A DNA stretch of 64,000 nt from Nephrocerus scutellatus (taxonomy: Eukaryota; Arthropoda; Insecta; Diptera; Pipunculidae). Location of the stretch: assembly GCA_947095585.1 (NCBI GenBank), contig OX352761.1:60814832-60878831 (forward strand), in the 5' to 3' direction. The position numbers and the translations under genes are program-made. This document shows positions 1-64,000 of this stretch, one piece after another. The notes beneath the pieces are model-generated. The model worked only from the letters and a program-made list of their open reading frames with translations, made no database searches and was not told the DNA's origin. Each line of letters opens with the position of its first letter. Position 1 is the first letter of the stretch.

Positions 1-345
1 TGTTATGTAGGACTAAGTTGCGATTATAAGACTTGTTCCTATGGAAACTCTGTAATATGGTCATTATGTTCTGGAATTTCGGGAACTGAGCAAATTCGCA
101 AGTGATTCATATGAAATTTGTTATGTAGCACTAAGATGCGACTATTGGACTAATTCCTAGGGAAATTCTGGAATATGGTGATTATGGTCTGGAATTTCGG
201 CAACTAAGCAACTTCTCAAGCGATTTGTATGAAATTCAGTATGTAGGACTAAGATGCGACTATAAGACTTGTTCCTATGGAAATTCTGGGAAATGGTCAT
301 TAGCGTCTGGAATTTTGGGAACTATGCCATTTTGATATGTCCGTT
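1..345. repeat. Satellite-like tandem repeat, about 118-bp unit, three units
   Basis: About three diverged units of roughly 118 bp follow one another. Each has the core TAGGACTAAGATGCGACTAT, then TTCCTATGGAAATTCTG and a GGTCTGGAATTT block. The cores start near 8, 127 and 246. The first unit may begin before the window. The same unit recurs at 24,003-24,335 and 25,317-25,649. No coding sequence is seen in it. Confidence 0.75.
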
Positions 346-479
346 TTTGCATCCGTCCACAGACAAGAAGATTTTTGTTTTGTTTTTTTTCGTCCCGGGC
401 ACACGTCACGCTCACAACCCGCGGCCGTGTATCCGACACATCCTACCCTTTTTTCTACACTAGGCTCGTTTGCTTTTAT

Positions 480-1012
480 TGAGTATCCATGAATGGCACT
501 TGCATCGAGGAAACTGAAAATCTCACAACGTGTCAACGACAAGCTTCGTTGGAATGACCACATCGGTGGTCATATCGGTGACGAAAACATTGCGAAATCA
601 ATTGATTCGCTTTAACACCGCAGGAACGTCTCCTGCTTGTCACTGTTATATCGCTTCTTCCACCAGCGGTGCTCAAGAAAAATAGCCAGTTGCATGCCAC
701 CTCACCTTGTATTCAACCGCAATACTCGTGGCGCTCTAAATGCACATCAGTTTACCCTTAAGCCCATCTTCGGACGTGCAGTTAAATTCAGGAGTTTGTT
801 CTTCAGCCGTACAACACGTATGTGGAATGCTCTGCCAAGCTCTGTCTTTCCACATCACTATGATCCACAGACATTCAAGACACAAGCTCACAGACATCTC
901 CTCTCTTCTTCTCCCTTTCCTTCACGCCCACGCTGTGCCAAGCATATTGCCGAACATAATAAGGGTGCGAAGCCCTTTTTGCGTGCGCAAATTATAAAAA
1001 AAAAAAAAAATA
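480..1012 (+). mobile_element. 3' end of a non-LTR retrotransposon (jockey/CR1-like RT C-terminus)
   Basis: The stretch encodes the C-terminal tail of a LINE reverse transcriptase protein. It carries the terminal motif MWNALPSSVFP and a cysteine-poor basic end. The upstream part (about 480-620) reads as the preceding RT tail, with stops and an internal deletion. It ends in GCGCAAATTATAAAA followed by an A-run at about 992-1009, the expected LINE 3' terminus. Two more 3' ends of the same family lie at 30,131-30,604 and 39,489-39,790 on the - strand. The copy is 5'-truncated and dead. It lies in the intron just upstream of the first visible exon of the carboxylase gene. Confidence 0.75.
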
Positions 1013-1092
1013 TTAACTAATTCATTAATTTTTTCAATATTTTCGCCGATCAAATATATCCAAGCATTTAATATCGCTAATTTACTTCATAG

Positions 1093-2308
1093 GGTATGAG
1101 AATAGCATATAAACCTGATGACTTTATGGAAGCATTAAACTCTGCAAGATCGGAGTCATTAAATTCGTTTGGAGATAGTTCTGTATTGCTTGAACGGTTT
1201 CTTTGTTCTCCTCGTCATGTTGAAGTACAAGTGTTTGCGGATTACCAAGGCAATGCGGTTTATCTTTTCGAAAGAGATTGTTCTGTTCAAAGAAGGCATC
1301 AAAAAATCATTGAAGAAACACCTGCGGTAAGCTAAGCTTATAAAAGTATAATTTTAATGTTTGTTTTACATTTGTACACTATTTAGCCAGGAATTTCAGA
1401 AAATTTACGTAGACAACTTGGAGAAGCAGCTGTTAGGGCAGTGAAAGCTGTCGGATATGTTGGTGCAGGAACTGTTGAATTCGTATTGGACAAAGAGGAT
1501 TTGTCATTTAGTTTCATGGAAATGAATACAAGACTTCAAGTAGAACATCCTATAACAGAAATGATAACAGGAATTGACTTAGTTGAGTGGCAAATAAAAA
1601 TTGCTTCTGGTGAACCAATACCTATTGCTCAGGATGAAATACTTCGTAAGGGACATGCCTTTGAAGCTCGTATTTATGCTGAAAATCCAAGGTTTTAACA
1701 TATACATTATGGAAAATATACTTTGAAATGAAAAATTTTTTTTTCCAGAGAGGGATTTTTACCAGCTGCTGGACTTCTTAAATATATGTCGACACCACAA
1801 TGTAATCAGAACGTACGTATTGATATTGGTGTTCGCCAAGGGGATGAAGTTACGGTGCATTATGATCCTATGATAGCGAAGCTAGTAGTATGGGGAGAAA
1901 ATCGTTGTCAAGCCCTTAACAGTTTAAAATCAAGACTCAGCGAGTTTCATGTAGTTATAATATTACTTAAAAAATATTTTGAAAATAATTTGTATACTTT
2001 TTAGATTGCGGGGATAGACACTAATATAAATTTTCTCATAAATTTAGCTTCTCATCAAGAGTTTAAAAGTGGAAATGTTCATACTGGGTTTTTAGCTGAA
2101 CACTCTGCTACGCTTTATCCATCACTAAAAATTAAAGAAGAATATTTGATTAAGGCCACTTTGGCGCTAGTACTAAATGAGAATGCAACAAGAAAAAAAA
2201 AATTGAGTCCGGAGCTCATTTCAATGAATGATCCTTTTATAATTGCTTTAGCTCATCGTAATAATTACGTCACAAAAAGGAAACACAATTTTAAAATTGC
2301 TGGTAAAG
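1093..2308 (+). CDS. MCCC1: Methylcrotonoyl-CoA carboxylase subunit alpha, four internal exons (partial gene)
   Basis: This is the biotin carboxylase subunit of the mitochondrial leucine-degradation enzyme that carboxylates 3-methylcrotonyl-CoA. Visible exons are 1093-1326, 1387-1691, 1749-1950 and 2005-about 2308. They are joined by introns of 60, 57 and 54 bp with GT donors and AG acceptors. The reading frame continues across every junction. Exon 1 begins after AG with the ATP-grasp stretch GMRIA and includes [12 protein letters not shown] and [13 protein letters not shown]. Exon 2 has [14 protein letters not shown], the catalytic signature of biotin carboxylases. Exons 3 and 4 hold the biotin carboxylase C-terminal domain ([20 protein letters not shown]). 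The last donor is probably AAG|GTAAAT near 2309. N-terminal exons lie before the window. The BT linker and biotin carrier domain (AMKM motif) are not seen anywhere downstream. The identification of the subunit is firm; intactness of the gene is unknown. Confidence 0.9.
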
Positions 2309-2750
2309 GTAAATACTACACAAATACGTACCTTCACAACTAGTATTATAAAATAATAACTTTAGCTCACTAGGGAACGTTTTTGAAACATATTAAATTA
2401 AAAGTATTACTATATGCTTTTATATTATCTTGCCGATGTCTGTCTGACTGTCGGTTTTATATGTAATTCTATCACGCTTTTTTGATTGTAATGCAGTTAG
2501 TTGAAAGTCCCGTACCCGGTTTTGTGGTAAGACTTTTCGCTGGCGTGTCTTGTGGGGGTCTTGAGGTGGTTTTAATTGCCTTGGGGACTTAAGGGTTTTT
2601 GAGGCGGTATTGAGGTTGTCTTCATATGATCTTAAGTGGGTCTTGATGTGTGGGACGTCTTGAAGGGGTCTTTTGGGATCTTCAGTACGTCTTAAGGGGC
2701 AGCTGGGTCTTAAAATAACCACGCTAAGGATTTTTTTACATTTACTTTCT
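2309..2750. other. Non-coding stretch, start of the intron after the last visible MCCC1 exon
   Basis: No convincing gene is present. It starts with the inferred splice donor of the last visible exon. It contains the G/T-rich degenerate repeat listed separately. Confidence 0.6.
2520..2715. repeat. Degenerate G/T-rich repeat built on GTCTTRAGGGG
   Basis: Variants of GTCTTGAGGGG recur irregularly every 18-35 bases (GTCTTGTGGGGG, GTCTTGAGGTGG, GTCTTGATGTG, GTCTTGAAGGGG, GTCTTAAGGGG). It is a decayed simple repeat. An open frame on the opposite strand is a by-product of this composition. Confidence 0.6.
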
Positions 2751-2754
2751 TTAA

Positions 2755-3175
2755 CATAGTAAAATGAATCATGAAAATTTTCGAACTCAGGATTTTTGCA
2801 GATTTACCCGTTACCGTATCTCCTGAGTCAGAAAAAGGGAAAATAAAAAAATCTCTGTGTGTCTGTCTGTGTCCACTGTACAGTCCAGACCTCTAAATTT
2901 ATCGGAATGAAAATTCATATTTAAGCTTTTTACACAAATTGTGAGGGGCCGGATGATTTTGACGGAAATCTGACAACCGGAAGTGACAGTTTACTTAGAC
3001 AGTTTTTCGAGTTTTTGGAAATAACTCAAAAAGTATAGGACTACGGAGAAATATGTTAAGTGCAAAAGAAATTATTACCGTATCTCCTGAGTCAGAAAAA
3101 CCTGAGTTAAAAAAAATTTAATATACATTTGCTGAAGATTCCGGTCCCGTCCGTAAAAGAAAGTCGTGTTGTAAC
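2755..3175 (+). repeat. Dispersed repeat family A, copy 1
   Basis: The block runs from TCGAACTCAGGATTTTTGC through CCGTATCTCCTGAGTCAG, a GTCTGTCTGTGTCCACTGTA stretch and CGGAAGTGACAGTTTACTT. It ends in CCGTCCGTAAAAGAAAGTCG and ACACCTCCATTTC. The same order is found inverted at 8,990-9,325, direct at 42,425-42,835 and inverted at 42,931-43,180. No protein is encoded. It is probably a non-autonomous element of unknown class. Confidence 0.7.
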
Positions 3176-3784
3176 AACACCTCCATTTCTTATAGAATTT
3201 ATATGGGCACTTCTCGGGGCTCAGGGCCGAGAATATATTCGCAACTTAATTAACGCAATTCTAAGTTCAAATTATTACTCGAAAACATGGAAAATAGTCT
3301 GGAACGGACGCCAAAAAGCAGAGTTTTGCAGACCAGTAAGGTCTTACCCATACTATCAAAGCTATTTCAAAAAATTCCTGTACAATAGACTGGAACCTAT
3401 CCCAAAACACCATTATACCCAACCACCACTTCGACTTTCGACGAGGACACTTGGCAGTGCAAAAAATTCATGGAGTAACAACAAATATTAGCAGACCTGG
3501 ACGAAAAAAGGTACTGTGTTTGTGTATTCCTAGATGTGTCTAAAGCTTTTGACAAAATATGGAACAACGGACTATTTTGTATAAATTGAACTTTTTGCCA
3601 CCTGCTCTTACCAACTAATGAAAAGTTATATAAGTGATCGTTCCTTCTTCTATTTTAAACAAAAAGAAAGATATTCGCCTCTTTGCAATGTTGAGGTGGG
3701 GGTACCACAAAAAAAAATATTCGCCTCTTTTCTGTTGAAGCGGGGGACCACAACAAAGTGTACTTAGACCAACTTTATACTTAA

Positions 3785-3995
3785 CTAGCCCTATTGACCA
3801 CCTAGACCCTTCAAGACCCCCCTTGAGAAACTCCCCCCTCATCACATATATCAGCACTATTATTATAATTATGTTTATTTTAATTTAAATAAAGGGTATA
3901 GCCCACCTTATTGCCGTGGCGCAAGTCATTCAGTTTATGTAAAAGTCAAGACACCAACCACGCCAACCCCCTCAAAACCATTACCACACTAAATC
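3785..3995 (-). mobile_element. Partial non-autonomous Helitron, duplicated copy
   Basis: It starts at the same LINE position (CTTTATACTTA) with the same CTAG terminus as the element at 4,340. It shares the segment around CATATATCAGCACT and AAAGGGTATAGCC with it. It lacks the far end, so it appears to be the truncated half of a duplicated LINE-plus-Helitron unit. Confidence 0.55.
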
Positions 3996-4339
3996 AGAAG
4001 AAAATAAATCCTATAAAACACACTGGAACCTATCCTATCCCAAAACAACAATATACCCTCGACAGTGCAAAAAATGCGTAGAGTGACAAATAAAATATTA
4101 GCAGACCTGGACGAAAAAATGTACTGAGTTTGTGTGTTCCTAGATGTGTCTAAAGCTTTTGACAAATTTTTGGCACAACGGACTATTTTGTATAAATTGA
4201 ACTTGTCACTGCCACATGCCTCTTAGTAAGAGGCTCTTACCAACTAATGAAAAGTTATATAAGTGATCGTTCCTTCTATGTTAAACAAAAAGAAAAATAA
4301 ATACCACAAGGAAGTGTACTTGACCAACTTTATACTTAA

Positions 4340-4739
4340 CTAGCTGAAATACCCAGCGTTGCCAGGCTACCCCCACCACACTACCCCCCACCCATACTGA
4401 CCGACAAGGCCCCTTCACATATATCAGCACTTTTATTATAATTATGTTTATTTTAATTTTTATTTTAATAAAGGGTATAGCCGACCTTATTGTCGTTGCG
4501 CAAGTCATTCAGTGAGTTGCCCCTTGGCAATAAGTTTATGTATAAAAAAATGCACGGTCTTCAAGTCAAGCCACCCACCACGTCAACCACCTCAACACCA
4601 TTTCCACACAAACCCCTTACAAACATCCACCACAACTGCCACCACCACATCACAAAGTTTCAGCTATATCGGATGAAAGGTCTTTGAGTAATGCGTGAAC
4701 ACAGTACACACATACAGAGTTCATTATTATATATTAAGA
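4340..4739 (-). mobile_element. Non-autonomous Helitron, 400 bp, complete termini
   Basis: Read on the - strand the element begins with TC (TCTTAATATATAATAATG) and ends with CTAG. It is flanked by A on its 5' side and T on its 3' side, the insertion rule of Helitrons. There is no target duplication. Just inside the 3' end lies a GGGTAT-type hairpin region (CCTGGCAACGCTGGGTAT). It interrupts the LINE reverse transcriptase between TTTATACTTA and TATACGTCAG. The same 3' terminal pattern closes the helicase-bearing Helitron remnant at 11,574. It encodes nothing recognisable. Confidence 0.75.
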
Positions 4740-5337
4740 TATATACGTCAGACATACCAATTCACAACTCACAAAATGCTATACTAGTAACGTTTACGGA
4801 CGATACAATACTTTAATATCATATTCCCACCACCTACTAAGTGAAGCCACTACCTTTCATCAGAACAAACTAGACCAAAAAATTAAATGGGCCACTACCT
4901 ATCATCAAAACAAACTAGACGAAAAAATTTAACGGGGAATAGAAATAAATACAGATAAAACAGTGCAAGTTATTTACACTATAAGACACATTGACAATTC
5001 TCCCGTTATTAAACTGTATGACAAAGCATTGCCAATGTAAAAACAAGCCAAATATCTAGGTATCTTTATCGACTAAAACCTGACATGATAACTCCGTATC
5101 ATAAAAAGTGAAACCAGATAAGAGACAAATTCCGAAAATTGTAATGGTTTCTTGGACTCTTAACTCTTAACTCTCAGTTTATAACAAACTATCCATATAC
5201 AAGCGGCCTGGAGCTTTGTGGCACAAAAAGTAATACCATCATCGAAACTATTCAAGGCCTTCAATCAAAAATTTTACGTACTGCCCCCCTGGTATATACC
5301 AAATAGAGTATTAATAGAGAGAATTAAGAAAAACAAT

Positions 5338-5730
5338 TTTTCATGTTAATTTAAAAAAAAAACAACCCATAAAATTTCAAATTTTTCATGCAAATTCTCT
5401 AATAGGGGATACATATGTGTGCAAAGTTTGAACCGGGTTTATTTAGAAAAAATTAATATTAGAGCACATGTGTATAAAAAATATTTGTATGGGAAAAAAT
5501 TCAAATCAAAAACTCAAAAATGTTTACATAAAGTTCGGTCTATCGGAGATACACATATGTTTAAAATATAAGTAAATCGGGCAAATTTTTTAAAAAAAAT
5601 GTATGGTCCCGCCTCCCGTCTCAGGGCCCATTCGGTCCAAAAATATTACAAAAACTTTTGTCCATCGGGATAAACATATGTTTAATATTTGAAAAAAATC
5701 GAAATTTTTTTTTACAAAAAGTGTTGTCTA
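5338..5730 (+). repeat. DINE-1/Helentron-like element, left part
   Basis: The left terminus has AACAACCCATAAAA followed by ATGCAAATTCTCTAATAG. Tandem degenerate units of about 90-120 bp follow, each with TATCGGAGATACACATGTG, an AAATTTGAAGAAAATCGGG block and a GGGCCC-rich block. It is cut at 5,730 by the RTE LINE and resumes at 8,455. The organisation (short inverted subterminal motif AAATTCTCT/AGAGAATTT around a minisatellite) resembles DINE-1 elements. The class assignment is inferred. Confidence 0.65.
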
Positions 5731-5758
5731 TCGGAGATCATCATCGTCATATTTGGCT

Positions 5759-6649
5759 CTACAACCGGGGTCCGGTCCTGGCCTCCCGCAAAAAGTCTCT
5801 CCACCGGTCCCGATTTCGAGCCGATGTCATCCAGTTTGGCATCCCTAAACTCTGGGCGTCCTGGTCTACGCCAGCCTTCCAGCGTAGGTTTGGCCGGCCT
5901 CGCTGTCGTGGTCTATAAATCTTACCGCAGAGGACCTTCCGAGCAGGATCCTCTTCGCTCATGCGAGCTAGGTGTCCTGCCCACCGGAGCCTACCGAGCT
6001 TAATTTTCTTCACGATGTCGACATCGCGGTAACGCTCGTAGATCTCATCATTATAGAGTCTCCGGAATCGTCCTTCCTCACATACGGGGCCAACAATTCT
6101 CCGTAAGACTTTTCTCTCGAACGCGGCTAAGAGGTCAGAATGCTTTCTGCTAAGCACCCAAGTCTCGGATCCATATGTGAGTACTGGTATGACCATTGTC
6201 TTATATATCAGCAGCTTGGGTGTTATGGTTAAGTTCCTGGATTTGAAGAGTCTTGGCAGGCTATAGTAGGCTTTGTTCGCTTTAAGCAATCGTGCGCGTA
6301 TATCTGGTTCTATGCTGTTATCGGCTGCTATAGTTGACACGAGATACTTAAAGGATTGCACTACTTCAAATTCGCGCTCCACTATCTGAATTGAGGGACC
6401 AATGTTGGATCTTCTACTCGCAGACGTGGCCACCATGTACATAAAAAAATGGTGTAGTGAGTTTTGAAACTCTAGACATTTTTCCATCACCTGCCTTAGG
6501 GTGTAAATCTGATCAGTTGTTGATTTGCCTGGGATGAAGCCACACTGGTATGGACCAATGATGACTTTAGCGTATGGGGCTATCCTTTCTTGAAGGATAG
6601 AGGAGAAATTCTTATACGCGGTACTTAACAACCACGATAATTGCTGCAT
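5759..6649 (-). pseudogene. RTE LINE reverse transcriptase C-terminal region, catalytic core deleted
   Basis: It continues the RT from QCGFIPGKSTTDQIYTLRQ into EKCLEF, then jumps directly to MVATSASRRSNIGPSIQI and the thumb region (FKYLVSTI, LTYGSETWVLSRK, GRLRWAGHLARM). The palm segment with the FADD catalytic box, normally between EKCLEF and this region, is absent. The domain therefore cannot have polymerase activity. The C-terminal basic tail GRPNLRWKAGVDQD is intact. Confidence 0.8.
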
Positions 6650-7377
6650 TTTGTGATATCTCCCTTCTTATGTATGGGGCACAATATGCCTCTTCGCCAG
6701 TCTTCTGGCATAACTTCTTCTTCCCATACTTGCACTATTATTTCATGAATTGCTTGGTGTAATGTGGGGCCTCCTATTTTTATCAGTTCCGCTGGGATCC
6801 CATCAGATCCCGGGGCCTTATTATTTTTGAGCCGATTTATCGCTCTGCTAACTTCGACTATGCTTGGTGGCGGCAGCATAGTATGATCTTCGGTCATTGG
6901 TGGAGCTTCCAATTCCTCAGTTAGCTGGCCATTTAGCAACTCATGAAAGTGCTCTTCCCATCGCTCTAAGATGCCTTTAAGATCGGCGATCAGATTACCC
7001 TCTTTGTCCTTGAAGTATGTGCAACGCGGTGTATATTGCGTCATACCGCGGACCCTTTGGTAGAACTTCCGCGCCTGGTGCGGTCCTTGCTCGCTGTAAT
7101 GTTCCAGTTCACGGACGAGATTCTTCTCCCAGGCTGCTTTCTTTCGTCGGTGAACTATTTTTTCATATCTTCTGAGCTCTCTATATTCGTCTTCGCGTGC
7201 CCGCGTTCTATGAGATTGTTGCATTGCTCGGTACGCAACATTCTTACGTTCAGTCGCTAGCTTACATTCGTCATCGAACCAGTCGTTTCGATCTCTACGA
7301 CTACTGCCTAAGATGGAGTCAGCAGTACTAATGACAGTATTTTTAAGGCGTGTCAATTTCTCTTCTACGCCCGACAT
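6625..7377 (-). pseudogene. RTE LINE linker and reverse transcriptase N-terminal region
   Basis: The region holds a basic, coiled-coil-prone linker (WFDDECKLATERKNVAYRAM type) and then RT fingers. Motifs NNKAPGSDGIPAELIK, CPIHKKGD and NYRGC are classical for this LINE group. The frame is lost just after the NYRGC motif; the continuation is in another frame from about 6,649. The coding strand and order agree with the endonuclease piece 40 bp upstream. Confidence 0.8.
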
Positions 7378-7418
7378 CTCAGCACCAGGACTTACTCTCC
7401 CTGCATTTAGGGCGAGTC

Positions 7419-8075
7419 CTATCGCTTAACCGTAGTTGTTTCTGGTCTCTTCATTGCGAAGGGCAGCCGTGGTAACTCGAATCTGATTCGCGGATGCAGT
7501 CTTCCGTGATGATGCAATCTGCGCTCGGAGCACCATACCAACAGATAGTGGTCCGAGTCGACGTTGACACCTCGGTACGTTCGTACCGTCATCAGGTTCG
7601 GGTTGTGGCGGCGGTCTATCAACACGTGGTCTATCTGGTTGCGAGTGGCTCCATCAGGAGATACCCAGGTGGCTTTGTGGATATTTTTACGCGCAAACCT
7701 TGTACTCGCAACGACGAAATTATTGCTTGCTGCCATCTCTATGACTCGTTGTCCATTGTCATTAGTGTTCTCGTGTAATCTATGGGTGCCAATGTACTGC
7801 CTGAATACTGGCTCCCTACCTATTTTAGCATTCATATCCCCCAGAATGATTTTTACATCATACTGAGGGCAGGCATGGAGTTCCCGTTCGACTGATTCAA
7901 AGAATTCTTCTTTTTCATCATCTGGGGAATTCTCTGTAGGTGCGTGAACGTTTATGAGGCTTATGTTTTTAAATTTGCCCCGCACGCGAAGGGTGCATAG
8001 CCGTTCATTTACTGCATTAAAGCCGATAACGGTGGGTTTCATTCTTTTGCTGACTAGAAACCCCACCCCGAGCAC
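7419..8075 (-). pseudogene. RTE LINE endonuclease domain
   Basis: An exonuclease-endonuclease-phosphatase (APE-like) domain nicks the target DNA for LINE retrotransposition. Visible motifs include INVHAPTE, ILGDMNAKIG (catalytic D and N), NQIDHVLID and the terminal SDHYLLV with its catalytic D-H pair. The N-terminal part is missing: the frame begins within the domain at LGVGFLVSK. The end runs into a stop before the linker to the RT. Sequence preservation is good, so the copy is not very old. Confidence 0.8.
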
Positions 8076-8082
8076 ATGATGC

Positions 8083-8454
8083 CTTGCATGTCAGCTGTAA
8101 TATATGTCATATTCTGATTTTTGTAGGACACCATTCCCTGTCTACCGCATCTCCTGAATTGAAAATTCTTAAATCGTTTAGCCGTTTTCGTTGCCGTGGT
8201 CCACGTCGTTCATCAGTGTATCCGAGGCTGATTTTGGGTTCCGTAATAATAATTTTTTACGGGCGAGGTTATTGGCCTCGCGCCAACCTTACTTTGAAGG
8301 GACTAGCCCGATCATTCAGCTTTTCCTGCATTGGAGGAAAGTTACCAACGGCCAACAAGTGGAGGTTTGATCGCACTTCCACCAGTCAGAGATAGTTACG
8401 GCCACATGCAATTCTTGAGCATTCTGTGTTATTCCCCCTATTTCTGCTGATGGC
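8083..8454. other. Unassigned stretch between RTE LINE and Helentron-like repeat
   Basis: No coherent reading frame or known motif is seen. It contains the small palindrome-like segment CGAGGTTATTGGCCTCGCG at about 8,265. It may be the 5' UTR of a LINE, but I have no proof. Confidence 0.4.
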
Positions 8455-8815
8455 TGATGCGTATCGGAGATACACGCGTATATAATTTGAAGAAAATCGG
8501 GATAATTTTTTTAAAAAAGTTTTTGGGGCCCCACGACCCTGGGCCGGGGTCTCCAAAATTTTTACAAAAAGTGTTTTCCATCGGAGATACACACTTGTAT
8601 AAAATTTTAAGAAAATCGGGTAAATATTGTAAAACATCTGTATGGGTGCCCCCGAGGTCCGCAATTTTAATAGAAAGTATTGTCACCGGAAATATACATG
8701 TGTGCAAAATTTCAATAAAATCGGGCTTTGGGAGGTGGGTTAAAAAGTAATCGCAAGATTCCGCGACAAACAAACACAGAAACACAAGGGTAGGCGAAGT
8801 GAATATAGAGATTTT
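8455..8815 (+). repeat. DINE-1/Helentron-like element, right part
   Basis: Three tandem units each start with ATCGGAGATACAC or its variant ACCGGAAATATAC and carry the GGGGCCCC-rich block. It ends with GTGAATATAGAGATTTTCG, a variant of the right terminus GTTAATATAGAGAATTT found in sister copies. Together with 5,338-5,730 it forms one element interrupted by the RTE LINE. Confidence 0.65.
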
Positions 8816-8989
8816 CGAAGAGAAAGAAAAAAAGCGGTAATTGATATATGGAACGAAAGTATTCCTTTATTGTGGAAGGCAAAATATTTGAGGCTTGAAG
8901 AATTCATATAAATTAAAAGAACCACGCTAAGCTTTTGAAGTTTAAAAGCAGATAAAAAATCTCAGCTTTTCCGACTCAGAAGATTGCAA

Positions 8990-9325
8990 AAATTCCGAGT
9001 TTTCATGATTACTATGCTTCGTTTTACTATGTAAAAGATAGTAAAATGGGACTTTCTTTTACGGACGGGGCCGGAATCTTCAGTAAATGTATATTAAATT
9101 GTTTTTTATATTTTTTTTTAAATTTCTTTTGCACTTGACATATTTCTCCGAAGTCCTATACTTTTTGAGCTATTTCCAAAAACTCGAAAAACTGTCTAAG
9201 TAAACTGTCACTTCCGGTTGTCAGATTTCCGTCAAATCGGCCCCTCACAATTTATGGAAAAAGCTTAAACGTGAATTGTAATTCCGATAAATTCAGCGGT
9301 CTGGGCTGTACAGTGGACACAGACG
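8990..9325 (-). repeat. Dispersed repeat family A, copy 2 (inverted)
   Basis: It is the reverse complement of copy 1: CTTTCTTTTACGGACGGGG, then AGTAAATGTATATTAAATTG, then AACTGTCACTTCCGGTTGTC and TACAGTGGACACAGACG. It is followed at once by LINE sequence. Confidence 0.65.
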
Positions 9326-9329
9326 TTTT

Positions 9330-10672
9330 CTGCAAAATTGCCTTCAACTCATTCCCAAATTCCTCCTCGACTGTCCTGCGCAACGTCCTCTTAGGGCGTC
9401 CAGCTGTTCTAACTGCCTGGGTAAGCGGGTTTCACTGTACACTGCATATTTCGCAATGAAGTTTTCGTCGCGCCGTAGTGTGTGTCCAATCCACTGCCAT
9501 TTTCCTTCGCACAATAACGTCTATAGGTTCCTTGCCCGTTCTCCGATAAAGTTCGTCGTTGGATATACGATTGAGCCAGAAGATCCTCAAGATGATACGT
9601 AGGCATTTGTTTACGAAAGATTGCAGCTTGCGCTTGGTAGTGGTATCCACCTTCGAAGTACTGCACCCATACAACAATACTGATTCGACGTTGGAGCGGA
9701 ACAGTCGAAGCTTAGTTCTTAAGCTGAAATTGCTTCAATAACATTCCGAACGCAGCCCTGGCTTTCCCGATTTTGTTGCACACATCCAGTTCGGTGCCAC
9801 CGCCGAGACTTCCTAGGTATAGAGAAACTTTTTAGCCTACCTGTCCAGCAATGTTGAGTTGGGAGCGAGTGTTAAAAGTGTTCAGAGCTTTTGTTTTGGC
9901 AGTGTTTATCTTGAGCCCCACTTTGCTTGCTTCGGTTTCTAGATTTTCGGCCATCATATGTAGGTCCATTATCAGATGTGAGAGCAGGCAAACATCGTCA
10001 GCGTTTAATGTAAGGTGCTCAATGTAAGTTGTTATAGTCCATCGAATTCCATTGTTCCCTACCGTCAGTGCTGCATGGAGTACATCGCTGATGACCGCCA
10101 GGAAAAACAGCGGTGATAGTATGCACCCCTGACGTACTCCACTCCACTTCAAATTCCTCAGACACCTTACCGTTGTGTAGGACGTGACATTTACTTCCCT
10201 CGTATGTAGATTTGATAATAGCTATAAGTTTTTCTGGGATATCTCTCCTGCGCAGGACCAGATAGCATCTCGATTTAAGCTGTCAAAAGCCTTCTCGAAG
10301 TCGATGAACAGTAGATGTAGCGGAGATCTCTACTCGACGCATTGTTCTATTATGATACGCAAGGTGTTTATGTGATCGATGGAAGAGGATCCAGAGAGAA
10401 AGTCTGCCTGTTCGACATTGAAGTTGAATCTAAATACTCCGTTACACGTTCTAATATGATTCTAGATATTATCTTGGCTACGGCCGGTAAAAGGCATATA
10501 CCTCTCCAGTTTCCACAGTCCATCAGATTTCCCATTTTTTTGGAAGCTTTTCTTCTTTGCCACTCTTGGGGAAATTGATCATATTCCCACGCTCTCCGTA
10601 TGAACGGGTGCTGAAGTTCAGCCGATGTTCTTGGCGCCGCTTGCAATATTTGGGCAGGGATGCCGTCAATAG
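9330..10672 (-). pseudogene. Non-LTR retrotransposon reverse transcriptase remnant
   Basis: RT fragments run right to left. About 10,646-10,368 has NWRGICLLPAVAKIISRI (fingers). About 10,152-9,832 has GVRQGCILSPLFFL and LNADDV, where active enzymes have YADD; the tyrosine is replaced, so the catalytic box is mutated. About 9,677-9,432 has the C-terminal RRTGKEPIDVIVRRKMAVDW region, and the end near 9,330 reads RTAGRPKRTLRRTVEEEFG. Several frameshifts separate the pieces. The 5' part is cut off at 10,672, where Helitron sequence begins. The clade is not assigned. Confidence 0.75.
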
Positions 10673-10689
10673 CCGTGTCTTATGGCAAT

Positions 10690-11574
10690 ATAAAATTGAC
10701 ATCCGATGTTTGGAATCTGCCGCAGAACTAATAAATTTCCTTTATCCGGCTGTTTCTCAAAACTATCACTTTTTGAACCAGTTGCGAGAAAGGACCATTC
10801 TTGCTGGTAAAAATGGAAACATCCACGAAAAAAACAATCAAATACTTGCCATGTTAATAGGCGTAGTCACTGAATATAATTTTATCGATAACGTAGATGC
10901 TGATGGGAAGTTAATTATCTAACAGAGTTCCTAAGCTCACTTGATTCGTCTGGATTGCCACCACATCATCTTTTACTTACAGTGGGATCTCTAATTATTT
11001 TACTACGTAATCTCGACCCGCCAAAACTTTGCCACGGCACAAGACTGTGCGTAAAAAAGATGCTGGGCAATATAATAGAAGCGACTATCTGGACAGAAAG
11101 GGGACAGTGTGAAACAGTTTTTATTCCACGGTTAGCACTCGTTTCAACGGATTTACCTTTTAAATTTAAGAGATTGCAATTTCCAGTAAAACTTGCATTT
11201 TTGATGACGATCAATAAATCGGACAGTTTATTAAGTACTGCGGAGTATAGATTTGAGATCGCCATGTTTTTCCCACGATCAACTTTATTTTGCTTGCTCT
11301 TGGGTGGGTTCACCTAGGAATTTATTTATTCTTGCTCTTGAAAGTGAAACCAAAAACATTGTATACAACCAAGTTTTGTTTTAAATTAATATTATGATTA
11401 TTTTTTATTTTATTTTTTATAATTTTAATACTGTAGCTATAATTTAAAATACTTATTTTGTTTAATAAAAACTACAATTTTACCTTATAGATAGATATCA
11501 TTCTTTTTTTTTACCCCTGCCTAATAGAAGATTGGGATCAATAAATACCTGGACAACGCAGGGTATACAGCTAG
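10690..11574 (+). pseudogene. Helitron helicase C-terminus with 3' terminus CTAG
   Basis: The C-terminal part of a PIF1-like Helitron helicase. Two frames give RERTILAGKNGNIHEKNNQI, then PPHHLLLTVGSLIILLRNLD, KLCHGTRLCVKKM and the motif MTINKS, where the usual glutamine-glycine-glutamine after it is altered. A frameshift follows near 11,230. About 200 bp further the sequence ends with GGACAACGCAGGGTATACAG and CTAG (11,571-11,574) followed by T. A 7-bp hairpin with one bulge (ATACCTG / CAGGGTAT) precedes this end. Rep and the helicase N-terminus are missing; the left side joins a LINE at about 10,672. Confidence 0.75.
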
Positions 11575-12226
11575 TACCATGCTTACAAAACCAAGACGGA
11601 CACTTTGAGCACCTGTTATAACACACATTATCTAAAACCATACAAATTCATATTTTATTCCTAGCCTTTGGAGCTTAAAACAAAAAAAAACCCTTTTTAA
11701 AAAAAACTTACCTGCTGCAGGTTGTCCCAAATATCATAAAATCTATGAGTTTTTCCGCAACTTTGTTAACGATTTTTATTTTTACTATTGTTACGTTCAT
11801 AAGAAAAAAATAGTAAAACGCTATATTTATTACCCATTTTCTGGGGAAAATTGACCTCAAAGTTAAAAATTAGCATGGGCAAGAAAACTAGAACAGGCAT
11901 TGGTGTTGGATATCTGAAGATTCAAACAAGATATCAACTTTGTTTAAACGCATTTACAAATGCTAGTATTTATTATAAAAACATAGTCTTAAACGAAGCT
12001 TCTATCATTAGTATTAACAGAGCAATTTCCGTTAACATAGGTCAGGGAGCACCAAAGTAAGCTTTTTCTTAAATCCCCGATAAATAATGTCAACATTAGT
12101 GATACCCTTATTGTAGAACGATTTTTTTTTCTAAGAATATACCTAAGAATCATTTCCCAAATTATCCTTGACGAATTAGGGGACACCCTGTATACTAAAC
12201 ATAACGGTACATTCTGATTCAGCATG
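11575..12226. other. No recognisable feature
   Basis: AT-rich sequence with short open frames only. I see no motif, tandem repeat or similarity to other parts of the window. Confidence 0.5.
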
Positions 12227-12574
12227 CGCATCGTTTATTCATGTGCAAACTATATCGTGCGTTTGTTTGTTGTACCTGTTTGAGTTTGTGCCCCATGCGT
12301 TTACCGTGTGTGTAATGCTAATACATATGTGTGTAATTTGTGTTCGTTTTCCGCATGCTTAACCCAATGACCGTCTAGTTATTATTGTAATTCTCAATGA
12401 TTAGCATTTTTTTTGCTATTGCAATCCATATTACTTTCTTATTGTTGTTATTGTAATACATAATTTCTGTATATTTTTCTTGTTCGAAATAGTATATTAC
12501 ATAACGAGCGAGGAAAGAGGACGTTATTGAGGGTAGGTTATAGCGTAGTCACTATATTATTCCGTTTAAATAAA
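12227..12574 (+). repeat. Probable LTR (left part) of an older gypsy-type element
   Basis: This stretch continues, after the BEL insertion, at 21,235-21,425 and leads directly into a tRNA-Ser-type primer binding site at 21,426. It carries an AATAAA signal right at the BEL insertion site. Its own start is uncertain. The assignment as LTR rests on the position next to the primer site and the gag remnant downstream. Confidence 0.45.
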
Positions 12575-12579
12575 GGGCC
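12575..12579. repeat. Target-site duplication GGGCC, left copy
   Basis: GGGCC here and at 21,230-21,234 flank the BEL element exactly. Five bases is the usual duplication length for BEL/Pao elements. Confidence 0.9.
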
Positions 12580-13128
12580 TGTTTAGTGACGTCAAGAAAT
12601 ATGCACGTATGCTGACACACAGCGGTTCGTTCATTCAAGCCAACGAACTTGTTGCTGATCTAGCAGTTGACCTGGAATCAGTTCGTTGGTTTGGGGTAAC
12701 GAACTGTATTGACGATTCAGCATATCCGCACATTTTAATTTCTAATTGGGGTAATGAACTATATTGAAGATTCAGCACTTTGCACATTTTAATTTCTACT
12801 TAGGGCAACGGACTACATTCACGACGCAGCATATTTACTACTTTGTTAATTCTCTTTATTATTGTTTACGTTTAGTTTATTATTCATTAATTGTAAGTTG
12901 CCTACGTAATGTAGTTTTTGTATTGTATATAATAAGCTACCAATTCAATAAAAATGTGATTATTAAATACACCGTGAAAGAAGACGTTTGTTTTTCATGC
13001 TAATAATTATCCACTTCGAGTGTAACAAGTTCAAGTGCTTGGTATACATCAAATCTTTATCAAGTTTATGTGCTTGATAATAACTTAACATCCTTATAGA
13101 ACAATTGCAGGCAAACGAGTCTGTAACA
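12580..13128 (+). repeat. BEL 5' LTR (549 bp)
   Basis: It starts TGTTTAGTGACG and ends GAGTCTGTAACA. Within U3 are about two and a half tandem units of roughly 55 bp, each with GGTAACGAACT or a variant, GATTCAGCA and GCACATTTTAATTTCTA. An AATAAA polyadenylation signal lies near 12,947. It matches the 3' LTR except for about five substitutions and has the same length. Confidence 0.92.
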
Positions 13129-13130
13129 TT

Positions 13131-13150
13131 TTGGTGACCCCGACGTGATC
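13131..13150 (+). promoter_or_regulatory. Primer binding site, tRNA-Trp type
   Basis: TGGTGACCCCGACGTGAT lies two bases after the 5' LTR. It is complementary to the 3' end of insect tRNA-Trp (…CACGTCGGGGTCACCA), which would prime minus-strand DNA synthesis. Confidence 0.8.
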
Positions 13151-13381
13151 GTCACATTCAGTCACATTTTGGTGACTTCTACTTTTTTAAAGCGTGGACC
13201 AGGGCTATACACTGGTGCCAAGTTTAAATTCGTAATATTTGAAAATACTTTGGCGTGTACCGGAGCCATATACTGGTACCATCCTAATTGCGCGAAAATT
13301 TTGATCCCGACAAGGGCACAATTTTTACAATATATCATCTGTAAATCTTCACTATCGGAAGATTAAACATAGACATTGATC

Positions 13382-15448
13382 ATGGCTTCATTTGAAGAAC
13401 TCGTCGGGGAACAATTGGCAATTGGCCAAGAAATCCAGAGAGTCATAGCCAATTTTAAAAAGGACTCCCCAGATAGAAAAACAAAAAGGTTTTATTTTGA
13501 GGAGCGATTGCACCGGCTGCAAGACAATTGGGGGAAATTCGCAAAAACAGACAGAAAAATAAAGCTGCTGTCGAATGTTCCTACTGATCACGATTATTTT
13601 ACGAAGGAATACTATTCGGAAATATCAACACTTTGTGAAATTTACAAGAAACGGTTCGAAGAGGCAATGGCGAACATTGAAGATGCGAGTATTGAAGGTG
13701 CTACTGGCGGTGAGAGAGGAATGGACCCCGCGCAACCAGCGCTATCAAAAATAGATCCAATAACGACTTCGGCGGATGAGCCATCAAGAATTATTAATAC
13801 GATCAGAAGACAAAAGGCCGTATTAGAATCGTTGCGGAGAATGATCCAGGGATTATCTTTGAGCGAAGATCAACCCCCACAGTATCATGAGATACAATTT
13901 AAAACGATTGATCAACTGTGGCAGCAGGTTGAGTCCCTTAACTATTCCATTTGGGAATTAGAGGAAGACCCAATGAAGTTCGGCTACAAACTCACAGAAT
14001 ATGTCGAAATGGAAAGTTTGGTTCAAGAAAAGTTGGTGACAATGGCAACCAAGATGATGCAATCATATGCTAGAGGAGGAGTTTCGGAGGAGATTAGTAC
14101 AGCTAAGCCGAGCTCACTGAACCTACCAAAGGTCACCATTCCAAAGTTTGATGGTGACTACCTAAAGTGGAGACAATTTTTCGATCTATTCTCTCAAATG
14201 ATCGACAAGCAACAGATACCCAACGTTCAAAAAATGTGGTATCTAAAATCTCATCTCAGCGGCGAAGCAGAAAATTTGATCCGGCACCTCTCATTATCAG
14301 AAGAGAACTACACAACCGCTTGGTCCACCCTGCAGGATCGATACAACAACGTTCGAATTCTGACATCAACACTTATACAAAAAATACTTGGACAACCCAA
14401 CCAAACACAAGCTCAACCATCAGCGGCTGCTATCAAGGCTCTACACGATACCACTCATGAGTGTCTGTTAGCATTAGGTAATCTAGGCATTAATACCTCA
14501 ACGTGGGACCCTATTTTACTACAATTTCTAGTTAACAAACTAGACCAGAGTTCCAGAGGCCTCTATGAACAATCGCTTAAAAGACCTAAAGAACTCCAGA
14601 CAGTGAAGGAATTTTTGACTTTTCTGGAAAACCAATTTCAATCGCTAGAGGCTATCGGACACAAGAAAAAAGAAGGATATCCACGAACTTGTGCTACAGC
14701 AGCATCGGAGCAATGGCTCAAAAATATCTGTAAATCTTGTGGAAAGGGAAATCATCCCTTGTATGCCTGCAATCAATTTTTGCAACTAAAACCTGCTGCT
14801 CGGATACAATTGGTACAAAAGGGCAAGTTATGTCTGAATTGCTTAAGAGCTGGTCATGTTGCTAAGAACTGCGTCTCGCGGAGCTGTATGAAGTGCGACA
14901 AAAAACACAACACACTTCTTCATCTCGAAAGCAATAAAGATTCATGTACCGATAGCAATCTCATAAACCAAGAGCCGAAGACGAATTCATCGGTAACGTT
15001 AGCAGCATCCAAGGAGCGAGAAAGACAACAATACGTACTGCTCAGTACAGCCATGATACGCATAGTGGCTAACAATGGGCAGGTGATGGAATGTAGAGCT
15101 ATATTGGATTCTGGCTCTCAGGTAAATTTGATTACCGAACGATTGGTGAAGAGATTAGGACTTCGCACAAGGACAGCATCAATCAGTATTCAAGGCATTG
15201 GAAACGAAAAAAGAGAATCCCATCACCGCATTAATGCTAGCATTCAGTCAAGAATTAATGGCTTTAGTGCTCGATTGGAAGCATTTGTTTTGCCGCACAT
15301 CATTACACCACAGCCGTCTCAATTTTTAAACATTTCATCATGGGGAATACCAAACAACATTCCACTCGCCGACCCAGCATTCCATCGTCCAGACACCTAC
15401 CTACTCTCCAGAATACCGTCTTTGGTTGGGTATTGGCTGGAAGGGTAG
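13382..15448 (+). CDS. BEL gag and protease region (frame ends at a frameshift)
   Basis: The first ATG is at 13,382 (MASFEELVG). It encodes capsid/nucleocapsid and the aspartic protease of a BEL element. The DUF1759-type gag domain (PKFDGDYLKWRQF, about 14,135-14,180) is followed by zinc-binding clusters at about 14,730-14,925 (CKSCGKGNHPLYAC, CLNCLRAGHVAKNC, CMKCDKKH). The protease active site ILDSGSQVNLI is at about 15,100-15,135, with DSG as in other BEL elements. The frame ends at 15,448 only because of a frameshift between about 15,345 and 15,420. The true polyprotein continues in the next frame (LQNTVFGWVLAGRVG). Confidence 0.9.
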   Translation: MASFEELVGEQLAIGQEIQRVIANFKKDSPDRKTKRFYFEERLHRLQDNWGKFAKTDRKIKLLSNVPTDHDYFTKEYYSEISTLCEIYKKRFEEAMANIEDASIEGATGGERGMDPAQPALSKIDPITTSADEPSRIINTIRRQKAVLESLRRMIQGLSLSEDQPPQYHEIQFKTIDQLWQQVESLNYSIWELEEDPMKFGYKLTEYVEMESLVQEKLVTMATKMMQSYARGGVSEEISTAKPSSLNLPKVTIPKFDGDYLKWRQFFDLFSQMIDKQQIPNVQKMWYLKSHLSGEAENLIRHLSLSEENYTTAWSTLQDRYNNVRILTSTLIQKILGQPNQTQAQPSAAAIKALHDTTHECLLALGNLGINTSTWDPILLQFLVNKLDQSSRGLYEQSLKRPKELQTVKEFLTFLENQFQSLEAIGHKKKEGYPRTCATAASEQWLKNICKSCGKGNHPLYACNQFLQLKPAARIQLVQKGKLCLNCLRAGHVAKNCVSRSCMKCDKKHNTLLHLESNKDSCTDSNLINQEPKTNSSVTLAASKERERQQYVLLSTAMIRIVANNGQVMECRAILDSGSQVNLITERLVKRLGLRTRTASISIQGIGNEKRESHHRINASIQSRINGFSARLEAFVLPHIITPQPSQFLNISSWGIPNNIPLADPAFHRPDTYLLSRIPSLVGYWLEG

Positions 15449-15935
15449 GCGAAGCACAACTCATAACAGCAGCATGTGGAATTTCCACTTACAACGACAA
15501 TGATCTACACCAAATGGTCGAACGTTTATGGAGCCTCGACGAGGTACAACCAGTACGAACTCATTTATCCAGAAATGAAGAGTTGTGTGAAGCACACTTT
15601 GCACAAAACACCCGAAGGGGTAGTGACGGGCGCTTTATTGTGAGATTGCCATTCTGTGAAGACACAAGTAGACTTGGCGAATCTCAAGAAGTTGCATTGA
15701 ACAGGTTCCTAGCCTTAGAGAGGAGACTATCCCGAAACCCGGAGTTGAAGACTCAATACATACAATTCATGGACGAATATGAATCATTGGGCCACATGAC
15801 AAAAATCAATATCGGTGACATTATATCGCCACATTACATCATTCCTCACCATTGCGTGTTGAAGGCCGACAGCAGCTCTACCAAGCTTCGAGTCGTATTT
15901 GATGCGTCATGTACACGGGCCCAACAGTGCAGGGT
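15340..15935 (+). pseudogene. BEL pol, protease-RT linker and RT start
   Basis: It continues the polyprotein after the frameshift: linker typical of Pao-type pol (FWSLDEV-like, RNEELCEAHF), then the RT entry ISPHYIIPHHCVLK and KLRVVFDAS. After VFDAS a stretch of about 15 residues usual for this family is missing and the frame changes. This marks a short deletion near 15,909. Confidence 0.85.
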
Positions 15936-18794
15936 GAACTATTTTCACTTTTACTTCGATTTCGATTGCCCAGGTTTGTCTTTTGCACTGACATACAAAA
16001 AATGTACCGGCAAATACTTATGCATCAAGATAATAAAAGGTACCAAACCATTATCTGGAGAAAGAGTGAAAACGAGCCTTTACAGTACTATGAACTCAAC
16101 ACCGTAACATATGGTACAAGAGCGGCACCTTATCTAGCAACAAAGTGCCTACAACAACTAGCTAAAGAAACATCCGATACATTTTCATTGGGATCTCAAG
16201 TTCTCCTCAACGATTTTTATGTAGATGACTGTCTAACTGGGACTGACAGCCTATCAAACGCTATCGAAACGAAGAATCAACTCACGCACATATTAGAGGG
16301 TGCAGGATTCAAATTACGGAAGTGGTGTGCCAATCATCCACAACTGCTCGAAGGAATTGCAAGGGAGGATCAAGAAATCAACCTTGACCTGGAAGACGAA
16401 GACAACGCATCAATCAAGGCGCTTGGCCTCACATGGCATCCGAAGACAGACAATTTTCGTGTGAAAACTCAATTGAACTCTACCAGCCGGGTCACAAAAC
16501 GAATTGTTACCTCGTATCTTGCGAAACTATTCGATCCCTTGGGCGTGATGGGTTCAGTAGTTGTTACTGCAAAAATATTTGTTCAAGAGCTATGGAGATT
16601 AAAATTATAAAGGGACGAAGCATTACCCGCCGAACTACATACAAAATGGATATCATTCCGAAACAACCTAAAGGAGTTAAATGATTTTCAATTTCCACGA
16701 CATATGTTCGGCAGTAACGTATCAACAGTCATACAAATCCACGCGTTTGCCGATGCTTCCGAAAAGGCATATGGAGCAGTGATATACCTACGAGCAAAAC
16801 TGAAAGATGGAAGAACGATAGTAAGATTGTTATGTTCAAAATCACGAGTCGCTCCATTAAAGAAACAAACCTTACCACGACTAGAACTATGCGCTGCAGT
16901 TCTAGCGGCTCAACTCACTGCAAGAATCAAGGATGACCTGAAATTTAAAACCGTACCGACATTTTTATGGACAGACTCAGAGATTGTCCTGGCCTGGATT
17001 AATTCTCCTTCATCGTCGTTCCAAACATTCGTGGCCAACAGAATCGCTACTATTCAGGAAAATTCACTTCCCGACCAATGGCGTCATGTGGCATCCAAGC
17101 ACAATCCTGCCGACGTACTATCAAGAGGATTACAACCAGATAAATTACCACTATGCACGCTGTGGTTTTACGGACCCATGTTTCTACATGGAAAGGAGGA
17201 CTTATGGCCAGGAAAATACGTTAAGGGGCTGGCCATCCTTGAAGACACAGAGAGAAAACGAAATTTGCCAATTGTAGCAACAGCAACCCATACCGAGGAT
17301 CAAGAACTAATATACAAAATCAACCACCGGAATTCATTTGCAGTACTTCAGAGAATTGTTGGATACATACTACGCTTCATCAAACACGCGAATTCTCCGA
17401 AACTTCAACGACAAGACGAGATTACCTTGACTCCCCAAGAACTAAATGATTCATTAGTTGTCATAACCCGAGCAATACAAGCATGCGACTTTAAGCAAGA
17501 AAGTCATGATCTAAAAACTTATAAAGAACTAAAACGAACAAGTCACCTTTCAAGTCTTGCCCCATTTTTAGACGATAAGGGAGTTATCAGAGTAGGAGGA
17601 CGATTGGAGTCATCAGCACTATCATATGACGCAAAACATCCAATGCTTCTACCGTACAACGATCCATTGGCAAAACTTTTATTGAAAGGGATTCATGAAA
17701 GGAATATGCACTGCGGACCTCAGACACTTTTAGCTCATGCTAGGCAACGATGGTGGCCTATCAAGGGAAAAATAATGGCCCGCTCAATAGTACAACATTG
17801 CATAAGGTGCAGTAGAGCTAAACCCCAATTGCTCAAACAAGTAATGGGCAATCTTCCTTCGCCTAGAATTACACCAGCAAGACCTTTCATTAACTCAGGA
17901 GTCGATTATTGTGGTCCATTTTGGATCCATTATAAAATTCGCGGGAAAAGGCCTCATAAGGAATACGTAGCACTATTCTGCTGTTTCACCACCAAGGCTG
18001 TACACTTGGAACTTGTCAGCGACCTAACCACTGAAGCGTTTCTTGGAGCATTGAGGAGATTTATTGGCCGCAGGGGACACTGTCAAACCCTATACTGCGA
18101 CAACGCAACAAACTTCGTGGGAGCAAACAATCAGCTGGCAGATTTGAACACAACACTTTATTCGGAAACCGCACGGAAAACAATCATCAAGGAATGCAGT
18201 GACAGGGCGATTCAATTCAGCTTCATTCCACCGAGGGCACCTCATTTCGGTGGTCTTTGGGAGGCAGCCGTAAAATCGGCAAAACACCTGCTTATAAGAA
18301 GCGTATCGACAGCCTCGCTGACTTACGAAGAACTTGAAACAGTGCTAGTTGGAATAGAGGCCATCTTAAATTCAAGACCTCTCACACCGATGTCCAGTGA
18401 CCCGAACGACATCACCGCTTTAACTCCGGGACACTTTCTGATTGGAGAGCCACTGACGGCCCAAATTGATGCCAACGCAGCATCTACAAAACAAACTCTA
18501 TTGACCAGATGGAACCTAGTCTCTCATCTCAAATATGAGTTCTGGAAGCGATGGTCACAGGAATATCTGAGTGAACTGCAATATCGTCATAAGTGGAAGG
18601 AGTGTTCCAAGAACATCAAAGTGGGAGAAATGGTCATCATTAAAGAAGACAATGTTCCACCCTTGCAATGGCCACTTGGACGAATTGTCAAAACTTATGA
18701 GGGCGAAGATGGATCTGTACGCGTTGTGGACGTCAAAAGTGCAACTGGAGTTTGGAAAACGTCCAATCCACAGATTGGCACCGCTACCAGTTGA
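15909..18794 (+). pseudogene. BEL pol: RT, RNase H and integrase, one in-frame stop
   Basis: RT continues from GPTVQGELFSLLLRF and FCTDIQKMYRQI to the catalytic FYVDD (about 16,217-16,231). An in-frame TAA at 16,608-16,610 is the only break in this frame. RNase H follows (HAFADASEKAYGAV, LWTDSEIVLAWI). Integrase has the zinc-binding H-H-C-C region (about 17,690-17,820, HCIRCSRAKP). The core D (VDYCGPF), D (LYCDNATNF) and E (GGLWEAAVKSAKH) are all present. The C-terminal module typical of Pao integrases (VGEMVIIKEDNVPPLQWP) ends at 18,794. All catalytic residues are kept. Confidence 0.9.
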
Positions 18795-18930
18795 AGACAA
18801 CGACGAACATCCTGAGTTCCACTAAAAGCAGCAGAGCGCAGAGGATTCTGCAACAACGTAACCAACAACAATACCCACAAAACGACGAAAGACATCGAGT
18901 GGCATCAACCTCACATCCTTGCTAGCCATC

Positions 18931-20653
18931 ATGTTAATATTACCAATTGTATGTGCAGACAAGATCCAGATTTCGAAATTCAATTCAAGCCTTGGAATTC
19001 ACTTCGAAGGAATAGGGTCCGTAAATAGAGCAACAAGTGAATGGGACTTTATTATCTATTACCAACTGGACCCAATAAGATCAGAATTTAGTGCCCTCTC
19101 AAATGGAACAAAACGATTGGAGCAGTTATGTCAAAAATTGCGGGAACAAGAACTATGCCACAATACACTCAACCAGTTTCACCACATCATAGACGAGCTA
19201 CAATCCGAAGAAATCTTGCTATCAGCCAGACGAACCAAGAGGGGAGCGGTGAATCTGATAGGAAACATTGCCAATTCGCTGTTTGGAGTTTTGGATTCAG
19301 AGTATGCAGAACAGATGCCGACTACGATAGACCAAGTAAAGGATAACGAAAATCATTTGCTTGGCCTACTGCGCAACCAAACATCCATAATTGACTCAAC
19401 CATAAATTTACTAAAGAAAGGCGAGACAGCAACAAGTAAAAAATTCGATGCAATTGATAAACACTTGAATGAAATCACATCAAGAGTTCGGGAAAATTGC
19501 GAGGATGAGTTCCAGTTGAAGATATTCCAGGCGTTCCTATTAGTTGCCTCTCAACTAATCCTCATGATAGTGAACTTACAAAGGATGCAGACAGCACTAT
19601 TAGATGTACTCTCTGAAACTCATCATTAGAATTAGCTCTCTATTGCTATCAACAACACAACTTAAGGAAGAGTTGCAAACCATCAAGGCACACTTACCAG
19701 CCTATTTAGAAATTCCTACTGATGAAGATAATTTGCTGCAGTTGTACAAACTAATGACGGTTAAGAGTGGAATCGCCAAAAATCATGTCGTTTTTAGAAT
19801 TACACACCCACTGGCAGATCAGGAGCAGTACGATCTATTCAGAATAATTGCCATTCCAAGTCTCATCAACAACACCATGGTTGCTATTCGAACTTGTGCA
19901 CCAGTATTGGCCATAAGCTCCCATCGCGACGAATACTTTCCAATAGATTCAACAACTCTAAGATCTTGCGTTAGCCTGAAGGACGAGCAATATCTGTGTT
20001 TCAATATTCAATCAAAATACAGGAATGGCGCAGAAGCCTGCTCATGTGAACTACGACTTCTCAACAACGAAACTCAATCAACATGTATGTTCGAACGGAC
20101 GGAGAGTAAGTCGACATGGATTCAAATGGATCATAAAAACCAATGGATATACGCCACGTTAGCTCCAACTCGGCTTTCAGCAGTTTGCGATAGAGAATCT
20201 TCACAGTTTGTCTTAGAGGGTTCGGGAATGTTAACACTTCAACCCGAATGTATTCTTAGACACAATTTCATCACCATCCATGGGCATCAAACGTTCTCCA
20301 GCACCATAAGAACATCATACACAAGTTTTACAAAGCTGTCAGAAGTCGCAGTAATTACGCAACTCAAGCCACTACTCACGGATTTCAACGCCAGTAGCTA
20401 CGAAAATCAACTCAAAAAACTTACGGACCTTCATGATATGATTGCCCAGCAGAAGGTGTTTGAGCTGCCTCATAAGCTTCAAGCACACACTTATCACCAT
20501 CTGACCATTGGATACCTGGCGCTAATATTTTCCATCTCGCTAATCATCTACGTCACCTGGAAACACATAGCACTCAAACCTACACCGAAACCTCAGCCGA
20601 AGCCTCGACACCAAGTGGAAGAGTCAGACTTCACAGTTACGATTAATAAATAG
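18931..20653 (+). pseudogene. Envelope-like gene, baculovirus F/gypsy-env type, one frameshift
   Basis: The frame is open from 18,919, with a first ATG at 18,931 and a hydrophobic signal-like start (MLILPIVCAD). A furin-type site RTKR lies at 19,231-19,242, followed by a glycine/alanine-rich segment beginning GAVNLIG. This is the arrangement of class I fusion proteins of the baculovirus F and errantivirus envelope family. A helical region follows (about 19,380-19,500). A frameshift near 19,600-19,660 splits the frame; the rest runs to 20,653. It has cysteines typical of an ectodomain, a membrane anchor at about 20,509-20,571 (GYLALIFSISLIIYV) and a short proline/lysine-rich tail. The reading is described as broken; function is inferred from family features only. 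Confidence 0.8.
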
Positions 20654-20668
20654 TTAAATTATTATTTA

Positions 20669-20680
20669 ACGGGGGGAGAA
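20669..20680 (+). promoter_or_regulatory. BEL polypurine tract
   Basis: ACGGGGGGAGAA immediately precedes the 3' LTR. It is the expected primer site for plus-strand DNA synthesis. Confidence 0.85.
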
Positions 20681-21229
20681 TGTTTAGTGACGTTAAGAAA
20701 TATGCAAGTATGCTGACACACAGCGGTTCGTTCATTCAAGCCAACGAACTTGTTGCTGATCTAGCAGTTGACCTGGAATCAGTTCGTTGGTTTGGGGTAA
20801 CGAACTGTATTGACGATTCAGCATATCCGCACATTTTAATTTCTATTTGGGGTAATGAACTATATTGAAGATTCAGCACTTTGCACATTTTAATTTCTAC
20901 TTAGGGCAACGGACTACATTCACGACGCAGCATATTTACTACTTTGTTAATTCTCTTTATTATTGTTTACGTTTAGTTTATTATTCATTAATTGTAAGTT
21001 GCCTACGTAATGTATTTTTTGTATTGTATATAATAAGCTACCAATTCAATAAAAATGTGATTATTAAATACACCGTGAAAGAAGACGTTTGTTTTTCATG
21101 CTAATAATTATCCACTTCGAGTGTAACAAGTTCAAGTGCTTGTTATACATCAAATCTTTATCAAGTTTATGTGCTTGATAATAACTTAACATCCTTATAG
21201 AACAATTGCAGGCAAACGAGTCTGTAACA
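20681..21229 (+). repeat. BEL 3' LTR (549 bp)
   Basis: Same ends (TGTTTAGTGACG / GTCTGTAACA) and same length as the 5' LTR, with about five substitutions between them. It is followed by the second GGGCC target copy at 21,230-21,234. Confidence 0.92.
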
Positions 21230-21234
21230 GGGCC

Positions 21235-21425
21235 TTTCGTGGCGACCAATTTTGTAACTAAACAACTAAAGTCGCGCATTATAATGACTGTGTGCTGCAC
21301 TGCTCGCCGAGCTGCTTTCTGTGTTAAGTTGAAGTGCTGCGTTTTATTTCAATGGATCTCACTCTGGCAAGTTGGCCGGAGTTTAAGCTCTTTTTTTTTG
21401 AGTAACTTAACTTCTGTGGCATTTT
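21235..21425 (+). repeat. Probable LTR (right part) of the older gypsy-type element
   Basis: It resumes the LTR interrupted by the BEL element and ends where a primer binding site starts. It has no coding content. Confidence 0.5.
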
Positions 21426-21444
21426 TGGCGTAGTCGGTAGGATA
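21426..21444 (+). promoter_or_regulatory. Primer binding site, tRNA-Ser type (orphan)
   Basis: TGGCGTAGTCGGTAGGAT resembles the tRNA-Ser-type primer site of 17.6/297-like gypsy elements (TGGCGCAGTCGGTAGGAT), with one mismatch. A gag remnant with the same orientation starts 730 bp downstream. Confidence 0.65.
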
Positions 21445-21729
21445 CCAATTGTTGGTATGAACTTACTTATGTTCATTAAAACAAAGCAAGTGAAAATTGC
21501 GAATTTGTGAATGAAAATCACAAAAGGAGGAAAATCGTGAACACCTAAGATTTTGTGAATGTAAATCACAAAAACGGGTGCATATCGTGCGTAGTGAAAT
21601 TACAAAGAAACTCTTCTTTTTTTTAAACACCAATAGAAAACAAAATAAAATATTAAAATATATCGAAGTGTAAAACCCAAACAAAATTTAAACCAAGTTA
21701 AAAATCAACTTTTACAGAAAGTTAACAAT

Positions 21730-22140
21730 TAAAAAAAAAACGCATAAAAATTAAAATTTTCATGTAAACTCTCTAATAACCAAAAGTATACTGAACTCCA
21801 CAATAAATGCTGAAATATAAAAACACATACGAAGCACTGCAACCAAACAACAAACTAACCACAATCTTAAAGCAAGCAGCGCTGCCCACAGCGCACACAG
21901 TCATTATAGTATGAATTTATCTGATACCGGGGAAAAAATTGTTTAGGAGCCCGCTGACCCCATGGCCCGATCACACTCAATGGATGGACTTTAATGGATG
22001 GTATTGTCACCAGAAATATACATGTGTGCAAAATTTTAATAAAATCAGGCTTTAGGAAGTGTTTTAAAAGTTGATCACAAGATTCTGGCCACCAGGCATC
22101 CAGCCAGCCACGGGCACGCGATGTTAATATAGAGAATTTA
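21730..22140 (+). repeat. DINE-1/Helentron-like element, about 410 bp
   Basis: The left end has CGCATAAAAATTAAAATT and CATGTAAACTCTCTAATA. The right end has GCACGCGATGTTAATATAG and AGAATTT. Inside is one minisatellite unit with ACCAGAAATATACATGTG. It also shares the internal GCAGCGC/GCGCACACAGTC segment with the next element. It sits in the leader of the older gypsy-type element. Confidence 0.6.
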
Positions 22141-22174
22141 AAAAAAATATAAAAATATATATAGTTATAATAAA

Positions 22175-22457
22175 ATGGAAATAAAAAAAGATATTATAAT
22201 CAAAACCCTTAAGTCGATAAAGTACATTAATGGAAGGAGAGAAGATCTGGCGCAATATATAAAGAGCATTGAGTCAGTGAGCGGCTATCTCAACGAATTT
22301 GGAAAAGACGAACAGCGATTATTCTTGATGAATATCCTACAAACCATTGACGGAGATGCCCGAACAGTCCTAAGGAAGACGGAAATCTCGACATGAGAAA
22401 AATTAAAGTAAGCATTAATACAAGAATTCGGTGAGAAGACACAAGCCAAATTAACTA
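22175..22457 (+). pseudogene. Gypsy-type gag remnant, N-terminal part
   Basis: An ATG start at 22,175 opens a frame of 73 codons (MEIKKDIIIKTLKSIKYING). Its pattern (EDLAQYIKSIESVSGYLNEF, FLMNILQTIDGDARTVL) fits the capsid N-terminal region of errantivirus-like Gag. After the stop the pattern continues to about 22,457 (QEFGEKTQAKLTN). There a Helentron-like insertion begins, and gag resumes at about 23,293. The element is the one whose LTR and primer site precede it. Confidence 0.65.
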
Positions 22458-23292
22458 ATAAAAAAACAACCCATAAAAATTAAAATTTTTCATCTAAATT
22501 CTCTAATCGCAGAAATTGATATGGGATCATGAAAAGAGACATTTGACATCAGATGTTAAAATTGAAAATGCTCAGATCATTTTATTCTGAGCACTTAGAG
22601 CACGCTCATACTCTGAGAAAATAAGAAACACGAACATTTTTCTGGAGAACTCTTTGACTGCTCTGAACTAATTTATGAAAACGCGAAATGACAGAATATT
22701 GCGAAAACTTGTTGTTTTATCTTTAAGTTGATATCGACAACAAAAAACGACATCAAGAAAAATACAATTCAGTTAATAAGTAAGTAAGTTGAATTAAGCA
22801 TAAAACATTTATGTCTCGTTTTATTTGCTGGGTTCATTTGTGCGTGAGCTAAGATTTCTCTCTCTCTCAACCACCAAAAGCATGCAGCGCAGCCGACTGC
22901 GCAGCACACACCGCACACAGTCCATAAAGTGCGACGAATATCTGATGCCAGTATATGATATTTAAAAAAATGTATAAGGGCCTTGCGGCCGAACCCGGGG
23001 CCCGATCACTACCACAGAAGAAGTATTGTTTATTGGGTATATACAAGTGTGTAAAATTTGGAAAAAATCGGGTAATTTTTATTTTAAATTTGTATGGGAG
23101 CCCCACGAACCCGGGGCCCGATCACTTCCAAATTTTAAACGAAAGTATTGTCACTGGAAATACACATGTGTACAAAATTCGGGAAAATCGGGCCCGGGGC
23201 CCGATCGCTTCAAAACATTTTACAAAAAGTTTTGTCCATCGGAGATACACCTGCGTATAAAATTTGAAGAAAATCGGGAACTTTTTTCATAA
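22458..23292 (+). repeat. DINE-1/Helentron-like element inside gag remnant
   Basis: It starts with AACAACCCATAAAAATTAAA and CATCTAAATTCTCTAAT. An unassigned 370-bp segment follows, then a GCAGCGCAGCC segment shared with the preceding element. After that come three minisatellite units (about 22,955-23,290) rich in GGGGCCCGATCAC. The usual right terminus is not seen. Its last 85 bp are included in the 1,314-bp tandem duplication. Confidence 0.55.
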
Positions 23293-23690
23293 AAGATTAA
23301 AGATCGTATAAGTCTCAGTAACGAGTCAGAACTAGTTAAAATAATGTACAATAGCGAATGTGAGTGATAAGCTTTCAAAGTTTTTTGTAATAGTTTGCCA
23401 CCACATTTTCAAGCACTAATTCTCTCTCGCGGCGTATCGATATCGGCTTTTTCGTTACTTATTGAAATTTAAACAGACAAAAGTACATCTGTTGTTCCGA
23501 AGTCATTACCGCGTTTAAGTTTAGTTTCAGTTCCTCAAAATCAACGTTTACAAAATCCAACATCCCAATATTCTAATAACAATTTTCAAAGTTATAGATC
23601 ACAATATTCCACTACCAATTTCCAAATTTATAGACCCCAATATCCCAATAACAATTTCCAGAATTATAGATCCCAATATTAATAATAACT
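23293..23690 (+). pseudogene. Gypsy-type gag remnant, C-terminal part (copy 1)
   Basis: It continues Gag (KIKDRISLSNESELVKIMYN, then FCNSLPPHFQALILSR). It ends in an asparagine/glutamine/tyrosine-rich tail with four repeats of the type SQYSNNNFQSYR. Two early stops and no zinc knuckle are seen. A duplicate lies 1,314 bp downstream. Confidence 0.6.
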
Positions 23691-24002
23691 TTAACTATCG
23701 TGTTTGGAATGGTTGCTTTTAAAGTTAACCTCTTTAGACGCGCCTAGGTGGTAAATGAAATCATTTTGATGCGGATGCGATCATGCGGATCTGGAAGTTG
23801 TTGTATATGACATTACATTAGTTTGTATTAAATACCTTGCGATTTACGCGACACATACATTATATTAGAAAATTGCTGATGCAGCAGTTGGTGTATAGGC
23901 TTGACTAGGGGGTAACTAAAATAATTTTGATGCGGATGCGGATGTGAATTTGTAACTGAAATCATTTTGATGCGAATAGGAAATTCCGAACATGTAACTG
24001 AA

Positions 24003-24335
24003 TTTCTGGGATCCATCCAATAGAGTTTGGGATTTTGTGGACCAAGCCATTTCTCAAGCGATTCGTATTAAATTCGGTTCGTACAACTAAGATGCGGCTA
24101 TAAGGCTTGTACCAGTGGAAATTCTACGATCTAGCCAATAGGGTCTGGATTTTTGTGGACCAAGCCATTTCTCAAGCGTACGTACAACTAAAATGCGACT
24201 ATAAGGCTTGTACCAGTGGAAATTCTATGATCTAGCCAATAGGGTCTGGAATTTTTTGGACCAAGCAATTTTTCAAGCGATTCGTATGAAATTCGGTATG
24301 TAGGACTAAGATGCGACTATAACACTTGTTTCCCT
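24003..24335 (+). repeat. Satellite-like repeat, about 118-bp unit (copy 1)
   Basis: About three units carry AACTAAGATGCGGCTATAAG, TTGTACCAGTGGAAATTCT and GGGTCTGGATTTTTGTGG. They are clearly related to the array at 1-345 (ACTAAGATGCGACTATAAG, CCTATGGAAATTCTG). Confidence 0.75.
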
Positions 24336-25316
24336 ATTGGCCTGATCCCGGAATTTTATTTTAATTTAATCGTAATGTCGGCCACTACGTCAAAGAAGTT
24401 TAACTTTAACCGCGCGTAAATATTGCACGCTCATCTTTTTTTTCTATTACGTGGTTAAACCAGCGTTGGGCATATTTAGGTCCGTAATGAAGTATGGCTT
24501 GCTGATCGGTCCCGCTTCATCGCTCAAAACATTTTACAAAAAGTTTTGTCCATCGGAGATACACCTTCGTATAAAATTTGAAGAAAATCGGGAACTTTTT
24601 TCATAAAAGATTAAAGATCGTATAAGTCTCAGTAACGAGTCAGAACTAGTTAAAATAATGTACAATAGCGAGTGTGAGTTATAAGCTTTCAAAGTTTTTT
24701 GTAATAGTTTGCCACCACATTTTCAAGCACTAATTCTCTCTCGCGGCGTATCGATATCGGCTTTTTCGTTACTTATTGAAATTTAAACAGACAAAAGTAC
24801 ATCTGTTGTTCCGAAGTCATTACCGCGTTTAAGTTTAGTTTCAGTTCCTCAAAATCAACGTTTACAAAATCCAACATCCCAATATTCTAATAACAATTTT
24901 CAAAGTTATAGATCACAATATTCCACTACCAATTTCCAAATTTATAGACCCCAATATCCCAATAACAATTTCCAGAATTATAGATCCCAATATTAATAAT
25001 AACTTTAACTATCGTGTTTGGAATGGTTGCTTTTAAAGTTAACCTCTTTAGACGCGCCTAGGTGGTAAATGAAATCATTTTGATGCGGATGCGATCATGC
25101 GGATCTGGAAGTTGTTGTATATGACATTACATTAGTTTGTATTAAATACCTTGCGATTTACGCGACACATACATTATATTAGAAAATTGCTGATGCAGCA
25201 GTTGGTGTATAGGCTTGACTAGGGGGTAACTAAAATAATTTTGATGCGGATGCGGATGTGAATTTGTAACTGAAATCATTTTGATGCGAATAGGAAATTC
25301 CGAACATGTAACTGAA

Positions 25317-25649
25317 TTTCTGGGATCCATCCAATAGAGTTTGGGATTTTGTGGACCAAGCCATTTCTCAAGCGATTCGTATTAAATTCGGTTCGTACAA
25401 CTAAGATGCGGCTATAAGGCTTGTACCAGTGGAAATTCTATGATCTAGCCAATAGGGTCTGGATTTTTGTGGACCAAGCCATTTCTCAAGCGTACGTACA
25501 ACTAAAATGCGACTATAAGGCTTGTACCAGTGGAAATTCTATGATCTAGCCAATAGGGTCTGGAATTTTTTGGACCAAGCAATTTTTCAAGCGATTCGTA
25601 TGAAATTCGGTATGTAGGACTAAGATGCGACTATAACACTTGTTTCCCT
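25317..25649 (+). repeat. Satellite-like repeat (copy 2, duplicated)
   Basis: The second copy of the array at 24,003-24,335, carried along in the 1,314-bp tandem duplication. Confidence 0.75.
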
Positions 25650-25826
25650 ATTGGCCTGATCCCGGAATTTAATTTTAATTTAATCGTAATGTCGGCCACT
25701 ACGTCAAAGAAGTTTAACTTTAACCGCGCGTAAATATTGCACGCTCATCTTTTTTTTCTATTACGTGGTTAAACCAGCGTTGGGCATATTTAGGTCCGTA
25801 ATGAAGTATGGCTTGCTGATCGGTCC

Positions 25827-26877
25827 TACCATACTTTGCCCTTAGATGCACTAACCTTCCTGGTTGCATGCGCTCATACGGCCTTGCTCGTCGGCATTAG
25901 GGGGTCTTGGTCGGTTATTGACCTCAGTTCCATTTGTTATTATTTTAATTTATTCGCATGCGATTATAATAAGCAAGTTAAAGTGTGGAAGAGAGAAAGA
26001 AAGAGGAGAGAAAAAAAATAACGTACCACCTTTTCTGTTGAAGGAACTGAACAATTCCTCGTTGCTGCTCGTGGGTAATGTGTCCTGTTGTGGGTAGTCG
26101 AAACGATGTACCATGGTCTTTACATTTAACATTTAAGTTACAAAGTTTGTCTCTTTTCTTTTTTTTTTCCTTAAGGACTACTACAAGATTTTAACATATC
26201 GATATATTTAAAGGCTACCCAAAATTCTTAACTAGGAAAAAGTAAAAGAAAATAACCAACCTTTCGGTATGTGGACAAAGTCATTAAGAGGGCCATATAT
26301 TTCTTTTTTTTCTTTTTTTTTTAAAAGCGGGCCATCATTCTAGGCCTAAGGCGCCTTCAAGCCCTAATAAAAAAAATTTTTACCCGAAAAAAAAATGTTT
26401 TTGTTTTCGAATATTATATCGATCGACCATGGCTTATGTTCCGCCATCTTCCCTTTAAAATTCCAGGAACAATATAATGTTAAGTTAGCAAGAAGTACTT
26501 ACTTGGAGTCCTGTTCCTGAAGGCGTTCCTTCCTGTGGACAAGTAAAAGAAATTATTAAGGTAATGGAGTGGGGGGGAGGGCTGACATAGTCCAGCCAAC
26601 TTTGTCTACAGGTCAAGATTACTATTCAAGTTGGGGTTTCGCGGCCACCTGCTCTGACAACCCCAAAACCATCTTTGACAGTAATGGTTGCTCTCGACAT
26701 GTAACGCATTAAAAGAAAAGGTTGTCCTTATTTTATTCTTCCCCTTTTACTTGTTTTCCTTTCGGACAGTTATATAAGCTTATGTAAAGATGTAATTTAT
26801 ATTTTCTTCAAAACTAGTCCTATTTTCTTTAATAATCAATATCTCGATAAAACTAAACTTTTTTTTTAATTGATTAA
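25827..26877. other. No recognisable feature
   Basis: AT-rich, with T-runs and short open frames only. A purine-rich GAGAGAAAGAAAGAGGAGAG stretch is at about 25,990. No repeat shared with other parts of the window was seen. Confidence 0.5.
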
Positions 26878-27219
26878 TTAATCATCATCATATTTGGCTC
26901 TACAATATGATCCATAAATCCCACCGCAAAGGACTTTCCGATCAGGATCCTCTTCGCTCATGCGAACTAGGTGTCCTGCCCACCGGAGCCTACCGAGCTT
27001 AATTCTCTTCACGATGTCGACATCACGGTAACGCTCGTAGATCTCATTATTATAGAGTCTCCGGAATTGTCATTCCTCACAATTCTCCGTAAGACTTTTT
27101 TCTCGAACGCGGCTAAGAAGTAAGAATGCTTTTTGCTAAGCACCCAAGTCTCGGATCCATATGTAAGTACTGGTATGACCATTGTCTTGTATACCAGCAG
27201 CTTGGATGTTATGGTTAAT
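26878..27219 (-). mobile_element. RTE LINE 3' fragment
   Basis: A 5'-truncated copy of the 3' end of the RTE LINE at 5,731. It begins (3' end) with ATCATCATCATATTTGGCTC and runs through the codons for GRLRWAGHL-like and LTYGSETWVL-like regions. It has small deletions relative to the longer copy, and ends near 27,219. Insertion of both copies with the same ATGATG tail supports target-primed integration. Confidence 0.8.
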
Positions 27220-28315
27220 TAAAAGCTTAAGTTAAATCTTATTATTATATAATACAAAGAAACCGACGGTTTTTCTTCTGTTGATTTTTGCAGTTTGTTT
27301 AAGGCTTTTGTATTTAGTTGATGTGTATGTAATAAAATAATAAAAGCATAAAAACATAATCATACTTGTGTAGATGTAATGAAACACAGGAACATAGACA
27401 TAGAATATTATATTTTGTGCAACTGTTAAAAAGACAAAAAATCAATTGAAAAATGTGTGTGTAATATAAAAGCCTTTTTTGTTTTTTTTATAGATTTCTT
27501 ATCGTATACTCCCAAGTAACCTGTAATATACTCCGTTCCAAAAATGTTTAACAGCTGCACTGTTCTTAACAGAAGAGCAAATCAAGTTATATGCATGCGT
27601 CAAAAATCAAACTACCACACACAACACCTACTATTACTCCCGGAGTATTTAGTCTTTACTTGAATCTTTATTTACTCTCTAGCTTTTCTTAACTGCATTT
27701 AAATTTGCATGTTTAAATTTAGTCAGCACATTTTGTTGCTATCTCGCAGTAACTGTACATAATCTTCTTATCTTCTAAGTCGCTTTCCTAGCTCGTTATG
27801 TAATATACTCATACTCATATAACATATCATTTCCTAGCGCTAGGTTTTTAATATTCTCTTTTTCTATACTGTGTGGATCTTTTTCAGGGACGAATCTAGA
27901 TTCGCTGTTTAATCGTGGCATTTTATGTGTACATAATCGTCAATATTTATTCTGCAGTTTTTAGTATTCTTGTCGACATTAAGTTTTAGTTTCCTCATAT
28001 TCTTAATTTCATTATTGGATGTGCATTCCTATAAATATGAAGTTGATCAGTATTCTGTTGAGAGTTGCAATGTTCCGTATTGTCATCTTTCGTGTTCTTG
28101 GCTCTCTCAACTAGTTTATGCGGCATCTTCTTTAAAACACCTAAGTCTAATTGTACTCACGATAATGCATCTACGTTTGTATTTAGTTTTCCTTTTTTGT
28201 AGACTATGTTGAAATTATAAATAGTTACATAAATCTTAACGTATTAGCCCGTAATTTTTATTGACTGGTTAATGTGTGAAAATAATGATATGAATACTAA
28301 CGGTCTGTGGGAAAC
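27220..28315. other. No recognisable feature
   Basis: AT-rich, non-repetitive within the window. An 80-codon hydrophobic open frame at 27,970-28,212 has no supporting signal. Confidence 0.5.
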
Positions 28316-28539
28316 TCACGAAATTAACCAAGGAATCACCTCTTTAAGTATTTGCGGATATTAACGGATACACCCTGTATTTATCAGTGAAAGTTTGTAT
28401 TGTTCGTCGGTACCGTCAATTTTAAATAACTTAATATTTTTTTGGTACGTTTTTCTTCAAAAGAGATTTGTGTGCTCTATTTCAATATGTATGTCATAGT
28501 CTTTAAAGTGGTTGTACCCGTGTATACTTGGGTTATATT

Positions 28540-28807
28540 CAAAACCTTCTCTATAGAAAGCCGAACTGTACGCATACTAATGCTGTAAACCAATCCCAAA
28601 CGCGTCTGTGTTTGTGGGATGTGAAAACAGTGTACAAAAAATAAGCAGTCGCAAAGAGCGAAAAACGTAAGATGTGTAGTGGGAAACAGAAACATTTTGT
28701 ATGGATTTTGCTCTTTTGTTGATTACTAAACAAAAACGTTTGGGATATTTCTAAGCATGTATCTGTGTATGATCGGAACAGTTGGGCTTTCGATAGAGAA
28801 GGTTTTG
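28540..28807. mobile_element. MITE with 30-bp terminal inverted repeats, 268 bp
   Basis: The left end CAAAACCTTCTCTATAGAAA and the right end, read in reverse complement, CAAAACCTTCTCTATCGAAA continue to match for 30 bp with two mismatches. The interior is non-coding. The surrounding repeat has an uninterrupted counterpart at about 41,660 (GGGTTGTACTTGTCGG). The flanks suggest a TTA or TA target duplication, so a PIF/Harbinger or Tc1/mariner origin is possible but not decided. Confidence 0.8.
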
Positions 28808-28938
28808 GTTACACTCGTCGGATCCAGAGTTCGTTGGTCGGTCGGCGTTGATTAAAAGATTATTTTTATTCGATAATCGTTATAATGAATTTTCTTTATT
28901 TCGATTTTATTCCTAACTATTATACTAACAATACTGAT

Positions 28939-29517
28939 AATAAAAAAACAACCCATAAAAATTTTCATGTAATTCTCTAATAGGAGATCGGGCCTCAGGG
29001 CCCGTTCACTCCAAAAAATTTACAAAAAATGTTGTCCATCGGAGATACATATATAAAATTTGAGGAAAATCATGTTGATTTTTTTGAAAAATTATTATGG
29101 GCCCTCACGACCCCGGCCACCAAAATTTTTGCAAAAAATGTTGTCCATCGGAGATACATACGTACAGAAAATTTAAAGAAAATCGGGTTAATTTTTTTTA
29201 AAAAAATTTTGGGACCCCGAGGCCCGGGGTCTCCAAAATTTTTACAAAAAGTGTTATCCATCGGAGATACATATGTGTATTCAATTTGAAGAGAATCGGG
29301 TTATTTTTTTTAAAAAAATTTTTGGGGCCCCACGAACCCGGGGCCCGGGGTCTCCAAAATTTTTACAAGAAGTGTTTTCCATCGGAGATACACATTGTAA
29401 AAAATTTGAAGAAAATCGGGTTAATTTTTTAAACAAAATTTATGGGGCCCCACAAACCCGGGGCCCGGGGTCACCCAGCCACGTGCACGCGAAGTTAATA
29501 TAGAGAATTTAAAAAGC
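28939..29517 (+). mobile_element. DINE-1/Helentron-like element, complete, about 580 bp
   Basis: Left terminus AACAACCCATAAAAATTTTC with ATGTAATTCTCTAATAGGAG; right terminus CACGCGAAGTTAATATAGAG then AATTT. Between them are five tandem units of about 95-120 bp, each with CCATCGGAGATACA, AAATTTGAAGAAAATCGGG and a GGCCCGGGGTC block. The matching empty site is CAATACTGATCGATTTTC at about 41,780-41,797. No transposase is encoded, so movement would depend on an autonomous partner. Confidence 0.7.
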
Positions 29518-29784
29518 GCGAGTTTCTTCTACAATTGGAAAAGTCCGCTTAAAAAGCACCAGCGCACTGTAGGACAACGAAAAATGGAGTGCATTTAGTC
29601 TACGTGTGTAAAGGTCCGCTTTAAAAATGGAGGTGTGGGCACAGAACGAATTTCTTTTAAGGACAGGGCCTGAGTCGTCAGTAAATGTATATTAAATTTA
29701 TTTTTAATTTTTAAAAAAAATTTTTTTTATATATTTTTAAAAATTTTTTTTGTATTTTTTTTGTTTGTTTTTATAATCTCTATA

Positions 29785-29941
29785 TTAAGAAGCTTTCAGT
29801 GACAACATTACTCTCGGACGTTTGTCAAACTTTCGCAAGAGGTGGGACACCGTGAAAAATACTTTGGTGTTAGTGGGATTCAAACCATGAACCCCCTGCT
29901 CAGCAGTCCATGCTCCTATCCACTGAGCCACGGCGCCCACT
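29785..29941 (-). mobile_element. tRNA-derived SINE-like segment
   Basis: Read on the - strand, 29,937-29,869 resembles a tRNA head: GGCGCCGTGGCTCAGTGG carries a good pol III A box (TGGCTCAGTGG) and GGTTTGAATCC a B box. The GGACTGCTGAGC anticodon region recalls tRNA-Ser(GCT), but the arms pair poorly. A non-tRNA body follows to the ATATAGAG motif at about 29,785. It is more likely a SINE or tRNA pseudogene than a working tRNA. Confidence 0.6.
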
Positions 29942-30130
29942 AATGGACAATACTTTTTGTAAAAATTGGAAGTGATCGGGCACCGGGGCCAGATTTTCTT
30001 CAAATTTTATTCACATGTGTATCTCCGATGGACAAACAAAATTTGGAAGTGATCGGGCCCCTGGGTCGGATGCACCCATACAAATTTTTTCAAGAAAGTA
30101 CCTGATTTTCTTCAAACTTTATAGACATTT
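29942..30130 (-). repeat. DINE-1/Helentron-like fragment (minus orientation)
   Basis: Two minisatellite units in reverse orientation (ACATGTGTATCTCCGATGG, AAGTGATCGGGC). It is cut on the right by the LINE 3' end. A possible left terminus (ATCTCTATATTAA) lies at about 29,777, beyond the tRNA-like segment. Confidence 0.6.
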
Positions 30131-30611
30131 TTTTATAATTTGCGCACGCGAAAAGGGGTTTGCTTATTATGTTCGGCTATATGCTTGGCACAGCGTGGGC
30201 GTTAAGGAAAATGAGAAGAAGAGAGTAGATGTCTATGAGCTTGTGTCTTGAATACCTGTGGATTATAGTGTTGTGGAAAGACATAGCTTGGCAGAGCATT
30301 TTACATACGTGTTGTACGGCTGAAGAACGAATCCCTGAACTTAACTGTACGTCCAAAGATGGGCTTAAGGGTAAATTGATGTGCATTTAGAGCGTCACGA
30401 GTATTGCGGTTGAATTCAAGGAGAGCTGGCATGAAACTGGCTATTTCTCTTGAGCACCGCTGGTGGAAGAAGCGATAAAACCGTAACAGCATTGGGTTTT
30501 GGAAGCGTTAAATTCTACTCGATTGTTTTCTCCCCATTTTATTATGCTGTCTAGGTCAGAATTTAACGTGCTTAATATACTGCTACGAAATTCAGGCTTT
30601 CGAGTTCGTAA
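30131..30611 (-). pseudogene. LINE 3' part (RT C-terminus), continuation of the LINE at 38-40 kb
   Basis: It encodes the RT segment DLDSIIKWGENNRVEFNASK (about 30,500-30,570) and the C-terminal tail (FNRNTRDALNAHQFTLKP). It ends at 30,131 with the same terminus (GCGCAAATTATAAAA on the - strand) as the copy at 1,012. Upstream sequence of the protein is found beyond the 7.4-kb insertion at 38,048. The seven-base repeat TTCGTAA occurs at both junctions (30,605-30,611 and 38,048-38,054). Confidence 0.7.
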
Positions 30612-30868
30612 AGGATTTTCAAAATAAAACACAACACAGGTTAATTAATTTACAAATAACAACTTTAATGAACAACAATCAATTTAACACAAGTTCACAA
30701 TTTATAATGGTGATTACTTTAAATGTACACAAGAACACTTATGATACTAGTACTTCACAATAATTCTCTTAGGTTATAGCTTTATCACTTTACAAGAACT
30801 TTTACAAGTTCACTGGCTAAATTCCAAACAACTAATCATCCTACTTCGGCCTAACGTCTCTATTTATG
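30612..30868 (-). repeat. Possible LTR remnant, part 1
   Basis: Non-coding AT-rich sequence between the LINE and the 412-like element. Read on the - strand it has a TATA-like CATAAATAGAG start and ends TTTTATTTTGAAAATCC, like the R-U5 part of an LTR. Its other half may be 37,621-38,047. No internal region is present, so it would be a solo LTR. This is a tentative reading. Confidence 0.35.
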
Positions 30869-31555
30869 TGTAGTGTACCAACGCATGCGTCACATCGATA
30901 CATGCACCCTACCAATTAACAATAAAACATTTCAATGCCAATACCATACAGTCATCACTACATAGTCTAAGAATAGTCGTAAGATACAAAGTATTAAACA
31001 ATAAAATTGTTGCATTGTACAATACAAATATCACTACACAGCTCGCACAAGCATTATATGAACAGAGAGTTCACCATTAGGGTGACTCACTAATAAATGT
31101 CACCTAGCCAATTATAATCAATAGTTTATGACTCTGTGCGCTACCTCTACAAAGTAGGTCAAGCGCACCGAAATCAAATGTAGAGCAATTGTGTTACTTT
31201 GTTTTAATACAAACTCTTTGTTACTTCCTATCCTGACCAAAAGAATCTATGTTAGAATTTAAGTATAAAAGGGCCAGCTATTTGAATAAAATATTCAGAA
31301 TTAATTTATCAATCAAACTCATCGGCATTTTAATTCTCTGCGATCTTCTGCTTTTGCTTCTTGCAAATAAAGCAATAGAAGATAGGACTAGGCGCAACTA
31401 ATGCGAGTCCTAAACTCTGCTTAAATAATCTTCGTTGCTTGCCAGGATCTCTTGTTATCCTTTTTAATTTTTGAAAGCATAAAGCTTATACATATATATA
31501 TAGCAGTAAAAGTTATACCCTGCATATTACACACCAGTTAGGCCAACCTTATTAC
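30869..31555 (+). repeat. 412/mdg1-like 5' LTR (687 bp)
   Basis: It starts TGTAGTGTACCAACGCATGC and ends CCAACCTTATTAC. A TATA box (GTATAAAAGGGCC) is at about 31,264-31,276. An ATTCAG start-site-like motif lies about 25 bp downstream, which marks the U3/R boundary. An AATAAA is near 31,369. Confidence 0.88.
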
Positions 31556-31556
31556 G

Positions 31557-31572
31557 TGGCGATCCTGCGGAC
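31557..31572 (+). promoter_or_regulatory. Primer binding site
   Basis: TGGCGATCCTGCGGAC follows the 5' LTR after one base. The TGGCGA start fits a tRNA 3' end; I cannot name the tRNA. Its inner part GATCCTGCGGAC is repeated three more times downstream. Confidence 0.65.
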
Positions 31573-31710
31573 CGAATCCTAGAAAATCCTAGAAGACAGC
31601 AGTCAACAAAAAGAAGATCCTGCGGACCGAATCAGGAACAAGAAAAATCCAGATCCTACGGACTGAACAATAAAGAATAGAACGAATCCAGATCCTGCGG
31701 ACTGAATCAA
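31561..31710 (+). repeat. Four repeats of GATCCTGCGGACYGAAT in the leader
   Basis: The motif GATCCTGCGGACCGAAT starts at about 31,561 and 31,616. GATCCTACGGACTGAA is at about 31,652 and GATCCTGCGGACTGAAT at about 31,691. The first overlaps the primer binding site. Their function is unknown. Confidence 0.75.
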
Positions 31711-32269
31711 GAAATTGCATCGACATAGAACACAAACTCTAGAAGAAGATATCCAGATCCTGAACAAATTCTGACGAAATCTGCGATCCTACTATCATGC
31801 GATCATGCAGCCATTGATTATCTCTAGTCTGATCTAAAACACAGACAACATTTTTTTTATTTTCAAACACAAAAACTAAAAGTACAAACAAATATGCAAA
31901 ACATACAAAAATATGATGCGGATAAAAATTCAAAAGAACTGGACCTTAGGCCCGAAAAAAAAACAATTTCTACAGTATTTAAAAAAAATTATGACTAGAT
32001 ACACATTCTCAATATCAACCAATAACATGGAAACAACATTCAACAACCCCGGCATCGTTTTATAAAAGAAGAAAACAATTAAAGCTGAAAGGTAATAAAC
32101 AACTGAAATCATTGAAACATGGAAATCTTGTTATGTTAATTCTTGTTATATATATACCTTGTATTAGAAAAATAAAAAAAAAATTAAGCTAGAATAATAT
32201 TAAATTCATCAACTAAAAATTTTTTTTTGATCAATTTTACTACATAAATTTTGAGACATAAATCTAAGA

Positions 32270-33189
32270 ATGACGACTTTTAGCCTATATATAGCTATGA
32301 AAGCTATACCAACCTTTTCAGGAAACTACAAAGAACTAGATAGTTTTCTAAAAACAATTGAACTCATAGATAAACCACTAACACCGACCGCTAAACCAGA
32401 CCTTTTAGAATTCATATACCACATTAAATTAAGCAATAACTTAAAAACAGCATTAATTTCACAGCCTGACTCACTTGACGAATTGAACAAACAATTAAAA
32501 GAAAAATACAAACAACAATACCACAAATCCACACATCATTAGCAAATATATCACAAAGAAACCAATCAGTCTCAGTATTCAAAGACAAAATTCTCACACT
32601 TATTTCAGACCTCAACAAATTACAGATAAACGATTTAGACAGTTCTGTTACAGCAACAGAAAAAACCATAATAACAAAAATGAATGACCAATACGCCCTC
32701 AACATATTTAAAAACGGACTGAAAGACACTCTTAAAACTACAATTTACGCCGCACAACCAAAGACGTTGACTGAAGCTTCAAACTTAGCCATCGAAATAG
32801 AAAAAGAACAGTCAAACAACGTTATGCACTTTAATTCAAACCGACCTAGAAATTTTAATTATCAACAAAACTCATTTCATAACACCAGAACCGACGACAA
32901 CAACAGAAGGTCATACAACAATAACACGATGCATCAGAATAATACTCGATACAATAACAAACATACACACCAAAATAATAACAGATATAACAACAACAAT
33001 GAATACCGGCAACCCAGAAACAATTACAACGGTCAACACTACAGGCACCAGCGCAATGGCAATGACCATCGAAACAACTCGAATTTCAGACAACGACCAA
33101 ATCACCATGTAAGAACTATACATAACGATAATCAACAGGGAAACGAGCAAGGCTCGGGGTACGTGTTTTCCCCAGACAGCCAAGAATAA
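32270..33189 (+). pseudogene. 412/mdg1-like gag with one frameshift
   Basis: ATG at 32,270. The N-terminal capsid region (AIPTFSGNYKELDSFLK, LDELNKQLKEKYK) runs to about 32,540. There the frame is lost; it resumes in another frame before 32,680 (DQYALNIFKNGLKDTLK, TLTEASNLAIEIEKEQ). The C-terminal 100 residues are extremely asparagine-, arginine- and histidine-rich, and no CCHC zinc knuckle is present. RNA binding by this basic tail is the likely substitute, as known for related fly elements. The frame ends at 33,189, 60 bp before the protease ATG-containing frame. Confidence 0.8.
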
Positions 33190-33251
33190 ATATATACAGA
33201 ATATCAAATGACAACACAAATTATGTCATAATAAAAAGCAGAGACAAAACA

Positions 33252-34229
33252 ATGACTTTTCTAATAGACACCGGAGCTGATATCTCCCTATGTAAAGTAT
33301 CGAAAAATGTATTAAATGAACGATACTACCCGGAAGAAAAATGCAAATTGACTGGTATAACGAACGAAGAAATATACTCATGCAGAATAATAGAACTAAA
33401 AATGACAACTGGTGATATAGAATGCACCCACGATTTTCAATTGGTAGACGAAAAATTCCCAAAAGATACCGACGGAATATTAGGTAGAGATTTCCTAAAA
33501 CGTTTTTTTAGCAAGATAGACTATGAAACATTCACTTTCCAGATCAACGACACAAACTTCGTGCTACCTATGCACACCAAGTCACTCCAAACTCTGAAAA
33601 TAAAAATTCCCCCTAGAACCGAAATTATTCAACCAAAAAAACTTGATCTAAAAGAAGATACAGTTATACTCAATAAAGAATTAGTACAAGGCGTTTTTAT
33701 TAGCAACTCTATTGCATCAGGCATGACACACATAAAAATCCTAAACACAAATAACACAGACATTACATTAGAACACATTAAAATAGAGACGACACCACTT
33801 AATGACTATGACATACTAATATACGAAACACAAAATGTTTCAAAAGAAAAACGAATACAACAAATAATAAATTCTTTAAAAATCGACAGTAATGACGAAC
33901 AATCAAAACTTTCACTAATAAATATAATTAGACAATACCATCAGGTATTCCATTTAGAAAATGAACCTCTAACAGTAAATAATTTTTACACACAAAAAAT
34001 CTCAACTCATGACAATACCCCAGTATATATCAAAAACTACAGATTACCCCATTCAAACATAGAAGCCATAAATGAGCAAGTAAACAAAATGCTCAAAGAT
34101 AAAATTATAGAACCATCAGTAAGCCCATATAACTCACCTCTTCTCTTAGTCAAAGAAAAACTGTTCCGACAAAAAGAAATGGAGAGTAGTAGTAGATTTT
34201 CGAAAATTGAACGACAAGATAGTAAATGA
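33252..34229 (+). pseudogene. 412/mdg1-like pol: protease and RT N-terminus
   Basis: The aspartic protease active site LIDTGADISLCK lies at the very start, and GILGRDFLKRF follows about 70 residues later. The RT finger region (YRLPHSNIEAINEQVNKML, IIEPSVSPYNSPLLLV) follows. A frameshift near 34,165 ends the useful frame; the last 20 or so codons to 34,229 are out of frame. Expression probably needed ribosomal frameshifting from gag, because the first ATG lies only a few residues before the active site. Confidence 0.82.
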
Positions 34230-36312
34230 CAAATTCCCATTAACGAGACTAGAGGACATCTTAGACAAATTAGGCAGAGCCAAATGGTTTTCGACTTTAG
34301 ACATGACTAGTTCCTTTCACCAAATTAACCTAGATAAAGATTCAAGACCCTTAACAGCCTTTTCTACATCAAACGGACACTACCAATTCAAAAGACTACC
34401 CTTTGAACTAAAAATTTCATCAAATAGCTTTCAAAGAATGTTAACTATAGCACTTTCTGGCCTAGAATCACAAGCATTTCTATATGTAGATGACATAATC
34501 ATCTACGGATGCAGTCTAAACCACCACAATGAAAATTTGATTAGAGTACTAGATAGATTGAAACACTACAATTTAAAACTTAACCCAGACAAATGTTGTT
34601 TTTTACGACCAGAAGTAGTGTATCTTGGTCATCTAATCACCAAGGACGGCGTACAAACAGACCCCGCCAAATTCAAAACAATCAATGAATACCCCATACC
34701 AAAAAACGCAGACGACACAAGAAGATTCATAGCATTTTGTAACTATTACCGACGTTTCATACCAAATTTTGCAGACATAGCAAAAGACTTAAACGTATTA
34801 CTAAAAAAGAACACAAAATTCAACTGGACACCAGAATGTCAAACCGCATTTAATACACTCAAAGAAAAGCTCATTAACCCACCAATTCTGCAATACCCAA
34901 ACTTCGATAAACCATTCATTTTAACAACTGACGCCTCAAATTTTGCTTTAGGTGCAGTACTTTCACAAGGCGAAATTGGCAAAGACCTACCTATATCGTA
35001 TGCCAGTAAGTCACTGCAAAAACACGACCTAAACAAACCCGTCATTGAGAAAGCACTCCTTGCAATACATTGGAGTATAAACTTTTTTAAACCATACCTA
35101 TACGGTAGAAGATTTACTGTAGTCACGGACCACAGACCTTTGGTATCACTGTTTACGCACAGTAACCCATCATCAAAAATGACAAGAATACGATTAGACT
35201 TATGTGACTATAATTTTGAAATAGTCTACAAACAAGGAAAATTGAACACGAACGCGGATGCATTATCGCGAATACAACTAGACTCGGATATATTAAAGGA
35301 GATGATACCGCATAAAATAGATGAAAAAGCCAAGAAAGCATTAATAATTACAAGGGGAATGACCAAAAACGATAAGAAAGAGGATAGTACGGAGAAATGC
35401 AGCTCTCAACAGAAGTCTGATCAACTTCAAATGTGGGAATGCACATCCATAAATGAGATAAAGAACATGAGGAAATTAAAATTTAATGTCGACAAAAATA
35501 TAAAAAACTGCAGAATAAGTATTGAAAATAATTATGTACACGTAAGTTGCAGCGATAAATCAGCGAATCCAGATTCGACTCTGAGAAAGCTTGCACAAAG
35601 AATGGAAAAAGAAAATATTAAAAACCTAGCGCTAGGATATGACGATAATATATTTAAAGTGTACACAAAAGAAGAATTAAAGAAAGCATATGCAAATATA
35701 AAGATAAATAACAGAAATCCTCATCTGAACATACTAATATATATCGCCCCCATACAAGTAAATGATGATTTAACAAAGTACAAATTAATTGACGAATTTC
35801 ATAATTCGACACATGGCGGACATCTCGGAGTCAGAAAAACCATTATAAAACTAAAACAAAGATACAACTGGAAAAACTTGGCTCAAATGGTCAAGAAATT
35901 CATAACCAATTGCGAACTCTGTGCCAGAAATAAACAGACACAACACACAAAAGAACCTCTGACAGTTACAGACACTCCTAACACTAGTTTTGAAATAGTA
36001 TCTATAGACACAGTAGGACCATTAAGAATATCAAACGGTTTTAGATATATTCTGACAATGCAGTGCGAACTTACAAAATTCGTTCTTGCATACCCAATGA
36101 CATCTAAAGACGCAATCTCAACAGCAAAAACAATAGTTGAACAGTTTATTCTAAAATACGGACACTTTAAGATACTCAAATCGGACAACGGGACAGAATT
36201 TAGTAACGAACTATTAAGAAACATATGTTTCACATATAACAAAATGCTTAGTGCTGGAAATAAAACAAACATTTTCCACACCATACCATCATCAGACAAT
36301 AGGAGCACTTGA
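34207..36312 (+). pseudogene. 412/mdg1-like pol: RT, RNase H and most of integrase
   Basis: RT palm motifs: FSTLDMTSSFHQI and the catalytic FLYVDDIIIYG (about 34,478-34,510). RNase H: TTDASNFALGAVLSQG and VTDHRPLVSL. Integrase: zinc region with HGGHLGVRK and CELCARNKQ (about 35,810-35,935), first D in IDTVGPL and second D in KSDNGTEF. A frameshift near 36,245 ends this frame at 36,312. The E of the DDE triad (GALERNHRVLNEF) is in the next frame for about 120 bp. Confidence 0.85.
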
Positions 36313-36366
36313 ACGTAACCACAGAGTACTAAACGAATTTTTACTGAACTTTGTAAATGACAATGA

Positions 36367-36813
36367 ATGGACAGATGGATACCATACTTTACATTCGCAT
36401 ACAACACAACTCCACATATCGACACAGGCTACATGCCATATGAACTTATATACGGCAAATTAGCAAGACTACCCTCAGACAAATTCGAAACCAATGACAA
36501 AATATACAATTTTGATGACTATACAAGCGAATTACGAGTAAGACTTAACACAGCACTAAAACGTGCAAAAGATTTAACAACAAAAGTCAAAATGAGAAGA
36601 TCAGCAAACAATAATGTAAATACCAATAAATTAAATGTAAATATAGGAGATCTAGTATTAGTTAAAGTTGAAAATATAAGAAAAAATCAAAGTCCATACA
36701 AAGGACCATATACAGTAATAGATAAGAAAGGTGTAAATACTACTATTAATCAAAATGGCATAATAACTGTACTACACAATAACCAATTAAAACCATACAA
36801 AGCACAAATTTAA
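36367..36813 (+). pseudogene. 412/mdg1-like integrase C-terminus
   Basis: The original frame is restored near 36,370 (WIPYFTFAYNTTPHIDTGY, MPYELIYGKLARLPS), so two nearby frameshifts compensate. The C-terminal domain carries GDLVLVKVENIRKNQSPYKG and ends at 36,813. The 3' LTR begins 119 bp later with no further gene. Confidence 0.8.
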
Positions 36814-36931
36814 CATTATAAACTATATCTATATTTTAAGTAAAATTAATGACTAGATGTAACCTTAGTATTCATCCAAAATTTTTCTTTTTATAATAAA
36901 ATAAAAAAAATTTTCAATGAAAGGGTGAGGG

Positions 36932-37620
36932 TGTAGTGTACCAACGCATGCGTCACATCGATACATGCACCCTACCAATTAACAATAAAACATTTCAATG
37001 CCAATACCATACAGTCATCACTACATAGTCTAAGAATAGTCGTAAGATACAAAGTATTAAACAATAAAATTGTTGCATTGTACAATACAAATATCACTAC
37101 ACAGCTCGCACAAGCATTATATGAACAGAGAGTTCACCATTAGGGTGACTCACTAATAAATGTCACCTAGGCAATTATAATCAATAGTTTATGACTCTGT
37201 GCGCTACCTCTACAAAGTAGGTCAAGCGCACCGAAATCAAATGTAGAGCAATAGTGTTACTTTGTTTTAATACAAACTCTTTGTTACTTCCTATCCTGAC
37301 CATAAGAATCTATGTTAGAATTTAAGTATAAAAGGGCCAGATATTTGAATAAAAGATTCAGAATTAATTTATCAATCAAACTCATCGGCATTTTAATTCT
37401 CTGCGATCTTCTGCTTTTGCTTCTTGCAAATAAAGCAATAGAAGATAGGACTAGGCGCAACTAATGCGAGTCCTAAACTCTGCTTAAATAATCTTCGTTG
37501 CTTGCCAGGATCTCTTGTTATCCTTTTTAATTTTTGAAAGCATAAAGCTTATACATATATATATATAGCAGTAAAAGTTATACCCTGCATATTACACACC
37601 AGTTAGGCCAACCTTATTAC
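36932..37620 (+). repeat. 412/mdg1-like 3' LTR (689 bp)
   Basis: It is preceded by the polypurine tract AAAGGGTGAGGG (36,920-36,931). It matches the 5' LTR closely, with two extra bases in a TA run near 37,560. Confidence 0.88.
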
Positions 37621-38047
37621 AATACTCAATCATAAGCTTCCGGAAACTTCTAATATTGTAGACAGAAATATCCAGAAAATTGGACCCTTATTCCCTCATT
37701 TACAACTAACGACACTTATATGTAATGAGTCATCTTCTAAAAGTAGACTTCATGTTCAATCATGTTCTTTTACAAAAACCGGGCAAGCCGCACAAACCGG
37801 TTTGACTACTTGTTTGACCAGTACACAATGATTCAAACTTGAAGGCGGTTACATTTCAAATAATCTAATAGTCATAGCCTAAAAGTATGCTTTATATTTT
37901 AAGTATGCAGTATTCTCTTAATTCTAATTGTAGTATTTATTCTTGGTACATTGCGATTTATCTAGGATTCGAACCAACTACTCTACTTTATTTACATTGC
38001 GATTTATCTTAGGATTCTAATTCTATTATATGCGCTACTAACTACTT
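37621..38047 (-). repeat. Possible LTR remnant, part 2
   Basis: Non-coding sequence between the 412-like 3' LTR and the LINE. It contains two copies of ACATTGCGATTTATCT at about 37,948 and 37,993. It may be the U3 part of the same solo LTR as 30,612-30,868. This remains a guess. Confidence 0.3.
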
Positions 38048-39488
38048 TTCGTAATAATACGAAGTTGTTTGAGTTTCACATGAGAGGTGGAAGGACGTTC
38101 CTCAAACTTATATGAGAAGCTGAAAGTGCTGTCGTCAGCGAAAGAGTGAATTGGATTAGAAGTCACAGATAAGAGATCATTAATAAAAATTAGAAAGAGT
38201 GTCGGAAACAGAGCAGAGCCCTGGGGAACGCTAGCATTTATGTGGTGTACTTCAGACTTGAAACCGTCCAAAACAACTTTAAAGCGGCCCAAAAGATAGC
38301 TTCTAATCCAATTAAGCAGTTTATTATCGACACCATTAACACGCATTTTTGACAAAAGAGCTTGATGCCAAACTCTGTCAAATGCTTTGGAAGTATCGAG
38401 TGCAACAGCTTTGCTTTCACCAAATTGATGCAAAGACCGGTTCCACTGTTCGGTGAGATATACCATCAAATCACCAGTGGAACGTTACCCACGAAATCCG
38501 TACTGCCGGTCACTAAGGATTTCATTGGTTTCAAGATATTTCATGAGCTGAAAATTGATCAGCGTTTTCATGACGTTGGAAAGAATGGATGTAAGTGCTA
38601 TGGGTCGGTACGAAGAAGGAGACGACGTCTCACCTTTTTTGGGTATGGACTGGACAAATGCTGTTTTCCAACTTCTCGGGAAGAGTTCAGAAGAATAGGA
38701 TATATGGAAAAGCTTACGCAATGGTAATGCCAGCTTGGAAGAACACCCCTTCAGAACTAATGGGGAAATACCATCTGGCCCAGCGGATTTGTGAATGTTG
38801 AGATCGTTTAAAACTCTAGCAACTGCTCGAGTACGAATGAAGATCTGTCCCATAGAGTGTTCAATACTCGGGGGTGCACAATCTGGAAGCGTGGAGCTAG
38901 CTGCAAAATGTGCAGCAAACAGATTGGCTTTGTCTCTAATCCTAGAAGCCTCTTTACAGCTCAAGTCGTACCATCCATCACCCTTTGGTTTGATTGAATT
39001 ATCCCTGAAAAGGATAAACTTTCTCATACCAATAAGAATGATGTTTGTGATTGCATCAGCGGCGACATCCACGTTGCTATCGCGAAACAATAGCGACCAG
39101 TTAAATCTCCCAAAGAAGTTGTTAAGGCCGTCCCAATTGGCTTTCTCGTATTGCCATACTGTTTTTTGGGAGTTTTTTCTCTAACTGCGTGGTTTATTGA
39201 CGAGAAATTAGCTGATACAACACAATGGTCAGACGAGCCTAGAGGCGATAATACATTGACGGAGTAATTAACTGGACGAGAGGTAAGGTACAAGTCAAGG
39301 GTGTTTGCGGAATGATTTTCAATGTCAGGTATTCTTGTAGGCTCATTTACAAGCTGAGTAAGGTGATTTACCTCTGGGAACAACTCAACATCCCTTCCTA
39401 CGGGTGTTGTCTAGCCAGAATTGTGTACATTGAAATCGCCCGCAATAATGATTTCAGTGTTATCATCATTTGTGACAATTCTTGCAAT
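38048..39488 (-). pseudogene. Jockey/CR1-like LINE: endonuclease C-terminus and reverse transcriptase
   Basis: Right to left: the endonuclease end (QLVNEPTRIPDIENHSANTL, SSDHCVVSANF, about 39,383-39,200). The RT linker and fingers follow (about 39,090-38,485; HKSAGPDGISPLVLK, IPKKGETSSPSSYRPIALTS, EILSDRQYGFRG). The palm comes last (about 38,469-38,050; ALDTSKAFDRVWH, SVPQGSALFPTLFLIFINDL and the catalytic FADDSTF). Reading frames break near 39,050 and 38,480. The RT thumb continues at 30,604 on the other side of the LTR element insertions. Apart from those breaks the motifs are well kept. Confidence 0.82.
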
Positions 39489-39790
39489 TTTTTTTTTTAT
39501 AATTCGCGCACGCTTCAAGGGGTTCGCACCCTTATAACGCTCGGCTATATGCTTGGCACAGCGTGGGCGTTAAGGAAGAGGAGATGTCTATGAGATTGTG
39601 TTTTGAATGCCTGTGGATCATAGTGATGTGGGAAGACAGAGCTTGGCAGAGCATTCCACATACGTGTTGTACGGCTGAAGAACGAATCCCTGAATTTAAC
39701 TGTACGTCCGAAGATGGGCTTGAGGGTAAACTGATGAGCATTTAGAGCGCCACGAGTATTGCGGTTGAACTCAAGGAGATGTGGCATGCA
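39489..39790 (-). mobile_element. 3' tail of a second copy of the same LINE family
   Basis: It repeats the C-terminal tail (FNRNTRGALNAHQFTLKP, MWNALPSSVFP) and ends at 39,489 with GCGCGAATTATAAAA on the - strand. It is inserted inside the endonuclease domain of the larger LINE copy in the same orientation. Confidence 0.75.
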
Positions 39791-40268
39791 GCTGGCTGAG
39801 TAAAATTGAGTCAGACAGTGCATCAAACTCGTGAAGATTTGAAACTCTGTCTAAGTTGGGGCTTCTATAAAGAAAGCAGTAGTGGATGTTGCGCCCCTGT
39901 ACCATTACTCTCAGCCATATGATTTTAAATTCCGCATTGGAACATTGGCTTAATTGAGGCAAAAGTCTGAACGCAACATCACTACGGACATAAATTGCGA
40001 GCCCACGTCGTGGGAAAAATAATAGCACTAAGCAATACCCAGGCAGATTTAAATCTGAAGTATCAGAATTCACAAATACCTGAGTTTTGCTTAGTGCCAG
40101 AATTGCTGGACTGTGGATATTTACATGTGTAAATACAGCGGAAAAAATCGTTCTCAGCCCACGTATGTTGCTGAGATCCACTCTGAAAACACACATAACT
40201 ACAACAAACAAACACACAAAACACAACTTACCGCTTCTTTTTACCGAATTGAGAAGAGAATGTCTCAA
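39791..40268 (-). pseudogene. LINE endonuclease N-terminal part
   Basis: An APE-type endonuclease start: SNIRGLRTIFSAVFTHVN, ILALSKTQVF (E/T-type motif degenerate), LPGYCLVL, RRGLAIYVRSDVAFRLL and CFLYRSPNLDRVSNLHEF. It is separated from the rest of the domain by the inserted LINE tail. The upstream boundary near 40,280 is probably close to the ORF2 start. Confidence 0.75.
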
Positions 40269-40631
40269 AATGGATTATTAACACAAATTGTCGCCAGTGT
40301 TAGTTATGCCTTCACGACAAAATTAGTTAAATAACCAAAAGAAACAAATACTCAAAATCCGTTATTCTTATAGCTAAAGAGTTAGATCATAAACAAAGTG
40401 CCGCATGAAAAACATACGACAGTTAAGTTTCACTAAGTTCTTTAGCTGTGCTGTTGAGGATGGGGCACACGGACACACACACTGCACTTTGCACTTGATG
40501 GAAGGCCGATCACGCGAACCATTGATTGATTTGCGCAAGCACACAACACGGCGCAGTTCTTTATTTTTTTTTAATTCGCGTGTGCTGGAGAGCAGCACGA
40601 CCGTACACAGCGGCGTTTGGGAGACAACTTG
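40269..40631. other. Possible LINE 5' leader, otherwise unassigned
   Basis: No gene is recognised. The segment 40,430-40,620 (CACACGGACACACACACTGC and following) has a higher GC content than its surroundings. It could be the 5' UTR of the LINE. Confidence 0.35.
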
Positions 40632-40980
40632 ACATTACACATGTGTATCTCTGATTGTCAACACTTTTTGTAAAAATTTGGTAGTGATGGGGTCCGGGGT
40701 CTGGGGGCGCCCATTCAAATTTTATAAAAAGAAATACCCGATTTCCTTCAAATTTTATACACATGTGTATCTCCGATGGACAACACTTTTTGTAAAATTT
40801 TTGGAATGATAGGGCCCTGATGCCCGAGCAGTTCCCATATAAATTTTTTAAGAAGTAACCCGATTTTCTTCAAATTTTAAACACCAGTGTATCTCCGATA
40901 TACAAAACTTTTTGTAAAATTTTTAGAGTGATGTGGCCCGAAAGGCCCGAGGAGTGCCCATATATATTTTTTTTTAAATC
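40632..40980 (-). repeat. DINE-1/Helentron-like minisatellite, minus orientation
   Basis: Three units in reverse orientation with ACATGTGTATCTCCGATGG, CAACACTTTTTGTAAAA and AACCCGATTTTCTTCAAATT. The termini are not seen. Confidence 0.65.
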
Positions 40981-41444
40981 AATCCTATTTAATCCGGTTA
41001 ATCCTTCCTCCTTCTTGGCGAGTCCTTTTGAGTCAAGTAAGGTCAAAAGTACGTTTTCGTTCATTTTACAGACTTTCATTTTTAACCCTTCTCCTGTTGA
41101 CCGAATGCATAAATATTGTGAGGTGGATTTGTAGAAAATTAATAGGGTTTGTCAAAAAAAAAATAACCAAGAGCATTTTTCGAAATAATCGCATTTGAAT
41201 ATAAACTTAAAATTTTTTTTAACAACGTTTGTATCAGTAATGATTTCAAAAATTAAAAAAATGTACATTGTTTGACCTTAAAAGTTTAATTTCCTTCAAA
41301 AAGACCAACAGTGACCTTGTAGCATAAGCATTCAAGAGTAACATGGTGTAAAGTGATGTAAGGTCAAAAGTACGTCCGATCGCATTTAAACGCTACGTAC
41401 ACCGCAGGGAGTGAAAATAGTCCCCCCTCCCATTAGATTTTTTT
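40981..41444. other. No recognisable feature
   Basis: AT-rich non-coding sequence. AGGTCAAAAGTACGT occurs twice (about 41,040 and 41,361), which hints at an old internal duplication. Confidence 0.5.
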
Positions 41445-41972
41445 TCACGAAATTACCCAAGGAATCACCCCTTTAGGTATTTGCCAACTTAACGGATAAC
41501 GGTATTTATCAGTGAAACTTTGTGTTGTTCGTCGGTACCGTCAATTTTAAATAACTTAATAGTTTTTTTGATACGTTTTTCTTCAAAAGAGTTTTGTGTG
41601 CTCTATTTCAATGTGTATGTTATAGTTTTTTAAGTGGTTGTACCCCTGTATATTTGGGTTGTACTTGTCGGATCCAGAGTTCGTTGGTCGGTCGGCGTTA
41701 ATTAAAAAATTATTTTTATTCGGTAATCGTTATAACGAATTTTCTTTATTTCGGTTTTATTCCTAACTTATATTTACTTACAATACTGATCGATTTTCTT
41801 CTACAATTGGAAACGTCCGCTTAAAAAGCACAAGGGCACTGTAGGACAACGAAAAATGAATTAAATTTAGTGTAAAGGTCCGCTTAAAAAAATGGAGGTT
41901 TGGGAACAACACGACTTTCTTTTACGGACGGGGCTGGAGTCTTTAGTAAATGTATATTAAATTTATTTTTTA
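41445..41972 (+). repeat. Dispersed repeat family B, copy 2 (without insertions)
   Basis: Same order as 28,316-29,700 but continuous across both insertion points: GGGTTGTACTTGTCGG at 41,657 where copy 1 has the MITE, and CAATACTGATCGATTTTC at 41,780 where copy 1 has the Helentron-like element. It ends with the family A-like segment TTTACGGACGGGGCTGG. Confidence 0.75.
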
Positions 41973-42930
41973 AATTCTCTATATTAACTTCGCGTACCCG
42001 TGTGTTTGTTTGTTTGTCGTGGAATCTTGCGATCAATTTTTAACTCACTTCCCAATGCCTGATTTCATTGAAACTTTGCACACATGCATATCTCCGATGA
42101 CAACACTTTCTATTACCCGACCCGTCGGACCTCAGGGTCGTGGGGCTCCCATACAAATATTTTACAAAATTTACCCGATTTTCTTCAAATTTTATAAGCA
42201 TGTGTATCTCCGATGGGCAACACTTTTTGTAAAACATTTTCTTCAAATTTTAAAAAACATGTGTATCTCCGGTGGACAACACTTTTTGTAAAAATTTTTG
42301 GAGTATTGGACCCTGCGCCCATACAAATTTTGTAAAAAAATTTTGTCAATTTTCTTTAAATTTTGTATACATGTTTTTCTCCGATATACAACACTTTTAT
42401 TTGCTTTTACTTATTAAAAGGAAGTAAAGTAATTGAGAATATTTTCGAACTCAGGATTTTTGCAGATTTACCCATTTCCGTATCTCCTGAGTCAGAAAAA
42501 GCAAAAAAAAATCTCTGTCTGTTTGTCTGTCTTTCTATGTCCACTCTACAGGCCAGACTGCTGAATTTATGGAGATGAAAATTCATATTTAAGCATTTTA
42601 TGTAGATTGTGAGGTCCCAGTTTGGATTTTGGAAGAAATCGACCAAGCGGAAGTGGCAGTTTACTTGTACAATTTTTCGAGTTTTTCTAAATATCTTAAA
42701 AAATGTAGCAGTTATGATAAATCTGTAAAGTGCATAAGAAATTAAAAAAAAAAGTCAATATACATTTACTGAAAATCAGGTCCCGTCCGCAAAAGAAAGT
42801 CGTGCTGTGAATACACCTCCATTTTTTTTTTAAGTAACCCGATTTTTTCAAACTTTGCACACATGTGTATCTCCAATTAGAGAACTTATACGAAAATTTT
42901 TAATTTTTATGGGTTGTTTTTTTAAAATTT
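41973..42930 (-). mobile_element. DINE-1/Helentron-like element, minus orientation, split by family A repeat
   Basis: The left end AAATTCTCTATATTAACTTC is the inverse of the usual right terminus. Four minisatellite units follow to about 42,400. After the family A copy, the segment 42,836-42,925 has one more unit, then TCCAATTAGAGAACTTATAC and AATTTTTATGGGTTGTTTTT, the inverse of the usual left terminus. Both ends of the element are thus preserved around an insertion. Confidence 0.65.
42425..42835 (+). repeat. Dispersed repeat family A, copy 3
   Basis: GAACTCAGGATTTTTGCAG through CCGTATCTCCTGAGTCAG, GTCTGTCTTTCTATGTCCAC, GGAAGTGGCAGTTTACTTG to CCGTCCGCAAAAGAAAGTCG and ACACCTCCATTTTTTT. It lies inside the Helentron-like element. 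Confidence 0.7.
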
Positions 42931-43180
42931 ATTTTGCAATTGACAGATTTCTTCCAAGTGCTATTCTTTTTGAGTTATTTGCAAAAACTCGAAAAACTGT
43001 CCAAGTAAACTGTCACTTCCGGTTGTCCGATTTTCGTCAAAATAAACTGGCACGTCGCAATTTATGTAAAAAGCTTAAAAATATGAATCTTCGTCCCCAT
43101 AAGTTAAGCCGTCTCGGCCGTAGAGTGGACACAGGCAGACAGACAGACAGGGATTTTTTCGCTGTCTTTCCGTCCGTAGA
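42931..43180 (-). repeat. Dispersed repeat family A, copy 4 (inverted to copy 3)
   Basis: It starts directly at the end of the Helentron-like element with ATTTTGCAATTGACAGATTT and passes through AAACTGTCACTTCCGGTTGT and GTAGAGTGGACACAGGCAG. It ends where Helitron helicase codons begin at about 43,185. With copy 3 it makes an imperfect inverted repeat. Confidence 0.65.
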
Positions 43181-43184
43181 GAAA

Positions 43185-44048
43185 ACGAATAGCGCCGATG
43201 GTTTACCGACTCTCGACCACGACACGTACAACTGCCCATGGGAAAAACACGGGAACTAAAGGTTTATTCCACATACTTCCAACGATTGGCCTTGCGATTT
43301 ATTAATTGTCATTGCGAATCCAAGGCGAACCGGAAACTGGACACGCTTAAATTGAAACGGCGAATACGTTAAAATCAGTGGTATTCTTGGAATCAGAACA
43401 TCCTCGCCTTTGAACTTTCCGATGATTATCGTTGCTTCAATTACGTTGTTCATCAACTTCTTAACAGCTACTCTTGTTCCATTGCATAGTTTTGGTCGGT
43501 TCATATTGCGTAACATGATTATTAGCGAGCCGACCTTGAGCTGCAAATTGTGCGGTGGCATTCCTGTCAAATCCAAAGAATTTAGGAATTCAATTGGATA
43601 ATTGACGACTTCATCTGGATCGGTAATGGAATCGATCGACTTATATGAATGCAATTGGCCAGCGATTTGGCTTTGTATTTTTATGTTCAAATCGTCTACG
43701 TTCTTAATTTTCGCTGCCAAAATTTATCGTTCTCTCAACCAAACATGGTTTTTGTAATTTTCACCAATGATCGGGAACACTTTCGTGATCACGCCGATTC
43801 GTAATTTTTTAACGCGACTCGCATATTCGTTGTTAACTTGAGAGTTTTCACGTATCTCCACAAATTCGATTACTTTACGCAAGCGTTTATTTCATCAGCA
43901 GCTGTTGATCTTGGAATGACTGGCATCGTTTGGCGAAAATCACCGGCCAGCAGAATCAGCGTATCTCCAAAAAGGTCTTGATTATTGCGCAAATCTTTCA
44001 ACGTTCGATTAAGTGCTCCCAATGCTCGTTTGTGCGCCATCGTACACT
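43185..44048 (-). pseudogene. Helitron helicase, C-terminal part
   Basis: PIF1-like helicase downstream of the Walker B box: TMAHKRALGALNRTLKDLRN, LILLAGDFRQTMPVIPRST (motif III) and, after a frame change and a stop near 43,720, NLQLKVGSLIIMLRNMN, KLCNGTRVAVKKLM and AMTINKSQGQSLEV (motifs V-VI, intact). The frame shifts again after GINL near 43,258, and the end (SRVGKPSALFVF) reaches 43,190. The 5' neighbour of this piece is at 53,879, beyond the CsRn1-like insertion. The Helitron 3' terminus is not seen because family A sequence replaces it. Confidence 0.82.
44045..44048. repeat. Target-site duplication CACT, left copy
   Basis: CACT here and at 53,879-53,882 flank the CsRn1-like element. 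Removing the element joins the helicase codons for IWDEC and TMAHK exactly. Confidence 0.85.
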
Positions 44049-44348
44049 TGTAGCGCATCGAACAGACCCACGCAAAGGTTAACAAACAAACCATACGAAT
44101 TACAATCGTGGAGAACGAATGTAGACGGAGGCGTTGTTAAAAAAGAGAAGGAGACATTAGTCGCCCAAGAGAGCCTGTTCATTTTCACACAGTAAGAAAA
44201 TTGTAGTTACGACACTAAGTCACTCCGCTTCATTGTGTAACTTATCAAATTGCAAAGTCAACTTTTATATGTGTTTTAAAATAAAATTAAATAGCTAAAC
44301 GATAGTGGTGAATTTTCATTTACATTTTTCGGTGTCGCAGCAACGATA
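44049..44348 (+). repeat. CsRn1-like 5' LTR (300 bp, 33-bp deletion)
   Basis: It starts TGTAGCGCATCGAACAGACC and ends GTCGCAGCAACGATA. Relative to the 3' LTR it lacks 33 bp around GATTCAGTGGGG near 44,118; otherwise the two are nearly identical. Confidence 0.88.
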
Positions 44349-44349
44349 T

Positions 44350-44362
44350 TGGTGACCCCGAC
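44350..44362 (+). promoter_or_regulatory. Primer binding site, tRNA-Trp type
   Basis: TGGTGACCCCGAC follows the LTR after one base. Its 13 bases match the complement of the tRNA-Trp 3' end, as typical for CsRn1-clade elements; pairing stops after that. Confidence 0.7.
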
Positions 44363-44389
44363 AACGAAAATCAAAAGCGCATAAATTGA

Positions 44390-44593
44390 GTGCCAACGAG
44401 AAACAAACAGGTGCAGGTGCACCACGCCAACGACGCCATTTTTGAAAGAAAATCAAATTTAGCAAAACGAGCAGACATTGGAGCGGATACTTTGGCTCCC
44501 ACCGCAGCAACTTCATCGTCATCATCGTTATCAAATATATGTATTCAAGACATACGGATTATGCAGGCACAGCTCATAAAACTTTGCGAGTAG
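44390..44593 (+). pseudogene. CsRn1-like gag, N-terminal remnant
   Basis: A short frame (MPTRNKQVQVHHANDAIF) with a serine-rich stretch (ATSSSSSLSN) lies at the position where gag should start. It ends at a stop just before the 185-bp tandem duplication. Assignment rests on position; no domain motif is visible. Confidence 0.45.
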
Positions 44594-44955
44594 ACGACAA
44601 AATAAATACCGCCATACTTAAAAGCAGTCATATGAAGTCAGCATAAGTCAAGTCAGCATAACAAATTATAAATTAAATCATAAAATTAATTTTCGTTCTC
44701 ATACATATACACACACACACAAACAGAATACAATACTTAAACAAATAACCATTCATTATAATGATACTTGACGAGTAGACGACAAAATAAATACCGCCAT
44801 ACTTAAAAGCAGTCATATGAAGTCAGCATAAGTCAAGTCAGCATAACAAATTATAAATTAAATCATAAAATTAATTTTCGTTCTCATACATATACACACA
44901 CACACAAACAGAATACAATACTTAAACAAATAACCATTCATTATAATGATACATA
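44586..44955 (+). repeat. Tandem duplication, 185-bp unit, two copies
   Basis: Two practically identical units start at 44,586 and 44,771 (GAGTAGACGACAAAATAAAT). Each holds AAGTCAGCATAAGTCAAGTC and an ACACACACAC run. They end one base before the Osvaldo-like LTR. Confidence 0.85.
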
Positions 44956-44956
44956 C

Positions 44957-45954
44957 TGTAACGAGTTTTGCTCGGGTGACGCTCGCCGGTCACCCAGGGT
45001 CCATGCGGTGGGTTGTTACAAATTAAAGATTGAGGTTTCGGTTCATACAATTTATTTATTCTATACTTAAAACTACTTATTATACCTTATTCTACGGTCG
45101 TTATTTGGCCAACCAGTGGCGTCGGTCGGTATCGGTCGGTAGGTCGGTGTTACGGGAGGGGGTAACGGAGCGGAGGCGTGAACCTCAGCACGTGAGATAT
45201 AGCGCTCTATATCTCGACGCTAAACGGGGGGGGGGGGGGGGGTGGGTATGAGTGGCGTGTCACTCGTACCGCTTTTGATGGACAACTAGCCTTATCGGAA
45301 GGCACACGGGAGAAGCTTGGTGACGACCAGGCTACCGAGTTGTGAAATTACGGTTAGTCACACAAGTGGCAGATATAGCAGTAGCGGCCCCGTCTAACGA
45401 GCGGCGTGCCCCTAGCGTTATCTCTGGTCTTGGACGGTAAGTTTGAGTCAAACAAGTTGGGAGATGAGACAGTAGTGGCCCCGTCTAACGAGCGGCGTGC
45501 CCCTAGTGTTTCCTTCCAACTCGGACGGTAAGTTTGAGTCAAACAAGTCGGGAGATGAGACAGTAGTGGCCCCGTCTAACGAGCGGCGTGCCCCTAGTGT
45601 TTCCCTCTAACTCGGACGGTAACGCACTGGAAGAGTGACGGAATTTATCGGACAGAATTGTCCCTGGTGCTCTCGGTGAAGAGTGCAGAAATTGGAACAG
45701 AGTTCCTTGTGGTGCGAATAAATGGCCTTGGCAATAAACTTCGGTCAGGGTTACTCCACCACGACTTCAGTGGTTCGTGGCGGTCTTGATACGATTGTAT
45801 TTTTGATGACCGATGGGGAATTATATTGGCGCTGATTTCGGAAAATATAATTTGTTGCTATTATATTATGATACCATTCTCCCCTTCGTTTTGTCAAAAA
45901 AAACAAATGCCCGACCTCACCCTTGAACCTGTGATTTGGTGTTCGGTCGGTATC
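44957..45954 (-). repeat. Osvaldo-like copy 1, 3' LTR, truncated
   Basis: The true LTR terminus TGTAACGAGTTTTGCTCGG is at 44,957 (reverse complement of the sense 3' end). It includes the run of G at 45,226-45,241, the hairpin GAGATATAG/CTATATCTC variant and three 91-bp tandem units. It ends abruptly in T-runs at about 45,955, joined to the A-rich end of pol. Confidence 0.8.
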
Positions 45955-46019
45955 TTTCATTTTAATTTTTTTTTTTTTTTTTTTTTGCATTTCATAGTTT
46001 TTTTTTTTTTTTTTTTAGT

Positions 46020-46793
46020 TTTAATTTTAATTTTTGTGTCCGTGCGGTGGGCTGAGGGTCAGCATGCGGTTACTTTCCAGGGACGTCAGGTGGACAATTC
46101 CTGGATGGTGTCTGACGCCGGCTACCTTTCCTTCAGTGGTCCACAACTTAAATTTCCGGGATGGTCGTGGGTTGGTCAGACACATTATGGCCGCAATCTC
46201 CTCCGGTGTCATAGTGCCTCCCACGACCCGATATCCTTCGAAGGTGCGGGTTGGTTCGACGGTAGCGATGGTGATAGCAGTTGTAGTAGTAGTGGTAGTA
46301 GAAGCGGTAGTGGCGATGATCGCGTTGGTGGCGGTGCTGATCGGTACGGTGCGGGTAGCGGTGGTGGTCGGGATGGTGGCGGTAAAGGTGCTGATCGGAG
46401 CGGTGGTAGTAGCGGTGATTATCGGAACGTTGGCGGTTGCGGTAGCGGTGATGGTTGGAACGGTGGCGGTAGCGGTGACGGTCGGAACGGTGGTGGTAGC
46501 GGTGATGATCGGAGCGGGGCGGGTAGTACCTCAATTCGCGTTATCCTGAATTCGTCAGGCCATTCTTCACCGGCGACATGCCAGGTGGCGGTGTAGGGTG
46601 CGACAACATGCTGTGTGGCGGCCCCGGTGGGTGGTGCAGTGTCTGCACTGGCGGGGGTAGTGATGACGGACGAGGTGGTACGTGACAGGCCCAGGAAACG
46701 CATGGGTGTGGCGGCGGTGCCTCTGACGCGTGGGACGGCGTGACACAGTCTTGTCAGCTCGTTGGCCGTTAGTGGCCGTCGTGGTGGCGGCAT
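46020..46793 (-). pseudogene. Osvaldo-like copy 1, pol C-terminal tail with Thr/Ala repeats
   Basis: It encodes the tail after integrase: RRPLTANELTRLCHAVPRV, a threonine/alanine-rich repeat block at about 46,268-46,540 in the matching frame, and PEEIAAIMCLTNPRPSRKF (about 46,215-46,160). A 47-bp deletion near 46,795 puts it out of frame with integrase. It has one 38-residue repeat block fewer than copy 2. Function unknown. Confidence 0.65.
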
Positions 46794-47845
46794 GGGGGGG
46801 TTGGTACTGGGGCTGGTTGTGTACGGCGTCGTTTGCCCATTTCGACCATGTCAGTAGTGAATTTGACCGTTTCGTTCGGCATGTTGACTGTGACTGATTG
46901 TTCGATTTCTGTTTTGTTCATACCTGCGGTATCGGCATTTTCGATTAGTGGTTGTTCTGGTAATTGCTTGCAATCTTTAATGTGTGTGGTTATTGTCTTT
47001 TTCCTCTCCCCTTCCAAGATATAGATTACTGGTGAGAGTTTCTTTTTTATTAAATATGGTCCCATAAATCTTGGGGCTAATTTGGCGGAGAATTGGTTGG
47101 TTGCGGACGAGAGGGGGCGGTGGCGGTAGTATACCAGTTCTCCTACCTGAGCGGTCCATGGGCGTCGCCGTAGGTCGTAGTAGTGTTTTTGTTTGGTGAA
47201 CGCTTTGGCGGCGTTGAGCTGGACCAGGGTGAAGGCATCGTATAATTTGCTTATTCGTTCGGCTGTGTTGGGTTCGGTGTTTAGGCTGATTGTGGGGGTG
47301 GTGGGTAAGCGGAGCTCTCGGCCGTAATTTAGGTAGGCCGCCGAGTACCCCGTAGTTTCGTGTTGACTTGTGTTTATCGCTAGCATTAGTTCGGGTAAGT
47401 ACTCGTCCCACTTCCGGTGATCCTTTTGTACGTACTGGGCTACCATGGTTTTGATTACCCTATTCATGCGCTCGGTCGGATTTGCTTGCGGGGTGTAGGG
47501 TGGGGTAAGCCTTTGCTCTATGTTGAGTTCTGCCAGTAGAATTTGAAAGGGCTTGCTTCGGTATTGTGTTCCGTTGTCGGTGATTAATTGCTTTGGGCAT
47601 CCGTAGCAGCGGCTTAGTATGCGTTCCCGAAATCCTTTGATCAGGGCTGGGGTGGTTGCATCTCGCAGGGCCACAAATTCGGTCCATTTCGTAAATTTAT
47701 CGTGGAAAACCAGAATCATCGTATTTCCTTTTGTTGATCGAGGCAGTGGTCCGATAAAATCGGAACATACTATTTCCCATGGGTGCGAATTTGCGGTTCG
47801 GTGCATCTGGCCGGCAGGTTTCCTGGCCGGGGATTTGTACTCCAT
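46769..47845 (-). pseudogene. Osvaldo-like copy 1, integrase
   Basis: Integrase core with D (CSDFIGPLP), D (ITDNGTQYRS) and E (NPTERMNRVIKTM), plus the C-terminal domain (GELVYYRHRPLSS, KLAPRFMGPYLIKK). The zinc-binding H-H part is lost by the 38-bp deletion at about 47,955. Its CPIC half is upstream of this frame. A CYG insertion of one codon (SRCYGCPKQ) distinguishes it from copy 2. Confidence 0.82.
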
Positions 47846-47919
47846 ACAAATAGGGCAACTGCGGACGAAGCGGGCGACATCTCTGAATAACCCTGGCCAG
47901 TAATAGGTTTGGTCGATTC

Positions 47920-49976
47920 GTGCGATGGTTTTTGCTATGCCGATGTGGCCGGCGTAGGGGCTTTGGTACGCATATCTTCCATGCAGATGCGGTGGTTTCC
48001 GTGTAGCAAGTCGGGCTGTAAATGTGTCGGTACAGGGTATCCTCGGTTATTTGGTACTCTGGGTTATCCTCGGGGTTCTTCTTTACCAGTTGTAATTTTC
48101 CTTCATACCACGGGCAAGTTGCGGTGATGGGCAGCAATAGCCGCACTGGTGACTCTTTGGTGGGATGTCTAGAGAGTACGTCAGCGACGGTGTTTAGTGA
48201 ACCCTTCCGGTAGCGGATATCAAAATCGAATTGTTGCAACTCTATTGCCCAACGGGCTAGGCGACCAGATGGATTCTCCAAATTGTTTAGCCATTTTAAC
48301 GAACGGTGATCGGTGTGTACGATGAAATGGTATCCCTCTAAGTAGGGCCTCATTTTCCGGATTCCCCAGACGACGGCGAGACATTCTTTTTCGGTGACCG
48401 AATAATTCCGTTCGGCGTCGGTTAATGTGCGGCTTGCGTATGCAATTACCCTCTCTTGAGTTTCGATCGTCTGGGATAGTACGGCGCCTAATCCTTCGGC
48501 GCTGGCGTCTGTTTGGAGGAGGAACGGCTTGGTAAAGTCTGGGCAGGCAAGGATGGGGGCTTCCGTTAGCTTTTGCTTCAATAACTGAAATGCTTCTTCC
48601 TGAGCGGTTTGCCATACCCACTTCTGGTATTTCTTTAGTAAACGTGTTAATGGAGCGGCTACGGTTGAGAAGTTTGGTACGAACCTTCGGTACCATGAGG
48701 CGATCCCAAGTATTCTGCGTAATTCCTTAATGTTTCGGGGTGGCATTAGGTTGCGGATTGCCTCTACCTTGCTTGGGTCTGTGTGGATTCCCTCTTGGTT
48801 CACCATATGCCCTAGATATCGCATCTCGGAACGGCCAAATTCGCATTTGTCTGGGTTTATCTTTAATTGAGCCTGTTTTAGCCGACGGAATACCTCCTTT
48901 AGTGCGGTAGTGTGTTCGGAGAAAGTGCGACCAATCACTATGATGTCATCTAGGTATGCGAATGCAAAGGGCTCTAATTCGGGGCTAATAATTTGATCGA
49001 GCAGGCGCTGGAAAGTGGCAGGCGCAGAGTGCAGTCCAAATGGCATTACCTTCCATTGAAACAAACCTCGGCCCGGGACGGTAAAGGCGGTGTATGGCCG
49101 ACTGTTTGGTTGGAGAGGTATTTGCCAGTATCCTTGCTTTAGGTCAATGGTCGATATGTATTTGGCTCCTTTTAACTTGTCCAGTATGTGTTGTATCTGG
49201 GGTAGGGGGTATGCATCTTTTATGGATATTTCGTTCAGTTGGCGGTAATCCACGCACAACCTCCACGTGCCTTGCTTCTTTCGTACCAGTACGATAGGTG
49301 AGCTGTATGGGCTTCGGGATGGTTCTATCTTCCCTTCCGCAAGCAATTGATCAATTTCGGCGTTAATGATTGCCTGCATTGCTGGGTTTCTGGTCATGTA
49401 TCTGTGCTTGAACGGTCGGTGGTGCTTCAACCGGATCTCGTGTTCGGTGACGGTGGTTAATCCTGCGAGCCGCTCGAAGGTAGGTAGTTCTTCGGCTAGT
49501 AGTCTTTTTAGTATCTCTGCCTCGGTTGACAAATTTCGCAGTGTCGGTGGTGTTGGCTCGCTTTGGGCGGTTATAATCTCATTCCCTCTATTTATGGTAA
49601 AACCATGTTTCGCTAGGAAATCTGTACCGATGAGGAAATTGTCCATCAGATTTGGTATATAGACAAATTCTTCGTTGAACGTCCACTTTCCCCATCGTAT
49701 GGCAAGTGTGTATGCTTGGTGGGCGGTGACGGTGGACTTGTCCGCTAGCGAGAACGTGATTTCGATCGGATGGGCCGGTATGTTGGCGGCTATGCAAATA
49801 CTTCTGATGTCTTTGCCTATGCAGGATCTGTCTGCCCCGGTATCAATCACTGCGTTGTATGGTTGGTGGCAAAATTCGATTGGTAGAGTGTATGAGGTGA
49901 GACTAGGGGTAGCGGTATCGGGGGCGTCTAACGTCTCACTGCCTTGGACGGCCCGGTGGCGTTTCCCGCTAAGCAT
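47920..49976 (-). CDS. Osvaldo-like copy 1, pol: protease, RT and RNase H
   Basis: It overlaps the end of gag by 49 bases in another frame, so expression probably relied on frameshifting. The protease has AVIDTGADRSCIG. RT has EPSRSPYSSPIVLVRKK, WRLCVDYRQLNE, ISTIDLKQGYWQIPL and the catalytic FAYLDDIIVIG. RNase H has LLQTDASAEGLGAVLSQ, SVTEKECLAVVWGIRK and VHTDHRSLKWL. The frame is open from 49,976 but goes out of register at the 38-bp deletion after CVPKPLR (about 47,957); the codons beyond, to 47,697, are spurious. Confidence 0.87.
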
Positions 49977-51275
49977 CGACAGTGTCGGCTTTGTACTCCG
50001 TTGGTTCCGCAGTACGAGCAGAATATTCGTCGGTTTTGGCAGGCTCCTCGTTGGTGTCCTGGCTGGCCACAGGTCCAGCAGCAGGTTCGACGGTTGTACT
50101 CGGGATCGGGCAGTGGTGATGCTGGATACGGTTCTGGTGGTCTACCGATGGTGGGGACGTCATTTGGCCGGGCGGTCTGTAGTTGCGGTTGGTAGGCATG
50201 TACTGCCGTTTGGTGGGGCGGTGTGGTTTGGTGATATATTGCCTCTGTCGGGTGCATCGTTGGGTGGTATGCCTGGATGGTCGCTTGGTGCAGCGGCGCA
50301 TTTGGGCGGTAGGAGGCATCGGTTGGTCGGGCGGTCTGTCCTTGGGGTTGGTAGGCCGTGAGGGTCGACTGAGGCAGCGGTGCGGCTGGGCGGTACTGTG
50401 GCGTGGCTTGCCGGTAGGGCGCGGGGGCTGGTCGGAATGCGGGTCTTGACATCGGTGTGTTTGGTCGAATAGCCGGGGATTCACTTTGCAGGTGTTCGAA
50501 CTCTTCGACCAATGCGGTGAGTTCCGGTAGTGTGGAAAACTCTCGCCTTTTCACATAGTGGCGGTACTCAGGACGGAGATTGTCGTAAATTTGGTCAAGT
50601 TTTTCTTCGGGTGTGAATGTTGTCTGCCATCTCATTAAGGCCTGTATTGCTGTGATAAATTCCTTTCCCTTCTCTTTCGATGTTTGTGTTCGATTCCGTA
50701 TTTGGTCACGGAGATGAGTGGAGAATCGGTAGGGGAGGAAGAACTTCCGCAGTTCGGTGCTGAACTCGTACCAAGTACCCAGGAGTTCCTTATTATTTCG
50801 ATACCAGGTTAGAGCGGTTGCTTTGAGTAACTCTGGTAGTGTGCGGACGATGCGGTCGAGTGGGACCTGGTAGCACTCAGCTAGTTCTTCCACTCGCTCC
50901 AGAAATTCGAGTGGGCTACCAGAACCATCATACCGTACGTTCCACCGGCGTACTTTGTCCATCACCTCAGCGTCGGATATACGATAGACGGTGATTGGAG
51001 CCTTATCGACTGGTCGATTTGCTTCCATCGGAGAAAGCGATATTGTTGGTATAGTCGGCGGTTTTACTTGGTGGCCTTCGTATTTAGCGGGGGTTACGGA
51101 GGCGGTCAGGTCTTCACACGACTTGTGTTTACGGATGCTGCCTGATAGTCGTTTCCGCAGCTCGTCTACGGTACCTGTGCTGTCCATACCACGTTGTGTC
51201 AGTTCCACCACAAGTTCGTCTTTCTTCAGCAGATAGATTTCGCTAGCGTTTAAACTGGTTCCTTCGCTGGCCATT
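49928..51275 (-). CDS. Osvaldo-like copy 1, Gag
   Basis: The first ATG is at 51,275 (MASEGTSLNASEIYLLKKD). An SAP-like helix pair opens the protein (ELVVELTQRGMDSTGTVDEL). The capsid part follows (VRYDGSGSPLEFLERVEEL, LTWYRNNKELLGTWYEFST). A long proline/glutamine/tyrosine-rich linker (ATPQYRPAAPLPQ type) leads to zinc-binding clusters CCWTCGQPGHQRGAC and FCSYCGTNGVQSRHCRC. It is 449 codons long and uninterrupted. It is nearly identical to the Gag of copy 2 except for a few substitutions. Confidence 0.88.
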
Positions 51276-51500
51276 GCTACGTACAGTTTTCTTCTTATAT
51301 AAAAAAAAGTTTTGTCTTTTGATTTGACCACTCGCCGTTTGGTGACCAAGAATTTATTTTTGGGTGACGCTTTCACCACTTTAAGCTCTTACTTTTGCTA
51401 CTACTACTACAAATTAGAGTTAATTTGTTACCAACACGCGTTGCTGCTGATATAGTATATGCTACGGGCGGTCGGTGGAAGGATGTGGACGAAAAAGTGT

Positions 51501-51518
51501 CCCTGCTCGGGCGCCAAA
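51501..51518 (-). promoter_or_regulatory. Osvaldo-like copy 1, primer binding site
   Basis: The - strand reads TGGCGCCCGAGCAGGGAC, one mismatch from the lysine-tRNA primer site known from Osvaldo and lentiviruses. It lies three bases after the LTR end. Confidence 0.8.
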
Positions 51519-51521
51519 TTT

Positions 51522-52733
51522 GTAACGAGTTTCGCTCGGGTGACGCTCGCCGGTCACCCAGGGTCCATGCGGTGGGTTGTTACAAATTAAAGATTGAGGT
51601 TTCGGTTCATACAATTTATTTATTCTATACTTAAAACTACTTATTATACCTTATTCTACGGTCGTTATTTGGCCAACTAGTGGCGTCGGTCGGTATCGGT
51701 CGGTAGGTCGGTGTTACGGGAGGGGGTAACGGAGCGGAGGCGTGAACCTCAGCACGTGAGATATAGCGCTCTATATTTCGACGCTAAACTGGGGGGGGGG
51801 GGGGGTATGAGTGGCGTGTTACTCGTACCGCTTTTGATGGACAACTAGCCTTATCGGAAGGCACACGGGAGAAGCTTGGTGACGACCAGGCTACCGAGTT
51901 GTGAAATTACGGTTAGTCACACAAGTGGCAGATATAGCAGTAGCGGCCCCGTCTAACGAGCGGCGTGCCCCTAGCGTTATCTGTGGACTTGGGCGGTAAG
52001 TTTGAGTCAAACAAGTTGGGAGATGAGACAGTAGTGGCCCCGTCTAACGAGCGGCGTGCCCCTAGTGTTTCCTTCCAACTCGGACGGTAAGTTTGAGTCA
52101 AACAAGTTGGGAGGCGAGACAGTAGTGGCCCCGTCTAACGAGCGGCGTGCCCCTAGTGTTTCCTTCCAACTCGGACGGTAACGCACTGGAAGAGTGACGG
52201 AATTTATCGGACAGAATTGTCCCTGGTGCTCTCGGTGAAGAGTGCAGAAATTGGAACAGAGTTCCTTGTGGTGCGAATAAATGGCCTTGGCAATAAACTT
52301 CGGTCAGGGTTACTCCACCACGACTTCAGTGGTTCGTGGCGGTCTTGATACGATTGTATTTTTGATGACCGATGGGGAATTATATTGGCGCTGATTTCGG
52401 AAAATATAATTTGTTGTTATTATATTATGATATCATTCTCCCCTTCGTTTTGTCAAAAAAACAAATGCCCGACCCACCCTTGAACCTGTGATTTGGTGTT
52501 CGGTCGGTATCTTGGCTGGAGACTTATCCGTGGCGCTAATATCGGATATATTTTTGACCGAGCGATTGGTGTACATGGACCTTGATGTTCGCGAGATTTT
52601 TATGAAAAAAATGTTTTCCCTCGCCTGGGATTTGATCTCGAGCATGTTGACTCTCCGGCCAATCGCTCATGCTATGTGCTATTGGGTCCGATGTGGTAGG
52701 CGACGGCAATATGCCTTTATAGAAATTAATTTT
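51522..52733 (-). repeat. Osvaldo-like copy 1, 5' LTR, truncated at the outer end
   Basis: It matches the LTR of copy 2 from its inner end to the palindrome centre (ATAGAAATTAATT), where it breaks off at about 52,733. CsRn1-like integrase sequence continues there. Three 91-bp tandem units are present. Confidence 0.82.
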
Positions 52734-52739
52734 CAAATT

Positions 52740-53498
52740 ATTTCAGCGGCAAATGACAGTAATAAACAAATGGACCAAAACCTGCAATGAATGCCGAAAA
52801 GAAAAAATTCACAGACACACAAAGACAGCTTTCGATCGCATAAAAATACCTCCAGGTAGATTTCAGCACATACACATGGACATAGTAGGTCCACTGTCAC
52901 CTTCGAACGATTTCAAATACATATTGAAATAGTAGACATTTTCTCTAGGTGGCCAGAGGCCTATCCAATGCGAGATATATATGCGGTAACGGTGGCCACA
53001 ACGTACGTTCAGGAACACGTTATGAGATTCGGGGTACCAAACATAATTACCACAGATCAAGGTTTGCAATTTGAGTCTAAACTCTTCAAGGAACTGGTAA
53101 ATTTCTTGGGCACCACACGAATCCGAACCACGGCATATCACCCGCAAGCAAATGACATGGTGGAAAGATTCCATCGCCAACTAAAGACATCAATTCGAAC
53201 ATCCGACAATAGAATAAACTGGACACAACAGCTACCCCTAATTCTACTAGGCATTCGGACAACCATGAAACACGACATAAATCATACGCCGTCCGAACTC
53301 CTCTACGGAGAAAACATCAAAATGCCTTTTGAATTTTCCTCAACAGCATCTAAAGATACCACTGAATCGAATTTGGTGGAACAATTGAGAGAATTTTTCA
53401 AAACATTACCAATTAAAACATTAGAAACCAGAAAAATTCTGAAACAATCAGTTCACTGTTCGGTGTCGATCGACAGACTCAAACCATTCTTTATTTAA
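52740..53498 (+). pseudogene. CsRn1-like integrase
   Basis: The region starts within the zinc-binding domain (CNECRKEK, about 52,785), followed by HIHMDIVGPLSPS with the first D. A frame break lies near 52,928. Then come FSRWPEAYPM, the second D (ITTDQGLQFES) and the E (ANDMVERFHRQLKTS). The C-terminal part (ELLYGENIKMPFEF) ends at 53,498, with a small internal deletion before SVSIDRLKPFF. It is 48 bp from the 3' LTR; there is no envelope gene. Confidence 0.82.
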
Positions 53499-53545
53499 CA
53501 ATTATAAACGATGTCGAAACAAAACGCTGCGGTAGGAGGGGGTGA

Positions 53546-53878
53546 TGTAGCGCATCGAACAGACCCACGCAAAGGTTAACAAACAAACCATACGAATTAC
53601 AATCGTGGAGATTCAGTGGGGAAAATGAAACAACAAAGCCTCACACGAATGTAGACGGAGGCGTTGTTAAAAAAGAGAATGAGACATTAGTCGCCCAAGA
53701 GAGCCTGTTCATTTTCACACAGTAAGAAAATTGTAGTTACGACACTAAGTCACTCCGCTTCATTGTGTAACTTATCAAATTGCAAAGTCAACTTTTATAT
53801 GTGTTTTAAAATAAAATTAAATAGCTAAACGATAGTGGTGAATTTTCATTTACATTTTTCGGTGTCGCAGCAACGATA
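53546..53878 (+). repeat. CsRn1-like 3' LTR (333 bp)
   Basis: It is preceded by the polypurine tract GGTAGGAGGGGGTGA. It starts TGTAGCGCATCG, ends CAACGATA and is followed by the second CACT (53,879-53,882). Confidence 0.88.
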
Positions 53879-55082
53879 CACTCATCCCAAATAATTATTT
53901 TGAAATTCTGTAGTACTTTCGCCATTGCTGAATTTTTGGCAATGTTGCACGTCGGTTCATCTACCGTTTGCAAATTTAGTGGCAGTTTGAGCGCAGATTG
54001 GGCTGTTCGTCCTCCTTCTAACAATGTGGAAGCGATACCAGATGATGCTACGGCTAGCGCTATTTGCCTTTGTGCCCATATCGATGCTAAAATCAATGAA
54101 ATTAGGAACGTTTTGCCAGTTCCGCCAGGTGCATCGAGGAAGAAGATTCCTCCGTAGCCGTCGTCTACTGCTATCATCAATGTGTCGTACGCGGGTTGCT
54201 GATTCAAAAGAAGGACTCTTGTTCGTACTGATTGACTTAAAGCATCTTGATCGTATTGCCGTTTTTGTTTAAATTCTCGATTAAATGCATCGTGCATAGG
54301 GCGATTCGTCACTGGCATTCCTAATTCGTGCAACATTTTTCCGGACATCATCAGACACAAATCTTCTATAGAAATCAACACCTCGTTGTAGATCTCCGCA
54401 TTAAATTCAAGTTCAAGATTCGCAGTAGTTATACGCATTCGATGCAAAATGTCTTCAGCCATATTGTCTTTGTATTTGTTCAACAAATGAAGTGGGTTCG
54501 ATGGAAAACACGTTGAAATGATGATGGCAAAAAGTGATCGATTTTTATGCGCAGTAGACGAAATAACAGCATCAGCGAGTGTGTGATCCGTGTGTAAGCA
54601 CTGACATGCTTCTCGATATCTTGCGCACAACTCACAATTGACAGTTCACAGAAATTCAAATGTAGTCGGTCCACGAAGATTAACCAATAACAAGCGCAGG
54701 TAAAAACATTCGTCATTGCAAGGATGAACTGTGTAAACGCGCCCCAATGCATCGGTTGAATATACGTTCACGTATCCTGGAAGAGGCTTTCCGTGTTTCC
54801 GACGTTGGAAGTTTTTCGATGATGCGTTCCATGTGTAATATTTCGGCATCTCCGAGTAAAGTAGTGTTCTTGCAAATGGATCAATTGCGCATGTCGCAAA
54901 GAAGCTTGTCAGCGTTGTCGCTGGTGGTCGTTCGGCTCTCTGCGCTGCATTTGCTGCCGTGAAATAAACTCGTCCATTCTCCAGGTGCACAGCTAAATGG
55001 ACTACAGTAGGATGACGTTCGTGTATGGAGAATGAAAAGATTCTCCAAACCGCCTCATTACTGCTGACATATCTTCCCATCT
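53879..55082 (-). pseudogene. Helitron helicase, N-terminal and Walker regions
   Basis: It starts right at the Osvaldo-like LTR with GRYVSSNEAVWRIFSF and continues through KYYTWNASSKNFQRRK and DECFYLRLLLVNLRGPTTF. An in-frame TGA follows at about 54,646. Then come YREACQCL, ELEFNAEIYNEVLISIEDL, the Walker A box FFLDAPGGTGKTFLIS (about 54,120-54,170) and ASSGIASTLLEGGRTAQS. It ends in Walker B IIIWDEC, cut by the CsRn1-like insertion. The frame is kept across the TGA, so few mutations separate this from a working gene. Confidence 0.85.
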
Positions 55083-55173
55083 TGTAACGAAGTGTTTTGC
55101 TACAGCACAAACACTTCGTCACAAACCATACGATTAACATACTACGCTAATATACAAGTTTAGCACTACATCT

Positions 55174-55251
55174 GACATGGAGCTTAGTAGCGCCATGGAG
55201 ATACTCCAAACCGCCGATCCAAGGTACGTGGGTTCAAATCCCCGTACGAGC
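55174..55251 (+). repeat. tRNA-like module in the Osvaldo-like 5' LTR
   Basis: GGAGCTTAGTAGCGCC resembles a pol III A box and GGTTCAAATCC (55,231-55,241) is a close B box. GTACGTGGG and CCCCGTAC pair around TTCAAAT as an extended T arm. The cloverleaf as a whole is poor. The same module is in the 3' LTR at 62,747-62,824. Confidence 0.6.
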
Positions 55252-55269
55252 AAAACTTTTTTTTTTTTC

Positions 55270-55299
55270 ATAGAAATTAATTTTCGAATTAATTTCTAT
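55270..55299. repeat. Perfect palindrome, 13-bp arms, TTCG loop
   Basis: ATAGAAATTAATT, TTCG, AATTAATTTCTAT. The same palindrome lies at 62,839-62,868. Copy 1 breaks off inside the corresponding site. Confidence 0.9.
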
Positions 55300-56500
55300 A
55301 AAGGCATATTGCCGTCGCCTACCACATCGGACCTAATAGCACATAGCATGAGCGATTGGCCGGAGAGTCAACATGCCCGAGATCAAATCCCAGGCGAGGG
55401 AAAACATTTTTTTCATAAAAATCTCGCGAACATCAAGGTCCATGTACACCAATCGCTCGGTCAAAAATATATCCGATATTAGCGCCACGGATAAGTCTCC
55501 AGCCAAGATACCGACCGAACACCAAATCACAGGTTCAAGGGTGAGGTCGGGCATTTGTTTTTTTTGACAAAACGAAGGGGAGAATGGTATCATAATATAA
55601 TAGCAACAAATTATATTTTCCGAAATCAGCGCCAATATAATTCCCCATCGGTCATCAAAAATACAATCGTATCAAGACCGCCACGAACCACTGAAGTCGT
55701 GGTGGAGTAACCCTGACCGAAGTTTATTGCCAAGGCCATTTATTCGCACCACAAGGAACTCTGTTCCAATTTCTGCACTCTTCACCGAGAGCACCAGGGA
55801 CAATTCTGTCCGATAAATTCCGTCACTCTTCCAGTGCGTTACCGTCCGAGTTAGAGGGAAACACTAGGGGCACGCCGCTCGTTAGACGGGGCCACTACTG
55901 TCTCATCTCCCAACTTGTTTGACTCAAACTTACCGTCCGAGTTGGAAGGAAACACTAGGGGCACGCCGCTCGTTAGACGGGGCCACTACTGTCTCATCTC
56001 CGAACTTGTTTGACTCAAACTTACCGTCCAAGACCAGAGATAACGCTAGGGGCACGCCGCTCGTTAGACGGGGCCGCTACTGCTATATCTGCCACTTGTG
56101 TGACTAACCGTAATTTCACAACTCGGTAGCCTGGTCGTCACCAAGCTTCTCCCGTGTGCCTTCCGATAAGGCTAGTTGTCCATCAAAAGCGGTACGAGTG
56201 ACACGCCACTCATACCCCCCCCCCCCCCGTTTAGCGTCGAGATATAGAGCGCTATATCTCACGTGCTGAGGTTCACGCCTCCGCTCCGTTACCCCCTCCC
56301 GTAACACCGACCTACCGACCGATACCGACCGACGCCACTAGTTGGCCAAATAACGAACGTAGAATAAGGTATAATAAGTAGTTTTAAGTATAGAATAAAT
56401 AAATTGTATGAACCGAAACCTCAATCTTTAATTTGTAACAACCCACCGCATGAACCCTGGGTGACCGGCGAGCGTCACCCGAGCGAAACTCGTTACAAAT

Positions 56501-56519
56501 TTGGCGCCCGAGCAGGGAC
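56501..56519 (+). promoter_or_regulatory. Osvaldo-like copy 2, primer binding site
   Basis: TTGGCGCCCGAGCAGGGAC, three bases after the LTR; one mismatch from the tRNA-Lys type. Confidence 0.82.
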
Positions 56520-56742
56520 ACTTTTTCGTCCACATCCTTCCACCGACCGCCCGTAGCATATACTATATCAGCAGCTACGCGTGTTGGTAACAAATTAACT
56601 CTAATTTGTAGTAGTAGAAGCAAAAGTAAGAGCTTAAAGTGGTGAAAGCGTCACCCAAAAATAAATTCTTGGTCACCAAACGGCGAGTGGTCAAATCAAA
56701 AGACAAAACTTTTTTTTATATAAGAAGAAAACTGTACGTAGC

Positions 56743-58090
56743 AATGGCCAGCGAAGGAACCAGTTTAAACGCTAGCGAAATCTATCTGCTGAAGAAAGAC
56801 GAACTTGTGGTGGAACTGACACAACGTGGTATGGACAGCACAGGTACCGTAGACGAGCTGCGGAAACGACTATCAGGCAGCATCCGTAAACACAAGTCGT
56901 GTGAAGACCTGACCGCCTCCGTAACCCCCGCTAAATACGAAGGCCACCAAGTAAAACCGCCGACTATACCAACAATATCGCTTTCTCCGATGGAAGCAAA
57001 TCGACCAGTCGATAAGGCTCCAATCACCGTCTATCGTATATCCGACGCTGAGGTGATGGACAAAGTACGCCGGTGGAACGTACGGTATGATGGTTCTGGT
57101 AGCCCACTCGAATTTCTGGAGCGAGTGGAAGAACTAGCTGAGTGCTACCAGGTCCCACTCGACCGCATCGTCCGCACACTACCAGAGTTACTCAAAGCAA
57201 CCGCTCTAACCTGGTATCGAAATAATAAGGAACTCCTGGGTACTTGGTACGAGTTCAGCACCGAACTGCGGAAGTTCTTCCTCCCCTACCGATTCTCCAC
57301 TCATCTCCGTGACCAAATACGGAATCGAACACAAACATCGAAAGAGAAGGGAAAGGAATTTATCACAGCAATACAGGCCTTAATGAGATGGCAGACAACA
57401 TTCACACCCGAAGAAAAACTTGACCAAATTTACGACAATCTCCGTCCTGAGTACCGCCACTATGTGAAAAGGCGAGAGTTTTCCACACTACCGGAACTCA
57501 CCGCACTGGTAGAAGAGTTCGAACACCTGCAAAGTGAATCCCCGGCTATTCGACCAAACACACCGATGTCAAAACCCGCATTCCGACCTGCCCCCGCGCC
57601 CTACCGGCAAGCCACGCCACAGTACCGCCCAGCCGCACCGCTGCCTCAGTCGACCCTCACGGCCTACCAACCCCAAGGACAGACCGCCCGACCAACCGAT
57701 GCCTCATACCGCCCAAATGCGCCGCTGCACCAAGCGACCATCCAGGCATACCACCCAACGATGCACCCAACAGAGGCAATATATCACCAAACCACACCGC
57801 CCCACCAAACGGCAGTACATGCCTACCAGCCGCAACTACAGACCGCCCGGCCAAATGACGTTCCCACCATCGGTAGACCACCAGAACCGTATCCACCATC
57901 ACCACTGCCCGATCCCGAGTACAAACGCCGAACCTGCTGCTGGACCTGTGGCCAGCCAGGACATCAACGACGAGCCTGCCAAAACCGACGAATATTCTGC
58001 TCTTACTGCGGAACCAACGGAGTACAAAGCCGACACTGTCGATGCTTAGCGGGAAACGCCACCGGGCTGTCCAAGGCAGTGAGACGTTAG
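56743..58090 (+). CDS. Osvaldo-like copy 2, Gag
   Basis: The first ATG is at 56,743. It is the same 449-codon protein as in copy 1: SAP-like N-terminus, capsid, proline/glutamine-rich linker and two zinc-binding clusters (CCWTCGQPGHQRRAC, CSYCGTNGVQSRHC). It is uninterrupted. The stop at 58,088-58,090 lies inside the start of the pol frame, which begins at 58,042 in a different frame. Confidence 0.88.
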
Positions 58091-59193
58091 ACGCCCCCGA
58101 TACCGCTACCCCTAGTCTCACCTCATACACTCTACCAATCGAATTTTGCCACCAACCATACAACGCAGTGATTGATACCGGGGCAGGCAGATCCTGCATA
58201 GGCAAAGACATCAGAAGTATTTGCATACCGGCCCATCCAATCGAAATCACGTTCTCGCTAGCGGACAAGTCCACCGTCACCGCCCACCAAGCATACACAC
58301 TTGCCATACGATGGGGAAAGTGGACGTTCAACGAAGAATTTGTCTATATACCAAATCTGACGGACAATTTCCTCATCGGTACAGATTTCCTAGCGAAACA
58401 TGGTTTTACAATAAATAGAGGGAATGCGATTATAACCGCCCAAAGCGAGCCAACACCACCGACACTGCGAAATTTGTCAACCGAGACAGAGATACTAAAC
58501 AGACTACTAGCCGAAGAACTACCTACCTTCGAGCGGCTCGCAGGATTAACCACCGTCACCGAACACGAGATCCGGTTGAAGCACCACCGACCGTTCAAGC
58601 ACAGATACATGCCCAGAAACCCAGCAATGCAGGCAATCATTAACGCCGAAATTTATCAATTGCTTGCGGAAGGGAAGATAGAACCATCCCGAAGCCCATA
58701 CAGCTCACCTATCGTACTGGTACGAAAGAAGCAAGGCACGTGGAGGTTGTGCGTGGATTACCGCCAACTGAACGAAATATCCATAAAAGATGCATACCCC
58801 CTACCCCAGATACAACACATACTGGACAAGTTTAAATGAGCCAAATACATATCGACCATTGACCTAAAGCAAGGAAACTGGCAAATACCTCTCCAACCAA
58901 ACAGTCGGCCATACACCGCCTTTACCGTCCCGGGCCGAGGTTTGTTTCAATGGAAGGTAATGCCATTTGGACTGCACTCTGCGCCTGCCACTTTCCAGCG
59001 CCTGCTCGATCAAATTATTAGCCCCGAATTAGAGCCCTTTGCATTCGCATACCTAGATGACATCATAGTGATTGGTCGCACTTTCTCCGAACACACTACC
59101 GCACTAAAGAAGGTATTCCGTCGGCTAAAACAGGCCCAATTAAAGATAAACCCAGACAATGCGAATTTGGCCGTTCCGAGATGCGATATCTAG
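58042..59193 (+). pseudogene. Osvaldo-like copy 2, pol: protease and RT, nonsense and frameshift
   Basis: The protease site reads DTGAGRS where copy 1 has DTGADRS. A TGA at about 58,837 replaces the GGA of copy 1 (after LDKFK). QGNWQ replaces QGYWQ. The catalytic FAYLDDIIVIG (about 59,040-59,070) is kept. A single missing A at about 59,158 shifts the frame after KINPDN. Three features thus disable this part independently of copy 1. Confidence 0.87.
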
Positions 59194-59660
59194 GGCATAT
59201 GGTGAACCAAGAGGGAATCTACACAGACCCAAGCAAGGTAGAGGCAATCCGCAACCTAATGCCACCCCGAAACATTAAGGAATTACGCAGAATACTTGGG
59301 ATCGCCTCATGGTACCGAAGGTTCGTACCAAACTTCTCAACCGTAGCCGCTCCATTAACACGTTTACTAAAGAAAACCCAGAAGTGGGTATGGCAAACCG
59401 CTCAGGAAGAAGCATTTCAGTTATTGAAGCAAAAGCTAACGGAAGCCCCCATCCTTGCCTGCCCAGACTTTACCAAGCCGTTCCTCCTCCAAACAGACGC
59501 CAGCGCCGAAGGATTAGGCGCCGTACTATCCCAGACGATCGAAACTCAAGAGAGGGTAATTGCATACGCAAGCCGCACATTAACCGACGCCGAACGGAAT
59601 TATTCGGTCACCGAAAAAGAATGTCTCGCCGTCGTCTGGGGAATCCGGAAAATGAGGCCT
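59181..59660 (+). pseudogene. Osvaldo-like copy 2, pol: RT thumb and RNase H
   Basis: It continues in a new frame: MRYLGHMVNQEGI, ELRRILGIASWYRRFVPNFS, then RNase H LLQTDASAEGLGAVLSQ and NYSVTEKECLAVVWG. One C missing in the GGCCCTAC run at about 59,657 shifts the frame again just after GIRKMRP. Confidence 0.85.
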
Positions 59661-62338
59661 ACTTAGAGGGATACCATTTCATCGTACACACCGATCACCG
59701 TTCGTTAAAATGGCTAAACAATTTGGAGAATCCATCTGGTCGCCTAGCCCGTTGGGCAATAGAGTTGCAACAATTCGATTTTGATATCCGCTACCGGAAG
59801 GGTTCACTAAACACCGTCGCTGACGTACTCTCTAGACATCCCACCAAAGAGTCACCAGTGCGGCTATTGCTGCCCATCACCGCAACTTGCCCGTGGTATG
59901 AAGGAAAATTACAACTGGTAAAGAAGAACCCCGAGGATAACCCAGAGTACCAAATAACCGAGGATACCCTGTACCGACACATTTACAACCCGACTTGCTA
60001 CACGGAAACCACCGCATCTGCATGGAAGATATGCGTACCAAAGCCCCTACGCAGGCAGATATTACACGAAAACCACACAGCCGTAACCGCCGGCCACATC
60101 GGCATAGCAAAAACCATCGCACGAATCGCCCAAACCTATTACTGGCCAGGGTTATTCAGAGATGTCGCCCGCTTCGTCCGCAGTTGCCCTATTTGTATGG
60201 AGTACAAATCCCCGGCCAGGAAACCTGCCGGCCAGATGCACCGAACCGCAAATTCGCACCCATGGGAAATAGTATGTTCCGATTTTATCGGACCACTGCC
60301 TCGATCAACAAAAGGAAATACGATGATTCTGGTTTTCCACGATAAATTTACGAAATGGACCGAATTTGTGGCCCTGCGAGATGCAACCACCCCAGCCCTG
60401 ATCAAAGGATTTCGCGAACGCATACTAAGCCGCTACGGATGCCCAAAGCAATTAATCACCGACAACGGAACACAATACCGAAGCAAGTCCTTTCAAAGTC
60501 TACTGGCAGAACTCAACATAGAGCAAAGGCTTACCCCACCCTACACCCCGCAAGCAAATCCGACTGAGCGCATGAATAGGGTAATCAAAACCATGGTAGC
60601 CCAGTACGTACAAAAGGACCACCGGAAGTGGGACGAGTACTTACCCGAACTAATGCTAGCGATAAACACAAGTCAACACGAAACTACGGGGTACTCGGCG
60701 GCCTACCTAAATTACGGCCGAGAGCTCCGCTTACCCACCACCCCCACAATCAGCCTAAACACCGAACCCAACACAGCCGAACGAATAAGCAAATTATACG
60801 ATGCCTTCACCCTGGTCCAGCTCAACGCCGCCAAAGCGTTCACCAAACAAAAACACTACTACGACCTACGGCGACGCCCATGGACCCCTCAGGTAGGAGA
60901 ACTGGTATACTACCGCCACCGCCCCCTCTCGTCCGCAGCCAACCAATTCTCCGCCAAATTAGCCCCAAGATTTATGGGACCATATTTAATAAAAAAGAAA
61001 CTCTCACCAGTAATCTATATCTTGGAAGGGGAGAGGAAAAAGACAATAACCGCACACATTAAAGATTGCAAGCAATTACCAGAACAACTACTAATCGAAA
61101 ATGCCGATACCGCAGGTATGAACAAAACAGAAATCGAACAATCAGTCACAGTCAACATGCCGAACGAAACGGTCAAATTCACTACTGACATGGTCGAAAT
61201 GGGCAAACGACGCCGTACACAACCAGCCCCAGTGCCAACCCCCCCATGCTGCACATCAGCCGGACAGCTCCGCACACAGGAGTGGAAAAAGAAGCCGCCG
61301 CCACCACGACGGCCACTAACGGCCAACGAGCTGACAAGACTGTGTCACGCCGTCCCACGCGTCAGAGGCACCGCCGCCACACCCATGCGTTTCCTGGGCC
61401 TGTCACGTACCACCTCGTCCGTCATCACTACCCCCGCCAGTGCAGACATTGCACCACCCACCGGGGCCGCCACACAGCATGTTGTCGCACCCTACACCGC
61501 CACCTGGCATGTCGCCGGTGAAGAATGGCCTGACGAATTCAGGATAACGCGAATTGAGGTACTACCCGCCTCCGCTCCGATCACCACCGTTACCACCACC
61601 GTTCCGACCACCACCGCTACCGCCACCGTTCCAACCATCACCGCTACCGCCACTGCCAACGTTCCGATAATCACCGCTACTACCACCGCTCCGATCAGCA
61701 CCTTTACCGCCACCATCCCGACCATCACCGCTACCGCCACCGTTCCGACCATCACCGCTACCGCCACCGCCAACGTTCCGATAATCACCGCTACTACCAC
61801 CGCTCCGATCAGCACCTTTACCGCCACCATCCCGACCATCACCGCTACCGCCACCGTTCCGACCATCACCGCTACCGTCACCGCTCCGACCACCACCGCT
61901 ACCCGCACCGTACCGATCAGCACCGCCACCAACGCGATCATCGCCACTACCGCTTCTACTACCACTACTACTACAACTGCTATCACCATCGCTACCGTCG
62001 AACCAACCCGCACCTTCGAAGGATATCGGGTCGTGGGAGGCACTATGACACCGGAGGAGATTGCGGCCATAATGTGTCTGACCAACCCACGACCATCCCG
62101 GAAATTTAAGTTGTGGACCACTGAAGGAAAGGTAGCCGACGTCAGACACCACCTGACGTCCCTGGAAAGTAACCGCACGGACACAAAAATTAAAATTAAA
62201 ACTACAAAAAAAAAAAAAAAAAAAAACAAAAAAAAAAAAAAAAACTATGAAATGAAATGGAAAAAAAAGAAGAATAATGGGAAAAAAAATGAAAATAACC
62301 GAAAAAAATTACCAAAAGGTGATTGGCGCCTAAAATAA
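59655..62338 (+). CDS. Osvaldo-like copy 2, pol: RNase H end, integrase and long C-terminal tail
   Basis: The frame is open for about 890 codons. After YLEGYHFIVHTDHRSLKWL it carries the integrase zinc region (HENHTAVTAGHIG, CPICMEYK), D (CSDFIGPLP), D (ITDNGTQYRS), E (NPTERMNRV) and the C-terminal domain (GELVYYRHRP). A tail of about 350 residues follows from 61,250: ANELTRLCHAVPRVRG, a threonine/alanine/proline repeat block (61,560-61,995), PEEIAAIMCLTNPRPSRKFK and a lysine-rich end encoded by A-runs, stop at 62,336-62,338. No membrane segment or envelope motif is seen in the tail. Its role is unknown. Confidence 0.82.
61560..61995 (+). repeat. Coding minisatellite in the pol tail; 114-bp duplicated block
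   Basis: Units of 18 bp (ACCATCACCGCTACCGCC type) encode TITATA-like peptides. Within them a 114-bp block (38 codons, marker CCGATCAGCACCTTTACCGC) occurs twice, starting about 61,630 and 61,744. Copy 1 has this block once. The length difference is a multiple of three, so the frame is preserved. Confidence 0.85.
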
Positions 62339-62655
62339 AGGTCATCCCATTAATAATACCATTAATAATAAAAAGCGACCACACCCAAGAGATCAATAAA
62401 AACTACTTTCTATTACAATTTTTTTTCCTATGTTAGCACATAAATAATCAAATCAATTAATAATTAGTCAAAATGATATTCACACAAATTTAATTCCAAT
62501 GCATTCCGATTGTACACAATGTAACAATTAAGCATATTTTCTTGTACATATTTATATAAGCACTACTATTTTTAACAAAAACATTAACGACAGTAAGGAC
62601 AAGACATAAGAAACAAAACCCTTATTACAAACCCCCCCCCCAAGTAAGAGGGGAA
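62339..62655 (+). other. Osvaldo-like copy 2, 3' untranslated region and polypurine tract
   Basis: AT-rich, without coding potential. It ends in a C-run (about 62,631-62,641) and the polypurine tract AAGTAAGAGGGGAA directly before the LTR. Confidence 0.75.
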
Positions 62656-63557
62656 TGTAACGAAGTGTTTTGCTACAGCACAAACACTTCGTCACAAACC
62701 ATACGATTAACATACTACGCTAATATACAAGTTTAGCACTACATCTGACATGGAGCTTAGTAGCGCCATGGAGATACTCCAAACCGCCGATCCAAGGTAC
62801 GTGAGTTCAAATCCCCGTACGAGCAAAACTTTTTTTTCATAGAAATTAATTTTCGAATTAATTTCTATAAAGGCATATTGCCGTCGCCTACCACATCGGA
62901 CCCAATAGCACATAGCATGAGCGATTGGCCGGAGAGTCAACATGCCCGAGATCAAATCCCAGGCGAGGGAAAACATTTTTTTCATAAAAATCTCGCGAAC
63001 ATCAAGGTCCATGTACACCAATCGCTCGGTCAAAAATATATCCGATATTAGCGCCACGGATAAGTCTCCAGCCAAGATACCGACCGAACACCAAATCACA
63101 GGTTCAAGGGTGAGGTCGGGCATTTGTTTTTTTTGACAAAACGAAGGGGAGAATGGTATCATAATATAATAGCAACAAATTATATTTTCCGAAATCAGCG
63201 CCAATATAATTCCCCATCGGTCATCAAAAATACAATCGTATCAAGACCGCCACGAACCACTGAAGTCGTGGTGGAGTAACCCTGACCAAAGTTTATTGCC
63301 AAGGCCATTTATTCGCACCACAAGGAACTCTGTTCCAATTTCTGCACTCTTCACCGAGAGCACCAGGGACAATTCTGTCCGATAAATTCCGTCACTCTTC
63401 CAGTGTCTCTGTCTGTCATCATCTCCCAACTTGTTTGACTCAAACTTACCGTCCGAGTTGGAAGGAAACACTAGGGGCACGCCGCTCGTTAGACGGGGCC
63501 ACTACTGTCTCATCTCCCAACTTGTTTGACTCAAACTTACCGTCCAAGACCAGAGCA
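62656..63557 (+). repeat. Osvaldo-like copy 2, 3' LTR, truncated
   Basis: It starts TGTAACGAAGTG. It carries the tRNA-like module (with GAGTTCAAATCC where the 5' LTR has GGGTTC) and the palindrome. One or more 91-bp units are lost near 63,410, and it ends at about 63,557 inside the repeat region. About 510 bp of the LTR are missing. Confidence 0.85.
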
Positions 63558-64000
63558 GCGGCGAATATGGAACAATCCAGCTGTTGTCGACTACAACGAC
63601 CTTAGTTTGGACTTTCAACGTTATCCTTCTGCCATTATTCTCTGCAGAGCGACGACGATACAGGGGATAACCGTCATTGCCTGTGATTGTGTCAGCTATC
63701 AAAGCACGCGGATAACGTTTTGAGCACTTCTTTTCGACCATGCACGGTGATTCCCGGTTGTGATCGCCACACGGTCCATGACTCAATACTTCATACAACT
63801 TTGGATCTGTTTCAGTATCAGGAATTTCTGCGCAAATGATGGCATCAATTTCATCCGGTCTTATTTTTTCGACCATGCAATGGAGAATATGCGCATGAGG
63901 CAGTCCTCTTTTCTGCCACTCCATAGAGTACATCCAACATCGCACGTCACCAAAGACATGATACTTCACAATGAAGTCCATGAGCGACTTGAGTTTCTGC
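63558..64000 (-). pseudogene. Helitron Rep (HUH) domain, partial
   Basis: Rolling-circle replication initiator of a Helitron, running off the window end. The metal-binding HUH motif is visible as RGLPHAHIL, within YSMEWQKRGLPHAHILHC (about 63,870-63,925). Downstream are IICAEIPDTETDPKLYE, HGPCGDHN and CSKRYPRALIADTITGNDGY. The catalytic tyrosines would lie further on, beyond VDNSWIVPYSPLL, in the part deleted at the Osvaldo-like junction. It is the same gene as the helicase pieces at 53,879-55,082 and 43,185-44,048. Confidence 0.85.

What the first reader, a model, noticed from the sequence alone, without database searches (positions are those of the whole stretch)
12580..21229. BEL/Pao element that has an envelope-like gene of the baculovirus F/errantivirus type
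Seen: a furin-type RTKR site, a following glycine/alanine-rich segment, an ectodomain with cysteines, a membrane anchor near the C-terminus and a short basic tail, placed between Pao-type integrase and the polypurine tract. Known: envelope capture is documented in gypsy errantiviruses and in roo of the BEL/Pao group. Inference: this fly lineage carries an enveloped BEL/Pao element that was active recently, given LTRs with about five differences in 549 bp. The broken frame (one frameshift) means this copy is dead, but intact sisters may exist.
Basis: partly seen in the sequence, partly recalled or inferred. Interest (0 to 1): 0.78.

Follow-up and report, generated by a model that had tools for sequence, protein, structure and literature searches.

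The report
Fly BEL/Pao element with virus envelope
This is a broken copy of a virus-like mobile element of a fly genome that carries a gene for a membrane-fusion envelope protein like that of baculoviruses; the same genome holds many relatives with that gene, some inserted very recently.

Summary
Window 12580-21229 is a BEL/Pao LTR element: 549-bp LTRs with 5 mismatches, a 5-bp target duplication, Pao-type pol, and a baculovirus F-type envelope gene between integrase and 3' LTR (Pfam Baculo_F, both pieces over cut-off). In the fly's own genome, all 52 other copies examined, in five families, carry envelope sequence behind the integrase (C-terminal half in 50). Every family has copies that read from integrase into envelope without a stop; 14 of the 52, from three families, stay open to the envelope's end. 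So relatives are Gag-Pol-Env single-ORF elements, as reported for Drosophila roo. Four of 14 usable LTR pairs, in two sister families, are identical, so relatives inserted very recently. Horn fly, stalk-eyed fly, house fly and hoverfly proteins also carry envelope sequence behind such an integrase. BEL-linked envelopes group apart from the one gypsy-linked envelope sampled, so recent capture from a resident errantivirus is unlikely. A new member of the roo-like enveloped BEL/Pao kind, not confined to Drosophila. How Env is expressed is untested.

The parts
12575..12579 (.). 5-bp target-site duplication GGGCC (second copy 21230-21234)
12580..13128 (+). 5' LTR, 549 bp, TG...CA
   Evidence: 5 mismatches, no gaps to the 3' LTR; 40 scored genomic matches at 97-100%, this element's two included
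13132..13149 (+). primer-binding site TGGTGACCCCGACGTGAT, read as complementary to a tRNA-Trp 3' end
   Evidence: same site in families A and D; in C only its first 5-7 bases lie in the stretches; tRNA copy in L093; the name tRNA-Trp is recalled
13382..15448 (+). gag and protease frame
   Evidence: DUF1759 3.2e-33, Asp_protease_2 3.7e-7
15268..16107 (+). pol piece (protease/RT), frame changes at both ends; no Pfam match of its own
   Evidence: P0003 51% over 182 residues
15903..16610 (+). reverse transcriptase piece, ends in an in-frame stop
   Evidence: RVT_1 3.9e-8, Peptidase_A17 2.9e-7
16611..18794 (+). Pao-type region, RNase H and integrase with DUF5641
   Evidence: Peptidase_A17 1.5e-35, DUF5641 7.9e-31, Integrase_H2C2 8.8e-7
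18795..18861 (+). linker between integrase and envelope; continuous in other copies, broken here by a frame change and two stops
18862..19629 (+). envelope N-terminal piece (cleavage site, fusion peptide)
   Evidence: Baculo_F 4.9e-13; alignment
18901..18957 (+). signal-peptide-like hydrophobic stretch
   Evidence: 19-residue hydropathy 2.22; a second stretch of 2.14 stands at residue 221 of this piece
19231..19296 (+). furin-type RTKR site and fusion-peptide-like segment GAVNLIGNIANSLFGVLD
19604..20653 (+). envelope C-terminal piece, in another frame than the N piece
   Evidence: Baculo_F 8.2e-26
20501..20557 (+). transmembrane anchor, followed by a short proline-rich and basic tail
20671..20680 (+). 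polypurine tract GGGGGGAGAA
   Evidence: similar in families B, C, D
20681..21229 (+). 3' LTR

Best explanation
A degenerate insertion of an endogenous retrovirus of the BEL/Pao group (Belpaoviridae). Shown: LTRs, Pao-type Gag-Pol, and an envelope gene homologous to baculovirus F and gypsy Env, with signal-like stretch, furin-type site, fusion-peptide-like segment and membrane anchor; envelope sequence stands behind the integrase in every copy examined in five families of this genome; in copies with open frames pol and env share one frame with no stop between. Inferred: the genomic RNA, primed by tRNA-Trp, is translated into Gag-Pol-Env; the internal signal stretch sends the Env part into the ER, signal peptidase and furin cut it, and the cleaved Env lets particles fuse with another cell, as errantiviruses pass from ovarian soma to germline. 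The envelope was gained before these element families and the sampled fly genera parted, unless elements moved between flies; it was not gained by this copy.
For: Pfam and PDB matches. RNase H-integrase tree: window in a group of 23 rows, SH-aLRT 99, whose named rows are flies apart from one record filed under Nicotiana. Env N in 52 of 52 and env C in 50 of 52 other copies. Open junction in copies of all five families, open to the env end in 14 of 52, from families B, C and D. 16 of 64 integrase matches and 15 of 72 Baculo_F matches in frames of 2,000+ codons; the Baculo_F search rang in 0 of 14 control genomes. Envelope sequence behind the integrase in 7 of 120 listed relatives. Env pS 0.75-0.84 against pN 0.40-0.45 between families B, C and D. 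Identical LTR pairs in 4 of 14. BEL envelopes grouped apart from the gypsy-linked one and baculovirus F, 90/95. tRNA half copied beside an LTR end.
Against: No RNA or protein data, so expression, cleavage and infectivity are unshown. In the window's own family A, and in E, no fetched copy is open to the env end. Within family A env changes are less constrained (ratios 0.72 and 0.62) than integrase (0.37; seven best copies only). The structure model of the env C piece was poor (pLDDT 42). Family D's anchor did not reach the hydropathy threshold. The label 'env in the same protein' is not clustered on the tree (6 changes, 117 of 500 shuffles as low), though truncated proteins blur it. Divergence of env and integrase correlates for the N part largely through one distant row (r 0.92 with it, 0.59 without) and not significantly for the C part. 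The tree has one gypsy-linked and one baculovirus row, both on long branches.
Confidence: 0.85

Rival explanations
1. Env is made from a spliced subgenomic RNA, as in errantiviruses, and the common frame with pol is incidental.
For: [quoted passage not shown]
Against: No MAG|GTRAG donor in 12580-15000; the one GTAAGT lies in the LTR. Acceptor-like sites with a 70% pyrimidine tract differ in place between families and are absent in D; the scan was crude and covered only the junction. The frame through the linker stays open in copies of five families, which splicing alone would not need.
Confidence: 0.4
2. The envelope was captured recently from a gypsy errantivirus of the same genome.
For: roo env is said to come from errantiviruses (PMC5408687, PMC7642597, passages).
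Against: The gypsy-linked envelope in this genome scores 48.5 bits with the window's C piece and 67 with its N piece; BEL-linked ones of this genome score 112-287 and 85-213. BEL envelopes group together; the gene is in every family looked at and in other fly genera. Only one gypsy-linked envelope was sampled.
Confidence: 0.08
3. The envelope reading frame is an unrelated insertion or a chance neighbour of this one copy.
For: It is broken here and lies in another frame than the integrase piece.
Against: 52 of 52 other copies carry envelope sequence at the same place.
Confidence: 0.01
4. Some of the frame breaks of the window copy are errors of assembly.
For: LTRs differ by only 0.9%, yet seven breaks are seen.
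Against: Other own-family copies also carry stops and frame changes, as decay would give.
Confidence: 0.15

Closest known systems
roo of Drosophila (BEL/Pao, Belpaoviridae)
   Same: BEL group; one ORF of 7083 nt holds gag, pol and env (PMC3087523, passages); its env is called homologous to that of errantiviruses (PMC5408687, passages)
   Different: Its env was thought to be gained after Drosophilidae branched off; here the gene is in other fly families. In a D. melanogaster survey the passages seen name only gypsy/gypsy lineages as having full-length env-F, though BEL lineages are in the tree (PMC12992720).
Errantiviruses (gypsy, ZAM; Metaviridae)
   Same: F-type envelope with signal peptide, furin site, fusion peptide and anchor (PMC12992720, passages)
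   Different: Ty3-type integrase; env a third ORF, spliced; LTR ends AGT/AnT (PMC5408687, passages), here TG/CA
Anakin, a Pao element of mosquitoes with a chuvirus glycoprotein (PMC7642597, passages)
   Same: BEL/Pao element with a captured envelope gene
   Different: glycoprotein of chuvirus kind, called type III in PMC13172572 (passages), not F type
Baculovirus F protein
   Same: homology of both envelope pieces by profile
   Different: a gene of large DNA viruses; weak in single-sequence comparison (33.7 bits)

Membership tests
BEL/Pao (Belpaoviridae) | Pao-type pol with order PR-RT-RH-IN | tested here: met
BEL/Pao (Belpaoviridae) | pol falls among BEL/Pao relatives in a tree | tested here: met
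   (RNase H-integrase; all rows are homologs found by this piece, no Ty3 outgroup; the gypsy-linked integrase of L086 reaches only E 0.004 with them)
BEL/Pao (Belpaoviridae) | LTRs with TG/CA ends, short target duplication | tested here: met
BEL/Pao (Belpaoviridae) | primer site for tRNA-Arg or tRNA-Gly (ICTV profile PMC8742986, whole text) | tested here: not met
   the site fits a tRNA-Trp end (name recalled). Not a bar: the BEL/Pao-type element Achilles has a tRNA-Tyr site (PMC4580426, passages)
F-type envelope (PF12259) | profile match over curated cut-off | tested here: met
   49.0 and 91.2 bits against 24.1
F-type envelope (PF12259) | furin-type site followed by fusion peptide | tested here: met
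   motif R-x-x-R-G in 28 of 52 loci, from families A, B, D and E; RTKR-A in 16 of 16 of family C
F-type envelope (PF12259) | three-dimensional fold of a class I fusogen | tested here: inconclusive
   pLDDT 42; no fold search made
Errantivirus | Ty3-type integrase and separate env ORF | tested here: not met
roo lineage | single gag-pol-env ORF | tested here: met
   (in relatives; broken in the window copy)
roo lineage | sequence kinship to roo itself | not tested

The most novel reading that the evidence does not exclude
A lineage of BEL/Pao retroviruses, recently active in flies and older than the split of several fly families, makes its envelope as the C-terminal part of one roughly 2,500-residue Gag-Pol-Env protein with an internal signal sequence, without a separate env message. 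That would be an expression plan unlike that of retroviruses and errantiviruses, and would make BEL/Pao an independent line of infectious insect retroviruses.
Probability: 0.3. Interest if true: 0.7.

Novelty: new member of a known kind. Interest (0 to 1): 0.52.

Why it matters
Infectious insect retroviruses are usually equated with gypsy errantiviruses; roo is the one Drosophila BEL case named in the reviews I saw. A fly genome with several BEL/Pao families that keep an F-type envelope, some inserted very recently and with env constrained between families, gives a second lineage in which envelope use, soma-to-germline passage and piRNA defence can be compared. The stop-free join of pol and env poses a plain question on how such an envelope is made.

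Tried and rejected
Tried without result: viral-contig scans with the env C piece, A1, A2 and A3 and a genome-contig scan with A3 gave no relatives; protein searches with the env C piece gave 1 hit and with alignment A1 3 hits, that one included, so errantivirus and baculovirus relatives were not reached that way. The structure of the env C piece was too poor to use, so no fold search was made. tRNA gene search in the window and in L092, L093 and L094 found none; the first primer pattern gave only one palindromic site. Considered and rejected: chance neighbour, recent capture from a resident errantivirus, single frameshift (see rivals). The co-divergence test of env and integrase was weak and is not a main argument. 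Ten paper searches in an open-licence library showed no paper on F-type envelopes in BEL/Pao beyond roo in what was listed or read; two older papers that matter (Malik et al. 2000; Malik and Henikoff 2005) are not held and were not read.

Full report
Observation. The window holds an LTR element at 12580-21229. The two LTRs are 549 bp with 5 mismatches and no gaps, TG...CA ends and GGGCC on both outer sides. With K about 0.0092 the insertion dates to roughly 0.13 million years at r = 0.0346, the figure used in PMC12992720 (passage; read as per site and million years), or 0.29 at 0.016 (recalled rate); the rate in this fly is unknown. No other copy lies in the window.

Coding parts. Pfam finds DUF1759 and an aspartic protease in the gag frame, RVT_1 in the RT piece, and Peptidase_A17 (Pao, 1.5e-35), Integrase_H2C2 and DUF5641 in the 16611-18794 piece; the piece 15268-16107 has no match of its own. 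The two envelope pieces match Baculo_F at 4.9e-13 (profile 14-227) and 8.2e-26 (profile 246-572), both over the cut-off. Profiles of the envelope pieces match the solved baculovirus fusion proteins 9w4c/9w4d at 4.5e-14 (C part) and 5.7e-9 (N part; there other coiled-coil proteins, influenza haemagglutinin among them, follow at 0.012-0.095). The signal-like stretch, the RTKR site with GAVNLIGNIANSLFGVLD and the C-terminal anchor are present; the N piece has a second hydrophobic stretch at residue 221.

State of this copy. From, frames change at about 15.3-15.45, 15.9-16.1, 18.76 and 19.60-19.63 kb, and stops stand at 16608-16610, 18823-18825 and 18859-18861. The protease-RT region, the pol-env join and env are broken.

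Relatives elsewhere. The RNase H-integrase piece found 1,895 proteins at E up to 0.001 among the 7,977 candidates scored, 120 listed. The nearest, 53-64% identical, carry names of Rhagoletis, Teleopsis, Haematobia, Musca, Drosophila and Episyrphus, beside unnamed ones and one filed under Nicotiana; the rest, 41-49%, come from ants, bees, other insects, spiders, some flies and unnamed contigs. Envelope sequence follows the integrase in the same protein in P0004, P0005 and P0016 (Haematobia), P0009 (Episyrphus) and P0014 (unnamed contig), and its C part in P0026 (Teleopsis) and P0008 (Musca): 7 of 120. Many proteins are truncated and gene models may join exons, so absence, and the exact join, say little. 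In a tree of 62 rows the window falls in a group of 23 (SH-aLRT 99); all 7 envelope-bearing rows lie in the same 33-row half, but the label as such is not clustered (6 changes, 117 of 500 shuffles as low).

The fly's own genome. The RNase H-integrase piece gives 64 matches (a lower bound): 31 at 85-100% identity, this copy included, and 33 at 59-63%. I fetched the 2.7-3 kb downstream of 52 of the 63 other matches, those that reach the integrase end (19 of 30 and 33 of 33). The env N piece was found in 52 of 52, the env C piece in 50 of 52. I grouped them into the window's family A (19 loci) and sister families E (4), B (9), C (16) and D (4); outside A the matched stretches of env are 32-54% identical to the window. 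In every family there are copies that read from the integrase end through a linker with a basic cluster, into a signal-like hydrophobic stretch and the envelope, in one frame. Fourteen of the 52 stay open to the envelope's end, 5 of B, 6 of C and 3 of D, none of A or E. Sixteen of the 64 integrase matches lie in open frames of 2,000 codons or more, up to 2,511. This is the plan reported for roo, one ORF for gag, pol and env (PMC3087523, passages). The env C piece alone gives 122 matches (116 of 1,752 candidates scored), the LTR 40 matches at 97-100% (40 of 240 candidates scored).

Activity and selection. I compared 5' and 3' LTR stretches for 20 copies; 14 gave usable pairs (A 3, B 4, C 4, D 3), 5 gave none and one matched another repeat. 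Four of 14 (two B, two C) are identical over 673-720 aligned bases; B and C pairs are 99.3-100%, D 93-99%, A 91-98.5%, the low values with gaps. Several 5' stretches end before the LTR does. Between families B, C and D env has pS 0.75-0.84 and pN 0.40-0.45 (one copy each), so long-term constraint. Within family A, against the window, env ratios are 0.72 and 0.62 (19 loci) and the integrase 0.37 (seven best copies only); most env copies there are decayed.

Origin of the envelope. Baculo_F gives 72 scored matches in the genome, all over the cut-off, out of 2,474 first-look candidates; 15 lie in frames of 2,000 codons or more; 14 control genomes gave none. Of six further stretches fetched, four are BEL elements by their integrase, one (L091) by its family-B linker, and one (L086) has a Ty3-type integrase and a separate env ORF. 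The window C piece scores 112-287 bits with BEL envelopes of this genome and 48.5 with the gypsy-linked one; the N piece 85-213 against 67. In a tree with baculovirus F, nine rows (eight BEL-linked, and P0122 of unknown linkage) group together (90/95), with a long-branch warning and only one gypsy-linked row. One BEL lineage (L090) has an integrase 47% identical to the window's and nearer to other elements, bee ones among them (50-53%), yet carries this kind of envelope. So the gene looks old in BEL/Pao elements of flies; horizontal transfer between flies is not excluded, and whether the gene first came from a baculovirus, an errantivirus or another virus is open. Identity of env and integrase among pairs correlates for the N part (r 0.92, 28 pairs; 0.59, 21 pairs without the distant row) but not significantly for the C part (-0.07, 21 pairs; 0.34, 15 pairs without P0008).

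Primer. The primer-binding site is the same in families A and D; in C only its first 5-7 bases lie in the stretches fetched. It is complementary to a tRNA-Trp end. In L093 a 43-nt copy of the 3' half of that tRNA, with CCA, lies between a reversed LTR end of this kind and a pol fragment. I read this as copied primer. The tRNA name is recalled; ARAGORN found no tRNA gene there. ICTV gives Arg or Gly for the family.

How it works. Shown: the parts, their order, their constancy and the stop-free frame in relatives. Inferred: with no stop between pol and env, translation of genomic RNA should make a Gag-Pol-Env protein; the internal signal stretch, furin-type site, fusion peptide and anchor would give an ER-inserted, cleaved fusogen. 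Splicing into a separate env message is the main rival for expression; I found no shared splice site with a crude scan, which does not exclude it.

Literature. Seen as passages unless said otherwise: PMC5408687 (roo env homologous to errantivirus env, thought gained after Drosophilidae branched off); PMC7642597 (roo env from gypsy; Anakin); PMC12992720 (17 env-F lineages of D. melanogaster, all gypsy/gypsy; spliced env); PMC12993057 (calls roo an endogenous retrovirus of Belpaoviridae); PMC8742986 (whole text); PMC3118150 (few BEL/Pao elements contain env); PMC13172572; PMC4580426; PMC3087523.

Verdict. Observation right in substance, interpretation supported. A new member of the roo-like enveloped BEL/Pao kind, with wider distribution, young relatives and several families in one genome.

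Noticed in passing
L093, about 1481-1567: A 43-nt copy of the 3' half of a tRNA (read as tRNA-Trp by recall) between a reversed LTR end of this family and a pol fragment, as if the primer tRNA had been copied into DNA.
   Followed up: partly
window 46327-52743 and 55275-61762: Two Ty3/gypsy-type elements in inverted orientation, 97.1% identical over 6507 aligned bases, on either side of a PIF1 helicase piece at 53809-54645 (Helitron-like by recall).
   Followed up: no
G000 contig C6, about 20.735-20.751 Mb: Three integrase matches of sister family C at a regular spacing of 6760 bases, a tandem array; env C is displaced in their stretches L042 and L059 and not found in L060.
   Followed up: no
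G000 contig C2, about 71.752-71.770 Mb: Two pairs of matches of the window's family exactly 12181 bases apart, pointing to a duplicated segment that carries the element.
   Followed up: no
linker between integrase and envelope, L009-L060: Each of the five families has a basic cluster before the signal-like stretch, in family C shaped like a bipartite nuclear localisation signal (recalled motif).
   Followed up: no
window 34150-36309: A Ty3/gypsy pol frame with RT, RNase H and integrase domains; no envelope was looked for there.
   Followed up: no
P0017: A protein filed under Nicotiana sylvestris is a fly-type BEL integrase (55% identity), probably insect contamination.
   Followed up: no
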